Made by a program: the position numbers and the translations under genes. Shown here piece after piece: positions 1 to 64,000 of a stretch of DNA of 64,000 nucleotides (position 1 is its first letter; each line of letters starts with the position of its first letter). The notes under the pieces were generated by a model. The model was not told where the DNA came from. It did no database searches and was given only the letters and a program-made list of their open reading frames with translations. The DNA lies in contig NFUV01000002.1 of NCBI GenBank assembly GCA_002127295.1, forward strand, positions 434,001-498,000. The letters are read 5' to 3'. Source of the stretch: Chitinophagaceae bacterium IBVUCB2. Its GTDB lineage: Bacteria; Bacteroidota; Bacteroidia; Chitinophagales; Chitinophagaceae.

Positions 1-2
1 AA

Positions 3-482
3 CATCAAAAACAACCGCATCAACAAGCATCAGGCAATAAACACTACAAAAAATTATTGCTCATGACTGTTCTATCTTTTATTGCCATGTATTTACTCAT
101 GTATTCAATGGTAGATATTTTTTCAAATGTAACCCCCAATGTAAACCAGTTTTACATGGCGGGCCTTATGACCATGCCAATGGTAATAATTGAGCTTGCT
201 TTAATGGGCGGTATGTATGTGAAGAAGAAACTGAATACAGTAATTTTCGCCGCAAGCCTTATTGCATTAGTCGGCTTCTTTTTATGCATCAGGTATCAGG
301 TAGCTGTAGGCGACAAACAATTTTTGAAAGGAATGATTCCGCACCATGCGGCCGCACTTTTAATGGCGAAAAAAGCAAACATAAAAGACCCGGAAATAAA
401 AAAATTAACTGAACAGATTATTTTAAGTCAACAGGCAGAAATTGAACAGATGAAGGCTAAAATAAAAGAGATTGAAAAGTAA
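3..482 (+). CDS. DUF305 membrane protein (5' end outside window)
   Basis: The reading frame is open from base 3 with no stop, so the gene starts left of the window. The TTG at 57 and ATG at 63 are probably internal codons. The visible part has three hydrophobic segments and then a DUF305-like tail with the pattern F-x3-MIPHH-x2-A-x3-MA, a proline-glutamate pair, and a helix containing QQAEIEQM. Membrane-tethered DUF305 proteins are common in Bacteroidota metal-resistance islands, and the His/Met pairs suggest metal contact, but the biochemical role is unknown. The family call is fairly sure; the function is not. Confidence 0.72.
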   Translation, partial: HQKQPHQQASGNKHYKKLLLMTVLSFIAMYLLMYSMVDIFSNVTPNVNQFYMAGLMTMPMVIIELALMGGMYVKKKLNTVIFAASLIALVGFFLCIRYQVAVGDKQFLKGMIPHHAAALLMAKKANIKDPEIKKLTEQIILSQQAEIEQMKAKIKEIEK

Positions 483-584
483 ATTTTGGCATCAATAATC
501 TCTTTAATCAATATATAATTTACTTATGGACTATTCACAATTTAGCCGGCTTCCAATTTTGATTGTTAACCAACCTTCCAATTT

Positions 585-1814
585 ATGAAAAATGCAAGTT
601 TTGATAATAGTGATAAAAATGAAACTCCGGCTAAATACACACAGCGCTTTCAGGCATTATTTAATTATGCAAGCATAGGAATTTTATTAACTGATGCAGA
701 TGGGAATATCATTTTGGTGAATGATTTTGCTCTAAAACAGTTCGGCTATCAATTTAAGGAACTGGTTGAGAAGAAAATTGAAATATTGATACCCCCCAGA
801 TTTCATCTAAAGCATGAAAAATACAGGGAAGGCTACAATGAGCATCCGAAGAGCAGGCACATGGGTATTGGCAGAGACTTGCATGCCATTAAAAAAGATG
901 GGACTGAATTTCCCGTAGAAGTAAGTTTGAGCCATTACAGAAATGACGAAGGCGCTTTTGTAATTGCTTTTATTACTGATATTACAGAACGTGTAAATGC
1001 AAGAGAGCAAATTATAAAACTTAATAACGAACTCGAAAAAACTGTAGAACTACGAACACAGCAGTTAGCGGATACATTGCATCAATTAGAACTATCGAAA
1101 GATGAACAGGAAATTATATTGAATAAAGAGAAAGAACTTGGGGAATTAAAATCTAAATTTATTTCCATTGCTTCGCATGAGTTCAGAACTCCCCTTAGTA
1201 CCATCTTATCTTCTATTTACCTTATTAATAAATATCAGGCAGCAGACGAACAGCCGAAAAGAGAAAAACACATTCACAGAATTATCTCATCAGTGAATAT
1301 GCTTACAGATATTTTGAACGACTTTTTATCCCTCAGTAAAATGGAGGAAGGGAAAATGCAGGTTCGAATTTCGGAAATTAATATCAAGGAATTAGTTGAT
1401 GAAATGTCTGACGATATTCAAACCATTTTGAAACCAGGACAAACTATAAAATATGAACACCATGGAAATGAAATTGGGTTTTTAGACCCTTCTTTGCTGA
1501 AACACATTCTTTTGAATCTTTTATCGAATGCCGTAAAGTTTTCACATGATAATGGTTCTATTGAAATATACACCTTTATAAATGAAAGAAATGTGGAGTT
1601 GGTTGTTAAGGATTATGGTATTGGTATTTCAAAGGAGGAACAGCAGCATTTATTCGAAAGATTTTTCCGTGCTGGTAATGCCATGAATATACAGGGCAGT
1701 GGCCTGGGTTTGCATATTGTTGGCCGGTATGTAGAACTAATGAATGGCAATATTGAATTCCTTAGTGAGCTTGATAAAGGGACTGAATTTAAGGTAACTT
1801 TTAATTATCTATAA
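585..1814 (+). CDS. PAS-domain sensor histidine kinase
   Basis: 409 aa with no clear membrane segment, so probably a cytoplasmic sensor. An N-terminal PAS domain (about residues 20-140, starting at FNYASIGILLTDADGN) is followed by a coiled-coil linker. The HisKA motif SHEFRTP has the phospho-accepting His near residue 198. The HATPase_c part shows the N box (NLLSNAVKF), G1 (DYGIGIS) and G2 (GSGLGLHI). The stop is one base before the start of the response regulator at 1816, so the two are one translationally linked two-component pair. The PAS ligand cannot be inferred; no haem or flavin signature was recognised. Confidence 0.9.
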   Translation: MKNASFDNSDKNETPAKYTQRFQALFNYASIGILLTDADGNIILVNDFALKQFGYQFKELVEKKIEILIPPRFHLKHEKYREGYNEHPKSRHMGIGRDLHAIKKDGTEFPVEVSLSHYRNDEGAFVIAFITDITERVNAREQIIKLNNELEKTVELRTQQLADTLHQLELSKDEQEIILNKEKELGELKSKFISIASHEFRTPLSTILSSIYLINKYQAADEQPKREKHIHRIISSVNMLTDILNDFLSLSKMEEGKMQVRISEINIKELVDEMSDDIQTILKPGQTIKYEHHGNEIGFLDPSLLKHILLNLLSNAVKFSHDNGSIEIYTFINERNVELVVKDYGIGISKEEQQHLFERFFRAGNAMNIQGSGLGLHIVGRYVELMNGNIEFLSELDKGTEFKVTFNYL

Positions 1815-1815
1815 A

Positions 1816-2883
1816 ATGCAAAAGAAAATTCTAATCATTGAAGATAATCCTGACATCATGGATAATATTTCAGAAATTCTCCAATTGGACGGTTATGAAA
1901 TCCTGAAAGCGCAAAATGGAAAACAGGGAGTTGAAACAGCGATTAACAATGGACCTGACTTAATTATCTGTGATATTATGATGCCGGTAATGGATGGCTA
2001 TGCGGTATTGCACATGCTGCAGAAAAATGAAAAACTCCAAAACACTCCATTTGTTTTTTTATCTGCAAAGAATGAACGTACTGATATCAGAAAGGGTATG
2101 CAACTGGGCGCCGATGATTATATAAGTAAACCATTTGACCCAACAGATTTGCTTAACGTTGTAGAAGTTCGGTTAAAAAAATCTGAATCGCTAAAAAAAA
2201 CTTTGGGTAGTGATAATCTTGAAAATATAAATGAATTATTACATTTTGTTGGAGAAGGGAAAACGCTGGAAGAATTTAGTAATAACAGAAAGATAAAGAA
2301 ATACTCCAAAAAAGAAACAGTATATACAGAAGGAAGCCATCCCCATAGCTTATATTATTTACTGCAGGGCAAGATTAAAACATTCAAAAGAAACGATGAT
2401 GGTAAAGACCTGATTGTTGATTTGTATGGTGAATCTGACTTTTGCGGATATATTGCTTTGCTTGAGAGTACAGTATATAAAGAATCTGCTGAAGTGCTGG
2501 AAGATGCCGAAGTAGCCATAATTCCACGGGAAGAATTTGAACTACTGGTTTACAGAGATAAACAAGTAGCTAATAAATTTTTTAAAATGCTTGCGAAAAG
2601 CGTTACAGAAAAAGAAAACAGGTTACTTGGCCAAGCTTATAACTCGTTAAGGAAAAAAGTAGCTGTTGCAGTTCTTACTTTAAAAGACAAGTATCATATC
2701 AACAAGGAAGAAGTTTTTTCAATAAACATGAGCAGAGAAAATATTGCCTCTATTGCAGGAACTGCTACAGAGTCCCTTATTCGTACTTTAAGCGATTTTA
2801 AAAATGAGAAACTGATAGATATTCGTGAAGTGAATATTATTATTACAGATGAAACTAAACTAAGAGCCCTCGTGAGTAATTGA
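1816..2883 (+). CDS. Response regulator fused to cNMP-binding and Crp-type HTH domains
   Basis: 355 aa with three parts. Residues 1-120 are a receiver domain with the acidic pair ED near residue 9, the phospho-acceptor D53 in ICDIMMP, and the conserved Lys in SKPFDP. Residues about 150-270 look like a cyclic-nucleotide-binding-like beta roll (YLLQGKIKTFKR, then ESDFCGYIALLE). Residues about 285-345 are a Crp-type winged helix with the recognition stretch SRENIASIAGTATESLIRTL. A Crp/Fnr-type activator controlled by phosphorylation is the natural reading. TGA-N6-TCA sites at 3639 and 35189 are candidate targets (inference). It is the partner of the kinase directly upstream. Confidence 0.9.
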   Translation: MQKKILIIEDNPDIMDNISEILQLDGYEILKAQNGKQGVETAINNGPDLIICDIMMPVMDGYAVLHMLQKNEKLQNTPFVFLSAKNERTDIRKGMQLGADDYISKPFDPTDLLNVVEVRLKKSESLKKTLGSDNLENINELLHFVGEGKTLEEFSNNRKIKKYSKKETVYTEGSHPHSLYYLLQGKIKTFKRNDDGKDLIVDLYGESDFCGYIALLESTVYKESAEVLEDAEVAIIPREEFELLVYRDKQVANKFFKMLAKSVTEKENRLLGQAYNSLRKKVAVAVLTLKDKYHINKEEVFSINMSRENIASIAGTATESLIRTLSDFKNEKLIDIREVNIIITDETKLRALVSN

Positions 2884-2904
2884 ATAAAAGATTATTTCGA
2901 AGTA

Positions 2905-3288
2905 TCACGATGCCTTGGAAAGATATTTATTAAATTCAAACTTCAGTCTATTAAATTGCTGTTCAATTATTTCTATTTCCCCCCTTAGTTTATCCTGGGT
3001 GATAATAATGTCAGTAGAATTTCCGTCTTTTCCAAAGTCCTTTCCTTTTGCCACTATTTTTATATTTGCCTTCGCAATATCATGCCTGAGTATTGATATA
3101 ATGGCATCTTCCATAACAAATTTATTAAGGAACGATTCTATCATTTCAATTAATAAACTGTCACTATCACTTTTAAGTATATTAGCTATCCTGTTTTTAT
3201 AAAGAATATTCTCTTCCTCAAGGTAATCAAGCAAGCGGCACCATGTATCCCTTTCATAAATATATTGCTGTATCAATTTTATGGTCAT
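2905..3288 (-). CDS. Hypothetical helical protein
   Basis: 127 aa, not recognised. It is rich in charged and leucine residues, is probably all-helical with coiled-coil character, and has no signal peptide, membrane segment or Cys cluster. It lies convergent to the response regulator (stops 21 bases apart) and alone on the minus strand within plus-strand cargo. The ORF ends cleanly and its composition is protein-like, but no motif supports a function. Confidence 0.55.
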   Translation of the reverse strand: MTIKLIQQYIYERDTWCRLLDYLEEENILYKNRIANILKSDSDSLLIEMIESFLNKFVMEDAIISILRHDIAKANIKIVAKGKDFGKDGNSTDIIITQDKLRGEIEIIEQQFNRLKFEFNKYLSKAS

Positions 3289-3638
3289 ATATTTTGTGTA
3301 ATAGCATTTAGTCTAATAATATTCTTGCTGAATTGCATTTTGTCCTATCGTTTAAGAGATTCAGCCCAGCATACTGGGTAACCCGGATATTAGCGGCTCC
3401 TTAAAGCCCATTCGATTGCAATAATATTCATGCCTATAATGAATGAGTTCAGACAAATAAAGGTAAAAGTAAGATAAGATGTATGCTGGTTGAGTAACTG
3501 CAATCAGTTAAAAAAATGATTTTAGTCAGTGAACTGAGACATCCACAATTTAGTTAGCTATTTCTAACATAAACAACCTGTTATTCTTCCTGTCAATTGT
3601 TTGGTAATCTCTTAAATGACGATTCTCATTTTTTATTA

Positions 3639-3681
3639 TGACAGGTATCATTTTTACCGAAAAAGCATGCCCTTAGTTTTG
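3639..3681 (+). promoter_or_regulatory. Candidate Crp/Fnr-type site with Bacteroidetes -7 box
   Basis: TGACAGGTATCA (3639-3650) is a TGA-N6-TCA dyad. A TAnnTTTG box, TAGTTTTG, lies at 3674-3681, and no good -33 TTTG is present. With a start of transcription about 5 nt past the box, the dyad centre falls near -41.5, the classical class II activator position. This suggests an activator-dependent promoter for the gene at 3809. The spacing is seen in the sequence; the regulator is inferred. Confidence 0.4.
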
Positions 3682-3760
3682 CAGCAGATTCAATTTTATA
3701 TAATTGGGTTATAAGTAACGATTTCTTGCCAGCGTCACGACACCTGTAGTGTTGAGATGT

Positions 3761-3808
3761 GACATTTTAAACAATCATTTATACAATTAACACTCAAAAT
3801 CAAAAAAA
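3761..3808 (+). repeat. Leader repeat copy 1
   Basis: A 46-base stretch ending at the start codon of the 3809 gene. It matches 4515-4561 with about five mismatches and shares the blocks ATTTTAAACAATCATTTAT and AAAATCAAAAA. A third, poorer copy precedes the broken gene at 5864. Confidence 0.75.
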
Positions 3809-4456
3809 ATGAAATCATTTAAAATGCTGATGATGGCAGCCTTAACCATTCTGTCTTTTGCATTTTTTGCACAAGACACAACAGCACAGAAAACAAAAAA
3901 GCAAGAAACTGAGAAAACAACTTATGTCTGTCCAATGCATCCTGATGTGATAATGGATAAGTCTGGAAAATGTCCAAAATGCGGCAGAAATCTCACCCCT
4001 AAAGAAAAAATGAAGATGGAAGTGATGGGGCTTTATGAATGTCCTGCTCATCCTGGTGTTACCAGTATCAAACCTGAAAAATGTCCGAAGTGTGGTACTT
4101 TAATGAACCTTTCGCCAAAAGAGAAAATGAAGTATGAAACAATGAAAATTTATGTTTGTCCGATGCATACAGATGCTATTCAAGACAAGCCGGGTAAATG
4201 CCCTAACTGCGGTATGGATTTAAAAGAAACAGATAGAATAGTACAAGCTTATTCCTGTTCAGAACATCCAGATGTGGTTAGCGATAAACCCGGCAAATGC
4301 ACCAAATGCGACAGAAATTTAAACCTTTCTCCAAAAGAAAAAATGAAAATGGAAGTGATGAAAATTTATACTTGCTCCATGCATCCTGATGTAACAAGTG
4401 ATAAACCCGGCAAATGCTCTAAATGCGGTATGGGTTTGAAAAAAAAGAATGATTAA
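3809..4456 (+). CDS. Secreted heavy-metal-binding-domain protein with five repeats
   Basis: 215 aa. An N-terminal signal peptide (about residues 1-26, ending near TTAQ) is followed by five repeats of about 35-40 residues with the plan Y-x-C-x2-HPD-x9-GKCxKCG-x-x-L. Each carries two or three Cys and one His, the HMBD type found at the N-terminus of some copper ATPases. Repeats 2 and 4 keep CPAHPG or CSEHPD and lose the Met. The repeats are joined by a conserved SPKEKMK-type linker. The likely role is periplasmic binding of soft metal ions such as Cu or Ag. Single HMBD units also occur in the proteins at 6089 (degenerate) and 19530. Confidence 0.82.
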   Translation: MKSFKMLMMAALTILSFAFFAQDTTAQKTKKQETEKTTYVCPMHPDVIMDKSGKCPKCGRNLTPKEKMKMEVMGLYECPAHPGVTSIKPEKCPKCGTLMNLSPKEKMKYETMKIYVCPMHTDAIQDKPGKCPNCGMDLKETDRIVQAYSCSEHPDVVSDKPGKCTKCDRNLNLSPKEKMKMEVMKIYTCSMHPDVTSDKPGKCSKCGMGLKKKND

Positions 4457-4514
4457 AAATATTTCAACGAATGATTTATTACCATCATCACTGTGCCGTT
4501 AAGCTATTATAGGT

Positions 4515-4561
4515 GATATTTTAAACAATCATTTATTCTATTAACGCTTAAAATCAAAAAG
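4515..4561 (+). repeat. Leader repeat copy 2
   Basis: Near-identical to 3761-3808, again directly in front of a start codon (ATG 4562). It precedes a gene whose product is unrelated to the one behind copy 1, so the repeat is not part of a simple gene duplication. Confidence 0.75.
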
Positions 4562-5155
4562 ATGAAAAAGATGTATTATTTATTTAGTATACTGGTAAGC
4601 ACATTAATTATACCACAATCCGCTTCTGCCCAAAAAGACAGCAGTGGCATTTACAAGACGGCAGAAGATTTTCAACAAAGAAAGTTATCGTATGCCATTA
4701 ATTGTAAAACTGAGAAGCATAAAATTAATCCCAATGTAATTTTTAAAGGTTCTGAAGTAAAAATTAAGCATGATGGAACAACTTATGAACTGAAAAAAAG
4801 TGAATTATTTGGCTACAGGACATGCGACGGGAAGGAATTTAGGTTTGTTGATGACATGGAATATAAAGTGTTGAATCCTGGGGAACTTGTAACGCTTTAT
4901 GTATATCAGCATCTTGCTCATTCGGGTAAAGAAGCTAATCAAGCCATAAACCAGCCGGTATACTATTTCAGTTATAATGCAGCAGCTTCTCTGCAAGCTT
5001 TAAGCAAAGACAACTTAAAAGCAGCGTTTCCTGGTAATCACAAATTTCATGATGCCATCGATGCAGCGTTTAAAGATGATAAAGAACTGTATACTTATGA
5101 CAATTTTCATAAAATGTATAAACTGAATTGGATAATAAACAACAACGTGAATTAA
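4562..5155 (+). CDS. Exported hypothetical protein
   Basis: 197 aa with a signal peptide (MKKMYYLF start, cleavage near SASAQ) and a mature part of mixed alpha/beta composition. Only two Cys are seen in the mature part (about residues 41 and 84). I do not recognise the family. It carries the same leader as the five-repeat metal-binding gene and is followed after 10 bases by an orphan HMBD gene tail, so it seems to occupy the place of a second HMBD gene. It is probably periplasmic. Confidence 0.65.
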   Translation: MKKMYYLFSILVSTLIIPQSASAQKDSSGIYKTAEDFQQRKLSYAINCKTEKHKINPNVIFKGSEVKIKHDGTTYELKKSELFGYRTCDGKEFRFVDDMEYKVLNPGELVTLYVYQHLAHSGKEANQAINQPVYYFSYNAAASLQALSKDNLKAAFPGNHKFHDAIDAAFKDDKELYTYDNFHKMYKLNWIINNNVN

Positions 5156-5165
5156 TTCTAAAATC

Positions 5166-5201
5166 ACAAAGTGCGGAATGGATTTAATAGAGAAAAAATA
5201 G
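5166..5201 (+). pseudogene. Orphan 3' tail of an HMBD gene
   Basis: In one frame this reads ITKCGMDLIEKK-stop, matching the ending of the HMBD protein at 19530-19841 (KCPKCGMELIERK-stop) in sequence and in stop position. Nothing upstream in that frame encodes the rest of the domain, because the frame runs into the end of the 4562 gene. It is a remnant left by recombination or replacement. Confidence 0.6.
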
Positions 5202-5292
5202 AGAATTAGAACATTAGGAAAAATAAAAAATGTCATCTGACGCAAGTATTTAAAGTAATCTTCACAATTGGATAACTAAAATATTATATAGA

Positions 5293-5532
5293 ATGAAAAA
5301 GCATAGCATAATGATGATTATCGGTTGTACTGTTCCACTCCTGCTTATCTTCTTATTGCCATTATTTGGCGTCTCCCGAAACATCTCAATTTTCATCTTC
5401 ATTGTATTAATGTTTGGTTGCCATTTCCTGATGATAGGCAGGCACGGGTCACACAACGGGCATGATAACTCTAATTCAGATAACACTAATCAAAATAAAA
5501 AGGAGGATAGCCATGTATCACATCAACATTAA
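5293..5532 (+). CDS. Small membrane protein with His-rich tail
   Basis: 79 aa with two hydrophobic helices (about residues 6-26 and 29-47), then a polar tail containing GRHGSHNGHDNSNSDNTNQN and ending SHVSHQH. It resembles small DUF2933-type membrane proteins of copper loci, but the match is by general plan only. The His residues could bind metal. Its 3' end overlaps the next gene by 20 bases. Confidence 0.65.
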   Translation: MKKHSIMMIIGCTVPLLLIFLLPLFGVSRNISIFIFIVLMFGCHFLMIGRHGSHNGHDNSNSDNTNQNKKEDSHVSHQH

Positions 5533-5812
5533 ACGTTTTGGTCTTGCAGTTGGCACAACTATAGCAATAATTTACATTGGCTGTGTCATTGTTACTTCTT
5601 TCATTAGCCCTGAAAGGACGGTAGCGTTTGTGAACAACCTGATGCATTCAGTTGATGTTTCTGCTATTATCAGAAAAACCCCAATGCCCGTTTCAGAGGT
5701 AATAATGGGTGTGGTGGAGTGGTTTATCATTGGTTGGCTTGCAGGGGCAAGTATTGCTGCAATTTATAATACAGGTACTAAACAATCTAAACTTAATTCC
5801 GCTAATCCTTAA
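5513..5812 (+). CDS. DUF5676 family membrane protein
   Basis: 99 aa with two membrane helices separated by a loop containing SPERTVAFVNNLMHSVDV, typical of DUF5676. The ATG at 5513 is chosen because a strong AGGAGG lies at 5501-5506, unusual in this window, and it removes an unrelated upstream extension from 5462. It overlaps the preceding small membrane gene, so the two are probably co-translated. The family is usual in metal-resistance islands; its function is unknown. Confidence 0.75.
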   Translation: MYHINIKRFGLAVGTTIAIIYIGCVIVTSFISPERTVAFVNNLMHSVDVSAIIRKTPMPVSEVIMGVVEWFIIGWLAGASIAAIYNTGTKQSKLNSANP

Positions 5813-5863
5813 AAAGAAACAAATTTTAAATCAAAAGATATTGTCAATTAAAATCAAAAAGTT

Positions 5864-6028
5864 TTGGATAAGGAAATAACACTAAGTAATGGTACAAAGG
5901 TGATGATGGCAGGGCACATGAAAACAAAAGCTGGCATGATGATGATGAAAGGTGGAAACATGATATATATGAATGAAAAGATGAAATGGATTAGCCCATG
6001 GCAGGCAACCATAATCACAGACAATTAG
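5864..6028 (+). pseudogene. DUF6799-like gene remnant lacking its start and signal sequence
   Basis: The frame TTG GAT AAG to TAG at 6026 encodes 54 aa including LSNGTKVMMAGHMKTKAGMM and MIYMNEKMKW, the N-G-x-x-M-x-x-G plan of DUF6799-like Met-rich domains. There is no ATG before residue 14 and no signal peptide. The bases before it (5824-5860) look like the leader repeat that elsewhere abuts an ATG. A deletion that fused the leader to the gene body is the simplest explanation. Confidence 0.5.
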
Positions 6029-6088
6029 CAGGTGTATCTCCAGGTCACCATAATATACCTCATTTGCTCATTATAAATTAATGTAAAT

Positions 6089-6292
6089 ATGAACCAGTCA
6101 GAACATCTAAAAACGCCACAAAGTAATGAACCTCTATCTCAAAACGCCAAAAGCACACAGCAGCAAAGCGGTGATACTATTGACGCTTGTACCATGGACC
6201 CATGCCCTATGAAAGAAAAAAATAAAAGTGAACATGCTGGAAAATGCCCTGATTGTGGCAACACGGAAAGGGGAAGCGGCGTAAAGAAATAG
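6089..6292 (+). CDS. Small protein with a degenerate HMBD motif
   Basis: 67 aa, soluble and polar. The C-terminal half has CTMDPCPMKEKN and then AGKCPDCGNTE, a worn form of the C-x2-HPD...GKCPKCG motif in which the His is lost. Its layout (polar N-terminal half, one metal-binding motif at the end) is like the intact 103-aa protein at 19530. It may be a small cytosolic metal buffer or a decaying paralogue. Confidence 0.55.
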   Translation: MNQSEHLKTPQSNEPLSQNAKSTQQQSGDTIDACTMDPCPMKEKNKSEHAGKCPDCGNTERGSGVKK

Positions 6293-6324
6293 AATGGCAT
6301 AGAAAGGATGAACTGTAAAAGTGT

Positions 6325-6666
6325 ATGATGGAAGTATTAAACTATATAGCCCAGGCCATTAGCATAGCTGGAAGCGTTATTATTATTTGGGGTGTTCTTA
6401 TAACAGTGTTCAATTTTTTAAAAAATGAAAAAGATAAATTAGCGAATATAAAATTGCCAAACAACAGCGGGCCTATCAGGTATCAGTTTAGCGGGTACTT
6501 AATACTTGGACTTGATTTTATGCTGGCAGCAGACATCATTCATACAATACATAATCCCGTTTTAAATGAACTGTATGTTTTGGCAATGATAGTTGGAATA
6601 AGGTCGGTTATAAATTTCTTTTTGGTTAAAGAAATGGGGAGTAGCGAATCAGCTAAAACGTTTTAA
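6325..6666 (+). CDS. DUF1622 family membrane protein
   Basis: 113 aa with three hydrophobic segments. The family signature is seen in RYQFSGYLILGLDFMLAADI (about residues 51-70) followed by VGIRSVINFFL. DUF1622 proteins are small inner-membrane proteins of unknown function. It begins 32 bases after the previous gene and probably belongs to the same transcript. Confidence 0.8.
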   Translation: MMEVLNYIAQAISIAGSVIIIWGVLITVFNFLKNEKDKLANIKLPNNSGPIRYQFSGYLILGLDFMLAADIIHTIHNPVLNELYVLAMIVGIRSVINFFLVKEMGSSESAKTF

Positions 6667-6695
6667 AAACTTGACACGCAAATAAATAATAAGTT

Positions 6696-7352
6696 ATGAA
6701 AAAGATTTTATTGATTTCGAATAGTGTTATCCTGGTCATCCTGATGGGATGCAGCACAACTTATAACCTTGTATCATCTGATTATGACAGGTCTGTTGAC
6801 TTTACAAAATACAAAACCTTTGCATGGTTGCCGGATAAAGCAGATACGGCCAATACGGTATACAATAACGAAATTATAAGGAATAATATTCGTAACTATT
6901 ACGGCTTGTGCATGAGTGACAGAGGCTATTCCATTGACCTTGAAAACCCCGGACTTTTATTGGAGCTGGTAATTACGAATGCTAAAAAGGAAAGGCTTAT
7001 AAATTCTTATCAGTCTTCATATCCGTCCTCCTACTATTACCGTCCTTATTATTATGGAAGTTCATACTACTCGCCCTACCAGTCCAGCTATTACTATCGT
7101 GGATATGGGCATCAATCGTTTAATTACTCCTATCCTAGTACAATAACTACAAGAAAAGAGGAATATGTGGAAGGTGCTATAACCTTAAATTTCGTTGATG
7201 CAAAAACAAAACAATTAATATGGACGGGTACAGCGAAAGGCGACATCTATGATGCTTCTTATATAAGCAGCAATCTGCACCCAGCGGTTCACACAATAGT
7301 AGAAGAGTATCCTGTCAAATCTTTAGTAAAACGTACCCATAGAATCAAATAG
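6696..7352 (+). CDS. DUF4136 lipoprotein
   Basis: 218 aa. A lipoprotein signal peptide ends in LMGC near residue 19. The mature part begins with the DUF4136 motif SSDYDRSVDFTKYKTFAWLP. A Tyr/Ser-rich central segment (about residues 108-150, with repeated SSYYSPY-like pieces) is inserted before the C-terminal motif EGAITLNFVDAKTKQLIWTG, which is typical of the family. Probably anchored in the outer membrane, periplasmic side; function unknown. Confidence 0.82.
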   Translation: MKKILLISNSVILVILMGCSTTYNLVSSDYDRSVDFTKYKTFAWLPDKADTANTVYNNEIIRNNIRNYYGLCMSDRGYSIDLENPGLLLELVITNAKKERLINSYQSSYPSSYYYRPYYYGSSYYSPYQSSYYYRGYGHQSFNYSYPSTITTRKEEYVEGAITLNFVDAKTKQLIWTGTAKGDIYDASYISSNLHPAVHTIVEEYPVKSLVKRTHRIK

Positions 7353-7380
7353 CATCATTAAAAAAATTAAAATAAACAAA

Positions 7381-8496
7381 ATGGCAACAATAACAACCCC
7401 AGCCAAAAGTGAAAAACCAAATGGCTTTCCTGCTGAAAATCAAAAGCAACAAATCATGAAAGCATTAGTTTATCACGGTGCAGGTAAAAAATCCTGGGAA
7501 GAAAAACCAAAACCAGTAATAAAGGAACCAACCGATGTAGTTGTAAAAATTAGTAAAACCACTATATGCGGAACGGATTTGCATATTTTAAAAGGCGATG
7601 TTCCCACTGTTACAGATGGACGGATTATAGGCCACGAAGGAGTTGGCATTATAGATGAAATTGGAACTGCGGTAACTAATTTTAAAAAAGGAGACCATGT
7701 TTTGATATCCTGTATTACTGCATGCGGAAAATGTGAATTTTGTAAGAAAGCAATGTATTCGCATTGCGCAAACGGAGGATGGATATTGGGTAATACAATT
7801 GATGGCACTCAGGCGGAATTTGTAAGAATACCTTTTGCTGATAACAGCTTATACCCTATTCCGGAAGGTGCCGATGAAGAAGCTCTGGTAATGTTAAGTG
7901 ATATCTTACCCACTGGGTTTGAATGTGGCGTACTAAGCGGACAGGTAAAGCCGGGGGATACCGTCGCAATTATAGGTTCAGGACCAATAGGACTGGCAGC
8001 ATTATTAACAGCGCAATTTTATACTCCGGCTGAAATTATTATGATAGACCAGGATGACAACCGCCTGAATGTTGCAAAAACTTTTGGTGCCACTCATATT
8101 ATCAATAGCGGAAATGTAAATGCTGTTGAAAAGGTGATGAGCCTCACAAACGGGAAAGGAGTTGATGTAGCCATTGAAGCCGTTGGCGTACCGCCAACAT
8201 TTGAAATATGCCAGGCCATTATTGGTGCCGGTGGTCATATTGCCAATATAGGGGTACACGGAAAAAGCGTTCCCCTTCACCTGGAAACTTTATGGTCCAG
8301 AAACATCTCAATTACTACCCGGCTTGTGGATACTGTATCCACACCTATGCTTTTTAAAACTGTACAGGCAGGAAAGCTTGAGCCGAAGAAACTCATTACA
8401 CATCATTTTAAATTGGATGAAATAGTTGCGGCATATGATACATTCGGAAATGCTGCAAAAGAAAAAGCGTTAAAGGTTATTTTGACCAATGAATAG
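7381..8496 (+). CDS. Zinc-dependent alcohol dehydrogenase (MDR family)
   Basis: 371 aa medium-chain dehydrogenase. Catalytic zinc ligands are in ICGTDLH and GHEGVG. The structural zinc loop has four Cys in CGKCEFCKKAMYSHC. The nucleotide fold shows GSGPIGLAALL followed by an acidic strand end (IMIDQDDNR), which favours NAD. The first 23 residues are polar and lie outside the usual fold, so the ATG at 7456 is an alternative start. It is paired with a second zinc alcohol dehydrogenase downstream. The substrate is unknown. Confidence 0.87.
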   Translation: MATITTPAKSEKPNGFPAENQKQQIMKALVYHGAGKKSWEEKPKPVIKEPTDVVVKISKTTICGTDLHILKGDVPTVTDGRIIGHEGVGIIDEIGTAVTNFKKGDHVLISCITACGKCEFCKKAMYSHCANGGWILGNTIDGTQAEFVRIPFADNSLYPIPEGADEEALVMLSDILPTGFECGVLSGQVKPGDTVAIIGSGPIGLAALLTAQFYTPAEIIMIDQDDNRLNVAKTFGATHIINSGNVNAVEKVMSLTNGKGVDVAIEAVGVPPTFEICQAIIGAGGHIANIGVHGKSVPLHLETLWSRNISITTRLVDTVSTPMLFKTVQAGKLEPKKLITHHFKLDEIVAAYDTFGNAAKEKALKVILTNE

Positions 8497-8588
8497 AAAG
8501 TTGCAATCAAACATAAAGGAGCTTTGAAAAAACATACATGTAATAATTACAAAAATTATTGAAGCATTACTCATCAACACAAAATATT

Positions 8589-9623
8589 ATGTTAGCAAAA
8601 ACAATGAAAGCTGCCGTAGTCCGGGAATTTGGCAAGCCTTTGGAAATTGAAGAAATGCCGGTAAAAGAACCAGGCATAAACGAATTACTTGTAAAAGTAA
8701 TAACCTGCGGTGTTTGCCATACCGATTTACATGCTTATCATGGTGACTGGCCCATAAAACCCAAACTGCCATTAATACCTGGACATGAAGCCCTGGGCTA
8801 TGTGGTAGCAGTTGGCGCACAGGTACAAAATATAAAAGAAGGCGATATTGTTGGCGTACCCTGGCTGTACAGTGCCTGTGGTATTTGCGAATATTGCATT
8901 ACTGGCTGGGAAACACTTTGTGAAACGCAGCAAAACGGCGGTTACAGTGTAAATGGAGGATATGCTGAATATGTAATTGCAGATGCCCGCTATATCGCTC
9001 ACTTTCCTGCCAATATAAATTTTACCGAAATGGCGCCCATCATTTGTGCTGGGGTAACTGTTTACAAAGGGCTTAAGCAAACAGATACCAAACCGGGAGA
9101 ATGGGTAGCAATTTCAGGTATCGGAGGATTAGGACACCTTGCTGTACAATATGCCAGGGCTATGGGGCTGCATGTGGCGGCAATAGATATATCAGCAGAT
9201 AAATTACGCCTTGCAAAAAGTTTAGGTGCCGAAATAACGGTGAATGCTAAGGAACAAGACCCAGGAGCATTTTTGAAAAAAGAAACGGGTGGTATGCATG
9301 GGGTGCTTGTAACTGCTCCCTCTCCAATCGCTTTTAAACAAGGACTTTCGGCATTGAGACGCAAAGGGACAATAGCGCTAAACGGCTTGCCTCCGGGAAG
9401 CTTTGACCTGCCAATCTTTGATACAATAATAAACGGTTATACAGTCAGGGGTTCGATAGTGGGAACCCGCAAAGACATGCAGGAGGCCATTGCTTTCGCA
9501 CTTGACGGTAAGGTAAAAACAACTGTTCATGCTGCTAAACTGGAGAATATAAATACTGTTTTTGATGAGATGAAAAAAGGAGAGATTGAAGGGAGGTATG
9601 TTTTAGAAATAGCAAAGCCCTGA
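8589..9623 (+). CDS. adhP: Zinc alcohol dehydrogenase, AdhP type
   Basis: 344 aa from the ATG at 8589; a TTG at 8559 would add ten residues that do not look conserved. Zinc ligands are in CGVCHTDLHAYHGDWP and GHEALGYV, with the structural Cys loop SACGICEYCITGWETLC. The Rossmann motif is GIGGLGHLAVQYA, followed by AIDIS. The sequence is of the propanol-preferring AdhP class that oxidises short primary alcohols or reduces aldehydes with NAD(H). Its position beside another ADH, with GAPDH and PPK2 further on, suggests redox balancing under stress. Confidence 0.85.
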   Translation: MLAKTMKAAVVREFGKPLEIEEMPVKEPGINELLVKVITCGVCHTDLHAYHGDWPIKPKLPLIPGHEALGYVVAVGAQVQNIKEGDIVGVPWLYSACGICEYCITGWETLCETQQNGGYSVNGGYAEYVIADARYIAHFPANINFTEMAPIICAGVTVYKGLKQTDTKPGEWVAISGIGGLGHLAVQYARAMGLHVAAIDISADKLRLAKSLGAEITVNAKEQDPGAFLKKETGGMHGVLVTAPSPIAFKQGLSALRRKGTIALNGLPPGSFDLPIFDTIINGYTVRGSIVGTRKDMQEAIAFALDGKVKTTVHAAKLENINTVFDEMKKGEIEGRYVLEIAKP

Positions 9624-9732
9624 ATAATCCAAACAGCAGTATGTTATAAATAATACTGACCAATTGGAAAAACGATTTTCTTTTAAAACCGGTAACCATC
9701 AGCTTAGCTGCGGAAGCCACAATTTTTTATAT

Positions 9733-9945
9733 ATGAAAAAAGTAATGACTTTGGTCGGCGCTATTACTTTAAGTTTAGTGATAATGGCACAAGACGACGG
9801 AATGAGGAACAATCATGGAAATTCTTCCAATGGTTCCTCTTTCTCTACAACGCAAATGCTTTTGTGGGGTATTCTGATTGTTCTAATTGTCGGAGGCCTG
9901 CTGTGGTTCTTTAAAGGCTACAGAAAAAGAAGTGACCAGAAGTAA
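9733..9945 (+). CDS. Small exported single-pass protein
   Basis: 70 aa from ATG 9733. A signal peptide (residues 1-20, ending VIMAQ) is followed by a short polar Asn/Ser/Met segment, one membrane helix (about 42-62) and a basic end KGYRKRSDQK, so the short N-terminal loop would face the periplasm. A longer frame starting with TTG at 9664 gives an unlikely N-terminus. It opens the redox/copper module; function unknown. Confidence 0.6.
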   Translation: MKKVMTLVGAITLSLVIMAQDDGMRNNHGNSSNGSSFSTTQMLLWGILIVLIVGGLLWFFKGYRKRSDQK

Positions 9946-9988
9946 TATTTACAAAACAAAAACAATTAATAATATAAAAACAATCATT

Positions 9989-10225
9989 ATGAACACATCA
10001 TTTTTAAATTCAATAAAAAGAATAATGAATCCTAAAATTACCGGCCTAATCATCATTGCGTTTGCATCCGTTTTATTCCTTGGCTGCAATAATGATAATA
10101 AGGGAGGAGCTAAAAAAACGGACCCTGCTACTCAATCAAATGAGCAAAAGGGCGATGACAAACATAAGGGCATGGACCATGATGCCCCCGGTATGGACAC
10201 CATGCATCGGAAAAAACAGGAATGA
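9989..10225 (+). CDS. Small Met/His-containing lipoprotein
   Basis: 78 aa from ATG 9989. The signal peptide ends in VLFLGC with Cys near residue 34, and the mature part is about 45 residues ending KHKGMDHDAPGMDTMHRKKQ, with Met-Asp-His pairs suited to Cu(I)/Cu(II). Its N-terminus (MNTSFLNSIKRIMNPK) is like that of the next gene (MNTLFFSSMKRIFF), as is the leader in front. The two seem to be paralogues that differ in the length of the Met-rich part. Confidence 0.65.
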   Translation: MNTSFLNSIKRIMNPKITGLIIIAFASVLFLGCNNDNKGGAKKTDPATQSNEQKGDDKHKGMDHDAPGMDTMHRKKQE

Positions 10226-10296
10226 GGTAAGTATGAATCAGACTTAACACATACGTAATCAATTTCTGTTACACAAAACAATTAAAAACAAATATT

Positions 10297-11202
10297 ATGA
10301 ACACTTTATTTTTCAGTTCTATGAAAAGAATCTTTTTTGATTCAGCTAACACACCTCTTACAAAGAATAAGATTACGATGAAACCAAAAATGATTGGCTT
10401 CATCACCATATTTGCAGCTGCTTTCATCGCTGGCTGTAACGGTAATAATAGTGCAGGTAGTACAAAATCAACAGACTCCCTCGCAAATTCAAATGTGCAA
10501 AGAGACAACGACGGCACTAATAGAATTTACCAGGGTATGGAAATGATAAAATCCGGCAATGAAATGGTAAATAACGGCCAAAAAGACAACGACAGGGCCA
10601 TGATAAATAATGGGATGGCAACAATGGACAAAGGAATGGAAATGGTAAAATCCGGTAGAAGTATGATGAATAATGCTCAGCATGAATCTATGGATGATGA
10701 TATGGCTATGGATGACAAGGGCAAAGAGATGTCGGGGAAAGACATGGATATGGCGGATTATGGAATGAACATGATTCACCAGGGGATGGATGTGGCAAAA
10801 TCAGGAAAAATGCTTACCGAACATGCACAAAAAAACAAAGATAAACCGATGATGCAAACAGGTATGGATATGATGGATAAAGGAATGGCTATGATGACTA
10901 TGGGTAAAGAAATGATGGGGAAAAATAAAGATGTGATGGCTGACAAAGGTATGGTTGACGATATGGACATGATGGACAAGGGTATGGATATGATGGAAAT
11001 GGGCAAAGATTCCGTTAGCAAAGCCATGGCTCCTCCTGAAAAGAAAATGATGATGGACGATGATATGATGGACAAGGGTATGGATATGATGGATAAGGGC
11101 ATGGACATGATGGAAATGGGTGCGGATAAAATGAAAAAAGACCCAATGAAAAAAGATAAAAAACCAATGCCCAAAAAAGACCCGGCTATGAAGGATATGT
11201 AA
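10297..11202 (+). CDS. Met-rich repeat lipoprotein
   Basis: 301 aa. The lipobox is FIAGC near residue 49 when counted from ATG 10297; ATG 10378 (MKPKMIGF) is an alternative start with a normal-length signal. The mature part is almost wholly made of irregular repeats of the type MDKGMDMM, GMEMVKSG and MMNN, rich in Met, Asp, Lys and Gly, and it ends in a Lys/Pro tail. Such methionine arrays are known to bind Cu(I) in periplasmic copper proteins. A periplasmic copper sponge or carrier for the adjacent oxidase is the likely role (inference). Low complexity produces long antisense frames that are not genes. Confidence 0.7.
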   Translation: MNTLFFSSMKRIFFDSANTPLTKNKITMKPKMIGFITIFAAAFIAGCNGNNSAGSTKSTDSLANSNVQRDNDGTNRIYQGMEMIKSGNEMVNNGQKDNDRAMINNGMATMDKGMEMVKSGRSMMNNAQHESMDDDMAMDDKGKEMSGKDMDMADYGMNMIHQGMDVAKSGKMLTEHAQKNKDKPMMQTGMDMMDKGMAMMTMGKEMMGKNKDVMADKGMVDDMDMMDKGMDMMEMGKDSVSKAMAPPEKKMMMDDDMMDKGMDMMDKGMDMMEMGADKMKKDPMKKDKKPMPKKDPAMKDM

Positions 11203-11233
11203 TGCCTTAACAGGGAAATCAAAAAACTTAATA

Positions 11234-13168
11234 ATGAAATGGTTCCGCACTACAATTTCTATCCTTCTTCTGGCCGTAATTTTTATTACTGCGGCATATT
11301 CTTCCATTGCTCAAACCCCCGAAGAGCATGCAAAGCACCACCCGAAAAAAACATCACCTGATTCGGCTGCCGTAATGAATAAGATGGCAAATGCGAAAGA
11401 TTCTAACAAAGCAATGTCGGACACAACCGGTAACAATAAAAGTGGCGGCATGGGTGAGGGAATGGGCGACATGATGAAGGAAATGGGTAAAGCACCAACT
11501 AAAGAGCTTTATCCTTCGCTGATGCAATGGCATGATTTGAGTCCCGAAAAACGTAAGGAAATAAAACAATTAGCGGATAAGCTGGTAACAGAAGGAAATG
11601 CTTTACTTGCAATGGGGTTAAGGCAACTTTCGGGTGCCACAAGGGAACAGAATTTTACAGCCATGCAGGAAGCCAACGAACAAATCCGGCGTGGGCAAAT
11701 TATGTTAGAAAGCGGCCTTGAAGGCCGACGGGCCCTGGCAGAAAACAAAGACCCACGCATAACAGCTTTGCAATGGTTTCAACGGGAGATGAACCTTTCG
11801 TCCTCAGCAGAAGGCAAGCAAACGCACGGCTTTTTTGGATTGTCGTGGTTTCATTATATCACTATGCTTTTTCTCGGTGCATTTGTTGTCATCATGATTT
11901 GGATGTACTTCCATAAAATGAAACGGGCAAATGCACTCGTTGCAAAATTAACGGGAACTTCCACCGAACAAATTCCGCTTCCCGGAACTTCAAAAACTGA
12001 TGCTCAACCGTCAGATGCAAAGACTCAGCCGGATGCAACCAAGCCAGGCGCAACGACGCCCGCTGCTATCAATCCAGACATCGCACCCTCAAAACCAAAT
12101 TCGTGGACTGGCACTTTGCTCGTCGCCGAAATTTTCATTGAAACGCCGCAAGTAAAAACATTTCGCCTCACAGACCCGGAAGGAGGGAAAATCCCGTTTA
12201 ATTATTTGCCGGGACAATTCATAACGGTAACGGTTATTCCAAACGGCGTTCCCGTGAAGCGGTCGTACACCATTGCCTCATCACCAACGCACCGGGATTA
12301 TTGCGAAATCACTGTAAAGCACGAAGAAAAAGGAACTGTTTCGCATTATATGCACACTGAAGTTCATGAAGGAGAGCTGATGCAGTTCACTGCACCTTCC
12401 GGCAAATTTACTTTTACAGAAAAACATGCCGACAGCGCTGTATTTATTGCTGGTGGAGTAGGTGTAACGCCAATGATGAGTGCCATCCGGTATCTGACTG
12501 ACCGCTCCTGGAAGGGTGATATTTATTTCTTCTTTAGCTGTAAGAGTGAAGACAATATTATTTTTCGTGAAGAAATCGGTTATCTCCAAAAACGTTATCC
12601 GAATTTACACGTCTGCATTCTTCTTGAAGAACCAGGCCGCAATCCGGATGATGGCTTTGTTACCGGACGCATTACCAAAGAAATCCTCAACGACCGGGTG
12701 CCGGAAATTGTATCCCGTATGATTCACGTTTGCGGACCCCCGCCGATGATGAATGCAGTAAAGTTGATGCTTGAGGAGCTTAAGGTACCGAAAGAGAATG
12801 TCATGGTCGAGGTTTTTGCAGGCCCCCCACCTAAGACTGCGCAACCTGCAACTGAAAAAGTTGGTGATGAAGCAATAAAACCTACAGCACCTGAAAAAGC
12901 AGGAGAAACCGGAGTCGTCACTTTTTCCAAATCAAATAAAACTGCGGTGCTTACACCCGACAAAACGATTCTGGAAGCTTCAGAAGAGGTGGGTGTAAAC
13001 ATTGAATATTCCTGCCGCATTGGAACCTGCGGCATTTGTAAAGTAAAACTGGTTTCAGGCCAGGTAAAGATGGCTGTGGAAGATGCTTTGACTGAAGACG
13101 ATAAGGCGCAAAATATTATTCTGGCCTGTCAGGCAAAAGCAACAGAAGCTGTAACAATTGATGTATAA
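11234..13168 (+). CDS. Membrane-anchored FAD/NAD(P)H oxidoreductase with C-terminal 2Fe-2S domain
   Basis: 644 aa. Signal or anchor helix (1-27), then a periplasmic part of about 180 residues, Met/Lys/Ser-rich and then helical. A membrane helix follows at about 208-230, then a Pro/Thr/Ala-rich linker. The cytoplasmic FNR unit has an FAD motif (RSYTIASSP near 343), a nucleotide motif (GGVGVTPMMSAI near 407) and CGPPPMM near 498. At the end lies a plant-type 2Fe-2S domain with CRIGTCGIC near 594 and a last Cys near 632. It should take hydride from NAD(P)H and pass single electrons on. The next gene, a membrane haem-b candidate, is the obvious acceptor. Confidence 0.85.
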   Translation: MKWFRTTISILLLAVIFITAAYSSIAQTPEEHAKHHPKKTSPDSAAVMNKMANAKDSNKAMSDTTGNNKSGGMGEGMGDMMKEMGKAPTKELYPSLMQWHDLSPEKRKEIKQLADKLVTEGNALLAMGLRQLSGATREQNFTAMQEANEQIRRGQIMLESGLEGRRALAENKDPRITALQWFQREMNLSSSAEGKQTHGFFGLSWFHYITMLFLGAFVVIMIWMYFHKMKRANALVAKLTGTSTEQIPLPGTSKTDAQPSDAKTQPDATKPGATTPAAINPDIAPSKPNSWTGTLLVAEIFIETPQVKTFRLTDPEGGKIPFNYLPGQFITVTVIPNGVPVKRSYTIASSPTHRDYCEITVKHEEKGTVSHYMHTEVHEGELMQFTAPSGKFTFTEKHADSAVFIAGGVGVTPMMSAIRYLTDRSWKGDIYFFFSCKSEDNIIFREEIGYLQKRYPNLHVCILLEEPGRNPDDGFVTGRITKEILNDRVPEIVSRMIHVCGPPPMMNAVKLMLEELKVPKENVMVEVFAGPPPKTAQPATEKVGDEAIKPTAPEKAGETGVVTFSKSNKTAVLTPDKTILEASEEVGVNIEYSCRIGTCGICKVKLVSGQVKMAVEDALTEDDKAQNIILACQAKATEAVTIDV

Positions 13169-13173
13169 AGTGT

Positions 13174-13935
13174 ATGAAACAGGAACGGACTATTATTGGC
13201 GGATTACTTGTGCTTCAACTTATCCTGTGGTTGGGCTTTCTGGTGCACCGTTCACCAAGGTTTCCCGGAAGCTTAATGGGTGGAATACTTGCGGTATTAG
13301 CCGCATTGCTTATGATTGTGCCGCCGCTGCTTTACTCAGCCACAAAACGGATAAAGTTTTTAAAAGAAAAAATAACTAAGCGTATTTCACTCGGCACAAT
13401 TTTAAACTGGCACATTTATACAAGCATTAGTGGTTCTATACTGGCTATTCTGCATACCGGCCATCGCTTTGAAAGCAATCTTGGCATATGGCTCACAGCA
13501 ATGATGCTATTAACAGTTTTGAGTGGTTTTGTGGGAAGGTATTTTCTTAGCTATTCTTCAAAAGAACTAAAAGAAAAACAAACTGAATTAAACTTGCTGG
13601 CTACGCAATACAATCAAATAATTGGGGCGATAGCACAGCAGCCAAACAACGAAGTAGCCTATACTGTTTCTAGAAATTTTGTAAGTCGTGCCTTAAATAG
13701 TTTTGTTGGAATGAAAACGGCTCAGGTAGACGCAAATGCCCCGCTTTCACTCCGTGCGATGAGAGTTGCGGAATCAATCGCCGACCTTGAGTATGCTATC
13801 AAGACTCATGAATTATTAAAACGCCGAACGGCGAGTTGGCTCAAAGTTCATATTGCAACATCCTGTGCATTTTATCTTTTGCTCATACTTCACATCTGGT
13901 CGGCTATTTATTTTGGCTTACGATATTTTAAATGA
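13174..13935 (+). CDS. Cytochrome b-like membrane protein
   Basis: 253 aa with about five hydrophobic segments. Histidines sit where membrane haem ligands would be expected: LNWHIYTS, AILHTGHRF, LKVHIAT and LILHIWS. The plan resembles ferric-reductase-like or b561-like transmembrane proteins, but I cannot name a family. It starts 5 bases after the reductase gene and its stop overlaps the cytochrome c start (ATGA), so all three are translated together. The inferred job is moving electrons from the cytoplasmic 2Fe-2S unit to the periplasm. Confidence 0.62.
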   Translation: MKQERTIIGGLLVLQLILWLGFLVHRSPRFPGSLMGGILAVLAALLMIVPPLLYSATKRIKFLKEKITKRISLGTILNWHIYTSISGSILAILHTGHRFESNLGIWLTAMMLLTVLSGFVGRYFLSYSSKELKEKQTELNLLATQYNQIIGAIAQQPNNEVAYTVSRNFVSRALNSFVGMKTAQVDANAPLSLRAMRVAESIADLEYAIKTHELLKRRTASWLKVHIATSCAFYLLLILHIWSAIYFGLRYFK

Positions 13936-14675
13936 AAAAAGCTTTTATTATAATAATACTTGTTCTGTCTGTTGTGGTATTTAACCGCTTCAGCGGCTTT
14001 GATGGTACAAAAAAAAGTAGCTGGCAAAACCAGGTAATGCCAGGTAAATTGTCGGCGTCACATGCATTGCTTTCAACGAACTGCGAATCTTGCCACACGG
14101 CAGTAAAAGGAGCAGATGATGCAAAATGTATGAGTTGCCATGCAGATAACAAAGCTTTACTGAGTCGGCAACCGACCGCCTTTCATGCTATTATTAAAAA
14201 TTGTTCATCCTGCCACGTAGAGCATCAGGGTATAGATGCAAATTTGCGAGTGATGGACCATGAAGCTTTGGCAAGTATTGGTGAAAAAATAATTGGTGAT
14301 GGAAAGAAATCTTTACAGTTCGATAAATCACATTTACCTGCTGACCATCCGCTTGTTTCAGCACTTGTAGCCAAACTCAATTGTGCCACTTGCCACAGCA
14401 CAAAAGATAAACACTTTGGATTGATGGGCAATAATTGCGCTTCCTGTCATGCTGTAACGCAATGGACAATTCCAAAGTTTCAACATCCATCAGTACTCAG
14501 TATCAGTTGTGCTCAATGCCACCAACCACCACCGAGTCATTATATGGAGCATTTTGAAATGATTTCTAAAAAAATTGCCAATCAGGAAAAAGCGGTAGTC
14601 AGTCAATGCTATTCTTGTCATAAAACTACTTCGTGGAACGACATCAAAGACGTTGGCTTTTATAAGCATCATTAA
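13932..14675 (+). CDS. Seven-haem c-type cytochrome
   Basis: 247 aa with an N-terminal anchor helix (about 1-18) and seven CxxCH motifs: CESCH, CMSCH, CSSCH, CATCH, CASCH, CAQCH and CYSCH. Extra His residues are spaced as possible sixth ligands. The protein is otherwise short, so the haems must be closely packed as in small class III-type multihaem cytochromes. It is probably periplasmic and held at the inner membrane. Position and overlap with the haem-b-like gene make it the likely electron exit of the module. Confidence 0.85.
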   Translation: MKKAFIIIILVLSVVVFNRFSGFDGTKKSSWQNQVMPGKLSASHALLSTNCESCHTAVKGADDAKCMSCHADNKALLSRQPTAFHAIIKNCSSCHVEHQGIDANLRVMDHEALASIGEKIIGDGKKSLQFDKSHLPADHPLVSALVAKLNCATCHSTKDKHFGLMGNNCASCHAVTQWTIPKFQHPSVLSISCAQCHQPPPSHYMEHFEMISKKIANQEKAVVSQCYSCHKTTSWNDIKDVGFYKHH

Positions 14676-14686
14676 ACAATTGTAAA

Positions 14687-17077
14687 ATGAAAAAAATTAT
14701 ATTAGTAGCCATTTGGATGTCAATATATTCTTTAGCATCTGCACAGGAGATGAAAGGTATGAATATGCCCCAAAAAGAACAATTAAAAAAATCGGCAATA
14801 AAGAAAAACCAAAAAGTTGTTGCAAGTCCAACTATCAATAAACAAGATGGAATGAAAATGCCCAAAGACACACTTAAGAAACCACCAATGGATATGGACA
14901 ACATGAAAATGCCTGCCCGTGCGTCAGGCGGGGATACTATGAACATGTTAAAAACCATTGAAACAAAAGTTTCAGGTAAACGTGTAGCGTATTTTCTAAA
15001 TGTTACTGATACTATGGTCACTTTTGCAAAAGGAAAATTAAAACCCGCCATTGCCATTAATGGCACCATACCGGCTCCTACACTTTATTTTGCCGAAGGC
15101 GATACGGCTATAATTTATGTACACAACCTGATGAAAGTAGAAACATCCATTCACTGGCATGGCTTGCTGTTGCCCAATGTTGAAGATGGCGTTCCTTACC
15201 TGACCACACCGCCGATAAAGCCAGGCACTACGTATACCTTTAGCTTCCCCATCATCCAAAACGGCACGTACTGGTATCATTCGCACACAGGATTGCAGGA
15301 GCAGGTGGGCCTTTACGGAGCCATTGTTATTTATCCAAAAAATGCGATGGCTCAAAAAGAAAAAGTGATTTTATTTTCCGACTGGACTAATGAAAATATG
15401 TCAACCGTAGTTCGTTCGCTAAAGGCAAACTATGAATGGTATGGCATCAAAAGAAAATCGGTGCAAAGCTGGGGCGAAGCGCTGGTAAAAGGATACTTAG
15501 GCGATAAGGTAAAACAGGAATGGAGCCGCATGCCGCCGATGGATGTATCTGATGTGTATTACAACGCTTTTCTTGCCAATGGACGCCAAACAAGCGAGTA
15601 CCCGGAATTTAAGCCGGGTGAAACAGTTCGGCTAAGGCTTATCAATGGCGCCGCAGGTTCATATTTCTATATACAATTTGCTGGTGGACCGATGACTGTT
15701 GTTGCTGCGGATGGTATTGATGTAAAGCCTGTAAAAGTTGATAAAATTGATTTTCCTATTGCTGAAACCTATGATGTGCTCATCACCATTCCTGCTGAAG
15801 GCGCTTATGAATTGAGGGCTACGGCTGCCGATATTTCCGGCTATAGTTCGGTGTATTTCGGCAATGGTAAAAAGATAAACGCACCCGACATTCCTAAGCT
15901 TAATTATTTTGCTATGTTGCGGGAGAGAAATAAAATGGACATGGGCGGTTCTAATAAAAAAGACGCATCAATGTCCGGTATGGATATGAAGGGGCAAAAG
16001 GACACCACGAAAAAAATGCAGCAGATGGACATGGGTGTAAAAAAAGAGGATATGGACATGCCGGGGATGAAGATGGATAACGAAAACAATTCAGGCACTC
16101 TTACATATGATATGCTGCGCTCTGTAAATCCCACAGCTTTTGATAAAAAAATACCGGTGCGTATTGTTCCATTAACGCTTACCGGTAACATGCTTCGCTA
16201 CATCTGGTCATTTGATGATAAGCCGCTTTCAAAGGCGGATAATATCATGATTAAAAAGGGCGAAGTCGTTCGGTTTAAAATGTTTAACAACACGATGATG
16301 CGACACCCTATGCACTTGCATGGCCACTTCTTTCGGGTAATCAACGCCCAGGGCGATTATGCACCACTTAAACACACCTTCGATATTCAACCCATGGAAA
16401 CCGTTACTATCGAGTTTTTAGCCAATGAAGAAAAAGACTGGTTTTTTCATTGCCATATTTTGTATCACCTCGCTGCGGGAATGGCCCGCATTGTAAGCTA
16501 CGAAGGTTCGGAACAAAATGAATTTTCAAAAACGGGGTATAAAATCTTGAAGAAGGAAGATAATTTTATTTCTAAATGGGCCGATTTGAATTTACTTTCC
16601 AATGGCGCCTGGCTTGAAGGGTTTGTATCCAACAATAAATACCAGCTTCGCATTGATGCCCGTGCAGATTGGAAAGGGAATTACGAAACAGAAACCCATC
16701 TGTTGCGCTTTATAGACAAACGGGATTACCTCGCTGCCTTTATTGGTTATGATTTTCGTCTAAATAAAGATGGAAACCCAAATGCAAAAGATAAACCAAA
16801 CACAAAAGATAACCGCAGGCAATTTGAAGTAGGCTTATTGTATTTACTGCCCTTCTTCCTGGAAACTGAAGTACGCATAGATCCGAAAGGGAAATTCCGT
16901 GCACAATTGCAACGAAGGGACATGCCCATTACAACAAGATTATTTTTTGATGGCAGGGTAAATACCGATAAAGAATATTCAGTGGGGCTGCGCTATTTTA
17001 TCAGCCGCACTTTCTCTATCAGCACACTATACGATAGTGACTATGGGGCAGGCGCTGGTATCAGCATTCGATATTAA
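14687..17077 (+). CDS. Multicopper oxidase with Met-rich loop and extra C-terminal beta domain
   Basis: 796 aa. Signal peptide (residues 1-19, ending SLASAQ), then a Met/Lys-rich stretch. Copper motifs: HWHGLLLPN near 155, WYHSHTGLQEQ near 195, HPMHLHGHFF near 541, and HCHILYHLAAGM near 588 (type 1 copper Cys, His and Met). A Met-rich insertion around 415-465 resembles that of CueO/CopA oxidases, which oxidise Cu(I). After residue about 620 lie about 175 residues of alternating beta strands ending in an aromatic residue, not part of a normal multicopper oxidase and reminiscent of outer-membrane CopB-like strands. Periplasmic or outer-membrane copper detoxification is likely. Confidence 0.88.
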   Translation: MKKIILVAIWMSIYSLASAQEMKGMNMPQKEQLKKSAIKKNQKVVASPTINKQDGMKMPKDTLKKPPMDMDNMKMPARASGGDTMNMLKTIETKVSGKRVAYFLNVTDTMVTFAKGKLKPAIAINGTIPAPTLYFAEGDTAIIYVHNLMKVETSIHWHGLLLPNVEDGVPYLTTPPIKPGTTYTFSFPIIQNGTYWYHSHTGLQEQVGLYGAIVIYPKNAMAQKEKVILFSDWTNENMSTVVRSLKANYEWYGIKRKSVQSWGEALVKGYLGDKVKQEWSRMPPMDVSDVYYNAFLANGRQTSEYPEFKPGETVRLRLINGAAGSYFYIQFAGGPMTVVAADGIDVKPVKVDKIDFPIAETYDVLITIPAEGAYELRATAADISGYSSVYFGNGKKINAPDIPKLNYFAMLRERNKMDMGGSNKKDASMSGMDMKGQKDTTKKMQQMDMGVKKEDMDMPGMKMDNENNSGTLTYDMLRSVNPTAFDKKIPVRIVPLTLTGNMLRYIWSFDDKPLSKADNIMIKKGEVVRFKMFNNTMMRHPMHLHGHFFRVINAQGDYAPLKHTFDIQPMETVTIEFLANEEKDWFFHCHILYHLAAGMARIVSYEGSEQNEFSKTGYKILKKEDNFISKWADLNLLSNGAWLEGFVSNNKYQLRIDARADWKGNYETETHLLRFIDKRDYLAAFIGYDFRLNKDGNPNAKDKPNTKDNRRQFEVGLLYLLPFFLETEVRIDPKGKFRAQLQRRDMPITTRLFFDGRVNTDKEYSVGLRYFISRTFSISTLYDSDYGAGAGISIRY

Positions 17078-17182
17078 AACATTAATTAAGCAACAAACAT
17101 AATTTCTGATAAAAAACATTTGATACCTTATTTATAATCCATTATTAATTGATTTTTTTAGCACCCAAAAATAAATAACAAA

Positions 17183-17422
17183 ATGAAAAAAAATTATGAG
17201 TTACAAGGAATGAGCTGTGCAGGTTGTGTAAACACCGTAAAGAATGTATTACTTCAACTTCCAGGCATTGAAGATGCTGAAATTCACCTTCATCCTCAAA
17301 GTGCTCTTCTTACTATGAGCGAACCAATTGATATAGGCGAATTGCAAGACCAACTTAACAAGGTGGGAAATTATATGATTAAAGAAGTTGTTTTTCAATA
17401 TAGTAAATCAAAAATAAGGTAA
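17183..17422 (+). CDS. HMA-domain copper chaperone-like protein
   Basis: 79 aa, a single heavy-metal-associated domain with the metal motif GMSCAGC near residues 9-14 and the usual beta-alpha-beta pattern (VKNVLLQLPGIEDAEIHLHP). There is no signal peptide, so it is cytosolic, like CopZ chaperones that deliver Cu(I) to P-type ATPases. The C-terminal half departs somewhat from the standard ending. Confidence 0.85.
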   Translation: MKKNYELQGMSCAGCVNTVKNVLLQLPGIEDAEIHLHPQSALLTMSEPIDIGELQDQLNKVGNYMIKEVVFQYSKSKIR

Positions 17423-17425
17423 CCA

Positions 17426-18121
17426 ATGTGTTTTTCAGCTACAGCCAGTTTCATTTCCGGTACTGCATTGTGTGTCATCGGCGTTGCAACGCTTAAACAA
17501 ACCAAAGCAACTACTGAAATTCCTTTTGCTCTCATTCCGCTGCTATTCGGAATCCAGCAGCTTACTGAAGGCGTCATCTGGTTATCTTTCAACCACAACA
17601 TTCCAGTGCTCAGGCAAGTAATGACTTATATATATTCCCTGTTCTCACATTTGCTGTGGCCAATTTATGTGCCTTTTGCAATAGGTATAATCGAAGTAGT
17701 AAAGTGGCGGAAAAAGGCACTGCTTGTGCTATTAGTACTTGGGGTAACTGTGGGCTTATTCCTGCTTTATTGGATTACGGTAGGGCCATTAAATGCAGAA
17801 GTCATCAGCCATCACATGGTTTACATATCGCCACATTTTTATTCCGTTCCCGTAATGATATTGTACTTCACGGCTACTTGTGCCAGTTGCTTCTTTTCAA
17901 GTCATGGCTTCATAAGGTTATTAGGAGTTTTATTGGTGCTGTCATTAATTGGTGCCCAGGTAGCTCACAGTGTAGCATTTGTTTCAATCTGGTGCTTCTT
18001 TGCGGCTATTATAAGTATGGTCGTCTATTTGCATCTTAAAATAAGGAATCGTGGGTGGGGCCCAAAAAACCTGGCAATTATCCGGGATGGCAACCAAGCG
18101 AATTATAAAGAATTAAACTGA
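17426..18121 (+). CDS. DUF6629 family membrane protein
   Basis: 231 aa with about seven hydrophobic segments. It begins with MCFSATASFISGTALCVIG, the hallmark N-terminus of DUF6629, followed by PLLFGIQQLTEGVIWLSF. No function is established for the family. It starts 3 bases after the HMA gene stop, so it is co-transcribed with it. Confidence 0.82.
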   Translation: MCFSATASFISGTALCVIGVATLKQTKATTEIPFALIPLLFGIQQLTEGVIWLSFNHNIPVLRQVMTYIYSLFSHLLWPIYVPFAIGIIEVVKWRKKALLVLLVLGVTVGLFLLYWITVGPLNAEVISHHMVYISPHFYSVPVMILYFTATCASCFFSSHGFIRLLGVLLVLSLIGAQVAHSVAFVSIWCFFAAIISMVVYLHLKIRNRGWGPKNLAIIRDGNQANYKELN

Positions 18122-18201
18122 ATGATTTATACGTATAAGCATGATGTATGATAGCTTTTTGATTTTTAAAAAAATAACGATTGTAGATAAAATATTTTTG
18201 A

Positions 18202-19473
18202 ATGGTTAAGGTAAAACAATATGGCAGGGAAAAAATAATACTTCTTTGCGGAGTATTTCTGGTAATGACTGGCCTAGGAATGACACTTCCCGTGCTTCCG
18301 TTCTACATCGAAAAACTTTTGTCGGCTGAAGGTGTTTCATCCAAAACAGTTTCGCTCCATGTAGGATTAATAACAGCCGCTTTTCCACTTACACAATTTC
18401 TCTTTTCATCTTACCTGGGTTCATTATCTGATAAAGCAGGGAGAAGGCCGCTCATCCTGGGAGGCATCGCCGGGTTTTCAATTTCAATTTTTATTTTTTC
18501 AATAGGCGGGAGCATAGCGCTTCTCTATATTTCCCGTTTAATGGCCGGATTTTTTACAGCCGGTTTTGTAACCGCATCAGGTGCCTACATTGCCGATAAA
18601 ACTTCAAAAGTAAAAAGAGGAAAGAACATGGCATTGCTGAGCAGCGTAGCCGGATTGGGCGCTGTTGCAGGCCCTTTGCTGGGAAATGTATTTTCAAAAG
18701 TCAGTATGCAGTTTAATCTTCCTTTCGGACAGGCAACGCTTGATAAATTTTCTGCTCCCTTTGTTATCTCTGCTGCTCTTACACTAGTGGTCTTCGTTCT
18801 CTATATTTTCTTTTTGAAGGAATCACTTATTGCAAAAGAGAAAATCACATGGCAGGTTTTAGCAAAAGCAAAACTGCCCCTGTTTCCGAAATGGAGCTTA
18901 TTTAACAGAACATTTATACTGTTGCTCACCTTTTCTTTTATCAGTCAGCTTGCCTTATTCATGTTTGAAGGCACATTTGCGCTGCATTCCCAGCGCCTAT
19001 TTTCATTCGGGCCACGGCAAATGAGCATAGTCTTTATCGTTTGCGGTTCACTGATGGCTTTATTGCAATTGGGACCCATTGCATGGTTAATTGAAAAGAA
19101 TGGTGAAAAAGTTTTATTGCCCTTCGGTTTTCTTTTGCTGGGCATCGGCATATTCATGCTCACTACTACCCCGCAAATGGAATTGATTTTAATCTATGTC
19201 TCCTTTATCTCTATCGGTATGGCAATCCTTTCACCCAGCCTGTCTTCTCTTATTACAAAAAGTTCAGGAAAAGATTTTGGCGCATCACTTGGCATTTTAA
19301 GTTCTGTTAATAGCCTGGGACAGGTTGTTGGTGTGGTGCTCGGTGGAATAATTATGATATGGTCTGACCATCTTGCGTATTGGATTGTTACAATTATGCT
19401 AATGGCGGCTGCCTATTCGCTTTTGCCTAAAAAAAGTTTGTTGATTAATAAGTCCATAAACGTTACAAAGTAA
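18202..19473 (+). CDS. MFS transporter
   Basis: 423 aa with about twelve hydrophobic segments. Motif A is clear after helix 2 (GSLSDKAGRRPLIL), and helix 1 has GLGMTLPVLPFYIE, as in drug/proton antiporters of the TetA-like group. A central cytoplasmic loop separates two six-helix halves. The substrate cannot be told from sequence. It is followed by an HMBD gene but shares no metal motif itself. Confidence 0.85.
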   Translation: MVKVKQYGREKIILLCGVFLVMTGLGMTLPVLPFYIEKLLSAEGVSSKTVSLHVGLITAAFPLTQFLFSSYLGSLSDKAGRRPLILGGIAGFSISIFIFSIGGSIALLYISRLMAGFFTAGFVTASGAYIADKTSKVKRGKNMALLSSVAGLGAVAGPLLGNVFSKVSMQFNLPFGQATLDKFSAPFVISAALTLVVFVLYIFFLKESLIAKEKITWQVLAKAKLPLFPKWSLFNRTFILLLTFSFISQLALFMFEGTFALHSQRLFSFGPRQMSIVFIVCGSLMALLQLGPIAWLIEKNGEKVLLPFGFLLLGIGIFMLTTTPQMELILIYVSFISIGMAILSPSLSSLITKSSGKDFGASLGILSSVNSLGQVVGVVLGGIIMIWSDHLAYWIVTIMLMAAAYSLLPKKSLLINKSINVTK

Positions 19474-19529
19474 TTGATAAAGACAAAACTATTTACATCG
19501 TAAAATTTTTCAGAAATAAAACAAAAAAA

Positions 19530-19841
19530 ATGGAAAAAACTAAAAATGAAAAAGAAAATCAAGCTTCCGGCTACATGCCGTTGGATACAAAATCAAATGA
19601 GGATTTCAACAAACAACATCCTGACCACGATGAAAATGGTTTACTAAATGCCAGCACAAGTCCGGGAGAAAAGATAAACGGAAACGATAACAAACAAACA
19701 TCAGCGATGAAAACAACAGAAACAAAAAGTGAAAAAAATGAAGGAACGAAAACCTACACCTGCTCCATGCATCCTGAAATAATTTCGGATAAGCCCGGCA
19801 AATGTCCAAAGTGCGGAATGGAATTAATAGAAAGAAAATAA
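19530..19841 (+). CDS. Cytosolic HMBD metal-binding protein
   Basis: 103 aa. A polar, Asn/Lys/Glu-rich N-terminal 70 residues without signal peptide precede one intact HMBD unit: YTCSMHPEIISDKPGKCPKC, then GMELIERK. It is a single-domain relative of the five-repeat secreted protein at 3809. Its last codons match the orphan tail at 5166. A cytosolic metal-buffering role is likely but unproven. Confidence 0.75.
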   Translation: MEKTKNEKENQASGYMPLDTKSNEDFNKQHPDHDENGLLNASTSPGEKINGNDNKQTSAMKTTETKSEKNEGTKTYTCSMHPEIISDKPGKCPKCGMELIERK

Positions 19842-19866
19842 CGTACTAATTCAAATATTGGGAACA

Positions 19867-20397
19867 ATGCAAAGGCAAACAAATTGGTATGTCATCACAG
19901 GTGGACCTAGTTCAGGAAAAACAACAACTGTTAATTTGTTGAAGGAAAGAGGATACATCACAACCTTTGAACATGCCCGGCATTACATCGATACACAACG
20001 GCTGAAAGGAAGAACGATAGAGGATGTTAGAAAGCAGCAGAAAGAATTTCAATTGGGAGTATTAAATATGCAGATTGAGCAGGAAGATCAAATTTCCCCT
20101 GATCTGCAAGTCTTTCTTGACCGTGCAATTCCTGATGCCCTTGCTTACTATCGCTTTTTAAATCTTCCGGAAGATGAAAAATTGACCCAAGCATTACGTA
20201 CTGTTTACTACAAAAAAATTTTTATTCTCGATCGCCTGCCATTGGTAAAAGATTATGCCAGGACAGAAGATGAGGCAGCACAGCAAAAAATCCATGCATT
20301 GCTTGTTGAGGTTTACGAATCCTTAAGATTTCCTATCGTCCAGGTTCCTGTGCTTCCACCGGAAGAAAGGGTGGATTTCATTTTACAAAATTTATAA
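19867..20397 (+). CDS. AAA/P-loop nucleotide-kinase-like protein
   Basis: 176 aa from ATG 19867 (an upstream TTG at 19858 is less likely). A Walker A motif, ITGGPSSGKTTTVNLL, is followed by ERGYITTFEHARHYID and a basic/acidic region of the NadR/Ttd14-like ATPase family. VFLDRAIPDALAYYRFL probably supplies the acidic Walker B-type residue. The substrate is unknown. Its stop overlaps the next start (TAATG). Confidence 0.75.
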   Translation: MQRQTNWYVITGGPSSGKTTTVNLLKERGYITTFEHARHYIDTQRLKGRTIEDVRKQQKEFQLGVLNMQIEQEDQISPDLQVFLDRAIPDALAYYRFLNLPEDEKLTQALRTVYYKKIFILDRLPLVKDYARTEDEAAQQKIHALLVEVYESLRFPIVQVPVLPPEERVDFILQNL

Positions 20398-20921
20398 TGT
20401 ATCAGGTGAAAACAAAATCTAAAAACATACTCATTCATTCAACGCCTGAAAAAGCTTTTGCCCAGATGGATGATTTTTCAAAAACAGGAATGCACATGAG
20501 CGAAAGCTCTATGATGATGATGGGAAGTAAATTAAAGTTAGAACAGCTTTCACCAAACGCAACCGGAGTTGGCGCAAAATATCGGTGGTATGGAAAGATT
20601 ATGGGAATGACAATGGATTTTAGTGAAACAGTCACAAAGTGGCAACGACCAAAACTCAAAGAATGGGAAACAGTTGGTGAAGCAAAAATAATTATCATGT
20701 CATGGTATCGCATGTGCTTTGAAATTTCTCCGGCTGAAAACGGAACTATTGCAAAAATTTCAATCAGTTACCTGCTGCCAAAAGAATGGTTCTATAAAAT
20801 TCTTTCTTTCTTTTTTGCAAACTGGTATTGCAACTGGTGTTTGAATAATATGCTGAATGATACAAAAAAGAATCTCGAAAATAAAATATCTAAACAGGCG
20901 AAAGGAGGCGTTCAGGCATGA
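20397..20921 (+). CDS. SRPBCC family protein
   Basis: 174 aa. The start KTKSKNILIHSTPEKAFAQM and the alternation of strands with GVGAKYRWYGK and DFSETVTKWQRPKLKEWETV fit the Bet v 1/START-like SRPBCC fold, a hydrophobic-ligand pocket. The ligand is unknown. Both ends overlap neighbours (TAATG with the kinase-like gene, ATGA with the glucoamylase-like gene), so the three are translated as a unit. Confidence 0.72.
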   Translation: MYQVKTKSKNILIHSTPEKAFAQMDDFSKTGMHMSESSMMMMGSKLKLEQLSPNATGVGAKYRWYGKIMGMTMDFSETVTKWQRPKLKEWETVGEAKIIIMSWYRMCFEISPAENGTIAKISISYLLPKEWFYKILSFFFANWYCNWCLNNMLNDTKKNLENKISKQAKGGVQA

Positions 20922-22222
20922 ACCATAGCACTACGGACATCGAAACACTGGATAAACTCCAACGCCAAACATTCGATTACTTTTTACACGAAACTAATCC
21001 CTCTAACGGGTTAATTAAAGATAAGACAGCACCAGATTGGCCGTCCAGCATTGCTGCTACCGGCCTTGCGTTAGCCTGTTATCCGGTAGGGGTCGAACGG
21101 GGATTTATGTCAAGAGCCGCAGCGATTGAAAGAACACTTGCTACACTGCGTTTTTTTTGGAATAGTCCACAAGGCCCTGAGCCTGACGCAACCGGCTACA
21201 AAGGATTTTATTATCATTTTCTCGACATGCAGACCGGCCGCCGTGCCTCGCAATGTGAGTTGTCGACAGTGGACAGTGCTTTTTTGCTGGCTGGCGCATT
21301 AACTGCGGGAATTTATTTCGATGCCGATACAGCCGACGAGAATGAAATCCGCACCCTCGCCGATGCACTTTACCATCGGGCCGATTGGCAATGGGCGCAA
21401 AACCAAGGTGCAACGTTAACGCATGGTTGGAAACCTGAAAGCGGATTTCTTACTTATCGGTGGGAAGGTTACGATGAGGCACTGCTGCTATATATGCTGG
21501 GGCTTGGTTCACCAACACATCCCTTACCTGAAAGCAGCTACACAGCCTGGACTTCAACTTACCAATGGGAACACAATTACGGGTATGAATATCTTTATGC
21601 CGGGCCGTTGTTCATTCACCAACTCTCACATGTATGGATTGACTTTCGTGGTATTCAGGATGCGTACATGCGTAATAAAAGCATTGACTATTTTGAGAAC
21701 AGCCGCCGTGCAACTTATGTTCAACAACAGTATGCGATAAACAATCCACTTGGGCACAAGGACTATGGCCCGCATTGTTGGGGCATTACCTCAAGTGAGG
21801 GCCCCGGCCCGGATGTTATCAAAATAAATGGTATTGATAGGCAGTTTTTTGATTATGTGGGGCGTGGAGTGCCTTACGGGCCAGACGATGGAACCCTTGC
21901 GCCGTGGGCATTGGTGGCATCGCTGCCATTTGCACCTGAAATTGTTTTGCCGGCACTTAATCATTGCATTCATCAGGCAAAAATGACAAAGTATAATCGC
22001 TATGGGTTCAAGGCATCTTTTAATCCTTCTCATCCTGGAAATACCGACAATCCTTATGGATGGTGGGTTTCACCCTGGCATTTTGGACTTAACCAAGGCC
22101 CAATTATTTTGATGATTGAGAACTATCGTTCAGGTTTTCTATGGAGCTTAATGAAGCGATGTCCTTATCTCGTTACTGGATTGCAGCGGGCAGGTTTTAC
22201 GAATGGCTGGTTGAAGTACTGA
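20918..22222 (+). CDS. Glucoamylase-like glycoside hydrolase (GH144-like)
   Basis: 434 aa. Recognised by the glycoamylase-type motifs GLIKDKTAPDWPSSIAATG (about 27-45), SQCELSTVDSAFLLAGAL, WKPESGFLTYRWEGYDEALL, and HCWGITSSEGPG. The family acts on glucans such as cyclic or linear beta-1,2-glucan. No signal peptide is present, so the enzyme would be cytosolic, which is unusual for a hydrolase of this kind. The gene looks clearly richer in G and C than its neighbours, which hints at a separate origin. Confidence 0.83.
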   Translation: MNHSTTDIETLDKLQRQTFDYFLHETNPSNGLIKDKTAPDWPSSIAATGLALACYPVGVERGFMSRAAAIERTLATLRFFWNSPQGPEPDATGYKGFYYHFLDMQTGRRASQCELSTVDSAFLLAGALTAGIYFDADTADENEIRTLADALYHRADWQWAQNQGATLTHGWKPESGFLTYRWEGYDEALLLYMLGLGSPTHPLPESSYTAWTSTYQWEHNYGYEYLYAGPLFIHQLSHVWIDFRGIQDAYMRNKSIDYFENSRRATYVQQQYAINNPLGHKDYGPHCWGITSSEGPGPDVIKINGIDRQFFDYVGRGVPYGPDDGTLAPWALVASLPFAPEIVLPALNHCIHQAKMTKYNRYGFKASFNPSHPGNTDNPYGWWVSPWHFGLNQGPIILMIENYRSGFLWSLMKRCPYLVTGLQRAGFTNGWLKY

Positions 22223-22310
22223 TGTTGAAACTCGTCAATATGCGAGGGTTAGGCTAATTTTTAAATAATATGATCAAGTAAAAAACTTTGAAAAGTTCTC
22301 AAGTATAAAA

Positions 22311-22733
22311 ATGATGAACCTTAAACCATATTCAGCAAGTACACTTGCATTAGCAGGATTAATTCTTGCCGGAATGGGCTTGTATTTTATTTTTCTTCGA
22401 CCTTCTCTACTGCCTGAAGACCTTGGCTACATGGGCTCAACATTACAAAATGTAAAGGAGAACATTCCTGGTCTTTTAAATTGGCTGCAAAAGATTTTTT
22501 GGGTAATGGGAGGTTACATTTTCGCCACAGGATTGCTCACCATTTTTATTGCAATGACATCTTTTCGCAAACGAATGAAAAGTGCATTCATCATTGTAAC
22601 AATTGCAGGATTAACATCAATTGGGTTTATGACCATTGTAAACTTTATTATTAATTCAGATTTTAAATGGATGTTGTTTGCGTTTTCCCTCCTTTGGTTA
22701 ATCGCTTTAATTCTTTACCGGAGTCATAAATGA
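22311..22733 (+). CDS. Hypothetical four-helix membrane protein
   Basis: 140 aa with four hydrophobic segments (about 10-30, 58-80, 88-108 and 115-136). The first loop is periplasm-like and polar. I do not recognise the family. It stands between the glucoamylase-like gene and the GAPDH gene in the same direction. Confidence 0.6.
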   Translation: MMNLKPYSASTLALAGLILAGMGLYFIFLRPSLLPEDLGYMGSTLQNVKENIPGLLNWLQKIFWVMGGYIFATGLLTIFIAMTSFRKRMKSAFIIVTIAGLTSIGFMTIVNFIINSDFKWMLFAFSLLWLIALILYRSHK

Positions 22734-22808
22734 AAAAATGAAATCAGAAAAAAGACCCTAATCATTTTTAAAACTACATGTTGTATATAAACAGTCTAAA
22801 TTAAAACT

Positions 22809-23837
22809 ATGAAAATTAAAGTTGCAGTGAACGGATATGGTGTAATCGGAAAACGTGTTGCTGATGTAGTATCAATGCAGGATGATATGGAATTAGCAGG
22901 GGTATGTGATGTGGTTACAGACTGGCGTATTAAGATAGCGGAATTAAAAAATTACCCAATTTTTGCTTCCGATGATACTTTCAAAAGTAAAATGAATGAA
23001 GTGAAGATTAACACATCTGGCACCCTGGATGACCTGCTTGCATCTTCAGATATTATTGTTGATTGTACCCCAAAGAAAATCGCTGCCCAAAATATTGAAC
23101 TCTATAAAAAGCTTGGAAAAAAATTCATTTTACAGGGAGGTGAAAAGCATGAAGCTACGGGCCATTCATTTAGTGCGGAAAATAATTATTTAACTGCACT
23201 TAACCGGGATTCCACGAGAGTAGTTTCATGTAATACTACTTCTATTGTAAGAACATTAACCCCCCTTAACAATGTAGGCTTGCTCCTAAAAGCAAGAGGT
23301 ACTTTACTTCGTCGTGCAACCGATCCCTGGGAAAGCCATTTGGACGGAATCATGAATACACTTGTGCCTGAGAAAGACATCCCCAGTCATCAGGGGCCGG
23401 ATGCGCAATCTGTTGACCCCACGCTTAACGTAATAACATCTGCAGTTAAAGTGCCTGAAACCTTAAGCCATCTGCATTATTGGAATGTGCAACTTACACG
23501 AAAAGCGTCTAAGGAAGAAGTGCTGGATGCATTCAAAGGATCATCCAGGATTGCAATGATTGAATATAGCCAGGGATTATCTGCAAATAATACAGTGAAG
23601 GAATTAATGCTGGCATTAAACCGCCCTTATGGCGATATGTATGAGGTAGCCTTGTGGGAAGACATGCTCAAAGTAGTGGATGATGAATTGTTCTATGCTT
23701 ACATTGTAGATAACCAAGCTATCGTTATACCGGAAACTATAGATGCCATAAGGGCTTTGACAGGCATTGAAAAGGAGGCGCTAAAATCAATTCAAAAAAC
23801 AAATACAAGTTTAGGAATTAAACCAAAATTTTTTTAA
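22809..23837 (+). CDS. Type II (archaeal-type) glyceraldehyde-3-phosphate dehydrogenase
   Basis: 342 aa, the usual length of the archaeal enzyme. The N-terminal Rossmann motif VNGYGVIGKRVADVV is followed by the catalytic Cys in VSCNTTSIVRT (near residue 141). It differs from the bacterial ASCTTN motif, and the overall sequence is of the NAD(P)-dependent type II class found mainly in Archaea. Conserved stretches such as PIFASDD and VPEKDIPSHQGPDAQSV support this. Type II GAPDH oxidises glyceraldehyde 3-phosphate to 1,3-bisphosphoglycerate. It is probably an acquired extra enzyme beside a normal chromosomal GapA. Confidence 0.87.
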   Translation: MKIKVAVNGYGVIGKRVADVVSMQDDMELAGVCDVVTDWRIKIAELKNYPIFASDDTFKSKMNEVKINTSGTLDDLLASSDIIVDCTPKKIAAQNIELYKKLGKKFILQGGEKHEATGHSFSAENNYLTALNRDSTRVVSCNTTSIVRTLTPLNNVGLLLKARGTLLRRATDPWESHLDGIMNTLVPEKDIPSHQGPDAQSVDPTLNVITSAVKVPETLSHLHYWNVQLTRKASKEEVLDAFKGSSRIAMIEYSQGLSANNTVKELMLALNRPYGDMYEVALWEDMLKVVDDELFYAYIVDNQAIVIPETIDAIRALTGIEKEALKSIQKTNTSLGIKPKFF

Positions 23838-23866
23838 TCATGACGTATAAAAAAAATTGAATAATA

Positions 23867-25069
23867 ATGGAACAACAACAGCTAGAAATGCCCGCAATTG
23901 TGGAACTCCCGAAAACCACAATAGCAAAGGCTTTCTTCCGAATAAACAAGTTTCACCATTTTCACGAGGATGCAAACATTAATTATCAGCTTAACAGATT
24001 CCTTATATCTGGTTTGGAAGAAGTGTTTGCTGAGATTGGACACAACGTTGAAACTTTTGATGATTGGAAGAAACTGTTTTGTGCTAAAGCTGCCGGTTTT
24101 GAAAAAGAGGGAAATATGGATTATGCAATGGGGCTATACCGTGCTGCTGAATTTTTTATGGACCCTGCCGACCCTAATAGGAAGATGATTTCTGAAAAGT
24201 ATTTGCATTTTTTCTACCAATCGAAAGGGGGAAAAAACCTTGAACGGATTTCGGTTCCTTATGGAAATAATAATCTGCATGGTTTCAGGTTAACGCCAAC
24301 CATACCCACTAAGGGCATCATCCTCATACATGGCGGATTTGATTCTTATAGTGAAGAATTTTATACAATTGGTGCGGCTATGTGTGAATATGGTTACGAA
24401 GTAATAATGTTTGATGGGCCTGGTCAAGGCTCAACGCTGATGTTTGAGAAAGTACCCATGACATACGAATGGGAAAAGCCGATTGCAGCCGTTCTGGATT
24501 TTATCGAAGCCGAAAATGTAACGTTGATTGGCATGAGTCTTGGCGGCTACCTTGCTTTGAGGGCTGCATCATTGGAACCCCGGATAAAAAGGGTAATTGC
24601 ATATGATGTAATGCTTGACTTTTTCGCCTGTGTTACATCAAGAAGAGGTAAGGTTGCAGCGTATCTCATTAAAGGACTTATAGGCCTGAGATTGTCTTTT
24701 GTTCTTAATGCTTTTGCAATGGTGATGATGAAAAGGGATATGTACTCACAGTGGGGTATCGCTCAGGGTATGCATGTTATGGGGTGTAAAACGCCTTATG
24801 AATTCTTTTTTAAATTAAAGAAATATAATGGATACTCAATTTCAGGTGGAGTGAAAGCAGATGTCCTGATCATGGCTGGAGCGGAAGATCATTTCGTACC
24901 AATAGAGCAATTTTATAAGCAATTGAAACTGCTAACGGTTGCAAACTCTATCACAGGTCGCATCTTCTCTGTGCAGGAGCAGGCTCAATCACATTGCCAG
25001 ATTGGAAATCTTGGGTTGGCGGCTGAGTATATGCTTGGTTGGATTGAAGAACACTCTTTTACCAATTAA
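23867..25069 (+). CDS. Alpha/beta hydrolase
   Basis: 400 aa with a helical N-terminal cap region of about 140 residues, then a hydrolase core. Nucleophile elbow GMSLGG (Ser near 224), acid in GAEDHFVP (Asp near 341) and His in QSHCQIG (near 376) form a plausible triad, and an oxyanion-type HGGFDSYSEEF precedes it. The layout resembles DUF1100/FrsA-like and pseudooxynicotine-hydrolase-like enzymes. The substrate is unknown. No signal peptide. Confidence 0.8.
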   Translation: MEQQQLEMPAIVELPKTTIAKAFFRINKFHHFHEDANINYQLNRFLISGLEEVFAEIGHNVETFDDWKKLFCAKAAGFEKEGNMDYAMGLYRAAEFFMDPADPNRKMISEKYLHFFYQSKGGKNLERISVPYGNNNLHGFRLTPTIPTKGIILIHGGFDSYSEEFYTIGAAMCEYGYEVIMFDGPGQGSTLMFEKVPMTYEWEKPIAAVLDFIEAENVTLIGMSLGGYLALRAASLEPRIKRVIAYDVMLDFFACVTSRRGKVAAYLIKGLIGLRLSFVLNAFAMVMMKRDMYSQWGIAQGMHVMGCKTPYEFFFKLKKYNGYSISGGVKADVLIMAGAEDHFVPIEQFYKQLKLLTVANSITGRIFSVQEQAQSHCQIGNLGLAAEYMLGWIEEHSFTN

Positions 25070-25107
25070 ACAAACTCAAAATAATTAATCAGGCAAAATA
25101 ACTTCAA

Positions 25108-25833
25108 ATGACAAAACTAGAAAATATTCCAACATCGTCACCCCAAGAATTTTCTAAGAAAAAATGCAACGAAGAATTGACTGCATTTCGCAAAAAGCTT
25201 TTTGAACTGCAAAATATATTTTATGCCGATGGACGTTTTGGACTACTCATTATTTTTCAAGGTGTTGATACATCGGGAAAAGACGGAACTATTCGCCATG
25301 TGATGACGTGCATGAACCCAATGGGGGTACAGGTAAAATCTTTTAAACAGCCGACTGAGGAAGAAATGAAGCATGATTTTCTCTGGCGGGTATATCCGCA
25401 TTTCCCTGCCAAAGGAATGATAGAAGTTTTTAACCGTTCTTATTATGAAGACATTCTTGTTCCATCTATCGAAGAGAAACTTTCAAAAGAAGAACTTCGC
25501 CACCGATGTCAGTTAATCAACAGTTTGGAGCAGCATCTTGAATTGAGTAATACTCATGTACTGAAATTCTTTCTGCACATTTCAAAAGAAGAACAAAAAC
25601 AGCGAATTAAAGAACGATTAACTCAGCCGCAAAAACGATGGAAATATAAAAAAGAAGATGAGGTGGCAGCAGACAGGTGGTCTGATTACATGGATGTGTA
25701 TGAGATGATCATTAACAAATGTAATAAGCATCCGTGGCATATTATACCGGCAGACAAACGATGGCATCGCAACTTTGCCGTTGCAAAAGTTCTAACGGAT
25801 CACCTTGAATCACTTCATCTGAAATTTCCTTAA
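25108..25833 (+). CDS. ppk2: Polyphosphate kinase 2 family protein
   Basis: 241 aa with the PPK2 signatures: Walker A-like GVDTSGKDGTIRHV, then VKSFKQPTEEE, HDFLWRVYPHFPAKGMIEVF, NRSYYEDILVP and KRWKYKKEDEVAADRW. PPK2 enzymes transfer phosphate between polyphosphate and nucleotides. The single-domain form usually phosphorylates AMP or ADP with polyphosphate as donor, giving ATP when respiration is limited. Cytosolic. Its company (GAPDH, alcohol dehydrogenases) fits an energy-stress group. Confidence 0.87.
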   Translation: MTKLENIPTSSPQEFSKKKCNEELTAFRKKLFELQNIFYADGRFGLLIIFQGVDTSGKDGTIRHVMTCMNPMGVQVKSFKQPTEEEMKHDFLWRVYPHFPAKGMIEVFNRSYYEDILVPSIEEKLSKEELRHRCQLINSLEQHLELSNTHVLKFFLHISKEEQKQRIKERLTQPQKRWKYKKEDEVAADRWSDYMDVYEMIINKCNKHPWHIIPADKRWHRNFAVAKVLTDHLESLHLKFP

Positions 25834-25889
25834 TTATAAAATCAAACATTAAACGACATTAATTTCAAAAAGTAAAACAATTAAAGATT

Positions 25890-26095
25890 ATGAAAACAAG
25901 CATTATTAATGTACAAGACATGCTGTCCGTATTAAGCGTAGAAGAAGTGGAAAAACGGATTAACGAGGTGCCGGGTGTCGAAAGCGTTACAGTGAATTTC
26001 GCTGCTGAGAACGCCACAGTGCGTTACGACGAAACCCGTCTGGAGGCCACTGATATCAAATCTGCAGTGCGCCAAAAAAGTTATGGGTCTGATGC
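25890..26095 (+). repeat. Tandem duplication, unit 1
   Basis: This stretch and 26356-26561 encode the same SxxS HMA-like domain and are similar at base level, including long identical runs such as GAAAGCGTTACA and TTACGACGAAACCCGTCTGG. The short leader AATTAAAGATTATGAAAAC is also shared. It is evidence for a duplicated start region in front of the ATPase gene. Confidence 0.75.
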
Positions 26096-26318
26096 GCCGG
26101 AGCAACCGGAAGTCAAGCCTATAGAAGATAAAGCGGAAGCCCCGGCAACACCGTCTGTAGTCAAACCCCCGGAGGAAAAGGACAAGACTGAAACCATGCC
26201 TCCTGCAAATAAAGAAAAGGCAGAAGAACATGCCGGTCACAAAAAGGATGAAATGCCGGAAGATAAGGGGGCGGATTCCACTGAGCCTACACCAGCTACA
26301 AATGCAGACAAACTTTGA
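25890..26318 (+). CDS. HMA-like protein with SxxS in place of CxxC
   Basis: 142 aa. Residues 1-68 have the HMA beta-alpha-beta pattern (INEVPGVESVTVNFAAENAT, VRYDETRLEATDIKSAV), but the metal loop reads MLSVLS, so both Cys of CxxC are Ser. The remainder is a Pro/Glu/Lys-rich disordered tail with one HAGHKK. It is nearly a copy of the N-terminus of the ATPase that follows (about four of five bases identical over 200 bases), so it arose by tandem duplication. It probably does not bind Cu(I) in the normal way. Confidence 0.72.
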   Translation: MKTSIINVQDMLSVLSVEEVEKRINEVPGVESVTVNFAAENATVRYDETRLEATDIKSAVRQKSYGSDAPEQPEVKPIEDKAEAPATPSVVKPPEEKDKTETMPPANKEKAEEHAGHKKDEMPEDKGADSTEPTPATNADKL

Positions 26319-26355
26319 TGGCGCAGGCATTTTAAATATAAAAGAATTAAAGATT

Positions 26356-26561
26356 ATGAAAACGAGCAATATCAATGTACACGACATGCTATCAGTATGG
26401 AGCGTTGAGGAAGTGGAAAAACATATTGGCGAGGTGCCGGGTGTTGAAAGCGTTACACTGAATTACGCTACAGGAACCGCCACTGTCCGTTACGACGAAA
26501 CCCGTCTGGAAGTTGCCGATATCAAGTCTGCCGTGCGACAAAAAAGTTATGAGTCATTTAA
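26356..26561 (+). repeat. Tandem duplication, unit 2
   Basis: Second copy of the SxxS HMA-like coding unit, here fused to the ATPase. The metal loop reads MLSVWS. See 25890-26095. Confidence 0.75.
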
Positions 26562-28914
26562 GCCGGAAGACCCGGCAAAACCACTGGTTGTAGAACCGCC
26601 AGAAGAAAAAGACAAGCCTGAAACCAAACTTCCTCCCGACGAAAACCCTGATGCAACTCCGCCACTCCCCTTGGCAGGTAAACCAACAGAAGATAAAGCG
26701 GAAACTCCGGCAACGCCACCCATAGAGAAACAGCCAGAAGAAAAAGCGGAAACGCCACCGGATGTTAAACCACAGGAAGAAAAAGATAAGACAGATACTG
26801 GGAAGCCAGCAACTATGGATCATTCCAAAATGGATCACTCTAAGCACGGAAATGCCCCAATGGGTATGGAAGGACATGACCATAATATGATGATAGCCGA
26901 TTTTAAAAAAAGATTTTATGTGGTGTTGATACTAACCATTCCCATCATGCTTTTATCCATGATGATTCAAAAGTTCTTAGGAGTAGATTGGCAATTTACA
27001 GGTTCTCAATATATCTTGTTTGCTTTATCAAGCGTCGTATTTTTTTATGGTGGCTGGCCTTTTTTAAAAGGATTTGTGAATGAAGTAAAAACGAAGAGCC
27101 CGGGCATGATGATTTTGATTGGCTTTGCCATCACAGTGGCCTACATCTACAGTGTAGCCATTGTATTTGGTTTGCAGGGCATGGATTTTTTTTGGGAGTT
27201 GTCAACACTTATTCTCATCATGCTTTTGGGGCATTGGATAGAAATGAAATCCATTGCAGGAGCATCAAGAGAGTTGGAGTTGCTGGTAAAGCTGATGCCA
27301 TCCGATGCACACATGGTAATGCCGGATATGGTGCATGATGTAAAGACTGAAACGCTAAAAGAGAACGATATTATTTTGGTGAAACCCGGCGAAAAAGTGG
27401 CAGCCGATGGAATAATACTGGAAGGTGAAAGTTATTTGAATGAATCAATGCTGACCGGTGAATCAAAACCGGTGAAAAAAATAAAAGGTGAAAAAGTAAT
27501 TGCAGGAGCAATTAATGGAAATGGTTCAATAAAAGTTACCGTTTCTCATGCCGCAAAAGATTCTTATCTCTCCCAGGTAATAAAGTTGGTAGAGGATGCA
27601 CAAAAATCAAAATCAAAAACACAATTGCTGGCAGATACGGCTGCAAAATGGCTAACCGTAATTGCAATAGTGGCAGGTATTAGCACATTTTTATTTTGGT
27701 ATTTAACAGGGCAATCATTGGCGTTTGCAATGGAAAGAATGGTAACAGTAATTGTTATTTGTTGTCCTCATGCTCTGGGATTGGCAGTGCCTTTAGTAGT
27801 TGCAAAATCAACAGCTTTGTCGGCGAAAAATGGTTTGCTGATTAAAAACAGAACAGCATTTGAAAATGCCAGAAAAATAACCACTATTGTTTTTGATAAA
27901 ACAGGTACACTTACTGTAGGCAAATTTGAAGTGTCAAAAATCGTATCGCTGAAAAAAGAATTAAACGAAAATGAAATTATTCGTTTGGCATCTGCATTAG
28001 AACAAAAATCGGAACATCCTATTGCTACCGGAATTCTGCAAAAAGTAAAAGATTTGAAACTGGCTATTCCCGCCACAGAAAATTTTAACGCCATCACCGG
28101 CAAAGGTGTTGAAGCAACAGTAGAAGGTAAAAAGATATTAGTAGTTAGTCCCGGTTATTTAAAAGAAAATAATATGGCTGTTCCCGGCGACTTTAAAGCC
28201 AATGATACGGAAACGGTTGTGTTTGTAATTATCAATAATGACCTGGCAGGATATATTGCTTTGTCGGATGAGATACGGCCTGAATCAGCAGAAGCCATTA
28301 AAACGTTGAAACAAAACAAAATCAAATCAATATTGCTTACAGGCGATAACAATAAAGTAGCAAAAAGTGTTAGCGAAACTATAGGCATGGATAGTTTCTT
28401 TGGCGAAGTATTGCCTCATCAAAAATTAGAAAAAATAAAAGAGTTGCAAAGCAAAGGTGAGTTTGTCGCCATGACAGGGGATGGAGTAAATGATGCACCC
28501 GCATTAGCAATTGCAGATGTTGGCATCGCAGTTGGTAGTGGTAGCGATATTGCTGCCGAAACCGCAGGTATCATTCTGGTAAACAGCAACCCAAAAGATG
28601 TGGTTAATTTGATCTTATTTGGCAAAGCCACTTATCGGAAAATGATTCAGAATTTAATATGGGCAACAGGTTACAATGTAGTGGCACTGCCATTGGCAGC
28701 TGGAGTACTATATAAACAAGGTATTTTATTAAGCCCTGCCATAGCCGCTGTATTTATGGCTTTAAGCACGGTAGTTGTTGCTATCAATGCAAGTATGTTA
28801 AAAGTGAAGAAAAATACTAATGCTAAGAGCAAAGAGGAGCCAAAACTTGAAGCAAATGCTGAACCTAAGCCTGAAACCAAAGAGGAGCCTAAACCTAAAG
28901 TTAATGATGAGTAA
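26356..28914 (+). CDS. copB: Copper-type P1B ATPase with CPH motif (CopB-like)
   Basis: 852 aa from ATG 26356, chosen because its leader equals that of the duplicate at 25890; a frame from 26230 overlaps that gene. SxxS HMA-like domain (1-68), Pro/Glu/Lys-rich linker, His/Met segment MDHSKMDHSKHG near 154, then the ATPase core. Membrane motif CCPHALGLAVP near 470 (CPH), phosphorylation DKTGTLTVG near 514, HP motif in EHPIATGI, and TGDGVNDAPA near 708. CPH pumps belong to the P1B-3 type, exporting Cu(II), Cu(I) or Ag(I). The C-terminus is again a charged Lys/Pro/Glu tail. Confidence 0.88.
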   Translation: MKTSNINVHDMLSVWSVEEVEKHIGEVPGVESVTLNYATGTATVRYDETRLEVADIKSAVRQKSYESFKPEDPAKPLVVEPPEEKDKPETKLPPDENPDATPPLPLAGKPTEDKAETPATPPIEKQPEEKAETPPDVKPQEEKDKTDTGKPATMDHSKMDHSKHGNAPMGMEGHDHNMMIADFKKRFYVVLILTIPIMLLSMMIQKFLGVDWQFTGSQYILFALSSVVFFYGGWPFLKGFVNEVKTKSPGMMILIGFAITVAYIYSVAIVFGLQGMDFFWELSTLILIMLLGHWIEMKSIAGASRELELLVKLMPSDAHMVMPDMVHDVKTETLKENDIILVKPGEKVAADGIILEGESYLNESMLTGESKPVKKIKGEKVIAGAINGNGSIKVTVSHAAKDSYLSQVIKLVEDAQKSKSKTQLLADTAAKWLTVIAIVAGISTFLFWYLTGQSLAFAMERMVTVIVICCPHALGLAVPLVVAKSTALSAKNGLLIKNRTAFENARKITTIVFDKTGTLTVGKFEVSKIVSLKKELNENEIIRLASALEQKSEHPIATGILQKVKDLKLAIPATENFNAITGKGVEATVEGKKILVVSPGYLKENNMAVPGDFKANDTETVVFVIINNDLAGYIALSDEIRPESAEAIKTLKQNKIKSILLTGDNNKVAKSVSETIGMDSFFGEVLPHQKLEKIKELQSKGEFVAMTGDGVNDAPALAIADVGIAVGSGSDIAAETAGIILVNSNPKDVVNLILFGKATYRKMIQNLIWATGYNVVALPLAAGVLYKQGILLSPAIAAVFMALSTVVVAINASMLKVKKNTNAKSKEEPKLEANAEPKPETKEEPKPKVNDE

Positions 28915-28965
28915 TACTAGTAAAATGAAAAAAAGTCAAACTAACCTTCGGTAATTGTTAAGCAG

Positions 28966-29502
28966 ATGAACAATCTAAAACCTATAATTTTTTTAATACC
29001 TGTTATTGCTTTGGTTTTTACAGGCATATTATATTTCTATTTTTTAAAAAAAGCTACAAATAAAAATATTTTTAAAAGGTTGGTTTTTACAATTACTGTT
29101 ATTGCTCTTCTGCTAAATCTGATATGGGAACTAGTCCAAATGCCTTTGTATAGAGATTCTTCATTTACCATAGGGCATATAGCTTTTTGTGCTTTAGCTT
29201 CGGTTGCAGATGCTCTTATGGTTCTGCTTCTATACTTTGGCGTTGCTCTTATATTTAGAAACTCACTTTGGATTCAACATTTAAAATGGCAGCAAATTGC
29301 TATTGTTATTTTGACAGGTGGCACAGGAGCAGTTCTTTCAGAAATGCGGCATTTATCATCAGGAAGCTGGGCTTATGATAACTCGATGCCGCTTATTCCT
29401 GTTGTTAATGTTGGTATAGCCCCCGTATTACAATTTATGATACTGCCTCTGATTATTTATTTTTTAAGTTTTAGCCGCTTAAAATTATCAGATAAAATAT
29501 AA
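28966..29502 (+). CDS. Hypothetical integral membrane protein
   Basis: 178 aa with five or so hydrophobic helices and few charges. Distinctive pieces are LIWELVQMPLYRD after helix 2 and EMRHLSSGSWAYDNSMPLIP before the last helix. The family is not recognised. It ends 6 bases before the lgt-like gene, so the two are probably one transcript and could be linked in envelope work. Confidence 0.62.
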   Translation: MNNLKPIIFLIPVIALVFTGILYFYFLKKATNKNIFKRLVFTITVIALLLNLIWELVQMPLYRDSSFTIGHIAFCALASVADALMVLLLYFGVALIFRNSLWIQHLKWQQIAIVILTGGTGAVLSEMRHLSSGSWAYDNSMPLIPVVNVGIAPVLQFMILPLIIYFLSFSRLKLSDKI

Positions 29503-29508
29503 AAACTA

Positions 29509-30333
29509 ATGCAATTTTTTCTGCAAATTAACTGGAATATAAACCCTGAGATATTCAGGATTGGCGGGTTTGCACTCAGGTACTATTCTTTAATGTTTGT
29601 TTTCGCTTTTTTCTTTAGCTATTCTTTGCTTTCAAAAATTTATAAAAAGGAAAACGTTTCTCTCACACTGCTGAACAAGCTATCACTTTATATTTTTATT
29701 GGAACAATTGCCGGGGCCCGGTTAGGGCATACTTTGTTTTATGAGTTTGGATATTATAAGCATCACCTATTGGAAATCATCTTGCCATTTAGTATTACAA
29801 ATGGAAAATTTGAGCTGACAGGATACCAAGGGTTGGCCAGTCATGGAGCTGCAATTGGGATAATTATTGCGGTTGTCTGGTATTGCCGCAAATTTAAACA
29901 ATCATTTTTACGGATCATGGACAGGCTTGTAATTGTTGTAGCCCTTTCTGCATTTTTTATCCGGATTGGCAATCTTTTTAATTCGGAAATTATTGGAAAA
30001 CCGAGCAATGCTTCCTGGGCTTTTATTTTTGAAAGAGAGGATATGGTTCCCCGGCATCCTGCACAATTATACGAGGCAATACTATACCTTTTCATTTTCG
30101 CTATTCTTTTGTTTTTATACAAAGACAATGTACAAAAACGCAGAGATGGCTTTCTTTTTGGATGTTTTTTGACTATGCTGTTTACTGTCAGGTTCCTGGT
30201 GGAGTTTGTAAAAGAGAATCAGGAATCTTTTGAAAAGATGATGGCAATAAATATGGGACAAATACTAAGTATTCCTTTTATTCTCATCGGCTTATATCTA
30301 ATAGCTTCAAAATCAAAGCTTAATAAGGGTTAA
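29509..30333 (+). CDS. lgt: Prolipoprotein diacylglyceryl transferase
   Basis: 274 aa, seven hydrophobic segments. Family residues are visible: the essential His in GLASHGAAIG, the Arg/Asn signature RIGNLFNSEIIGKP, RHPAQLYEA, and the late Arg in VRFLVEFVKE. Lgt attaches diacylglycerol to the lipobox Cys of prolipoproteins in the inner membrane. This is presumably a second copy beside the essential chromosomal gene. It sits just before three predicted lipoproteins (30448, 30955, 31457), and the window holds many more. Confidence 0.85.
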   Translation: MQFFLQINWNINPEIFRIGGFALRYYSLMFVFAFFFSYSLLSKIYKKENVSLTLLNKLSLYIFIGTIAGARLGHTLFYEFGYYKHHLLEIILPFSITNGKFELTGYQGLASHGAAIGIIIAVVWYCRKFKQSFLRIMDRLVIVVALSAFFIRIGNLFNSEIIGKPSNASWAFIFEREDMVPRHPAQLYEAILYLFIFAILLFLYKDNVQKRRDGFLFGCFLTMLFTVRFLVEFVKENQESFEKMMAINMGQILSIPFILIGLYLIASKSKLNKG

Positions 30334-30447
30334 ACGAGCATAACCGATGCTAAAAAAATCAATAATAAATTCTATCTTACATTGCCAATTTTCTTTAACC
30401 CATATATCCAAGCCATTGAAATTCTTTTACATTAAAAGTCAAAAATT

Positions 30448-30927
30448 ATGAAAACAATTTGTATTTTATTTATAGCGGGTTTATTTATCGTAGCCTGCGA
30501 TAAAAAAAATGAACCCGCAGAAACTCTTCAGCAAGTTGATATTTCTGCTTCTGCTGGAATAACAAGTGAATTATCTGCGATGCGGCAATCTACAAATAAC
30601 CTTATTGCTGCTTCAAATTTAACGCAACGGCTCTATTGGGATAGTGCATACCATCATCATGATTCTTTGTTCTGGCATCATCATAATATATACCATCACA
30701 ATACTTACTCACATGATGACCACAGCCACCATTGGGTGCCTTACGACCCCACCGTTAACCATCATGGTCATCATCATCCCCAATATCCCGGACACCTGAA
30801 TGACTCACTGGTTACAACAACTAATAATCATCATCACACTAATTGTGAGCATCATCCGGGGCACCATATCTGTCACCATCACACAATGGATTCTTTGCAT
30901 CATGTACATAACTTGCATCACCCCTAA
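30448..30927 (+). CDS. Histidine-rich lipoprotein
   Basis: 159 aa. The lipoprotein signal ends FIVAC near residue 17, followed by a spacer of about 50 residues without His. From about residue 66 to the end there are about 33 His in runs such as YHHHD, NHHGHHHP and CHHHT, with two Cys. Such tails bind Zn, Ni, Co or Cu. It is probably on the periplasmic face of the outer or inner membrane. No known family name is claimed. Confidence 0.72.
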   Translation: MKTICILFIAGLFIVACDKKNEPAETLQQVDISASAGITSELSAMRQSTNNLIAASNLTQRLYWDSAYHHHDSLFWHHHNIYHHNTYSHDDHSHHWVPYDPTVNHHGHHHPQYPGHLNDSLVTTTNNHHHTNCEHHPGHHICHHHTMDSLHHVHNLHHP

Positions 30928-30954
30928 TTTTGCTGATATTTGGGAAAAAAGCAA

Positions 30955-31464
30955 ATGGTTCTAATACATAAAATTAGTGTGGCTTTACTATTTGGATTAT
31001 TAAGCTGCAACGAAGGGAATAAAGATAAAGTTGTTAGCATTATTGAGAAAGACAGGCCAATTGACAAAATCCGGCTAAAAGATTTAGATGGAACACCTAT
31101 CAACCTTGAAAAATACCAAGGGAAAACGGTTTTTATTAACTTTTGGGCCACCTGGTGCAAACCTTGTCTTAAAGAAATGCCTTCTATTGAAAAGGCCCAG
31201 CATATTCTACAGAATGAAAATGTTGTATTCTTATTGGCTTCAGCCGAAACTATTGAAGAGATTGACGCATTCAGAAAACTGCATTCTTACCCATTCAATT
31301 ATATTCAAATACAAAACAGCGAAGAATTAAGTATTGACGGCCTTCCGACAACTTTTATCTTTAACAAGAATGGCAGGTTGGTTTTTTTTGAATCTGGCTA
31401 TCGCAAGTGGGACGATAAGAGCAATATTGATACCATCCTTAAAATCATAAATACAAATGAATAA
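30955..31464 (+). CDS. TlpA-like thioredoxin-fold lipoprotein
   Basis: 169 aa from ATG 30955; a TTG five codons earlier is possible. Signal peptide with lipobox LLSC, then an AhpC/TSA-type thioredoxin fold with the active site FWATWCKPCLKEMPSIEKA. The cis-Pro loop is DGLPTTFIFNK. It is expected to act as a periplasmic thiol:disulphide reductant, like TlpA/ResA. Its 3' end overlaps the next gene, a lipoprotein with a CDCC motif, by 8 bases, so that protein is a candidate client. Confidence 0.83.
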   Translation: MVLIHKISVALLFGLLSCNEGNKDKVVSIIEKDRPIDKIRLKDLDGTPINLEKYQGKTVFINFWATWCKPCLKEMPSIEKAQHILQNENVVFLLASAETIEEIDAFRKLHSYPFNYIQIQNSEELSIDGLPTTFIFNKNGRLVFFESGYRKWDDKSNIDTILKIINTNE

Positions 31465-32686
31465 GTTATTAACTGCCTTATTATTTACCCTTGCAATATC
31501 TTCCTGTAACAATGCTTCAAAAGATTCTACAAAGGAAAAAGCTGAACCCAATCAAACTGCTAATTTAAGGGAGTTACAATCCCCTGCTGATACAGCCAGT
31601 GCCGAACCTTACCTTTTTACAGACAAAAATGGATTGGTGTACTTGTCATGGATTGAAAAAATAAAAGGAAAGAGTTTCTTGAAAATTTCTAAGTTCAATA
31701 ATGAGCAGTGGTCAGAACCAATGGTTATCAGTTCTGGTGATAATTGGTTTGTTAATTGGGCAGACTATCCACTGGTAGCTGCGGATGGAGCAAAAAATAT
31801 GATAGCACATTATTTAGAGAAAAGCGAAAAGGGCACTTATACCTACGATGTAAAAATTACCACTTCTGCTAATGAGGGAAAAAACTGGAGCGCTGCGAAA
31901 ATTTTGCATGATGATGGCAAGAAAGCGGAGCATGGTTTTGTTTCGATGATACCATACGGAGAAAACTATTTTATTTCATGGCTGGATGGAAGAAACTCAG
32001 TTATGGAAAGTGGCAAAGGACATAGTGAAGGTCATCATGGTCAAATGACAATTAGAGGTGCAGTAGTGGATAAGCAGGGAAATAAATCCAATGAGTGGGA
32101 ACTTGACAACCGTGTATGTGATTGCTGCCAGACCAGCGCTGCTATTACAGCAAATGGACCAGTTGTAGTTTATAGAGACAGGTCAGAAGAAGAAATACGG
32201 GACATATCAATTGTAAGATTTGTTGACAGCAAATGGACAGTTCCCAAACCAATATTTGCTGATAAATGGAAAATTGAAGGATGCCCCGTAAATGGCCCCA
32301 GGATTGATGCCATAGGCAATAATCTTGCGGTTGCATGGTTTACATCACCGGATAAGAATGCACAGGTAAATATTGTTTTCTCGAATGATGGCGGCGCCAC
32401 ATTCAACAGCCCTATCCGGATTGATGAAGGAAAAGGAATTGGCCGGGTGGATGTGGTAATGCTGGATAAGAATACTGCTGTTGTAAGCTGGATGGAGGGT
32501 TCTGTAATTAAGGCTGTAAAGGCTTATAGTAATGGTAAAAAGGAAGCTTCGTTTACCGTGGCCGCTTCAGCAGAATCAAGGTCAAGCGGCTTTCCGCAAA
32601 TGACAAAATCGGGCAATAATTTATTCTTTGCCTGGACGGATGAAAAGGATAAAACAATTAAGGTGGCAAGTATTTCTTTGTTATAG
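31457..32686 (+). CDS. Sialidase-like beta-propeller lipoprotein with CDCC motif
   Basis: 409 aa. Lipobox SSC near residue 17. The body is built of BNR-like beta-propeller blades (VFSNDGGATFNSPIRID is a good Asp-box; TSANEGKNWSAAKIL is another). A conserved Cys group lies mid-protein, NRVCDCCQTSAAI, followed by VVYRDRSEEEIRDIS and a later GCPVNGPRI. Sialidase activity is not implied; this subgroup has no known function. Overlap with the TlpA-like gene suggests that its Cys are kept reduced or loaded by that protein. Confidence 0.75.
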   Translation: MNKLLTALLFTLAISSCNNASKDSTKEKAEPNQTANLRELQSPADTASAEPYLFTDKNGLVYLSWIEKIKGKSFLKISKFNNEQWSEPMVISSGDNWFVNWADYPLVAADGAKNMIAHYLEKSEKGTYTYDVKITTSANEGKNWSAAKILHDDGKKAEHGFVSMIPYGENYFISWLDGRNSVMESGKGHSEGHHGQMTIRGAVVDKQGNKSNEWELDNRVCDCCQTSAAITANGPVVVYRDRSEEEIRDISIVRFVDSKWTVPKPIFADKWKIEGCPVNGPRIDAIGNNLAVAWFTSPDKNAQVNIVFSNDGGATFNSPIRIDEGKGIGRVDVVMLDKNTAVVSWMEGSVIKAVKAYSNGKKEASFTVAASAESRSSGFPQMTKSGNNLFFAWTDEKDKTIKVASISLL

Positions 32687-32720
32687 AAAAGACAAATCAA
32701 GACTTTCACAAACCCTTCTT

Positions 32721-32761
32721 TATTTAAGTATTTGCTTAAATAGTTATTTTCCCTATCTTTG
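32721..32761 (+). promoter_or_regulatory. Promoter and palindromic operator of the arsR/merTP operon
   Basis: A perfect inverted repeat, TATTTAAG-6-CTTAAATA, occupies 32721-32742. Inside it lies a -33 TTTG (32731-32734), and 19 bases on is the -7 box TATCTTTG (32754-32761). The ATG of the ArsR gene follows after only 4 bases, so transcription probably starts at or next to the start codon. The operator covers the -33 box, as expected for self-repression by ArsR. Confidence 0.75.
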
Positions 32762-32765
32762 CGGC

Positions 32766-33143
32766 ATGGATAATAATACTTGTATCAGACTGTTTGCCGA
32801 CCATGAGCAAATAAAAAATTGTAAATACAAATTAAAGACCGCTCAAAAATCTTTTGCAAGCCTGTCAAGTATATTGGCATTAGCAGGTAATGAAGTAAGG
32901 TTGAAAATTATCTATTTATTGGAAGAGGAAAAAGAGTTATGCCCCTGCGACCTTGCAGATATTTTAGGCATGAGTATTCCGGCCGTATCACAACATCTAA
33001 GAAAGTTGAAAGATGGAAACATTGTTGAAACAAGGAAAGAAGGTCAAACAATTTATTATTCGCTAACGCAGGATAATCTAAAGATTTTAAAGCCGTTCTT
33101 CAAACATATTAATGTACAAACTCAAAAACTGGAAGCTGTATGA
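32766..33143 (+). CDS. ArsR/SmtB family repressor
   Basis: 125 aa from ATG 32766, fixed by the promoter spacing; the frame is open upstream to 32628, but that part overlaps the preceding gene. Winged helix with the metal motif ELCPCDLADILG in helix 3 (alpha3 Cys-x-Cys, as in ArsR or CadC) and the recognition helix SIPAVSQHLRKLKDG. N-terminal Cys residues (NNTCIR, IKNCKYK) may complete a thiolate site. It probably represses itself, MerTP and the GDCCxC protein, released by Hg(II) or another soft metal. Confidence 0.85.
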   Translation: MDNNTCIRLFADHEQIKNCKYKLKTAQKSFASLSSILALAGNEVRLKIIYLLEEEKELCPCDLADILGMSIPAVSQHLRKLKDGNIVETRKEGQTIYYSLTQDNLKILKPFFKHINVQTQKLEAV

Positions 33144-34414
33144 TAAGTATAAAATCAACAGGTTCATTTACGTTTGCAGGTGTTCTTACTGCTATCGCAG
33201 CTTCGCTTTGTTGTATAACACCAGTTATAGCCCTGCTTGCAGGTAGCAGTAGCATTGCAGCAAACTTTTCATGGATAGAACCAGCAAGACCTTATTTAAT
33301 AGGATTGTCAATTGCCGTATTGGTATTTGCATGGTATCTCAAATTAAAACCAACTAAAACTAATGATATGGATTGCAATTGCGAAACAACTAAGAAGCCT
33401 TCATTTATTCAGTCGAAAACTTTTTTAGGTATAGTAACCATTTTTGCTGCTTTGATGATGACTTTCCCGCTGTATGCAAAAATGTTTTATCCAAAACCAA
33501 AAGTTCAGGCAGCAACACTTGCAGTGCTTGATAACAAACAGCAAGTGAAGTTTACGATTCAAGGCATGACTTGTGAAGGTTGCGAGGAGCATGTGAACAA
33601 TGAACTGTCTAAAGTAAGCGGAGTATTAGCGTACAAAACATCTTATGCAACCCGGAGTAGTTTAGTCAGTTTTGATAAATCAAAAGTTGATGCAAAGACA
33701 ATAGAAGCTGCTATTAATAAAACCGGTTATAAAGTAAAAAGTTATGATTTTATGAGTGCAAATAATACAGGCGTTTCATTTTATGAAGCTCCATTGGTTT
33801 GCCATGCTGCACCGTCAATAGGCTGCGGTAGCAAAGCAAAGTTTATGTTAGTGGATTTGGAAGGGTATAACGATGCAGTAGAAGGTGCATGGCTAAATAA
33901 GACCGGAACAGTTGTCGCCGTTAAGTGGAATACTAAGACAGATGAAAATAAAAAGGCTGAAATCATTAAAACAGTTAGCACTAATCACAATATTGAACTT
34001 ACCACATTAGCAGAAACCGAAGCAGCCAGTTATGCTAAATCATTTCCAAATAGTAATGAGTGGTATAAAGGCAAAGAAGTTGATAAATTAAGTAAAGAAG
34101 AAGCCGGTATCATTGCACAGAATACGATTGCAAGTTATAAAGCAAAGAAATTAATACAGCCATCGTTTGAAAAACAGTTCCAGGCAGACATTGAAAAGAT
34201 TTATGCTAACCTGTTTCTTTCTATTTCATCTTACAAAGACTTAACAACCGAAGCATATAATAAAGTAGAGAGCCAGATACAACAGGCCGGTGAGAAATAT
34301 GTAGGCAAAGGCAAAATGCCTCATGTAGAACTTTGTATTGCATCGGAAGAAAGTTGTGAAAAAGATAAATCATGTTCACCCGGCAGCGGCAAATCTTGCT
34401 GCGATAAAAACTAA
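33140..34414 (+). CDS. merTP: Mercuric transport protein MerTP with extra C-terminal domain
   Basis: 424 aa, about twice the usual length of fused MerTP proteins. MerT part: three membrane helices with the metal pair SLCCITP in helix 1 and DCNCET in the loop. MerP part: HMA domain with GMTCEGC near residue 142. From about residue 210 comes extra sequence starting APLVCHAAPSIGCGSKAKFM, then an alpha/beta stretch with AWLNKTGTVVAVKW, a helical part, and a Cys-rich end SCEKDKSCSPGSGKSCCDKN. MerT/P bring Hg(II) into the cell for reduction. It overlaps the ArsR gene by 4 bases. Confidence 0.83.
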   Translation: MISIKSTGSFTFAGVLTAIAASLCCITPVIALLAGSSSIAANFSWIEPARPYLIGLSIAVLVFAWYLKLKPTKTNDMDCNCETTKKPSFIQSKTFLGIVTIFAALMMTFPLYAKMFYPKPKVQAATLAVLDNKQQVKFTIQGMTCEGCEEHVNNELSKVSGVLAYKTSYATRSSLVSFDKSKVDAKTIEAAINKTGYKVKSYDFMSANNTGVSFYEAPLVCHAAPSIGCGSKAKFMLVDLEGYNDAVEGAWLNKTGTVVAVKWNTKTDENKKAEIIKTVSTNHNIELTTLAETEAASYAKSFPNSNEWYKGKEVDKLSKEEAGIIAQNTIASYKAKKLIQPSFEKQFQADIEKIYANLFLSISSYKDLTTEAYNKVESQIQQAGEKYVGKGKMPHVELCIASEESCEKDKSCSPGSGKSCCDKN

Positions 34415-34417
34415 AGA

Positions 34418-34633
34418 ATGGAAAAGACATTAACACTGCAATCTACCATCACTTGCCCAAATTGCGGATTTCAGAAAGAGGAAACAATGCCTTCGGATGC
34501 TTGTCAATATTTCTATAAGTGTACAAATTGCGAAACAATATTAAAGCCAAAGCAGGGAGATTGTTGTGTTTTTTGCAGTTACGGAACTGTAGCTTGTCCA
34601 CCAATACAGATGAATAAATCCTGTTGTGTATAG
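34418..34633 (+). CDS. GDCCxC-domain protein
   Basis: 71 aa, cytosolic. Zinc-ribbon-like pairs CPNCGF and CTNCET, then the family hallmark GDCCVFCSYGTVACPP, and a C-terminal CC. Genes of this family are found behind merTP in many Bacteroidota and Proteobacteria (in some, one Cys is selenocysteine), which fits the place 3 bases after merTP. Handling of Hg(II) or transfer of thiols is likely. Confidence 0.82.
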   Translation: MEKTLTLQSTITCPNCGFQKEETMPSDACQYFYKCTNCETILKPKQGDCCVFCSYGTVACPPIQMNKSCCV

Positions 34634-34766
34634 CACTGATACAACAGTTGAAGAACAGTATTGGGGTCACAAAGAGTCTCCTGCCGTAGACAATCATAGG
34701 ACCTTATTTACATTTTACGAAGTGATTTAATTGTAAAAGATTTTCTATATCCTCTTCATAGCAATC

Positions 34767-34982
34767 TCATTTCTCCATATCAACAAACCACAATGTCACC
34801 AGTCCACCGCTGACAACTGGCAATCCATTTAAAAAAATAAAATACACATGCAAGATAGCTCCGGGAAAACGGAGCATCCAAAAGACTACGGCATAAACAC
34901 AAGCCCAACTCACAAAGCCATCTTTTATTCCGTTTCCTTTTGGAGTGCAAAGACATCCGTTTCCCTTCGCTGACAGAAGCAT
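34767..34982 (-). CDS. Possible small membrane protein
   Basis: 71 aa. The N-terminal 20 residues are polar with two Cys, then come two hydrophobic stretches (SWACVYAVVFWML and YFIFLNGLPVVSGGLVTLWF). The amino-acid make-up is plausible for a small membrane protein, but no family, promoter or ribosome site was recognised and the gene is alone on its strand. It may be a chance frame. Confidence 0.22.
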   Translation of the reverse strand: MLLSAKGNGCLCTPKGNGIKDGFVSWACVYAVVFWMLRFPGAILHVYFIFLNGLPVVSGGLVTLWFVDMEK

Positions 34983-35132
34983 GTTATTTTATTTTTCATA
35001 TTAAATGTATTGTTATGTCAGTTCTTGTTCAGCGTTGGCTTGTTGGCAGCATTTGGGTTAGCTGCTGGTTTGTTTCTCCTGGTGTGTTTGTTTTTTCATC
35101 ACAGTTAGGTTATTCATTTACTTCTTCATGTC

Positions 35133-35158
35133 AGCCCCCTTGGTAGGGGCTTTCTTTT
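35133..35158 (+). terminator. Rho-independent terminator
   Basis: Stem AGCCCC-CTTGGTA-GGGGCT followed by TTCTTTTG on the plus strand. It would end transcripts coming from the merTP operon before the arsenic operon. Confidence 0.55.
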
Positions 35159-35186
35159 GAAAAAAATAGTAACTGTCATTCTCTTT

Positions 35187-35202
35187 TATGATAAAAATCA
35201 TA
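35187..35202 (+). promoter_or_regulatory. Candidate Crp/Fnr-type dyad
   Basis: TATGATAAAAATCATA is a perfect 6-base inverted repeat around AAAA, the TTGAT-N4-ATCAA plan of Fnr/Crp sites. It lies 85 bases upstream of the ATG at 35274, and 35 bases upstream of the ArsR-type operator. Confidence 0.4.
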
Positions 35203-35215
35203 TGCTGGCTATTGT

Positions 35216-35239
35216 ATTCATCGTTACTTTACGATGAAT
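35216..35239 (+). promoter_or_regulatory. ArsR-type operator 1
   Basis: A perfect 9-base inverted repeat, ATTCATCGT-TACTTT-ACGATGAAT. Its core ATCG-N8-CGAT (35220-35235) is shared with the sites at 35499 and 35866. It lies in front of the small gene at 35274. Confidence 0.55.
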
Positions 35240-35273
35240 TAAAACCATGTTTACAAATCAAAATTTATAGAGT

Positions 35274-35471
35274 ATGAAAACTTATGTCAGCTATGTCATT
35301 CAGGACGAAAAAAGTCACAAACATCTTTCGGAGGTAGTAACTACACAAAGTCCACCTTACAGTTATTCAGCCGACCCACAGGTGCAGGATATAGTACAGT
35401 GGGCCGATAAAAAGAAGAAAGAACTAAAGCAGGAGGAAGACCTCATAATTGTCAGTATGTATAAGCTCTGA
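35274..35471 (+). CDS. Small hypothetical protein
   Basis: 65 aa, soluble, no Cys. N-terminal half is beta-like (MKTYVSYVIQDEKSHKHLSE); the C-terminal half is a Lys/Glu-rich helix (VQWADKKKKELKQEEDLIIV). Not recognised. It has its own regulatory region with an FNR-like dyad and an ArsR-type operator and lies just before the second arsR gene. Confidence 0.5.
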   Translation: MKTYVSYVIQDEKSHKHLSEVVTTQSPPYSYSADPQVQDIVQWADKKKKELKQEEDLIIVSMYKL

Positions 35472-35478
35472 AAAAATA

Positions 35479-35514
35479 TTTGGCCGGTAATTTACATCAT
35501 CGTAATATTGCGAT
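35479..35514 (+). promoter_or_regulatory. Promoter and operator 2 of the arsenic operon
   Basis: -33 TTTG at 35479-35482, 20 bases, then -7 TAATATTG at 35503-35510 (one mismatch to TAnnTTTG). The -7 box lies within the near-palindrome ATCGTAATATTGCGAT (35499-35514). The ATG of arsR is at 35518, seven bases past the box, so the mRNA is probably leaderless or nearly so, and bound ArsR would cover the -7 box. Confidence 0.65.
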
Positions 35515-35517
35515 ACA

Positions 35518-35847
35518 ATGGGAATCACAAAAACAGAAATATTTACTGCAAAGCAGAATAAACTGGCAACAGTGCTGAAAGCACTGGCACATCCTGCCCG
35601 GATTGCCATTATCCAGCATTTGGTAAAAGCTGAACATTGCATTTGTGGTGACCTCGTGGAAGAATTAGGATTGGCGCAAGCAACCATTTCACAGCATTTA
35701 AAGGAATTAAAAAACATAGGCATCATAAAAGGATGCGTTGAAGGTACAAGTGTGAGCTACTGTATTGATGAAAAAGTATGGCAGCAGGTGAAGAAAGAGT
35801 TTGAAGGCTTCTTTATTACTTATCAGGTGAAGGCAGAATGTTCCTGA
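35518..35847 (+). CDS. arsR: ArsR family repressor of the arsenic operon
   Basis: 109 aa winged-helix protein. The alpha3 metal motif reads EHCICGDLVEELG, the As(III)-type Cys-x-Cys, with extra Cys at KGCVEG and near the C-terminus (AECS). The DNA-recognition helix is LAQATISQHLKELKN. The gene heads the ars cluster, and its promoter carries a matching palindrome, so self-regulation is expected. Confidence 0.87.
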   Translation: MGITKTEIFTAKQNKLATVLKALAHPARIAIIQHLVKAEHCICGDLVEELGLAQATISQHLKELKNIGIIKGCVEGTSVSYCIDEKVWQQVKKEFEGFFITYQVKAECS

Positions 35848-35865
35848 TTTTTTTTGTCTCGTATC

Positions 35866-35881
35866 ATCGGTATATTACGAT
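35866..35881 (+). promoter_or_regulatory. ArsR-type operator 3
   Basis: ATCGGTATATTACGAT has the ATCG-N8-CGAT core of the two preceding sites, and an additional half site (ATTACGATTG) follows directly. It lies between arsR and the DUF6428 gene, so the rest of the operon may have its own promoter. Confidence 0.55.
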
Positions 35882-35945
35882 ATTACGATTGAATTATCTG
35901 AAGACAAATGCAAACAATTATTGGATTAAGTAAAATATACACAAA

Positions 35946-36419
35946 ATGAAATTATCAGAAATCAAGAGACACCTTGCAACAGCCGAAGCTGTAAATTTTA
36001 GATTGCCATCCGGCGCTTATGTTCCCGAAAATTTCCACGTTACGGAAATTGGAATAGTTACAAGACACTTTATTGATTGCGGAGGAACAGAACGACTTGA
36101 AAAAGTTGTAAACTTTCAGCTTTTCGATGCAAACGATTATGAACATCGTTTAAAACCACAAAAGCTAAATAAAATTATTGCATTGTCTGAGGAGAAATTA
36201 GGCATTGGCGATTTGGAAATTGAGGTAGAATATCAATCAGAAACAATCAGTAAATACGGTTTGCATTTTAACGGGAAAGATTTTCAGCTTGTTCCTAAAC
36301 ATACAGCTTGTTTGGCGAGTGATGCCTGCGGTATCCCATCTGTAAAACAGAAAAGACAATTGAGTGAATTGGTTACGGCAAATGAAAGCAAATGTACTCC
36401 TGGCGGGGGCTGTTGTTAA
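35946..36419 (+). CDS. DUF6428 family protein
   Basis: 157 aa, cytosolic. Conserved start KLSEIKRHLATAEAVNFRLP, then VPENFHVTEIG and DCGGTER, typical for DUF6428. It ends in a vicinal thiol tail, CTPGGGCC, well suited to As(III). Members are regular partners of ACR3 pumps in Bacteroidota ars operons, but the function is unknown. Here it takes the position where arsC is often found. Confidence 0.82.
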   Translation: MKLSEIKRHLATAEAVNFRLPSGAYVPENFHVTEIGIVTRHFIDCGGTERLEKVVNFQLFDANDYEHRLKPQKLNKIIALSEEKLGIGDLEIEVEYQSETISKYGLHFNGKDFQLVPKHTACLASDACGIPSVKQKRQLSELVTANESKCTPGGGCC

Positions 36420-36436
36420 ATTCCTAAAATAAAAAC

Positions 36437-37513
36437 ATGACTGCAAATAATTGTGCTCCTGCATTAGAAAGAAAGAAGCTTGGTTTTTTAGACCGTTACC
36501 TGACACTATGGATTTTTTTAGCAATGGCCGTAGGCGTGGCAATTGGTTATTTCTATCCTTCTTCATCAAAGTTTATCAATTCATTTTCTTCGGGTACTAC
36601 AAATATTCCTCTGGCTATCGGATTAATCTTAATGATGTACCCACCCTTTACTAAAGTAAAGTATGATAAACTCAAAGAGGTTTTCAAAAACACAAAAGTG
36701 CTGGGAGTATCCTTGTTTCTCAACTGGGTAATTGGCCCTATCCTCATGTTCATACTTGCTATTGTGTTTCTGCATGGTTATCCTGAATACATGGTAGGAC
36801 TAATTCTTATTGGCCTTGCCCGTTGCATTGCAATGGTAATAGTATGGAATGAGCTGGCAGAAGGCAGCAGGGAATATGCAGCAGGATTAGTAGCATTGAA
36901 CAGCATTTTTCAGGTACTCTTATACAGTGTCTATGCTTATGTATTTGTTACGTTGCTTCCACCCATGTTTGGTATCACAGGTTCAGTAGTAGATATTACT
37001 ATCGGCCAGATTGCAAAGAGTGTAGCAATCTATTTAGGCATTCCTTTTTTAGCAGGATTCCTAACAAGAGTCATTCTGTTAAAGATAAAAGGTGAAGAAT
37101 GGTATCAAACAAAATTCATCCCTGTTGTTTCTCCCATTACATTAATCGCATTACTGTTTACAATAGTTGTAATGTTTAGTCTGAAAGGTGAATTGATTGT
37201 TCAGATTCCATTTGATGTAATAAGAATTGCAATTCCATTGGTAATCTACTTTGCCATCATGTTTTTAGTCAGCTTTTTTATTGGTAAAAAATTGGGAGCA
37301 GATTATTCTACCAACGCATCTATCGCTTTCACCGCAGCGGGTAACAACTTTGAATTAGCCATTGCAGTTGCTATTGGTGTATTTGGCATCAACAGTGGGC
37401 AGGCTTTTGCCGGTGTTATCGGGCCATTGGTAGAAGTACCGGCACTGATTGCATTGGTAAATGTTGCTTTCTGGCTTCGCAATAAATATTATACAAAATC
37501 ACAAATCGCTTAA
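36437..37513 (+). CDS. acr3: ACR3 family arsenite efflux pump
   Basis: 358 aa with ten hydrophobic segments. Family signature [18 protein letters not shown] has the conserved Cys of helix 4; [12 protein letters not shown] and [18 protein letters not shown] are also typical. It exports As(OH)3 across the inner membrane by proton exchange. It lies 17 bases after the DUF6428 gene. Confidence 0.92.
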
Positions 37514-37523
37514 ATAGTTCACA

Positions 37524-38297
37524 ATGAGAATCGCATTATTTTCTGACATTCATGCTAATCTTCCTGCACTGGAAGCATGTTTTAAAAGTATAGAAGAACA
37601 AAAACCTGATGCCATCTATTGCCTTGGCGATTTGGTTGGTTATAATATTTGGCCGAATGAAGTCATTAATGAAATAAGAAAAAGAGGAATACCAACCATT
37701 GCAGGTAATTACGACCAGGGCATTGGATTAATGAGTGATGAATGTGGTTGTGCTTACAAAACAGAACCAGAAAAAGATATGGGTAAAATTTCCATATCCT
37801 ATACCAACTCATTAGTAAAGCCAGATGAAAGAAAATACCTGCGTACACTTCCTGCACACATCAAAGTAGAGTTTCAATTAAACAATGACAAACTCAATTT
37901 ATTATTAGTACATGGCAGCCCGAGAAAGATAAATGAATATTTATTTGAAGACAGGGAAGAAAAAAGTTTATTGAGAATAATGGAACAGGCCGATGCAGAT
38001 ATTATGTGCTTTGGTCACACACATAAACCTTACCACAGGATATTACCAACAGAGCAAACAGAAAATACACACTACCGTCATGCAATCAATATTGGTTCAG
38101 TAGGCAAACCAAAAGATAATAATCCCAAAGGTTGCTATGTGATTCTTACAATCAATTCAGATAGCAGCATTAATAATAAAGATGCAGTGCAGGTAGAATT
38201 TATCCGGTTTGAATATGATGTTGAGAAAGCCGCTAAAGCAGTTGAGGACAGTCCGCTACCGAATGAATATGCTGATATGTTGAGAAAAGGATTCTAA
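37524..38297 (+). CDS. Metallophosphoesterase family protein
   Basis: 257 aa. Calcineurin-like motifs in order: FSDIHANLPALE, GDLVGY, GNYDQG, LVHGSPR and FGHTHKPYH. This is the YfcE/Icc-like group, single domain, cytosolic, needing two divalent metals. The substrate is unknown. It starts 10 bases after acr3, an association seen in other Bacteroidota ars operons. Confidence 0.82.
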   Translation: MRIALFSDIHANLPALEACFKSIEEQKPDAIYCLGDLVGYNIWPNEVINEIRKRGIPTIAGNYDQGIGLMSDECGCAYKTEPEKDMGKISISYTNSLVKPDERKYLRTLPAHIKVEFQLNNDKLNLLLVHGSPRKINEYLFEDREEKSLLRIMEQADADIMCFGHTHKPYHRILPTEQTENTHYRHAINIGSVGKPKDNNPKGCYVILTINSDSSINNKDAVQVEFIRFEYDVEKAAKAVEDSPLPNEYADMLRKGF

Positions 38298-38304
38298 CGA
38301 TTAC

Positions 38305-38742
38305 ATGCAAAGGCTGGTCACTATACTGCTCATGCTTTATTGCATTTCATGCAAAAAAGAGAGTGTGATAAGACCTTATTCTGTTGTAAATGTAAAATTC
38401 ATAGAAGATGAAGATTATGTTTTTATAGAATTAACAGAAGGCAGTTGGGATATGAATATGAAACTGGCACAATTAAATGCAACAGGCTATAAGAATGAGC
38501 GATTCGGTTTGTATCTCGAAAACCTGACAGATACCGGTTACTATCCAAATCCTTCAATCAGAAATATTTCTTATACAGATGGCATGGATTTTCTTCCTTT
38601 CAAATTGAACGGTGGATATATTCATATCAGCTACATTGATACATTGACAGTACGGGGGGATTTTAAAGTAACATTAGAAGATAATTTTAACGGAGCTGAA
38701 ATAAGAACGATTGTCGGAGGTTTTGGTATTAACATTCATTAA
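38305..38742 (+). CDS. Hypothetical lipoprotein
   Basis: 145 aa. A short signal peptide ends at LYCISC (Cys near residue 16). The mature part is mainly beta, without further Cys motifs. The family is not recognised. It lies between the phosphoesterase and gcvH genes with gaps of 7 and 12 bases, so it is part of the ars transcript. Confidence 0.6.
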   Translation: MQRLVTILLMLYCISCKKESVIRPYSVVNVKFIEDEDYVFIELTEGSWDMNMKLAQLNATGYKNERFGLYLENLTDTGYYPNPSIRNISYTDGMDFLPFKLNGGYIHISYIDTLTVRGDFKVTLEDNFNGAEIRTIVGGFGINIH

Positions 38743-38754
38743 AACTATACTATT

Positions 38755-39135
38755 ATGGAATTTCCAAACAACTTAAAGTATTCAAAGGAACATACCTGGT
38801 TATTAATAGAAGGCGAAACCGGTACTGTTGGAATTACCGAATTTGCTCAAAGTGAATTAGGAGAAATTGTATATGTTGACTTACCAAACACTGGAAAGTC
38901 ATTTAAACAAGATGAAGTTTTTGGTTCAGTAGAGGCAGTTAAAACAGTTAGTGATTTGTTCATGCCTGTTTCTGGCAATGTCATTGAAATTAATAAACAG
39001 GTAGTGCAGCAACCAACATTAGTAAATGAATCTCCATTTGAAAAGGGATGGATGCTGAAAATTAAAATCACCCATGCAGATGAAATAAACAACCTGCTTA
39101 CGTCAGAACAATACCAGCAATTATCCGGTCAATAA
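38755..39135 (+). CDS. gcvH: Glycine cleavage H-like lipoyl carrier protein
   Basis: 126 aa, full length for GcvH. Signatures: KYSKEHTWL at the start, VGITEFAQSELGEIVYVDLP, and the lipoylation site GSVEAVKT with Lys at residue 63. GcvH carries lipoyl-bound aminomethyl in glycine cleavage, but no other gcv gene is near. It ends the ars operon. Reduced lipoyl groups bind As(III) tightly, so a lipoyl carrier here could be a spare target or arsenite-handling protein (inference). Confidence 0.87.
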   Translation: MEFPNNLKYSKEHTWLLIEGETGTVGITEFAQSELGEIVYVDLPNTGKSFKQDEVFGSVEAVKTVSDLFMPVSGNVIEINKQVVQQPTLVNESPFEKGWMLKIKITHADEINNLLTSEQYQQLSGQ

Positions 39136-39315
39136 TACATTGTTACAGATTTTAAAACCATCAGATACTAATATCGGGCAATTATCTTCCGGCAATTCAG
39201 GGTCACAATCATCTGCACATTTATTTACTCCATTCAGCAGCAGAGTTCTGATAGCAATCAGTTCCCGGATTATTTCATCAAGAAGTGTAACTTTTTCTGA
39301 AATTTTATATGACAC
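39121..39315 (-). CDS. Small Cys-containing protein, possible second half of a broken gene
   Basis: 64 aa from GTG 39315. A helical start (LLDEIIRELIAIRTLLLNG) is followed by KCADDCDPELPEDNCPILV and another Cys. It looks like a real coding stretch. It follows a 23-residue frame (39305-39376) that begins properly behind the mntR gene but ends early in another frame. The two together may be one gene with a frameshift. It overlaps the end of gcvH tail to tail. Confidence 0.35.
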   Translation of the reverse strand: MSYKISEKVTLLDEIIRELIAIRTLLLNGVNKCADDCDPELPEDNCPILVSDGFKICNNVLLTG

Positions 39316-39376
39316 ATTGTTTGCAGGATGCCTTGTTCATTTCAATCATATCCAGAAAGTCAGTTTGTGATGCCAT
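39305..39376 (-). pseudogene. Short 5' part of the possible split gene
   Basis: ATG 39376 to TAA 39305 encodes MASQTDFLDMIEMNKASCKQ and three more residues (CVI). It starts 9 bases after the mntR stop on the same strand. A one-base shift near 39315 would join it to the 64-residue frame, giving an 85-residue product. Confidence 0.3.
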
Positions 39377-39385
39377 TTAATAAGC

Positions 39386-40042
39386 TTATAGTTTTTCTAC
39401 TAAAAGTCTGTCACAAACAATATGGCTTAATGTATCACTACCTTTTTTACTATGGCTAACTGTCATGCTGCCATCAAATTTTTCCACCGTTTTTATTTTT
39501 AATTTTACCCCAAGGGAAAGTTCACGAAGATTTAGGAATTTCAAAAAATCGTCTGTTGTATGAATAACTGCCGCCAATCTTACAGTATCTCCCTCTTTGC
39601 AACTACTTAACTTTTCATATTTTATCCATTCCATTTTACCGGTCTTATCCGGAATGGGTGAACCGTGTGGGTCTATTTTAGGGTAACCTAAAAGGGCATC
39701 CATCTTTTCAAAGAAGTTTGGTGAATGAAGATGCTCTATTTGTTCAGCTATTTCATGTACTTCTTCCCAACCGAAACCCAATTTCTGAACAAGGAACATC
39801 TCAGTAAGGCGATGCTTGCGAATAATTAAACCTGCTTCTTTTTTTCCTTTCTCAGTCAGCCGGAGTGGTTTATAACTTTCATAATGAACCAACTTCTTGA
39901 CAGACAACTTTTTCATCATACTGTTAACGGTAGGCATTTTTATACCTAACTGCTTACTGAGTTCATTAGCACTTACTTCGCCTTTATCGGCAGATAGATT
40001 AAAAAGTGCCTTTAGATAATTTTCTTCTGTGTAAGAGTGCAT
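39386..40042 (-). CDS. mntR: DtxR/MntR family metal-dependent repressor
   Basis: 218 aa. N-terminal winged helix (SYTEENYLKALFNLS; recognition KMPTVNSMMKKLS), dimerisation and metal-binding part (EIAEQIEHLHSPNFFEKMD, GYPKIDPHGSPIP), and a C-terminal SH3/FeoA-like domain from about residue 145. It responds to Mn(II) or Fe(II). It is divergent from the di-haem oxidoreductase operon, whose promoter carries a DtxR-like palindrome, so that operon is the likely target. Confidence 0.87.
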   Translation of the reverse strand: MHSYTEENYLKALFNLSADKGEVSANELSKQLGIKMPTVNSMMKKLSVKKLVHYESYKPLRLTEKGKKEAGLIIRKHRLTEMFLVQKLGFGWEEVHEIAEQIEHLHSPNFFEKMDALLGYPKIDPHGSPIPDKTGKMEWIKYEKLSSCKEGDTVRLAAVIHTTDDFLKFLNLRELSLGVKLKIKTVEKFDGSMTVSHSKKGSDTLSHIVCDRLLVEKL

Positions 40043-40046
40043 TTGG

Positions 40047-40077
40047 CAAAGGTAAATAATAGCTTAGAGCCTTCAAA
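40047..40077 (-). promoter_or_regulatory. Promoter of the mntR-like gene
   Basis: On the minus strand: -33 TTTG (40077-40074), 19 bases, -7 TACCTTTG (40054-40047). The ATG at 40042 is 4 bases further on, the same close spacing as at the arsR gene at 32766, so a leaderless mRNA is likely. Confidence 0.7.
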
Positions 40078-40102
40078 GTAAGATTTCATAAATAATAATA
40101 AA

Positions 40103-40133
40103 TTTGTTAGATAAGTCTAAGTTCTTACTTTTG
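40103..40133 (+). promoter_or_regulatory. Promoter with DtxR/MntR-type operator
   Basis: -33 TTTG (40103-40106), 19 bases, -7 TACTTTTG (40126-40133). The spacer holds the palindrome TTAGATAAGTCTAA (40107-40120: TTAGA-TAAG-TCTAA), of the DtxR/MntR kind. A bound repressor would block the promoter of the 40159 operon. Confidence 0.7.
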
Positions 40134-40158
40134 TGCACATTATTTAATGTTTTAGACA

Positions 40159-41358
40159 ATGAAAAAAATATACATTGTGATGGCCTGTATTATCGGGGCG
40201 ATAGTGTTGATACAAGCCTGCTCAAAATTACAGCCCGCTGCACCGGCTGATGATGAACTATTAGATGGGCCTGTGGCAGGGCTTACATACGAACAAAACA
40301 GGCAGTTTTTAGCTGGCGATGTTGCTTTTAATGATGAGATATTTACCACTCAAACGGGGCTCGGTTCCATCTTTGTAGCCTCAAGTTGTGGGAGTTGCCA
40401 TGCTGGCGATGGTAAAGGTCACCCGTTCACCACCCTTACAAGATTTGGTCAGGTAGATAGCACAGGTAATAACTTTCTTCACTTAGGCGGACCGCAACTA
40501 CAAAACAGGGCCTTGCCCGGTTTTACTCCGGAGCAAATACCAACAGGTGCAACTTTTTCAAAATTTACACCACCTGCCAATACAGGATTAGGTTTTTTAG
40601 AGTTTGTTACAGATGCCTCAATACTTGCAATGGCAGACCCCGCAGATGCTGATGGTGATGGCATTTCAGGTGTACCAAATTGGAATCATGTACCCAATTT
40701 TGTTACCATCCCTTCTAACGCCATTCCACAAAATGGTAAATACATTCATCGGTTTGGAAAGAAGGCGGCAGCTTTTAATTTATTGCATCAAACTGTTAAC
40801 GCCTATAATCAGGATATGGGAATTACCTCAACTTTTTTTCCGAAAGATGTTTATTCAGGATTAGATATAGACCCGGAAGTTTCCAATCAAACTGTGCAGA
40901 ACGTTGTATTTTATTTGCAAACACTAAAAACACCTGTTCAGCGTAATCCGGAAGATGCAGAAGTGATACAAGGAAAGAACATCTTTATACAAGCAGGTTG
41001 CGAAAGTTGCCATAAGCAAACTTTGCAAACAGGGTTTTCTCCTATTGCTGCATTATCAAACAAAACATTTCATCCATACACAGATATGCTTTTGCATGAT
41101 ATGGGTTCCGCCTTAGATGATGGCTATACAGAAGGCAGTGCGAAAACTTTTGAATGGCGTACCCCGCCATTATGGGGCCTGGGCTTGTCACCCAATTCAC
41201 AGGGCGGACAGTATTTCCTAATGCATGACGGAAGAGCAAGAACTATAGAAGATGCCATACAATTGCATGGTGGAGAAGCCTCACAAAGTAAAAATAAATT
41301 CAACCAGTTATCAAATGCAGATAGAAATGCGCTGCTCAAATTTTTAAAATCTTTATAG
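40159..41358 (+). CDS. Di-haem oxidoreductase (DHOR/thiol oxidoreductase family)
   Basis: 399 aa. Lipobox IQAC near residue 21; haem sites SSCGSCHAGDG near 75 and AGCESCHKQ near 285. Other family stretches are GGPQLQNRALPGF, DADGDGISGVPNW and WRTPPLWGLGLS, followed by LMHDGRARTIEDAIQLHGGE. This is the DHOR family, related to MauG/CcpA-type di-haem peroxidases; its substrate is unknown. Periplasmic. It heads an operon with a Rieske protein and a porin, likely under metal control by the divergent repressor. Confidence 0.85.
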   Translation: MKKIYIVMACIIGAIVLIQACSKLQPAAPADDELLDGPVAGLTYEQNRQFLAGDVAFNDEIFTTQTGLGSIFVASSCGSCHAGDGKGHPFTTLTRFGQVDSTGNNFLHLGGPQLQNRALPGFTPEQIPTGATFSKFTPPANTGLGFLEFVTDASILAMADPADADGDGISGVPNWNHVPNFVTIPSNAIPQNGKYIHRFGKKAAAFNLLHQTVNAYNQDMGITSTFFPKDVYSGLDIDPEVSNQTVQNVVFYLQTLKTPVQRNPEDAEVIQGKNIFIQAGCESCHKQTLQTGFSPIAALSNKTFHPYTDMLLHDMGSALDDGYTEGSAKTFEWRTPPLWGLGLSPNSQGGQYFLMHDGRARTIEDAIQLHGGEASQSKNKFNQLSNADRNALLKFLKSL

Positions 41359-41360
41359 GA

Positions 41361-41807
41361 GTGGATAGAAAGAACTTTATTAAAAGCTGCGGGTTTGCCT
41401 GTATTGGAGGCACGGCAATGGCTGCTGTATTTCAAAGTTGCACATCGGCTAAAATTTTAAGTGGTCAGATTGCCGGAGATGATTTAATTGTGCCTTTTAC
41501 CGACTTTGAAACAAGAGCAGGAAATGAAAAACATTTTAAAAAATATATAGTAGTGCAAAATGACCTTTTACAGTATCCCATTTGTGTGTACCGATTTAAT
41601 GAAAACGAATACACAGCTCTTTGGATGCGATGCACCCACCAGGGAGCAGAATTGCAGGTATTTGGAGATAAGTTACAATGCCCTGCACATGGAAGTGAGT
41701 TTAGCAGCAAGGGGGCTGTACAAAATGGCCCGGCTGATAATACACTCAGAACCTTCCCTGTTACGATTGAAAAAAACCAGCTTAAAATTTCATTGAAAGC
41801 AGTATGA
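41361..41807 (+). CDS. Rieske 2Fe-2S protein
   Basis: 148 aa from GTG 41361, which fits the two-base gap after the previous stop. Signal with a Cys near residue 27 (VFQSC), so possibly a lipoprotein. The Rieske cluster motif is split as CTHQGAEL and CPAHGSEF. Short for a bc1-type subunit, more like a stand-alone Rieske domain that passes electrons to a partner. The partner is probably the di-haem protein before it. Confidence 0.85.
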   Translation: MDRKNFIKSCGFACIGGTAMAAVFQSCTSAKILSGQIAGDDLIVPFTDFETRAGNEKHFKKYIVVQNDLLQYPICVYRFNENEYTALWMRCTHQGAELQVFGDKLQCPAHGSEFSSKGAVQNGPADNTLRTFPVTIEKNQLKISLKAV

Positions 41808-43033
41808 CGAAAACATTTTTTATTATAACTGTAATTCTCTTGTCTTGTATTAGTTTGAAGGCACAAATAGACCCTGCATTGTTAAGACGTACTCCGAAAG
41901 ACACAGTTAAGCAAACCATGAATATGGATGCAGTTTATAACAGGCCCTTTGTGGCAGTTGGTAAACTGCCGGTTTCATTAGGAGGATACATGGAGGCAAA
42001 CTGGCAGCATTTAGGTACTGATGGTATTTCAGAAGGTCATCAGTTTCAATTCAGAAGGATGACTCTATTTGTTTCTTCCACTATCGGCAAACGGTTAAAA
42101 TTTTTAAGTGAGATAGAGTTTGAAGATGGTGGTAAAGAAATAGCAATAGAATTTGCTGCACTTGATATCGAATTGCACCCATTACTTAATCTTAGAGGCG
42201 GTATGATATTAAATCCCATTGGTGCTTTTAATCAAAATCACGATGGCCCTAAATGGGAATTTACTGACAGGCCAATTTCAGCTACACAAATGTTACCAGC
42301 TACATGGAGTAATGCAGGTTTTGGTCTATATGGTAAACATTATAGTAAGGATTGGATGTTTGGATATGAAGCCTATCTTTCTGGAAACTTTGATAATTCT
42401 ATCATTGACAATTCTGAAAGCAAAACATTTCTGCCTGCGGCAAAAAATAACCCCGAACGGTTTGAAGAAATAAACAGTGGGCTTCCCTTGTTTACAGGAA
42501 AAGTAGCGGTAAGAAATAATAAAATTGGTGAGTTAGGTTTATCATATATGGGTGGTGTGTATAACAAATTTCAGGATGATGGTTTACAGTTAGATGATAA
42601 AAGACGGGTAGATGTTTTTGCAATTGATTACAATACCACAATCCCCGGGCTTAATACATTTATTACAGGTGAATGGGCATGGATAAAAGTAAATGTGCCA
42701 TCAACTTTTACTCAGCAGTATGGTAATAAGCAGCAGGGTGGCTTTGTGGATATTGTTCAACCAGTAGTAAAGAGGCGAATATTAGGATGGGATAAAGCAA
42801 CCGTAAACCTTGCCTGCCGTATTGAATATGTTGATTGGAATGTAGGTAAATTCACAAGCACAGGAACTAATATCGGTGAAAATATTTGGAGTGTCATGCC
42901 CGCTATTAGTTTCCGGCCAACGGCGCAAACGGTATTAAGATTAAATTACCGTCATCAACAACAAAAGGATATTTTGGGCAATCCACCGGCAAAAACAGGT
43001 GGCTTTAGTTTTGGAATTTCAACATACTTCTGA
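41804..43033 (+). CDS. Outer-membrane porin (OprO/OprP-like)
   Basis: 409 aa. Signal peptide ending SLKAQ (about residue 21), then alternating beta strands with QFRRMTLFVSSTIGKRLKFL and EIEFEDGGKEIAIEFAALDI, as in phosphate-selective porin-like proteins. It ends in STYF with a C-terminal Phe, as usual for barrels. It overlaps the Rieske gene by 4 bases. A specific solute cannot be told. Confidence 0.8.
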   Translation: MTKTFFIITVILLSCISLKAQIDPALLRRTPKDTVKQTMNMDAVYNRPFVAVGKLPVSLGGYMEANWQHLGTDGISEGHQFQFRRMTLFVSSTIGKRLKFLSEIEFEDGGKEIAIEFAALDIELHPLLNLRGGMILNPIGAFNQNHDGPKWEFTDRPISATQMLPATWSNAGFGLYGKHYSKDWMFGYEAYLSGNFDNSIIDNSESKTFLPAAKNNPERFEEINSGLPLFTGKVAVRNNKIGELGLSYMGGVYNKFQDDGLQLDDKRRVDVFAIDYNTTIPGLNTFITGEWAWIKVNVPSTFTQQYGNKQQGGFVDIVQPVVKRRILGWDKATVNLACRIEYVDWNVGKFTSTGTNIGENIWSVMPAISFRPTAQTVLRLNYRHQQQKDILGNPPAKTGGFSFGISTYF

Positions 43034-43098
43034 TTGACTCTTAAAGTATTGCATCTTTGCAACCAAGTAGCAAACTTCCCCCTTTCAGATTTTGTTTC

Positions 43099-43106
43099 TA
43101 TATTTG
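43099..43106 (+). promoter_or_regulatory. -7 box of the RND efflux operon
   Basis: TATATTTG fits TAnnTTTG and lies 6 bases before ATG 43113. No clear -33 TTTG is present at the right distance, so the promoter may need an activator. Confidence 0.45.
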
Positions 43107-43112
43107 CATCCA

Positions 43113-43430
43113 ATGAAATTTTTTGTCTTCATACTAAGTTTTGCAATGCTCTATATGTCTTGTCTCCCCTGTGGCGACATTCAGGATTGTAATGTAAAGA
43201 CAGAAGCAAAAATTTCAGCTACTGATAATCACCAGCAACACAACCACGATGCAGAAACCTGTACCCCTTTCTGTACTTGTTCCTGTTGTGCTGCTTCAGC
43301 ATTTTCTTCCCCTTTTTCAAAAGCACAGGCTACTTATGTTGCTTTTCAATCAGCCAAGCATCTTCTCTACGATGTAGCCTTTAATTCAGAAGTATTCTCT
43401 TCCATCTGGCAACCGCCTCAAATATCTTAA
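43113..43430 (+). CDS. DUF6660 family small exported protein
   Basis: 105 aa from ATG 43113, preferred over a TTG at 43092 that would lie in the promoter. Signal peptide (1-20), then a Cys/His-rich part: CLPCGDIQDC, NHQQHNHDAE and CTPFCTCSCCAAS. Members of this family stand at the head of Bacteroidota CusA/CzcA operons and probably bind the exported metal in the periplasm. Confidence 0.75.
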   Translation: MKFFVFILSFAMLYMSCLPCGDIQDCNVKTEAKISATDNHQQHNHDAETCTPFCTCSCCAASAFSSPFSKAQATYVAFQSAKHLLYDVAFNSEVFSSIWQPPQIS

Positions 43431-43506
43431 TTACTCCCTTTATTGAATTTGCTGCATAGCCATGTAATGGCATGTATTGCATTAGTCATTATTAACCATT
43501 GCAAAA

Positions 43507-43653
43507 ATGGTGACTATCAAAAAGTCCAAAAAGGCAAAACTGCCTTTTGGATTACGAGTAATTAAAATCATTGTTATAGCACTGTTTTGTGCCATCCTTT
43601 TAGCAGCTATTGCAGAAAGGATAATCCACTTCTACAGGCATGTAACCAAATAG
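43507..43653 (+). CDS. Small single-pass membrane protein
   Basis: 48 aa. Basic N-terminus (MVTIKKSKKAKLPFG), one membrane helix (about residues 19-38, IIVIALFCAILLAAIA), and a short tail ERIIHFYRHVTK. It fits the gap between the DUF6660 gene and the RND gene with 7 bases left before the RND start. It could be a small subunit or regulator of the pump, as YajC- or KdpF-like peptides are elsewhere; unproven. Confidence 0.5.
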   Translation: MVTIKKSKKAKLPFGLRVIKIIVIALFCAILLAAIAERIIHFYRHVTK

Positions 43654-43660
43654 AAAAGAC

Positions 43661-46600
43661 ATGTTGAACAAAATCATTCATTTCAGTATACACCATAAAC
43701 TTGTCATCGGGTTAATGACACTGGCACTCATTATTTGGGGTGCATGGAGTGCCGCCAAACTTCCCCTAGATGCAGTACCGGATATTACTAATAACCAGGT
43801 GCAGATTATTACACTTACCCCAACACTCGCTGCACAGGAAACAGAACAGTTGGTTACTTATCCCATTGAGCAAAGCCTTGCTAACCTGCCAGATTTGGAA
43901 GAAATGCGGTCCATTTCAAGGTTTGGCTTATCAGTAATCACCGTTGTTTTTCACGATGATATTGATATTTATTTTGCCCGTCAGTTAATCAATGAAAAAC
44001 TGAAAGAAGCCGAAGAAAAAATTCCAAAAGGTATTGGTACTCCCGAATTGGCCCCGGTTAGTACCGGTTTAGGAGAAATATATCAATATGTAATTCATCC
44101 GAAGAAAGGGGCAGAAAATAAATATTCTGCAATGGACTTGCGTACGATGCAAGACTGGATTGTAGCCCGTCAGTTGTATGGCACAAAAGGCGTTGCGGAA
44201 GTAAACAGCTTTGGCGGTTTATTAAAGCAATATGAAGTAGCCGTTAATCCTTACCGTCTTAAAGGGATGAATGTAACCATTGCTGAAATATTTTCTGCTT
44301 TGGAAAAGAATAATGAAAATACTGGCGGTGCATACATTGATAAAAAACCCAATGCCTATTTCATCCGTGGTGTCGGCTTATTGGGTTCAATGGATGATAT
44401 AAATAATACTGTAATTAAGAAGGTAAATGACATTCCGATATTAATAAGGGATGTGGCTGAAGTAAAATTGGGGAATGCAGTTCGTTACGGTTCAGTAACC
44501 TTTAACGGGGAAAAAGAAGTAGTTGGTGGTATTGTAATGATGCTGAAAGGTGCTAACAGTGCAGCTGTGGTAGAAAGGGTAAAAGCAAAAATGGAAATCA
44601 TTAAAAAAGCAATACCTGATGATGTGGAAATAGAAGCTTATGCAGACAGAACAAGTTTGGTAAACCGTGCCGTAGGGACAGTTAAAACAAACCTTATTGA
44701 AGGGGCTTTAATTGTATTACTTGTACTGATATTGTTTTTAGGTAATCTCCGGGCAGGTTTAATCGTAGCATCGGCTATTCCGCTTTCTATGCTGTTTGCT
44801 TTGGGTATGATGAATGTGTTTGGCGTAAGTGCCAATCTGATGAGTTTAGGTGCAATTGATTTTGGATTGATTGTAGATGGAGCTGTAATTATTGTGGAAG
44901 CAACACTGCATTTTTTGGTAGTAAAGCATGTGGCAGGGAAGCTTACGCAAAAACAAATGGATGAAGCCGTAGAGGGCAGCGCAAAAAAAATGATGAGTTC
45001 AGCAGCCTTCGGACAAATTATTATTTTAATTGTGTACCTGCCTATACTTTCCTTACAGGGTATTGAAGGAAAAATGTTCCGTCCAATGGCTCAAACGGTT
45101 GGGTTTGCCATATTAGGAGCATTGATACTTTCACTTACTTATATTCCGATGATGTCGGCTTTATTTCTTTCCAAAAAAGTTTCGCACAAGAAAAATATTG
45201 CTGATAAAATGATGGATTTATTTCAACGGGGCTATGCACCGTTGATACGTTGGGCTATTAAAATGAAATATGCAGTAGTGAGCGGTGCTGTTGCACTCTT
45301 AGCTGTTGCACTATTTTTCTTTGGCAGAATGGGTGGAGAATTTATTCCGCAGTTACAGGAAGGTGATTATGCTTTTCACTGCATATTGCCACAGGGAACT
45401 TCATTAACGCAAAGTGTGGAAACATCCATGCAGGCAAGCCGCATCATCAAATCCTTTCCTGAAGTGGAGATGGTGGTAGGGAAAACAGGAAGTGCGGAAG
45501 TACCAACCGACCCTATGCCACCAGAAGCATCCGACCTCATCATTAAACTGAAACCAAAAAGTCAATGGACAACTACAAAGGATTATACTAAACTGGCTGA
45601 AATGATGATTGAAAAATTAGAGGTAATCCCAGGTGTTTTCTTTGAAGCATCGCAGCCCATTCAAATGCGGTTTAATGAACTGATGACAGGTGTGCGGCAG
45701 GATGTGGCAATTAAAATATTTGGAGAAAATATTGATACCCTGGCTATACTTGCCCCACAAGTTGCCAGAATAGTGCAATCAGTAAAAGGTGCAACAGAAC
45801 CACAGGTAGAAAGAACCACTGGCTTACCACAAATCACTATTCAATACGACAGGGCAAAGATTGCAGGTTACGGATTGAATATTGAAGACATAAACCATAC
45901 TATCAGTACAGCCTTTGCAGGTGAAGCAGCGGGAGTGATTTTTGAAAATGAACGAAAGTTTGATTTAGTGGTAAGACTCGATAGTGCCAGTCGTACATCT
46001 ATTGATGATGTCAGCAATTTATTTGTGGCAACTACAGACGGGAATCAGATTCCATTATCACAGGTAGCAACCGTTTCTTTTAAAGAAGGTCCTGCACAAA
46101 TTAGCCGTGAAGAAGGTAAACGTAGAATAGTGGTTGGCTTTAATGTGAAAGACCGTGATGTAGCCAGTGTGGTTAAGGAGATTCAGGAAAAACTAAATGT
46201 TGCTAAAATTCTGCCAACAGGATATTACTATACTTACGGCGGCACATTTGAAAATTTACAGGAAGCTTCTGCAAGATTAAAAATTGCAGTGCCGGTGGCA
46301 CTGGCATTGATTTTCCTTTTACTCTACTTCACCTTCGGTTCAATGAAAGAAGCTGCACTTATTTTTACTGCTATCCCAATGAGTGCAATAGGTGGTGTGT
46401 TTGCTCTGCTGCTTAGAGGAATGCCTTTCAGTATTTCCGCAGGTGTGGGCTTTATTGCATTGTTTGGAGTAGCAGTGTTAAATGGTATTGTTTTAATCAG
46501 CACCTTTAATCAGTTAGAAAAAGACGGTATTAAAGACATTATACAAAGAGTAATAGAAGGTACAAAAATCCGTCTGCGGCCTGTATTAATGACTGCTATG

Positions 46601-47980
46601 GTAGCATCATTAGGTTTTATACCAATGGCTTTATCAAGTGGCGCAGGTGCAGAAGTGCAAAAGCCATTGGCAACAGTTGTAATTGGCGGTTTGATAACAG
46701 CAACTTTCCTTACACTGGTAGTATTGCCTTTGCTCTATATCATTTTTTCATCTAAAAGAAAACCCAAAATGAAACCTGTAACAACAGTAATAGCAGGTAT
46801 TGTTTTATTGTGTTTGTCAAACAATGTGCAGGCACAGCAACCATCTGCAAAAAGAGTAAGCATTACAGAAGCTATTACTTTGGCAAAAAGCAACCTGCAA
46901 TACGAAATAAATAACCAGCAGATAAGTAAAGGTCAGGCACAAATAAAAACAGCAACTGCTTTACCAAAGACAGGTGTATTTGCAGAAAATGAAGATTTCA
47001 GGCCAAGCGATAATAAAGGCATTTTAAAAATTGGCCTATCACAAAGCGTAGCATGGCCAGGTTTATACAAAGCACAAAAAAATCTGTATGGCGAACAGTT
47101 GAAGTATTACCAGGCAAATACAGCCGCTATTGAAATTGAAATTAAAAGAGAAGTAAGGACTGTTTACTACCAGCTTTGGTATTTACAGGACAAACAGCAA
47201 TTATATCATCGCTTAGATAGTATTTACAAATCATTAAGCAATGCAGCCATCCTTAAAGTAAAAACTGGCGACAGTCCGGGATTAGACAGCATTGCAGCCA
47301 ATGTAAGAATGAGTGAGCTACAGGCATTGTTAATTCAAATGAGTAATGAAATTCAGATACAACAGCAGTCGTTGCTGCAATTAGTTAATACCAACGAACT
47401 GATGCTGCCGGTAATGATGCCACTGGAAAAATTATCAATGCCGGGAATTGCAAATGATAGTATTCACCCCGTACTGGCATTGCAATCGCAAACAGTCAAT
47501 ATTGCCAATGCAGGAATTGGAGTAATAAAGAATGAAAATAAACCTGAGTTTGCAGGTCGTTTCTTTAGTCAGCGATTGTGGGGGGCAAAAGACCCGTTTA
47601 CTGGCTTTTCTGTATCAGCAGCATTTCCATTATTTGGTGCAAATGCTTACCGCAATAAAGTAAAAGTGGCTCAGGCTGATATGGCTGTGCAGCAAAAGCA
47701 ATACGACTATGATAAACAGCTTTTAACTACCCGGCAATTGCAAATGCAGCAGGAAGTAGGTAAGAACAAAAGCATGTTGTCTTTTTATGAAACAACCGGT
47801 TTGCGGCAGGCTGATGAAATAATTAAAGCAGCATCATTGGCTTACCGTGCCGGTGAAATAAGTTTTGCTGAACTATCACAATTTTTAACACAAGCCATTG
47901 AGATTCAAAAAAACTATTTAGAAAATCTGAATGAATACAATCAGTCAGTGATTCAGTATTACTATTACATCAATCAATAA
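43661..47980 (+). CDS. czcA: CzcA-like heavy-metal RND pump fused to TolC-type outer-membrane channel
   Basis: 1439 aa. Residues 1 to about 1030 are an HME-RND transporter with twelve membrane helices. The helix 4 motif DFGLIVDGAVIIVEA has the two Asp of the divalent-cation (Zn/Co/Cd) class rather than the CusA type. From about residue 1037 (MKPVTTVIAG) a signal-like hydrophobic segment ending NVQAQ starts a CzcC/TolC-like domain with long coiled-coil helices (about 400 residues). The stop is followed after 11 bases by the adaptor gene. Such fusions are known in Bacteroidota. The internal signal must send the last part through the inner membrane. Confidence 0.88.
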   Translation: MLNKIIHFSIHHKLVIGLMTLALIIWGAWSAAKLPLDAVPDITNNQVQIITLTPTLAAQETEQLVTYPIEQSLANLPDLEEMRSISRFGLSVITVVFHDDIDIYFARQLINEKLKEAEEKIPKGIGTPELAPVSTGLGEIYQYVIHPKKGAENKYSAMDLRTMQDWIVARQLYGTKGVAEVNSFGGLLKQYEVAVNPYRLKGMNVTIAEIFSALEKNNENTGGAYIDKKPNAYFIRGVGLLGSMDDINNTVIKKVNDIPILIRDVAEVKLGNAVRYGSVTFNGEKEVVGGIVMMLKGANSAAVVERVKAKMEIIKKAIPDDVEIEAYADRTSLVNRAVGTVKTNLIEGALIVLLVLILFLGNLRAGLIVASAIPLSMLFALGMMNVFGVSANLMSLGAIDFGLIVDGAVIIVEATLHFLVVKHVAGKLTQKQMDEAVEGSAKKMMSSAAFGQIIILIVYLPILSLQGIEGKMFRPMAQTVGFAILGALILSLTYIPMMSALFLSKKVSHKKNIADKMMDLFQRGYAPLIRWAIKMKYAVVSGAVALLAVALFFFGRMGGEFIPQLQEGDYAFHCILPQGTSLTQSVETSMQASRIIKSFPEVEMVVGKTGSAEVPTDPMPPEASDLIIKLKPKSQWTTTKDYTKLAEMMIEKLEVIPGVFFEASQPIQMRFNELMTGVRQDVAIKIFGENIDTLAILAPQVARIVQSVKGATEPQVERTTGLPQITIQYDRAKIAGYGLNIEDINHTISTAFAGEAAGVIFENERKFDLVVRLDSASRTSIDDVSNLFVATTDGNQIPLSQVATVSFKEGPAQISREEGKRRIVVGFNVKDRDVASVVKEIQEKLNVAKILPTGYYYTYGGTFENLQEASARLKIAVPVALALIFLLLYFTFGSMKEAALIFTAIPMSAIGGVFALLLRGMPFSISAGVGFIALFGVAVLNGIVLISTFNQLEKDGIKDIIQRVIEGTKIRLRPVLMTAMVASLGFIPMALSSGAGAEVQKPLATVVIGGLITATFLTLVVLPLLYIIFSSKRKPKMKPVTTVIAGIVLLCLSNNVQAQQPSAKRVSITEAITLAKSNLQYEINNQQISKGQAQIKTATALPKTGVFAENEDFRPSDNKGILKIGLSQSVAWPGLYKAQKNLYGEQLKYYQANTAAIEIEIKREVRTVYYQLWYLQDKQQLYHRLDSIYKSLSNAAILKVKTGDSPGLDSIAANVRMSELQALLIQMSNEIQIQQQSLLQLVNTNELMLPVMMPLEKLSMPGIANDSIHPVLALQSQTVNIANAGIGVIKNENKPEFAGRFFSQRLWGAKDPFTGFSVSAAFPLFGANAYRNKVKVAQADMAVQQKQYDYDKQLLTTRQLQMQQEVGKNKSMLSFYETTGLRQADEIIKAASLAYRAGEISFAELSQFLTQAIEIQKNYLENLNEYNQSVIQYYYYINQ

Positions 47981-47991
47981 AATATATAACG

Positions 47992-49251
47992 ATGAAGAAG
48001 TTTTTAATAATAGCAATCATTCTCACAAGTCTTGTATCCGTTACTTCCTGCGGTAGTAAAGGCAATGCTGAAGCAGCCAAACCCGAAGAAGAAGGGCATA
48101 CAGACGAACATGAAAACAAAAACACTGCTACGCTGACAGAGGAACAGATTAAAAGCATTGGCGTTGAATTAGGAGTTATTGAAGACAAACAACTAACAGC
48201 GGCACTCAAAACAAATGGAGTGTTGAAAGTACCTAATCAAAACAAAGCCAGTGTAAACTCTATTTACAGCGGAGTAATAAAATCTTTATCTGTACAACCT
48301 GGTAATGTTGTAAGAAAAGGACAGGTGATAGCCACCGTTGCCAACCCTGAATTTATACAAGTGCAAAGTGATTACCTGAGTGTGAATGGTAAAATTATAA
48401 TGGCTGAATTAGAAGTAAAACGTCAAAAAGAACTGAATGCAGGAAATGCAGGAGCTTTAAAAAATTTACAGGCAGCAGAGACAGAATTAAGAACATTGCG
48501 AACACTAAAATCAACATTGCAGCAGCAAATACAGTTGATGGGTATTAATCCTGCAAGGCTATCCAGTGGAAAACTGATTTCAGTACTTGCCATCACAAGC
48601 CCTATCAGTGGCGTAGTAAGTAATGTAATGGTAAAAATGGGCAGTTATGTAGATGTAAGTACAGCGGTTGCTGAAATTGTTGACAACAGCCAATTGCACC
48701 TTGATTTGTTTGTATATGAAAAAGATTTACCAAAACTGAAAAATAACCAGCTAATACATTTCACCCTTACCAACAATCCGGGTAAAGAATATGATGCTCA
48801 GATTTTTTCTTTGGGCTCATCTTTTGAAGGGGAGAGTAAAGCTGTTACCGTACATGCTATGGTACAGGGTGATAAAACAGGATTAATAGACGGTATGAAT
48901 ATTACTGCCGCTATCAGTTTGGAAAAAGCAACCGTACCGGCTGTGCCAACAGAAGCCATAATAACTATAGCCGGACAAGATTATATCTTTATGCTTACAG
49001 ATAAACATGCTGAAGATGAACATACTGCCGGTAGTAAAGACAGTATTAAACATGATGCTAAGGAGGAACCGGAACATGAGGAAGAAAAAGGACTGACCTT
49101 TGAAATAATACCTGTTGCCAAAGGCACTACTGATGTTGGCTACACAGAAATAACCTTACTCAAAGAAATTCCCAAGGGTGCAAAGATTGTTGTGAAAGGT
49201 GCATTTTTTGTATTGGCAAAAATGACTAATACAGGAGGGCATGAACATTAA
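47992..49251 (+). CDS. czcB: RND efflux periplasmic adaptor (CzcB/CusB-like lipoprotein)
   Basis: 419 aa. Lipobox VTSC near residue 20; a His/Glu-rich start (EEEGHTDEHENKN); lipoyl-like halves with VNSIYSGVIKSLSVQPGNVV and ITSPISGVVSNVMVKMGSYV around a coiled coil; then beta-barrel domains. Near the C-terminus is a second His/Glu stretch (DKHAEDEHTAGSKDS, EEPEHEEEK). The protein links the pump to the channel in the periplasm. Histidine loops probably capture metal. Confidence 0.88.
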   Translation: MKKFLIIAIILTSLVSVTSCGSKGNAEAAKPEEEGHTDEHENKNTATLTEEQIKSIGVELGVIEDKQLTAALKTNGVLKVPNQNKASVNSIYSGVIKSLSVQPGNVVRKGQVIATVANPEFIQVQSDYLSVNGKIIMAELEVKRQKELNAGNAGALKNLQAAETELRTLRTLKSTLQQQIQLMGINPARLSSGKLISVLAITSPISGVVSNVMVKMGSYVDVSTAVAEIVDNSQLHLDLFVYEKDLPKLKNNQLIHFTLTNNPGKEYDAQIFSLGSSFEGESKAVTVHAMVQGDKTGLIDGMNITAAISLEKATVPAVPTEAIITIAGQDYIFMLTDKHAEDEHTAGSKDSIKHDAKEEPEHEEEKGLTFEIIPVAKGTTDVGYTEITLLKEIPKGAKIVVKGAFFVLAKMTNTGGHEH

Positions 49252-49262
49252 AAAAATAAATA

Positions 49263-49634
49263 ATGAGCATACATACAACTGTGCCAGAAGAATTAAAACC
49301 ATTTTATCAACATGAATTAATCGAATACCGTAATGCCTTTTATAAAAAGCATTACCAGGTTAGTTGGCGGCATTTGGAAAGGGCGCATATTTTAGGACAG
49401 CCCTATCCTTATGAGCATACTGCTGTCCATTGGAAAATGTTTTGTTTTGGCATTAAAGTAAAAAATTTTAAAGAAGTAATTGGCCAGATACCGAGGCTAT
49501 TAGTAGGCGGCATAAAATCGTTTGTTGGTCATATTCCTGTCGGAAATACAGGTGGTGCCAATGTGCCACCATTGAAACCAATGGAAATACCTGAAGACCT
49601 TGCGGTAATTATTAACAATACTAAAGCTAAGTAG
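49263..49634 (+). CDS. DUF3703 family protein
   Basis: 123 aa, soluble. The signature is WRHLERAHILGQPYPYEHTAV followed by HWKMFCFGIK and QIPRLLVGG. The many His in the middle hint at metal contact. DUF3703 genes commonly accompany czc-type loci; function unknown. It is the last gene before the terminator at 49773. Confidence 0.8.
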   Translation: MSIHTTVPEELKPFYQHELIEYRNAFYKKHYQVSWRHLERAHILGQPYPYEHTAVHWKMFCFGIKVKNFKEVIGQIPRLLVGGIKSFVGHIPVGNTGGANVPPLKPMEIPEDLAVIINNTKAK

Positions 49635-49666
49635 TATGTATTTTTACACTCATAAAATTACTAAAA

Positions 49667-49750
49667 ATGAAACTCAACAGAACATATTGTTGGAAATGTG
49701 TAGTGATGCTTGCTTCAATTTTAGGAATGGCGCAGGTATTTATGGCATAA
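49667..49750 (+). CDS. Possible 27-residue peptide
   Basis: ATG 49667 to TAA 49748 encodes a short peptide with two Cys (YCWKC) and a hydrophobic second half (VVMLASILGMAQVFMA). It lies between the DUF3703 gene and the terminator, so it would be in the efflux mRNA. It could be chance. Confidence 0.2.
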   Translation: MKLNRTYCWKCVVMLASILGMAQVFMA

Positions 49751-49772
49751 AACATTACAGCTATTTAATATG

Positions 49773-49810
49773 AAAGTTGCGGAACAAATGCTTCCGCAAC
49801 TTTTTTTATT
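49773..49810 (+). terminator. Strong Rho-independent terminator of the RND operon
   Basis: A perfect 12-base stem, AAAGTTGCGGAA-CAAATGC-TTCCGCAACTTT, followed by further T residues. It ends the 43113-49634 transcript. It also shows that an in-frame ATG at 49770, inside the hairpin, is not the start of the next gene. Confidence 0.88.
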
Positions 49811-49835
49811 TTATGAACTTAGTTTAATTAAGTTA

Positions 49836-50450
49836 ATGTACAGTATCATTATCGGCAGTCTTTTAATCAGCTTATTACATGCAGTGATACCTAATCACTG
49901 GCTGCCTGTATTGGCTATTGGCAAAAAAGAAGGCTGGAGCCTTACAGAAACAAGCCGTATTACTTTCATTGCCGGAATGGCACATGTTCTTAGCACCATT
50001 ATCATTGGCTTATTACTTGGCCTGATTGGAAAAGAACTCACAGAACATATTGAACATTTCACCCACATTATTGCTCCTTCTGTTTTAATCCTTATTGGCT
50101 TGTATTTTATCAGGCAGCATTATGCCCACCATCATTTCCATGTAAATCAGCAGCAGATAAAAAAGAAAACAAAGCGATCAATCATACTTGCATTGATCAT
50201 TGCTATGTTTCTTTCTCCCTGCATGGAAATTGAGGCTTACTTTCTCTTAGCAGGTGCTAAAGGATGGTATGTAATGGCTGCTATCGCAGCTATGTATTCC
50301 ATTATCACCATCGCCGGTATGCTGATATGGATACGGATAGTTTATAAGGGATTGCTTAAACTAAACTGGCACAAGTGGGAACACAATGCTGGTATTATTA
50401 CCGGCCTCGTATTGATCAGTACAGGTATTATCTCATTTTTTATTAATTAA
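49836..50450 (+). CDS. NicO/HupE-like membrane protein, putative metal transporter
   Basis: 204 aa from ATG 49836 (MYSIIIGSLL), because the frame further upstream runs through a terminator. About six hydrophobic helices. Helix 1 has LHAVIPNHWLPVLAIGKKEG, like the His-rich H-x4-DH motif of NicO/LysE-type Ni/Co transporters, and a His-rich loop RQHYAHHHFHVN follows helix 3. A later helix has FLSPCMEIEAYFLLAG. It is 5 bases upstream of the P-type ATPase gene, so a linked metal role is likely. The family assignment is tentative. Confidence 0.58.
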   Translation: MYSIIIGSLLISLLHAVIPNHWLPVLAIGKKEGWSLTETSRITFIAGMAHVLSTIIIGLLLGLIGKELTEHIEHFTHIIAPSVLILIGLYFIRQHYAHHHFHVNQQQIKKKTKRSIILALIIAMFLSPCMEIEAYFLLAGAKGWYVMAAIAAMYSIITIAGMLIWIRIVYKGLLKLNWHKWEHNAGIITGLVLISTGIISFFIN

Positions 50451-50455
50451 AAATT

Positions 50456-52444
50456 ATGGCACACAATCACGAAGAACATTCAAACGAAAAAGCTCCTGAA
50501 GGGGCAATTGCTAAAACAATGAATACAGCGAATAAACCGCACAGTGATGATGACGGGCATAAGCATGATGAAATTGGCGAAGAAAATGGAAGCGGCTGGA
50601 AGGCACATTGGGATTTATTGCTGGCATTGTTGGTCTTGATTGTATTGCTTGTATTGGAGTATGGGTTTAAAATTGAGATACCCAAGATACCTTCCCTGGT
50701 AATAAATGGCATTGCCTACATACTTGCAGGCAGAAAAGTATTAGACCTTGCTTTTCGTAAATCCAAGCGGGGTGATTTCTTTAATGAGTTTGTTTTGATG
50801 AGCGTCGCTACTATTGGTGCATTTATCATTGGCGAGTATGAAGAAGGCGTGGCGGTAATGGTATTTTACCAGATTGGTGAGTGGTTTCAGGATGCTGCGG
50901 TCAACAATGCGAAGAGAAGTATAAAGGCTTTGTTAGATATACGGCCGGATGAAGTAACGGTTATACGCAATAATGCACCTGTTGTTGCTGACCCCGCTAT
51001 CATTGAACTAGGAGAAACCATTCAAATTAAGCCAGGGGAAAAAGTAGCTTTAGACGGGGAGCTGCTATCCGAAAATGCTTCATTCAATACTGCAGCCTTA
51101 ACAGGAGAAAGCAAGCCTGACACGAAATATAAAGGAGAGGCAATCTTTGCAGGAATGATAAATCTTAACACGGTGGCCGAGGTGAAAGTAAATGCTCTGT
51201 TTAAAGACAGCAAACTGAGTAAGATATTGGAAATGGTGCAGGATGCGACTTCAAGGAAATCACAGACACAATTATTCATCAGCCGGTTTGCCAAAGTTTA
51301 TACCCCAATTGTCTTTTTCCTGGCTGTTGCCGTCTGCTTTGTTCCATACTTCTTAGTAAATGACTATAATTTCCAAACCTGGTTTTACCGGGCTTTGGTT
51401 TTTCTCGTTATCAGTTGCCCCTGTGCTTTAGTGGTATCAATTCCATTGGGCTATTTTGGTGGTATTGGTCTGGCCTCCAGAAACGGCATCTTGTTTAAAG
51501 GTGGAAATTTTCTTGATGTGATGACTAAGGTGAATGTCATTGTGATGGATAAGACAGGAACAATGACCAAGGGAGTATTTAAAGTACAGCAGGTTGTACC
51601 CGATAATATAGAGGAAAAGGAATTAGTGAGACTGACAGCGGCCCTTGAAAAGAATTCTACCCACCCCATTGCAAAAGCTGTTACTGAATATGCAGGTGAT
51701 GTTGTCAACGATGTAAAGGTGGAGAATGTGGAAGAAATTTCCGGGCATGGATTGAAAGGAACTATTAATGGTAAAGAAATGCTGGCCGGAAATGTAAAGC
51801 TGCTAAAGAAGTTCAATATTGTTTTTCCGGAAGAAATTGAAAAAATCGTTGATACCATTGTTGTGGTAGCCATCAACAACCAGTATGCGGGGTATATCAC
51901 AATGGGTGATGAGATTAAGGAGGATGCAGTACAAGCCGTTAAAGATATGCACAGCCTGAATATTAAAACAGTCATGCTTTCGGGTGATAAGCAATCGGTA
52001 GTGGATAAAGTGGCTAAACAGGTTGGTATAGATGACGCCTATGGCGATTTATTGCCGGAAGCAAAAGTGGAGAAGGTACAGCAATTAAAGAATGAGGGAA
52101 AACACATAGCCTTTGTTGGCGATGGTGTAAATGATGCTCCAGTAGTAGCATTGGCAGATGCAGGTATTGCTATGGGTGGCTTAGGCAGTGACGCTACTAT
52201 TGAAACGGCAGATGTTGTTATTCAAAACGACCAGCCTTCTAAAATCGTTTCGGCCATCAAAATCGGAAAAATAACCCGGAGCATTGTTTGGCAAAACATA
52301 ACGCTGGCTATGGCAATAAAAGTAATTGTATTGGTTCTTGGTGCAGGTGGTATTGCTACATTATGGGAAGCAGTAATAGCTGATGTAGGCGTAGCTTTAC
52401 TGGCCATATTAAATGCGGTGAGAATACAGAAGATAAAAGTTTGA
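50456..52444 (+). CDS. zntA: Zn/Cd-type P1B ATPase (ZntA/CadA-like)
   Basis: 662 aa. A His/Glu/Asp-rich N-terminus (HNHEEHSNEK, HSDDDGHKHDE) replaces the usual CxxC HMA domain. Core motifs: SCPCALVVSIPLG near 320 (CPC), DKTGTMTKG near 365, HP in STHPIAKAV, and VGDGVNDAPVVALADAG. The last helix has EAVIADVGVALLAILNAVRI, with the Asp-x-Gly of the P1B-2 class that exports Zn(II), Cd(II) and Pb(II). It is the last cargo gene before the converging tra operon. Confidence 0.88.
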   Translation: MAHNHEEHSNEKAPEGAIAKTMNTANKPHSDDDGHKHDEIGEENGSGWKAHWDLLLALLVLIVLLVLEYGFKIEIPKIPSLVINGIAYILAGRKVLDLAFRKSKRGDFFNEFVLMSVATIGAFIIGEYEEGVAVMVFYQIGEWFQDAAVNNAKRSIKALLDIRPDEVTVIRNNAPVVADPAIIELGETIQIKPGEKVALDGELLSENASFNTAALTGESKPDTKYKGEAIFAGMINLNTVAEVKVNALFKDSKLSKILEMVQDATSRKSQTQLFISRFAKVYTPIVFFLAVAVCFVPYFLVNDYNFQTWFYRALVFLVISCPCALVVSIPLGYFGGIGLASRNGILFKGGNFLDVMTKVNVIVMDKTGTMTKGVFKVQQVVPDNIEEKELVRLTAALEKNSTHPIAKAVTEYAGDVVNDVKVENVEEISGHGLKGTINGKEMLAGNVKLLKKFNIVFPEEIEKIVDTIVVVAINNQYAGYITMGDEIKEDAVQAVKDMHSLNIKTVMLSGDKQSVVDKVAKQVGIDDAYGDLLPEAKVEKVQQLKNEGKHIAFVGDGVNDAPVVALADAGIAMGGLGSDATIETADVVIQNDQPSKIVSAIKIGKITRSIVWQNITLAMAIKVIVLVLGAGGIATLWEAVIADVGVALLAILNAVRIQKIKV

Positions 52445-52457
52445 GGTTCTTAGGGTG

Positions 52458-52730
52458 TTACCCTTCTGTAACTTTTGCTTCAATCATCTCCTCAATATCC
52501 TTCATCTCATAAAAAACGATCCCACCCACCTTCGAAAACTTTAATTGCCCACTATCCCGGAGATGCTGCAAAGTCCCCGGAGATATTTTAAGTATCTTCT
52601 GTACCTCATGCGACTTCAGCCAGGGCTTGGGTAAAGGAGCCGGTGTATTTACCAGCAATTTCTTGATCTCCCGTAGCAACTCAACTTTGAATTGCTGCAG
52701 ATCTTCCGCAGTTACTAATTTGGAATCCAT
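52458..52730 (-). CDS. Helix-turn-helix (excisionase/MerR-like) protein
   Basis: 90 aa. N-terminal helix (LVTAEDLQQFKVELLREIKK), then a HTH_17-type winged helix, WLKSHEVQKILKISPGTLQH, followed by LRDSGQLKFSKVGGIVFY. Small proteins of this type are standard on Bacteroidota ICEs, acting as excisionase-like or regulatory proteins. A terminator hairpin (52762-52784) separates it from the tra operon, so it is transcribed on its own. Confidence 0.78.
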   Translation of the reverse strand: MDSKLVTAEDLQQFKVELLREIKKLLVNTPAPLPKPWLKSHEVQKILKISPGTLQHLRDSGQLKFSKVGGIVFYEMKDIEEMIEAKVTEG

Positions 52731-52761
52731 AAACTCACATTTTCACTCACACATCAAATAA

Positions 52762-52784
52762 TGAAAAAAGCCCCCATGGGCTTT
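52762..52784 (-). terminator. Terminator at the end of the tra operon
   Basis: Perfect stem AAAGCCC-CCAT-GGGCTTT (52767-52784). On the minus strand it is followed by more T residues (52764-52766). It lies directly after the stop of the 95-aa gene, so it ends the long minus-strand transcript. Confidence 0.7.
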
Positions 52785-52790
52785 GATCAT

Positions 52791-53078
52791 TCATACCAAA
52801 TCAATCAGACTCACTTTACTTTCTCCAGGCCGGAAACTGGGTTCATATAAAATATACCCGTATTCATGCAAGGCCCGCATACACCGGTGATACGTTACTC
52901 TCGAACTGATCTTCGATTTTTCCATAATCATATCAGGTCGCAACAATAGCAAATCGATGCCACCGGCGCAAACCATTTCATGTAGCAACGCTACATACAA
53001 ACTGATATGCGTCACACTAATCCGGTTATCCGCCTGAACCTTACCATAAAACTCCGTCAGCAACATAGAAAGATCCAT
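52791..53078 (-). CDS. Small ICE protein, winged-helix-like
   Basis: 95 aa from ATG 53078, whose A is the last base of the previous stop (TGATG). Helical with a possible winged-helix core: LLRPDMIMEKSKISSRVTYH followed by RCMRALHEYGYILYEPSF. It may bind DNA. No function is known to me; it is the last gene of the tra operon. Confidence 0.6.
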   Translation of the reverse strand: MDLSMLLTEFYGKVQADNRISVTHISLYVALLHEMVCAGGIDLLLLRPDMIMEKSKISSRVTYHRCMRALHEYGYILYEPSFRPGESKVSLIDLV

Positions 53079-54763
53079 CAATGCACACCCATGCCCCGGT
53101 TATGATTATTTCTTTTCTTTGTCACCAGTCCTTTACTTTCATCATCACTGCCAGCCTTCTTCCCCTTACCTAACTTTTTTTCTCCCTTGTCCTCCCCGCC
53201 AAGCTCTTGCTTTTGCTCCTTACTTTTATCCTGACCCTTCCCTTCCTTCATCTCCGGTTGTCGCATCATCTCCTGTCTTTGATCTTGGTCCAGCCGCTCC
53301 ATCTTACCATTATAAAGGTTAATACTTTTATATTGCGGGTTCGCTTCAATAAATACCTTTATCTCTTTACCCGGAGTATCCAGTGTCACCATCTGCACAT
53401 TTCCTTTCTCCAATGAGCGGACGAGGGTTTTCATATCCTCCTCTTTCATCATATCCTTAATAGGATAAAAACTCAATGCCTCTTTGAGATCATACCCGTA
53501 ATTTTCATGGTATTGTTTCCGCTCATAATTTCCGTGCTTATCCTTTGTGCTAAAGTCCAGTTGAATCCAAGCCTTATACTTTTGATCCTCTTTATTGGTC
53601 AGTTCCTTATGCACGGCACGACCATTGAGGAGGTTATACGCTTCCTTCAGCGTTACACCCGAACCTTTGTTGATATAAAAGGTCTGCGCCATGTCTTCAT
53701 TTCGTTCATTCTTTACTTTGCTGTCGTACTTATTGAAAAAGTACATATCGGTGGTATCCGATTTTTTAAAATGAAGTGTCGCCTCAATTTCCTTTTTATT
53801 TACTTCCGTTTTAAAAGCCAGTGTAAATTCAGCACTGCCTTTCGCTAACTGGGATTCGAGTTCAGGGTTCAGACCCTCACCAAAACCGTGGTACTTGATA
53901 TTATCCTGCAAGTACTTTAAATTTTGTTCATTCATAGTTTGAAATTTATTTGTTAATAATTGAATCTTTAATTGTTCCCCATAAGGAATTTGTTTCAGTA
54001 GTTCATCCATCGATTCCGCATGGATAACTTTATAGTTGTCATACTCACTGATATTGTTATCAGAAAATTCATTCGCCTCTTCCTTATATTTAAAAAAATA
54101 CATATCGGGTTTGTCGAGAAAGTAATTTATCTGATTGTAAGCGATAAAATGATTGCCGTTCTGCATTTCATTTTTGGCAATGGTCAATAGTTCATCGGCG
54201 ATCACATGTTCTCTGTTCATTTGTTTTATGTATTGATATGCTACTGCCGCTCTCATCGTGTTATCACCCTTGGCTTCAACCCATAACGTTATTTCATATC
54301 GTTGTTTCAAACTGCTGTCATCGGGGATAAACTCTTTATACATCGACTGCGGCCAGTATTTAAACATGAATAATTCGGCGGCAGCCGGCTCAGCCTGGTG
54401 CAATTCTTTTAATTTTTGTTTTGTTGCCAGACAGAATTCATAATCACCTGCTTCTTCATTCCCGGACAAGTAAGCATTAGTCATAGCATCGGCTATCATT
54501 AATTCTTCGTTCAGCAAAGAATAGGAAGTCGGAAGCGGAATAGTACGAATGGTCAGCTCGTATTCCTTCAGGCGAAAAGCATCTTTCGATTCTCTTTCAA
54601 ATCGAAGACAGTATTGCAGCAGGTCATCGTCTTTTTGTGCACTCCAAACAATCGAAAATTCCTTTTGCGGGTTATTGCGATTCATATACAATTCACCTGC
54701 CTGATCTCCCAGTCCAAGCCGAATCAACTGCTCCTGTAACGCTATTGCATTTTCATCAGTCAT
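53078..54763 (-). CDS. ICE protein of DUF3945-like type with internal duplication
   Basis: 561 aa, cytosolic. Residues 1-75 (ENAIALQEQLIRLGLGD, ... FSIVWSAQKDDDLLQYCLRF) and about 280-355 (QNLKYLQDNIKYHGFGEGL, ... FTLAFKTEVNKKEIEATLHF) can be aligned, so a module is repeated. The section from about 345 to 470 (TLKEAYNLLNGRAVHKELTN, ALSFYPIKDMM, FIEANPQYKSINLYNGKMER) resembles DUF3945-type Bacteroidota mobile-element proteins. A Lys/Glu/Gln-rich disordered end follows. The function is unknown. Confidence 0.62.
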   Translation of the reverse strand: MTDENAIALQEQLIRLGLGDQAGELYMNRNNPQKEFSIVWSAQKDDDLLQYCLRFERESKDAFRLKEYELTIRTIPLPTSYSLLNEELMIADAMTNAYLSGNEEAGDYEFCLATKQKLKELHQAEPAAAELFMFKYWPQSMYKEFIPDDSSLKQRYEITLWVEAKGDNTMRAAVAYQYIKQMNREHVIADELLTIAKNEMQNGNHFIAYNQINYFLDKPDMYFFKYKEEANEFSDNNISEYDNYKVIHAESMDELLKQIPYGEQLKIQLLTNKFQTMNEQNLKYLQDNIKYHGFGEGLNPELESQLAKGSAEFTLAFKTEVNKKEIEATLHFKKSDTTDMYFFNKYDSKVKNERNEDMAQTFYINKGSGVTLKEAYNLLNGRAVHKELTNKEDQKYKAWIQLDFSTKDKHGNYERKQYHENYGYDLKEALSFYPIKDMMKEEDMKTLVRSLEKGNVQMVTLDTPGKEIKVFIEANPQYKSINLYNGKMERLDQDQRQEMMRQPEMKEGKGQDKSKEQKQELGGEDKGEKKLGKGKKAGSDDESKGLVTKKRNNHNRGMGVH

Positions 54764-54765
54764 TC

Positions 54766-55521
54766 TTAATGCAAATCAGGTAACACAATCGCTTTCAAAA
54801 TATTGCCGTTATAAATTTTCAAATTGAAATGCCGGCCACCATTCTTTTCCATGATTCGGACACCTAACAACTTCGCATCAGGAATGGTAAATTTGTCAAG
54901 TGCCACTACAATAACAGAAAAGTTATATGCTTTCACCTGTTTCTTATTCCCGGCGATATAGAGTGGTGTCAGTTCATTTTCCTGGATGGCAGTACGCTTA
55001 CCTTTCTTTTTATCCCTGATAACAAATTGCAAGAGATCAATATCATAATCCAGTGGGCTGTGGTTACAAATCTCCAACTGGTAATAGATAATTTCATCTT
55101 TGATATAGATACCCGTAACCTTCGCAACCACATTATACTTTTCCACTTTTAAAATTCGGCGGGGCTTATTATCGATGATACCGTTAGCATAAGTGGCAAT
55201 ACTTGCCTTTTTATTCGGTGGCAAATGCCATACAAGGCTGGAAGGTTGCGGCTGATAAGTCACGGTGAATTCATAGACATGGCCATCACCGGTTACCACA
55301 CTCAAATTTGTTTCGGAAAATTGTTTACTGGCCGCTTTTACCAGCAGGATATTGTCATTTTCTTTTATCGGTTGCACCAGAATATCCTTTGTCCCTCTGT
55401 CCACATACTTAATGGGGAAAGGGAAAATTAACGAAGTAGTTTTGTCAGTGGTGATAGCAAGTGGTTGTTGTGCGAAGGCAACATTCATTAATGCGAGAAT
55501 TGCGATGATTACTTTTTTCAT
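54766..55521 (-). CDS. traN: Conjugative transposon protein TraN
   Basis: 251 aa. Signal peptide (ending FAQQ, residue 19), then the TraN stretch TTDKTTSLIFPFPIKYVDRG and NLSVVTGDGHVYEFTVTYQP. Likely the outer periplasmic ring component of the type IV secretion machine, equivalent to VirB9. Its start overlaps the TraM stop (TAATG). Confidence 0.85.
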   Translation of the reverse strand: MKKVIIAILALMNVAFAQQPLAITTDKTTSLIFPFPIKYVDRGTKDILVQPIKENDNILLVKAASKQFSETNLSVVTGDGHVYEFTVTYQPQPSSLVWHLPPNKKASIATYANGIIDNKPRRILKVEKYNVVAKVTGIYIKDEIIYYQLEICNHSPLDYDIDLLQFVIRDKKKGKRTAIQENELTPLYIAGNKKQVKAYNFSVIVVALDKFTIPDAKLLGVRIMEKNGGRHFNLKIYNGNILKAIVLPDLH

Positions 55522-56711
55522 TAGTCTTGATTTTTATCTTTTAATAATACTTTATACCCGGACTTAACTGTTACTTTAACAAGCTTTGTTTTCTTTGAAA
55601 GGAGATTCTTAATGGCACCAATACCCGTAGCAGTGGCCTGTCCTTTCAGCGATGGATCAACAGATGTCATATCCATCAGGGAAAGACTATTATCAGCAGC
55701 TTGTTTGGCGGCATCCCTGGTAATCGCACAGGGTATGTAAATTCCCGGCAGACCATCAATGTCATAAACTTCCATCTTTACACTATATAGCGATTTGCCA
55801 TAGCGGATAGAATTGATTTCAATTTCCAGTCGTTCATTATTCAATGATGCAATACCATTGATATAAGTGCCAGATTTTATAAGCTGTCCTTTCACATAGA
55901 CATCATTCAGTAAACGGAATTTCACCACGGAACCATTGACCAAAACCTGGTTGCCATACACCACCGCTTCCACAGCGTTCTGTTCTTCAAACTCTTTATC
56001 ATCACTGTAACTGTAAAACCCCTTTACGATGGTATCAGCACCGGAAGTCCGTCGCACTGCATAAACAGCTTCTTTGTTTTTGATGGAACGTTCCTTTACT
56101 CTCTGCGGATGCTGTATATCCAGTATCTTATCTAAAGTACCTTCGAGTTGTTTTATTTCAGGATCGTCATTACTACCAGTATTATTTACTTTCAGCAATT
56201 GTTCCAGCCGGTCCACTTCGGAAGAAAATTCATTGTCAGGATTCCGCTCCTTTAAAGGATCGTCATAAGTACTGGCAGTATTCCTATTCATTTCATTTTC
56301 CAGCAGCTTCAGTTTCTGCATAATCTGATCTTCAGGATTGTTGCCACCTTTTTCATAAGGTGAGGTATTCAATCGCTGATTAAATTTGCTGGCAGTAGTC
56401 GTAGTTAAGTCCTGCAATTCATTGGGATAAATTTCCGCTGGCACAGTATCCCTTTTAAAATAAGGATCGCTTCGCATCCATTCTTCCATTTTAAGTGAGT
56501 CCTTATCGGCTTTGTCATAGAATCCCAGTTTATCCAGCAGCTTGTCTTCCTTCAGATTGGCATTGGGCAAATCCAAATTCAGTCCTTTGGCAGTTTCCGA
56601 TGACGCTGCCTTGGTCCCTCCGCCACCCAATGCCCAGAACGCCATTGTTAAAAATGGTATGACCAGTAAGGGTAACACCAACATCATTTTTCGTTGCTTC
56701 ACATTTTTCAT
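55521..56711 (-). CDS. traM: Conjugative transposon protein TraM
   Basis: 396 aa. A basic start and one membrane helix (MMLVLPLLVIPFLTMAFWAL), then GGGGTKAASSETAKGLNLDL, a Pro/Asp/Asn-rich linker with coiled coil, and a C-terminal beta domain (residues about 220-390: VYGNQVLVNGSVVKFRLLND, DVYVKGQLIKSGTYINGIAS). This is the VirB10-like bridge between inner and outer membrane. Operon order fits. Confidence 0.87.
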   Translation of the reverse strand: MKNVKQRKMMLVLPLLVIPFLTMAFWALGGGGTKAASSETAKGLNLDLPNANLKEDKLLDKLGFYDKADKDSLKMEEWMRSDPYFKRDTVPAEIYPNELQDLTTTTASKFNQRLNTSPYEKGGNNPEDQIMQKLKLLENEMNRNTASTYDDPLKERNPDNEFSSEVDRLEQLLKVNNTGSNDDPEIKQLEGTLDKILDIQHPQRVKERSIKNKEAVYAVRRTSGADTIVKGFYSYSDDKEFEEQNAVEAVVYGNQVLVNGSVVKFRLLNDVYVKGQLIKSGTYINGIASLNNERLEIEINSIRYGKSLYSVKMEVYDIDGLPGIYIPCAITRDAAKQAADNSLSLMDMTSVDPSLKGQATATGIGAIKNLLSKKTKLVKVTVKSGYKVLLKDKNQD

Positions 56712-56717
56712 ATGCTT

Positions 56718-57140
56718 CTATTTTTGTTGTTGTAAATAAATTTCTTCCAGTATTCGCATGGAGTCAAGCATTCCAGGCCGGATAGGTTGACCGATACTGT
56801 CCATGTATTTTTTATAATCTTGTATCTGCTGATAAATATCAGCGGGCATAACATTTTCCATTACTTCATCACCGGTTTTATCAAAATGTTGCAGCATCCG
56901 GATCGGTTCAACTTTAAAAGTTTGCTTCGGTTTTGATACGATAGCATTGACAAATAAATAAATGCTCAAGCCTCCGCTGACTAAGCAAAAGATGATGAGA
57001 AATAGTTTCAAATCTTTAATTTTATTCATTTTCATAGCAAATACAGTTTGCACCTTTAACATCGAACCTGCAATTTTACCGGCCACTTTATCCTGCAAAG
57101 GGTTTTCTTTTGCTTCCTTACTTTTACGTTTCCAAAACAT
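56718..57140 (-). CDS. Membrane protein at the TraL position
   Basis: 140 aa. Basic N-terminus (FWKRKSKEAKENPLQDK), one membrane helix (about 46-66), then a polar periplasmic part of about 70 residues with a Met/Asp-rich end. It stands between TraK and TraM exactly where traL lies in CTnDOT, and overlaps the traK stop by 1 base (TAATG). The sequence itself does not show a clear TraL signature to me, so no symbol is given. Confidence 0.6.
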   Translation of the reverse strand: MFWKRKSKEAKENPLQDKVAGKIAGSMLKVQTVFAMKMNKIKDLKLFLIIFCLVSGGLSIYLFVNAIVSKPKQTFKVEPIRMLQHFDKTGDEVMENVMPADIYQQIQDYKKYMDSIGQPIRPGMLDSMRILEEIYLQQQK

Positions 57141-57760
57141 TATTGCCTGTTTTCAATATTGATATCATTATTCTCCAGCGTCTTCCACTTTTCAATTAAA
57201 AAGCCATGTGCATTGTTATCCGACCTTGAAACATTTCTCAGGTAACCTTCCGTAACAAGACTTCTTGTTACTATAGTAGTTGGCCGGATAATACGTTGCA
57301 CTCCTTTATAGCGGAAGTAGTAGGGATACTCATTTGTGTTAATAATAATACTGTCCGCCTGCATTTCCTGGCTGATATTGCCGGAAATCAAATTGGTGTA
57401 ATACCCATTCTCTTTAAGGTTATCGTATTGTTGCTTCGCAGTTCCATCAGCGAGGTAAAGTGCCTTATTGATATTCGCATTGATAACTTTATCATCCGGG
57501 TCCATTGTAAAGAAATAATGATGGAACATTTTTACATGGTCACGGGCTTCCACCGGCACATTATCCTTCCTGTCGGCGGAATATGCTTCGAGTGCTTTAC
57601 CATTAGCCAATATGAATATCTTTTGCTGCGACTGTGTAGCTAACTGGTAACTCTTATACGCAATAAAAAGCGTTAGTATCAAACACACAGCAATAACAGC
57701 TAAAGAAAACAATCTTATCTGCCTGAAAGCCGTATCAATATTTTTCATTTTCTGAAACAT
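57140..57760 (-). CDS. traK: Conjugative transposon protein TraK
   Basis: 206 aa; ATG 57748 (MKNIDTAF) is an alternative start four codons in. MKNIDTAFRQIRLFSLAVIA begins the TraK family and contains the membrane helix; the periplasmic domain has MFHHYFFTMDPDDKVINANI and ITGNIS-like QEMQADSI. Equivalent to VirB8, a nucleation part of the secretion channel. It lies 3 bases after traJ. Confidence 0.87.
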   Translation of the reverse strand: MFQKMKNIDTAFRQIRLFSLAVIAVCLILTLFIAYKSYQLATQSQQKIFILANGKALEAYSADRKDNVPVEARDHVKMFHHYFFTMDPDDKVINANINKALYLADGTAKQQYDNLKENGYYTNLISGNISQEMQADSIIINTNEYPYYFRYKGVQRIIRPTTIVTRSLVTEGYLRNVSRSDNNAHGFLIEKWKTLENNDINIENRQ

Positions 57761-57763
57761 GTG

Positions 57764-58918
57764 CTAACTGTTTTTCTTCCCTTCAATTTTATCCTTGAAA
57801 TAACCACCAGATGCACCACTATCCGCCATGTTGTTGGAAATTTTGTTATAGGCTCCGCCTAATACATCCCTTGTCATCGAAACCGAACCTGAAGTAGCGT
57901 TCCTTGTTGACATACTCATGATATTGGTAACCTTTTGAAGCAACGCATTATTCCCACCCGCATGAATAATATAGTTAGCAACGGATGGCACAGTGAAATA
58001 GCCGATGATACCAATGATCATAAATATTAAGTAAGCTGTATCAGTCGTAGAAAAGAAAGTATCGCCATTAGAAGCGATCTGCTGCAAATCTTCTTTGAGC
58101 ATATTCTCCTGGATCTTTCCCATGATGCCTCCGAAAATATTGGCAACGGGTAACCAGAGAAATATATTTAAGTAGCGGGCAATCCATACCGTCAGCGTAT
58201 GCTGGAAACCATCAAAGACAGCAATACCAAAAACCAATGGTCCGAGTATCGCCAGCACGATCATATAAAATGTCCGGATCGTATTAATGCAAAGTGCGGC
58301 GGCCTCAAATAATACTTTCAGTACTTCAGCCATCCATTGCTTGATAGCATTCCGCAGGTTGTAACCAAATTTGTCAAAGGCGAATCGGATATTGTTACCG
58401 ATACTTTTTAACCATCCTTCCTTTTTTTCTCCGTAATGATATTTATACCATTTATCCCGGTCACCCCGTCCCGTTTCACCAACATACATCTGCCAGTAAG
58501 CGGTTGTTTTGATCGCCTCTTCTTTCATTTTCAGTAACTGTACCACGGCAGCATCTGAATCGGTTACCATCTGTGCGGTACCGGTGACGGTAGGTTTCAT
58601 CAGTTGATTGATAAGCTGGATAACAGAGGGAAATATCAAAATAGCAAAGCCCAGCACAAAAGGCCGGAACAAAGGATAGAAGTCAATAGCTTCCGCCCGT
58701 GCAATATGGCCCCATACTTTCGCTGCGATATACCAGGTAGCGGCAAAGCCAGCAATACCCCGGCCAACACCAATCAAACGACTGCACAAAGGCATCATGT
58801 CATCATAGAGTTGTTCCAGCACTTCGTGCATGGAACGGATACGAGTGGCTATCTGGGCATCGGCTACAGATGGTAACAATAAAACAACTAACACACAAAT
58901 CACTCTCACAATTTTCAT
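57764..58918 (-). CDS. traJ: Conjugative transposon protein TraJ
   Basis: 384 aa from ATG 58918 (a GTG two codons earlier is possible). Signal peptide (ending VADAQ), then about six membrane helices, including VLGFAILIFPSVIQLINQLM and ILGPLVFGIAVFDGFQHTL, with ARYLNIFLWLPVANIFGGIM. Typical TraJ/VirB6-like polytopic channel protein. It follows the three TraI-like genes. Confidence 0.87.
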   Translation of the reverse strand: MKIVRVICVLVVLLLPSVADAQIATRIRSMHEVLEQLYDDMMPLCSRLIGVGRGIAGFAATWYIAAKVWGHIARAEAIDFYPLFRPFVLGFAILIFPSVIQLINQLMKPTVTGTAQMVTDSDAAVVQLLKMKEEAIKTTAYWQMYVGETGRGDRDKWYKYHYGEKKEGWLKSIGNNIRFAFDKFGYNLRNAIKQWMAEVLKVLFEAAALCINTIRTFYMIVLAILGPLVFGIAVFDGFQHTLTVWIARYLNIFLWLPVANIFGGIMGKIQENMLKEDLQQIASNGDTFFSTTDTAYLIFMIIGIIGYFTVPSVANYIIHAGGNNALLQKVTNIMSMSTRNATSGSVSMTRDVLGGAYNKISNNMADSGASGGYFKDKIEGKKNS

Positions 58919-58924
58919 ACACAC

Positions 58925-59542
58925 TTATTTTAAACCGTGAATTCTTCTCATTAGATCAATATCCATCTTGTCTTTCTCCCGTTGCAGGGAAAGAATGGCG
59001 GTACTGTTATTAAATTCATTCAGGAATTCATATTGTTCCATGACTTCATCATAAATCCGGTCAATCGCTTGCAATCGTTCATCGTCGCTCATGCGTAACT
59101 TACCGGCAGTGACGACCATCGCCAGTTCATCCAATTTTTTCAGGCTTTCCTTAAATAGATTCAGATAAACCTTCCCGATATATTCAATCTCAGAAAGTTT
59201 AAACTGCTTATCATCCTTAAATTGCTGAAAAGCTGATTTGTATTCTTTAACCAACTTTATCTGAAAGGAAATAATATCAGCTACTCTTTTATACTTTTTC
59301 ACCGCAGGGCTTACTTCCATTAATCCGTCCAGGAAAGTTTTATGCAAACTGAAATTGCCTTCCGATATATCTTTGATAGAAGTATAGCCCTTATGAAGCA
59401 ACTGGTAGCCATCCTTCATGTTCTTTAGTATCTGCTTGAACTGCGTTAGCTTTTCAACATTCAGTAAAAGTTGTTTTGCTTCGTCCGACTGGGCGAAGCA
59501 GCAATTACAAAAAAGCAAAAAAGCTATTAGAATCTTTTTCAT
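58925..59542 (-). CDS. TraI-like paralogue A
   Basis: 205 aa. Signal peptide (ending CFAQ, residue 18), then an all-helical, Lys/Glu-rich body. The core SLHKTFLDGLMEVSPAVKKY, LSEIEYIGKVYLNLFKESLK and MSDDERLQAIDRIYDEVM matches the two genes upstream of it; all end in the pattern L-x-GL. The plan resembles the periplasmic TraI protein of CTnDOT. Overlaps its neighbour by 4 bases. Confidence 0.7.
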   Translation of the reverse strand: MKKILIAFLLFCNCCFAQSDEAKQLLLNVEKLTQFKQILKNMKDGYQLLHKGYTSIKDISEGNFSLHKTFLDGLMEVSPAVKKYKRVADIISFQIKLVKEYKSAFQQFKDDKQFKLSEIEYIGKVYLNLFKESLKKLDELAMVVTAGKLRMSDDERLQAIDRIYDEVMEQYEFLNEFNNSTAILSLQREKDKMDIDLMRRIHGLK

Positions 59543-60150
59543 TGTAAGCCGTTTAATTTTTTAGATAATTCTATATCTGCCCGTTGGTGCATTCGCTGGA
59601 CTGTCAGGGCGGCCATTTCTTCGGAGTAAGAAGAACTGAAAGCATATTTATCCTGCATATCTGCATAGAGTGCATCAATCCGTTTCAACCTTTCATCATC
59701 CTTCATTTGCAGTTGTCCATCGCTAATAATCTCAAGCAGTTGTTCCAAATTTTCAAGGGAAGCATTCAATACGTTTTGAAAGACCATTGAACAATGATCA
59801 ATTTCAGCAATGGATAACTGCCTTGCTTCTTTTACTCCCTTTAAACATTCCTTTATCGCTGAAATGATCCGCAGTTGCAGCGCAATAATATCAGCAACCT
59901 TTGCATAGGCTTTTATTTTAGGATTGACCTTTTTAAACGAAGAAATAAAATCACGGTGCAGATTGAAATCTCCATTCTTAATATTGCGGACGGTGGTTAA
60001 TCCTTTATTTGCAATACTGTATCCCTGCTGGGCATAGCTGATGTAAACCTGCAAAGCAGCAATCTGCTCGATTAGTCTTTTATGCTTCGGCTTTTGGGCA
60101 TGTACCTGTACACACGCAAGCAGTAGCAATACAATCAAAATTTGTTTCAT
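59539..60150 (-). CDS. TraI-like paralogue B
   Basis: 203 aa. Signal peptide (ending QVHAQ). Closest to paralogue A (FNLHRDFISSFKKVNPKIKA, LSIAEIDHCSMVFQNVLNAS, MKDDERLKRIDALYADM, ending KKLNGLQ). It has no CxxC. Probably periplasmic, helical. Overlaps both neighbours by 4 bases. Confidence 0.7.
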   Translation of the reverse strand: MKQILIVLLLLACVQVHAQKPKHKRLIEQIAALQVYISYAQQGYSIANKGLTTVRNIKNGDFNLHRDFISSFKKVNPKIKAYAKVADIIALQLRIISAIKECLKGVKEARQLSIAEIDHCSMVFQNVLNASLENLEQLLEIISDGQLQMKDDERLKRIDALYADMQDKYAFSSSYSEEMAALTVQRMHQRADIELSKKLNGLQ

Positions 60151-60803
60151 AGGCCATAGAGTTTTTTAACGTATTCAATTTCTCCTTTGGCAGCAGCCCG
60201 TTGAATAGAAATGAGTTTATTCTGGTTATTGAATTCTTTCAGGTCCAGGAAATTCTGCTCGATGCTATTAGCAGCAGTATTAATAATCTCCATTCTTTTA
60301 GCATCACTCATCTGTGTGGCAAAAGCGTTCACGACGATAAATAACTGGTCAAGGCTTTTCAAACTTTCGTTCATCATGCCGGTATAGATATCCGCCATAT
60401 AATTCAGTTCGTCAGCGTTAAAATTTTTATCCTGCCGGAAGGTTGCCCATGCCGATTTGTATTCTGCTACCATTGCCACCTGGTCTTCGATGATGTCTTT
60501 GACCCGGTGATAGTAAGCAAGGGCGGCTTTGACTTTCCAGAGTTCCTGGAAATATTCATCATAGAGCTTTCGTTGCTTTTCTACCCATTCACTGATTTCT
60601 GTCAACTTTAATTTTGACATGGTATTCTCCAGTGTCTTTTGTGCATTCTGAAGCCAGATCGTTTTATTCTGGAGCTTCTGGATCTTCAGGTCAATGGCAA
60701 CAATCACTTTTTTAATCCCGGCCTTTATTATTTCTGCGATGGGAAACTGCGCCCGGCTGTTAACCGAAACCAGCAACGCAATCACAACTAATATTTTTTT
60801 CAT
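60147..60803 (-). CDS. traI: TraI-like paralogue C (closest to TraI)
   Basis: 218 aa. Signal peptide (ending NSRAQ). Helical: KLKLTEISEWVEKQRKLYDE, then KDIIEDQVAMVAEYKSAWAT, ADELNYMADIYTGMMNESLK and MSDAKRMEIINTAANSIEQN, ending KKLYGL. The MSDxxRM and YMADIYTGMMNESLKSLDQL parts are most like TraI of Bacteroides conjugative transposons. Likely a periplasmic secretion component. Gene symbol is by resemblance and position. Confidence 0.7.
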   Translation of the reverse strand: MKKILVVIALLVSVNSRAQFPIAEIIKAGIKKVIVAIDLKIQKLQNKTIWLQNAQKTLENTMSKLKLTEISEWVEKQRKLYDEYFQELWKVKAALAYYHRVKDIIEDQVAMVAEYKSAWATFRQDKNFNADELNYMADIYTGMMNESLKSLDQLFIVVNAFATQMSDAKRMEIINTAANSIEQNFLDLKEFNNQNKLISIQRAAAKGEIEYVKKLYGL

Positions 60804-61168
60804 AGCATCTGATATTTTATAGTCCCTATAAATAAGCAGTTTTGTTTCAGATCAAATGAATACAGATCACCTGTATCCATATCTTCCAACAGGTTTTCGG
60901 TATCTCGATAAATTCCCGCTGTTTTGATCAACTGGTACTCCGGCGCTTCACCAGTTCTTTCATATTTCCAGCGGCGGGTGATCTTATATTGGGTGGCGTT
61001 CTCGTTTTGAACGGAGATCGTAAGCGTATCGTGTTCCTTGCCTAATTCATGGCTGGAAAAACGAATATAGGTGCCGGGAATAAATTCCTGGATTAGGACA
61101 GGTTTCGCATCCCGGCAACCGTATATTGCCGCAACCAAAAAAAAATGGATGATAAAAAACAACTTCAT
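60800..61168 (-). CDS. Small lipoprotein of the tra operon
   Basis: 122 aa. Lipoprotein-like signal ending AAIYGC near residue 18; mature part of about 100 residues, beta-rich (TYIRFSSHELGKEHDTLTIS). Not recognised; it resembles extracytoplasmic lipoproteins often found in these operons and may fill a VirB7-type role (inference). One base from the gene upstream of it and 4 bases overlapping the one after it. Confidence 0.58.
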   Translation of the reverse strand: MKLFFIIHFFLVAAIYGCRDAKPVLIQEFIPGTYIRFSSHELGKEHDTLTISVQNENATQYKITRRWKYERTGEAPEYQLIKTAGIYRDTENLLEDMDTGDLYSFDLKQNCLFIGTIKYQML

Positions 61169-61921
61169 TTAGTTAACTGTTAATTCGCAACCGTTACAGG
61201 CGCCATCACAGTAATAGATTTTAAAACGACCACCTTCAGCTTTATTCAATGAAAGCTCTTTTACTTTCAGGGTGCAGGCTTTTGTTCCTTCGCAATCGCA
61301 GCTCGCTTTGGCTAAAAATGCCTTTTCATCCCTCACGATATAAAAGGAAACACCATAGAGCGTTTCTTTACTGTAGGGTTCGGTGATCGATTTACTCTCA
61401 TAGAGTGATCTCACGGACTCCTGCACATCGGGCAATCCAAACAGTTCATCTTTAGTATCCGATAAATTAATCACCCGGTTAACACTATAGCCTTTGTAGA
61501 TGAAGGCCCCTGTACAACCACCTGAACAATTACTGTGCATACAGCCAAATCCAAGTTCATCGATGAAAGCGACCTGGCAGGCACCGCCCCCGCTACAGAT
61601 ACAGTGATAGGTAGCAATGCCAATCGGCAAAGGCCTGGCAGCAATACCGTCGGCAGCATCCACAGCAAAGGAATAGTCCTTCGGCAGTTCGACCCTTATT
61701 TCTGAATGGTCAGCAGCCAGGCAGATCCTTGTACCAACTGGTAACAGGATTCCCGTTTCACCCACTTTCACCGGCTTGTCTGCAATAACTTCCTTGCCAC
61801 ATTCAGCAGGCTGGACAACCCTTGGTTGCTCTGCATTTTTTTGAACCACCTGGGGCTCTTTCTTATTGCACGCAACAAACAATACAAACGCACACACAGC
61901 ACTCATCACAATTGTTTTCAT
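61169..61921 (-). CDS. Cys-rich lipoprotein of the tra operon
   Basis: 250 aa from ATG 61921 (GTG at 61927 possible). Lipobox FVAC near residue 18. The mature part has many Cys: YHCICSGGGACQV, GCMHSNCSGGCTGAF, CDCEGTKACTLK and YCDGACNGCELTVN. Paired and clustered Cys suggest disulphides or a metal site. The family is not recognised. It lies between traG and the smaller lipoprotein. Confidence 0.6.
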   Translation of the reverse strand: MKTIVMSAVCAFVLFVACNKKEPQVVQKNAEQPRVVQPAECGKEVIADKPVKVGETGILLPVGTRICLAADHSEIRVELPKDYSFAVDAADGIAARPLPIGIATYHCICSGGGACQVAFIDELGFGCMHSNCSGGCTGAFIYKGYSVNRVINLSDTKDELFGLPDVQESVRSLYESKSITEPYSKETLYGVSFYIVRDEKAFLAKASCDCEGTKACTLKVKELSLNKAEGGRFKIYYCDGACNGCELTVN

Positions 61922-61951
61922 ACTCACATAATTTATTTATTAAAAAATGGT

Positions 61952-64000
61952 TTACTCGTTTCTCATATCAGCAGCCATTGCAACAATGGCCTTTTGCATA
62001 TCGCCGTCAAACCGCTGCGCATATTGCATCAGCTTTACCTTCTCAGTTTCCTCGGTGGTATAAGCCAGGTATTCTTCCAGTGAAACTTCTGTTCTGTAAA
62101 CTTTGGAAAGCATTCCACCAAGAGAAATAAATACTTCCTTGAATTTTTTGGAAGGATCATTGGCTTTATTAATGGATAACACCAGTGCCTTTTCCTTTTC
62201 AGTAAGTCCCAGCAGTTCCTGTATCTGTTCAAACTTGTTCTGATATTTACTTTGATCCAATAATATTTTGCAATCTGAATTATTAATTATTGCTTGCTTC
62301 ACTACAGGAGAAGAAATAATATCTTCCACTTCCTGCGTTACTACAATCGCTTCCCCAAAGAATTTGCGGACGGTCTTGAATAAGTACTTGATATATTCAG
62401 CCATCCCTTCCTTTGCAATGGCTTTCCAGGCCTCTTCAATTAGGATCATCTTGCGGACACCTTTCAGCTTCCGCATCTTGGAAATGAAAACTTCCATAAT
62501 AATTATCGTAACAACAGGAAATAAAATCGGATGATCCTTTATATTGTCCAGTTCAAATACGATGAACCGTTCTTTGAGCATTTCCAGATCTTTGGTAGCG
62601 TTCAGCAGGTAATCAAATTCACCACCTTTGTAATATGGTCGCAGGACATATAAGAAGTTGGAAACATCAAAATCTTTTTCCTTCACTTTATCCGTTTGCA
62701 ACACCGCAACAAAATCAATTTGCAGGAATTCATAAAAACTATCAAAGCAGGGAAATAGTGATGAATCCTTTTCCAGCTTTTCATAATAGAGCTGGAGGGC
62801 ATTGGACAGGGCGACGTACTCAGAACGATTGAAAGTTTCATTGTCCTTTTTCCAAAGGGCTAGCAGCAATGTCTTGATGCTCTCTTTCTTTTCAGTATCG
62901 AGTACGTCACCTTCTCCAATATAAAACGGATTAAAACGGATCGGGTTCTTTTCATCATAGGTGAAATAGTAACCATTCACCATTTGACAAAGCCCTTTAT
63001 AACTGTGCCCTACATCTACTAATACAATATGTGTTCCTTGTTCGTAATAACTGCGCACCATATGATTGGTAAAAAAACTTTTACCACTTCCCGAAGGACC
63101 CAGAATAAATTTATTGCGGTTGGTGACGATGCCTTTCTTCATTGGTTCATCCGATATATCGACATGAACCGGTTTACCGGAAAGGCGATCTCCCAACCGG
63201 ATACCTATAGGTGATAGAGAAGACCGGTAATTCGTTTCGAGGTTCAAAAAACAACAAGCTTGTTCTGCAAATGTGTCAAACGAATCATTCATCGGGAAAT
63301 CCGCAGCATTCCCCGGTATGCCTGCCCAGAATAGCTGCGGTGCGCCCGACAGCTCCTGCTTCGGTACCGCATCCATCTGGGACAGGGCTGATGATACCAG
63401 GTTTCTAACGTCCTTCAATCCTTCTCTGCTATCCGTCCACACCAATACGTTGAAATGGCTTTTCACAGGTAAACGCTGTTGCGAAATGGCTTCATTTAAA
63501 AATTCGTTGGTGGCATCCCTCGAAATGGTATTTTCTCTGGAGTAAGCAGACAAACTATGTAACCGTAATCGTTTACTTTCTAATTTTTGAATAGTCTTCT
63601 GTTGGTCCTCGACAAATATGTACTGGTTATAAATATGATTGCAGGGGAGCAGTTGTCCTAATGGTGACGCAAAGCCAACACTAAACTTAGTTTTATCGGT
63701 GGAGTATTTATCGTAATTAATTCTTGAGCCACAGTAGGCAGGTAAATCTGCAGCATCGGCCAGTGTAAATAACTGGCAATGATTATTGCCAACCTGTATG
63801 CCATCATTGAAACTAATATCATGCAGGATAAAACTTTGTTCATTGGGTTGAAGGTTCAGATAGCGTTCTACCAAACCACAATATTTTTTATTCCCGCTTA
63901 ACTCTGCGTCAGTCAATCGCCGCAGTTCAAGAAAGCCACTATCATTTAATATTCTTTCAAACTGTCCGGCACTGTCTAAAAAATCTTGCAGTAATTGTGG
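61952..64000 (-). CDS. traG: Conjugation ATPase TraG (VirB4-like), 5' end beyond window
   Basis: At least 682 residues; the frame is open to the right edge (reads PQLLQDFLDSAGQFERIL at 64000 inwards), so the start is outside. Walker A GPSGSGKSFFTNH and Walker B-like RKMILIEEAWKAIAKEGM are present, with the intervening RFNPFYIGEGDVLDTEKKES typical of Bacteroidota TraG. It is the VirB4-type ATPase driving type IV secretion pilus and channel assembly. First gene of the visible tra operon. Confidence 0.92.
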   Translation of the reverse strand, partial: PQLLQDFLDSAGQFERILNDSGFLELRRLTDAELSGNKKYCGLVERYLNLQPNEQSFILHDISFNDGIQVGNNHCQLFTLADAADLPAYCGSRINYDKYSTDKTKFSVGFASPLGQLLPCNHIYNQYIFVEDQQKTIQKLESKRLRLHSLSAYSRENTISRDATNEFLNEAISQQRLPVKSHFNVLVWTDSREGLKDVRNLVSSALSQMDAVPKQELSGAPQLFWAGIPGNAADFPMNDSFDTFAEQACCFLNLETNYRSSLSPIGIRLGDRLSGKPVHVDISDEPMKKGIVTNRNKFILGPSGSGKSFFTNHMVRSYYEQGTHIVLVDVGHSYKGLCQMVNGYYFTYDEKNPIRFNPFYIGEGDVLDTEKKESIKTLLLALWKKDNETFNRSEYVALSNALQLYYEKLEKDSSLFPCFDSFYEFLQIDFVAVLQTDKVKEKDFDVSNFLYVLRPYYKGGEFDYLLNATKDLEMLKERFIVFELDNIKDHPILFPVVTIIIMEVFISKMRKLKGVRKMILIEEAWKAIAKEGMAEYIKYLFKTVRKFFGEAIVVTQEVEDIISSPVVKQAIINNSDCKILLDQSKYQNKFEQIQELLGLTEKEKALVLSINKANDPSKKFKEVFISLGGMLSKVYRTEVSLEEYLAYTTEETEKVKLMQYAQRFDGDMQKAIVAMAADMRNE

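Follow-up and report, generated by a model that had tools for sequence, protein, structure and literature searches.

In the yeast Fre reductases and the animal STEAP and NOX proteins, electrons flow outward from NAD(P)H through a flavin to stacked b hemes, and the yeast Fre reductase works with the multicopper oxidase (MCO) Fet3 in a known pairing of metalloreductase and oxidase. An earlier note on the locus described here had held that a dedicated transmembrane reductase joined to a copper oxidase was not a system it could name; the yeast pair supplies a precedent. In Gram-negative bacteria, copper resistance is usually explained by MCO oxidation, efflux, and sequestration, and we know of no classical cop operon that holds a trio of reductase, b-type, and c-type cytochromes. 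MsrPQ contains a heme b membrane protein that feeds a periplasmic methionine sulfoxide reductase. Cupric reductases of the Fre/STEAP kind are described for eukaryotes in the relevant passages of PMC7558416. In iron oxidizers, the putative PCC3 and PCC4 clusters encode inner membrane proteins with five helices, for which the section of PMC5566968 that treats them proposes two b hemes and electron delivery across the inner membrane to multiheme cytochromes. As outlined there, theirs is the closest published architecture for the b-type protein reported here, the comparison being one of described features and not of sequences.

The stretch of DNA analyzed (the window) comprises 64,000 nt of Chitinophagaceae bacterium IBVUCB2 (GCA_002127295.1, NFUV01000002.1, positions 434,001 to 498,000, forward strand), and coordinates below are those of the window. 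The seven genes that the earlier note placed on one strand between 9733 and 17077 are all present at those positions and are listed here with their relevant neighbors.

3809..4456, + strand, protein with five stretches of the heavy-metal-binding (HMBD) type; relatives in loci L011 and L012
6325..6666, + strand, DUF1622 membrane protein that recurs beside the module elsewhere (distances to the module taken by eye)
7381-8496 and 8559-9623, + strand, two zinc alcohol dehydrogenases, a possible NAD(P)H supply
9733..9945, + strand, 70-aa single-pass protein with a signal-like N-terminal helix, peripheral; no Pfam or NCBIfam family over cut-off
9989..10225, + strand, 78-aa putative lipoprotein (FLGC lipobox, by eye)
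10297..11202, + strand, 301-aa Met-rich putative lipoprotein (IAGC lipobox, by eye)
11234..13168, + strand, 644-aa reductase (Pfam FAD_binding_6, NAD_binding_1, and Fer2)
13174..13935, + strand, 253-aa predicted bis-heme b membrane protein (from the alignment of relatives)
13932..14675, + strand, 247-aa cytochrome with seven CxxCH motifs (Pfam Cytochrome_C7 and relatives)
14687..17077, + strand, 796-aa CopA-like MCO (Pfam Cu-oxidase_3, Cu-oxidase, and Cu-oxidase_2)
17183..17422, + strand, 79-aa HMA (CopZ-like) protein, a possible copper chaperone, accessory

The reductase and b genes lie 5 bases apart, and the b and cytochrome genes overlap by 4 bases. The core, from 10297 to 14675, can be read, with confidence just short of even, as a horizontally transferred set of four genes that belongs to copper-resistance islands and exports electrons, most likely to reduce Cu(II) for Met-rich binders and Cu(I) pumps.

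The reductase has hydrophobic stretches at residues 8 to 26 and 208 to 226, and its FAD, NAD(P), and 2Fe-2S domains follow the second of these, which bears out the earlier proposal that the redox part faces the cytoplasm. The first helix is a signal or an anchor, and the periplasmic part between the two contains EHAKHHP and MGDMM; the H..HH stretch is present in 22 of 27 reductases. The flavin, NAD, and 2Fe-2S motifs are conserved among relatives, and the sole match in a PHROGs search was a ferredoxin, to this protein. Its assignment as an ordinary oxygenase reductase was rejected, the best NCBIfam matches being far under cut-off. Comparison of the ectodomain with the Met-rich lipoprotein detected no kinship (hhalign probability, 0.3%).

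In the b protein, the putative heme ligands His80/His94 and His226/His240 are invariant in all 26 aligned sequences, as are His25 and His97. The invariance of these predicted bis-heme pairs favors the earlier heme b-like assignment over a protein lacking heme. Two HX13H pairs on two helices, a feature of the ferric reductase-like family, are present. In Pfam, the window protein has no match over cut-off: DUF4405 (PF14358) scores 19.9 bits against the 26.7 needed, being matched at an E value of 0.05 or better by 13 of the 26 b proteins, and Ferric_reduct (PF01794) is matched weakly by three of the 26 (best E value, 0.0089) and not by the window protein. An AlphaFold model from an eight-sequence input was poor (mean pLDDT, 60.9) with helices where expected; Foldseek retrieved no solved fold for it from the PDB at E values up to 0.001, and a PDB sequence search with the b protein gave chance-level matches only.

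As far as PMC5566968 describes them, the PCC3/PCC4 proteins share with this protein five membrane helices, the HX13H spacing on helices 3 and 5 and an SGXXG motif on helix 4 (here SGFVG at residues 117 to 121), whereas their WX3H motif occurs here on helix 5 only (W222 before H226), with none before H80. The same description gives those clusters a porin and large cytochromes and a quinone as the likely donor, in contrast to the NAD(P)H flavoprotein, small heptaheme cytochrome, and Met-rich proteins found here. Unlike in Fre, STEAP, and NOX, the FAD/NAD domain is not fused behind the heme domain, the two being encoded separately in the window as in the intact loci inspected; the heptaheme cytochrome comes in addition, as do a 2Fe-2S domain and a Met/His ectodomain. 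The putative membrane-linked Cu(II) reduction would resemble that by bacterial CcoG, but CcoG has two tetranuclear iron-sulfur ([4Fe-4S]) clusters, a kind of domain for which the trio gave no Pfam or NCBIfam match.

The cytochrome carries seven CxxCH motifs, conserved among relatives, plus nine further conserved histidines. The earlier view of an exported seven-heme protein stands as to heme number and periplasmic location; a free form is less likely than a membrane-anchored one, as the N-terminal helix (residues 5 to 23) shows by eye no cleavage site after it. A match to the quinol-oxidizing NrfH anchor (TIGR03153) reached 17.2 bits against a cut-off of 134.2. A PDB sequence search found no relative, and an AlphaFold model from a seven-sequence input was left unused because of its pLDDT of 37.1. 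Conserved flavin, NAD, 2Fe-2S, and heme motifs, a conserved gene order, and correlated distances make the route suggested in the earlier note, from NAD(P)H through the b protein to periplasmic hemes, well supported as a conduit read from sequence. We infer that copper is the substrate of this chain.

Directly upstream of the reductase lies the 301-aa lipoprotein, which contains 62 Met and is unequaled in Met richness among the 71 other window open reading frames (ORFs) compared. Of the two Met-containing lipoproteins claimed before, this one fits the description strongly and the 78-aa protein mildly (Met and His at 5.7% each of the mature part). In 22 loci examined, the exported Met-rich gene that precedes the reductase ranks first for Met content among the ORFs of 14 loci and within the first four of every locus; the count excluded L007, L008, L014, L018, L026, L030, L032, and L034. 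Separate inspection of L007, L008, L026, L030, and L032 found the gene Met-rich in each, and divergent in L026 and L032. It is present in L013 without being adjacent, and in L016 and L025 the supposed Met-rich gene is possibly a detached reductase N terminus.

The conserved module comprises four parts, namely, the Met-rich exported protein, the reductase, b, and c, and occurs in distantly related bacteria, on plasmids and an ICE, in Alpha-, Beta-, and Gammaproteobacteria and Bacteroidota. Loci whose b protein is as little as 34% identical still show the reductase-b-c order, so a chance gene cluster was rejected, and the homologues do lie together in other genomes, as the earlier note had proposed to look for. 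The 70-aa protein has no counterpart in nine related loci compared. Pairwise distances of reductase, b, and c correlate (Mantel r of 0.92 to 0.96 over 22 loci, reached in none of 2000 permutations). Among 395 Bacteroidota genomes, 106 matched the b profile at an E value of 1e-10, and only the own genome exceeded 100 bits (378; next, 83.4); the other matches, all under 100 bits, were for that reason taken as distant b proteins and excluded from linkage. Searching 58 genomes, for the most part from the same genus and order, gave a hit to the own genome plus a single weak one at 30.5 bits. The window lies within a 134-kb CTnDOT-type ICE at tRNA-Pro, flanked by 28- and 22-base direct repeats (in contig coordinates, C2:406964/541219 and 407010/541267, of which the second pair overlaps tRNA-Pro). 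Transfer genes for TraG, TraJ, TraM, and DUF4138 lie in the window, and a tyrosine integrase and a relaxase were also found.

Linkage was examined on 20 plasmids out of 52 plasmid records, spread over genera with near-identical Sphingobium plasmids left out. An MCO lies within 10 kb of the module on 13 of them, against 4.4 expected (0 of 5000 rotations). Since L027/L030, L017/L031, L021/L022, and L026/L032 were still alike, the test was repeated without four near-duplicates and gave 10 of 16 against 3.5 expected (1 of 5000 rotations). A gene annotated for copper or an MCO occurs within 12 kb in 16 of the 20 neighborhoods, no copper-annotated gene being present at that distance in L015, L016, L023, and L024. 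MerR-family regulators with Cys115/Cys124 lie upstream on five plasmids. As a point against copper, RND pumps are also often near the module among the matches listed. Together with the Met-rich upstream gene and the H..HH stretches, the MCO enrichment and the MerR-family regulators tie the module to copper and to Met-rich carriers more strongly than the earlier note could know.

The same neighborhoods bear on another reading of the chain, as a detoxifying reductase for soft metals other than copper (silver, gold, mercury, or tellurium) or one that deposits Cu(0). The ICE around the window module carries multi-metal genes and Met-rich ligands bind Ag(I) too, yet MerT and ACR3 are not enriched near the module on the plasmids (0 of 20 each, with 0.96 and 0.42 expected), weak controls in that MerT occurs on just 8 of these plasmids and ACR3 on 3; at 20 kb, MerT is found on 2 against 1.9 expected. 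Such a role appears improbable. Of 10 chromosomal islands, 8 have an MCO with the module, 4 have MerT within 30 kb, and 1 has ACR3 (the last two by eye); these islands being multi-metal, the MCO figure is not copper-specific, and L006, L007, and L008 are near-copies of a single island.

The window MCO has three cupredoxin domains and an HCHxxxHxxxxM motif (HCHILYHLAAGM at residue 588). It resembles CopA/PcoA and CopB in its CopA-like body, Met-rich insert, and CopB-like C-terminal tail (hhalign, 74.6%; E value, 2.6e-5), and differs in scoring below the NCBIfam cut-off of TIGR01480 (405.9 bits, E value of 2.7e-121, against 478.95) and in uniting the CopA and CopB parts in one protein. Yeast FET3 is among its PDB matches. 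Its start 12 bases downstream of the cytochrome (a gap of 11 bases) would suit a chain in which the cytochrome feeds the MCO, the whole acting as a periplasmic O2 reductase driven by NAD(P)H, or one that works for a metal-redox system of MCO and porin; PcoAB-type MCO-porin pairs are proposed as such systems in the portion of PMC5566968 concerned with them. The motif is kept in all 13 MCOs examined and the plasmid linkage points the same way, but none of the 13 has a CxxCH domain, and the MCO was seen to adjoin the cytochrome only in the window, being elsewhere kilobases away, on either strand, or missing from the record. MCO distances also track b loosely (r of 0.60 over 11 loci, above all 2000 permutations) compared with 0.95 for b and reductase over nearly the same loci. 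The MCO as an obligate partner was rejected on its positions and distances: it is a frequent neighbor, not the fixed partner suggested by the earlier note or a subunit of the module. A cytochrome-to-MCO chain seems improbable.

In Alteromonas and Glaciecola (L017 and L031), the reductase-b-c trio heads NiFe-hydrogenase clusters, and it is therefore able to serve another partner. By position in L017, the Alteromonas orf1 and cyt genes should be b and c of this family; unlike the window genes they precede a hydrogenase, and the account of them in PMC3102683 has them unneeded for maximal HynSL activity in Escherichia coli. This fits a general electron valve between NAD(P)H and the periplasm that uses any available partner, in which flow at the hydrogenase could run inward from H2 and whose place on metal islands would follow from metal stress blocking respiration. 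Sugar- or alcohol-metabolism genes in 9 of the 20 plasmid neighborhoods (by eye, without control), AdhP close to the module on 4 of them, and the glycoamylase-like and GAPDH-like genes beside the two alcohol dehydrogenases in the window are in keeping with it. A general valve, however, leaves unexplained the Met-rich upstream gene, the H..HH and Met stretches of the ectodomain, and the MCO enrichment within 10 kb, and we consider it unlikely, if the most serious of the alternatives.

By analogy with MsrPQ, in which membrane heme b likewise delivers electrons from a flavin to the periplasm, the chain might repair oxidized Met of the adjoining Met-rich copper binders. No MsrP was seen, the annotations of the 20 neighborhoods (gene tables incomplete) name no methionine sulfoxide reductase, and the terminal carrier is a heptaheme cytochrome; this role seems very improbable.

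If copper is the partner, flow must be outward, since NAD(P)+ cannot be reduced by so weak a donor as Cu(I). In the copper-reducing reading, cytoplasmic NAD(P)H would be oxidized by the FAD/2Fe-2S protein, as assigned by family, and electrons would cross the 253-aa protein by way of its inner b heme (His80/His226) and then its outer one (His94/His240) to reach the anchored heptaheme cytochrome. Cu(II) would be reduced to Cu(I), most likely at or near the Met/His-rich ectodomain, and the Met-rich lipoprotein would hold Cu(I) and hand it over to Cu(I) pumps, stores, or chaperones. The MCO would be the opposite, oxidizing arm, useful with O2, and the alcohol and sugar enzymes of the island may supply NAD(P)H. 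Periplasmic Cu(I) production could worsen toxicity, a point that weighs against copper.

A full-text search over mostly openly available literature listed no description of this gene combination, and the module may be a copper-reducing device so far undescribed. It is tentatively proposed as a dedicated, horizontally transferred metalloreductase, with flavin, 2Fe-2S, two b hemes, and seven c hemes, that has its own Met-rich Cu(I) acceptor and forms the reductive arm to a CopA-type oxidase. The locus provides a concrete gene set for genetics and biochemistry. If the proposal is true, copper resistance would gain a reductive arm that costs energy and, with it, a second type of cupric reductase, and copper-resistance islands would control the balance between periplasmic Cu(I) and Cu(II) either way.

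The earlier note had described an array of seven genes at 9733-17077, and all seven are open reading frames on the plus strand at those places. Its family assignments were also recovered, with the 644-amino-acid protein being an FAD/NAD(P)/2Fe-2S reductase, the 796-amino-acid protein a multicopper oxidase (MCO), and the 247-amino-acid protein a multiheme cytochrome (c); the 253-amino-acid membrane protein (b) retrieved no family over the cut-off in the family profile search. The observation is confirmed and extends further than first described. Four of the genes, for an exported Met-rich protein followed by the trio of reductase, b, and c, make up a mobile module that bears a copper signature. 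The features of the window are as follows.

6325-6666: DUF1622 protein
10297-11202, plus strand: Met-rich lipoprotein, 301 amino acids
11234-13168, plus strand: reductase
13174-13935, plus strand: b
13932-14675, plus strand: c
14687-17077, plus strand: MCO
40159-41358: di-heme oxidoreductase (DHOR family), inside the metal-resistance island
43661-47980: 1,439-amino-acid protein, an RND pump (ACR_tran) fused to an outer membrane efflux (OEP) domain
53078-63916: CTnDOT-type tra region, at the right end of the window

Close relatives of b, with 68 to 75% identity, occur at nine loci in public genomes, hosted by five Dyadobacter, a Flavisolibacter, a Cytophagaceae metagenome-assembled genome (MAG), and two MAG contigs labeled Williamsia and Acidobacteria. 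The reductase and c flank b in the same order at all nine (the reductase of locus L014 being read in part). Searches with tblastn placed b on 52 of 72,556 plasmid records, a second query likewise giving 52, with Sphingobium, Alteromonas, Legionella, Spirosoma, Variovorax, Methylocystis, and others as hosts. Twenty of these 52 plasmid neighborhoods were read, and they keep the reductase-b-c order wherever the genes are intact; in L018, c is an unannotated frame with seven CxxCH motifs behind b. Pairwise distances of the three proteins correlate with an r of 0.92 to 0.96 over 22 loci, and none of 2,000 permutations was as high. By these results, the trio is a unit. On a Methylophaga plasmid, what looks like a complete cytochrome c maturation (ccm) cluster adjoins the trio (L024, 16745-23971).

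Within the 4.0-Mb genome, the window (G000:C2:434001-498000) contains the tra region, the single PF03432 relaxase of the genome is found at C2:533257, and one of its six integrase matches is found at C2:539846. Direct repeats of 28 and 22 bases lie at C2:406964/541219 and 407010/541267, beside tRNA-Pro(TGG) (541272-541346). The module is therefore cargo of a 134-kb CTnDOT-type integrative conjugative element at this tRNA gene (G000:C2:406964-541288). Its spread looks recent and horizontal, since among 395 Bacteroidota genomes its own genome alone has a close relative of b, and since a 15.9-kb stretch is 99.99% identical in two Dyadobacter species; the same island is 96.6% identical in a third (L006, L007, and L008 together). 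The trio is broken or incomplete in L016, L023, L029, L034, and L010, through an insertion sequence (IS), stops, split frames, or a departing end. The Roseomonas copy looks broken, with the reductase in two frames and the c motifs divided three and four over two frames, as do the Gluconobacter copy, the b of Legionella anisa, and one Bradyrhizobium copy (IS3). Such copies are what dispensable mobile cargo would show. The contigs filed as Williamsia and Acidobacteria MAGs (L012 and L013) carry modules 68 to 72% identical to those of Bacteroidota, and these bins may be mixed.

The copper signature is carried first by the module itself. Of 27 readings of the reductase, 22 show an H..HH stretch behind the signal helix, and a loose Met-Met-Met pattern is found in 22 as well. 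Among the five readings without H..HH, L018 has the stretch upstream of the annotated start, L016 and L025 have it in the preceding frame, L023a is a fragment, and L023b is the remaining case. The exported Met-rich protein, encoded upstream of the reductase, is the Met-richest open reading frame of its locus in 14 of 22 loci, and no locus of the 22 has more than three others as rich (in L016 and L025, the gene counted is possibly the detached start of the reductase). Methionine makes up 25.7% of the mature part of the divergent proteins of L026 and L032. Judged by eye, the versions of Proteobacteria and Bacteroidota do not seem related, so it is Met-richness that is kept, not sequence. In L013, the Met-rich gene is separated from the reductase by a gene (6378-8126) whose product has six CxxCH motifs and a cytochrome b561 domain (Ni_hydr_CYTB, over the cut-off). 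A MerR-family regulator found 0.5 to 1.4 kb upstream on 5 of 20 plasmids has Cys115 and Cys124 with no third cysteine nearby, which is the look of sensors for monovalent copper, silver, and gold.

Gene linkage on plasmids points in the same direction. The nearest MCO (PF07732) lies within 10 kb of b on 13 of 20 plasmids (4.39 expected by rotation; 0 of 5,000 rotations as high), within 5 kb on 8 (2.4 expected; 3 of 5,000), and within 20 kb on 14 (7.4 expected; 6 of 5,000). With four near-duplicates removed, the counts for the remaining 16 plasmids are 10 within 10 kb (3.5 expected; 1 of 5,000) and 6 within 5 kb (1.9 expected; 32 of 5,000). As controls, MerT occurs on none of the 20 within 10 kb (0.96 expected) and on two within 20 kb (1.9 expected), and ACR3 on none within either distance. 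Of the 20 plasmid neighborhoods, 16 have a gene annotated as a copper gene or MCO within 12 kb, and L015, L016, L023, and L024 have none. On chromosomes, an MCO is within 10 kb of b in 4 of 10 (0.08 expected), three of these cases coming from copies of a single island, and within 30 kb in 8 of 10 (0.23 expected). This linkage reflects multimetal islands, because MerT (4 of 10) and ACR3 (1 of 10) are also within 30 kb, as read by eye. Of 29 records read in the same way, 12 have DUF1622 no more than 7 kb from b, and several RND pumps are within 10 kb among the matches listed. Also among the matches listed, ACR_tran frames of a length like that at 43661-47980 occur in several relatives.

The MCO of the window is CopA-like, with copper motifs and a Met-rich insert (13 Met in 91 residues). 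From about residue 612, its C-terminal part compares with CopB (hhalign 74.6%, E value of 2.6e-5, from few sequences), so that CopA and a CopB-like part seem to be fused in one protein (14687-17077). The earlier note suggested that the module might feed or balance this oxidase; the MCO as a fixed partner is not supported. Its start is 12 bases behind c in the window and 4.6 to 5.9 kb behind in L006 to L008; in L021 and L022 it lies on the opposite strand, and neither the L011 contig nor the L014 genome has one. MCO distances correlate with those of b with an r of 0.60 (11 loci; none of 2,000 permutations reached this value), compared with 0.95 for b and the reductase on 10 of the same 11 loci. 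Because its position varies and its distances track b less closely, the MCO is a frequent neighbor that partly shares history with the module, not a subunit.

Conserved residues of the trio fit an electron transfer chain. The RxYS/T, GGVGxTP, and CGP motifs and the 2Fe-2S cysteines of the reductase are conserved in the 27 read, fragment L023a apart (20 aligned). All 26 aligned b sequences have His25, 80, 94, 97, 226, and 240, and the pairs His80/94 and His226/240 form HX13H motifs, which are likewise found in ferric reductase and NOX proteins (PMC5566968). The His80/94 helix was found by hydropathy scan in L017 and L020, was below threshold in the b of the window, and is at 73-96 in a weak AlphaFold model of b. 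Charges around the helices would place His80 and His226 toward the cytoplasm and His94 and His240 toward the periplasm. Seven CxxCH motifs are present in 26 of 27 c proteins, with six in L010, where the end of the protein diverges from the rest. Outside these motifs, eight histidines are invariant and a ninth nearly so (24 sequences), which would be enough for bishistidine ligation of seven hemes, and a PPSHxMxHFxM stretch is invariant in the same number of sequences.

According to PMC5566968, the putative PCC3 and PCC4 clusters encode inner membrane proteins with five helices; helices 3 and 5 carry HX13H and helix 4 carries SGXXG, and the proteins are proposed to hold two b hemes and perhaps use quinone. 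Protein b likewise has HX13H twice and SGFVG, so its kind is foreseen in print, with other partners. Eukaryotic cupric reductases are heme proteins of the Fre, Steap, and Dcytb kind, and CcoG has been called the first specific bacterial cupric reductase (PMC7558416). The module would work like the metalloreductases of the Fre type, but the tests run do not place it in that family. In the Gig system, electrons are proposed to pass from periplasmic Cu(I) into the quinol pool (PMC10304878), opposite to the outward flow proposed here. The module was not found in the available parts of PMC10734462 and PMC11434368, and the combination was not found described in the literature searched.

A general electron valve would fit the plasmid trios of Alteromonas and Glaciecola (L017, 10058-13541; L031, 10058-13544), which head an NiFe-hydrogenase cluster. 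These copies are the strongest counter-evidence to copper as the acceptor, and a CopC/CopD or copper export gene is also near them. By position, their b and c are orf1 and cyt, unexplained in the HynSL literature, and the Alteromonas pair was dispensable for maximal HynSL activity in Escherichia coli (PMC3102683). A copper island of Alteromonas carries hydrogenase genes, and the words cytochrome and reductase have no matches in the available part of its description (PMC8478169).

Taken together, the sequences show a flavoprotein of NAD(P)H type that follows a membrane helix, a membrane protein bearing two pairs of His, a heptaheme-type protein with an exported part, and a Met-rich exported protein, linked on plasmids to copper genes. 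It is likely that NAD(P)H and the periplasm exchange electrons. The thioethers of Met favor Cu(I), and Cu(I) is the form taken by Cus-type pumps, P1B-1 ATPases, and Csp stores; some loci have genes annotated as these, or as copper-binding or four-helix copper-binding proteins, near the module. For these reasons, electrons would flow outward, Cu(II) would be the acceptor, and the Met-rich protein would capture Cu(I); copper as the acceptor is plausible, at slightly less than an even chance. Cu(I) made in this way would need immediate capture, since reduction of Cu(II) would otherwise be a liability; the Met/His ectodomain and the adjacent Met-rich protein could provide it. When O2 is in short supply, the MCO would be unable to function, and the useful route may then be the reductive one.
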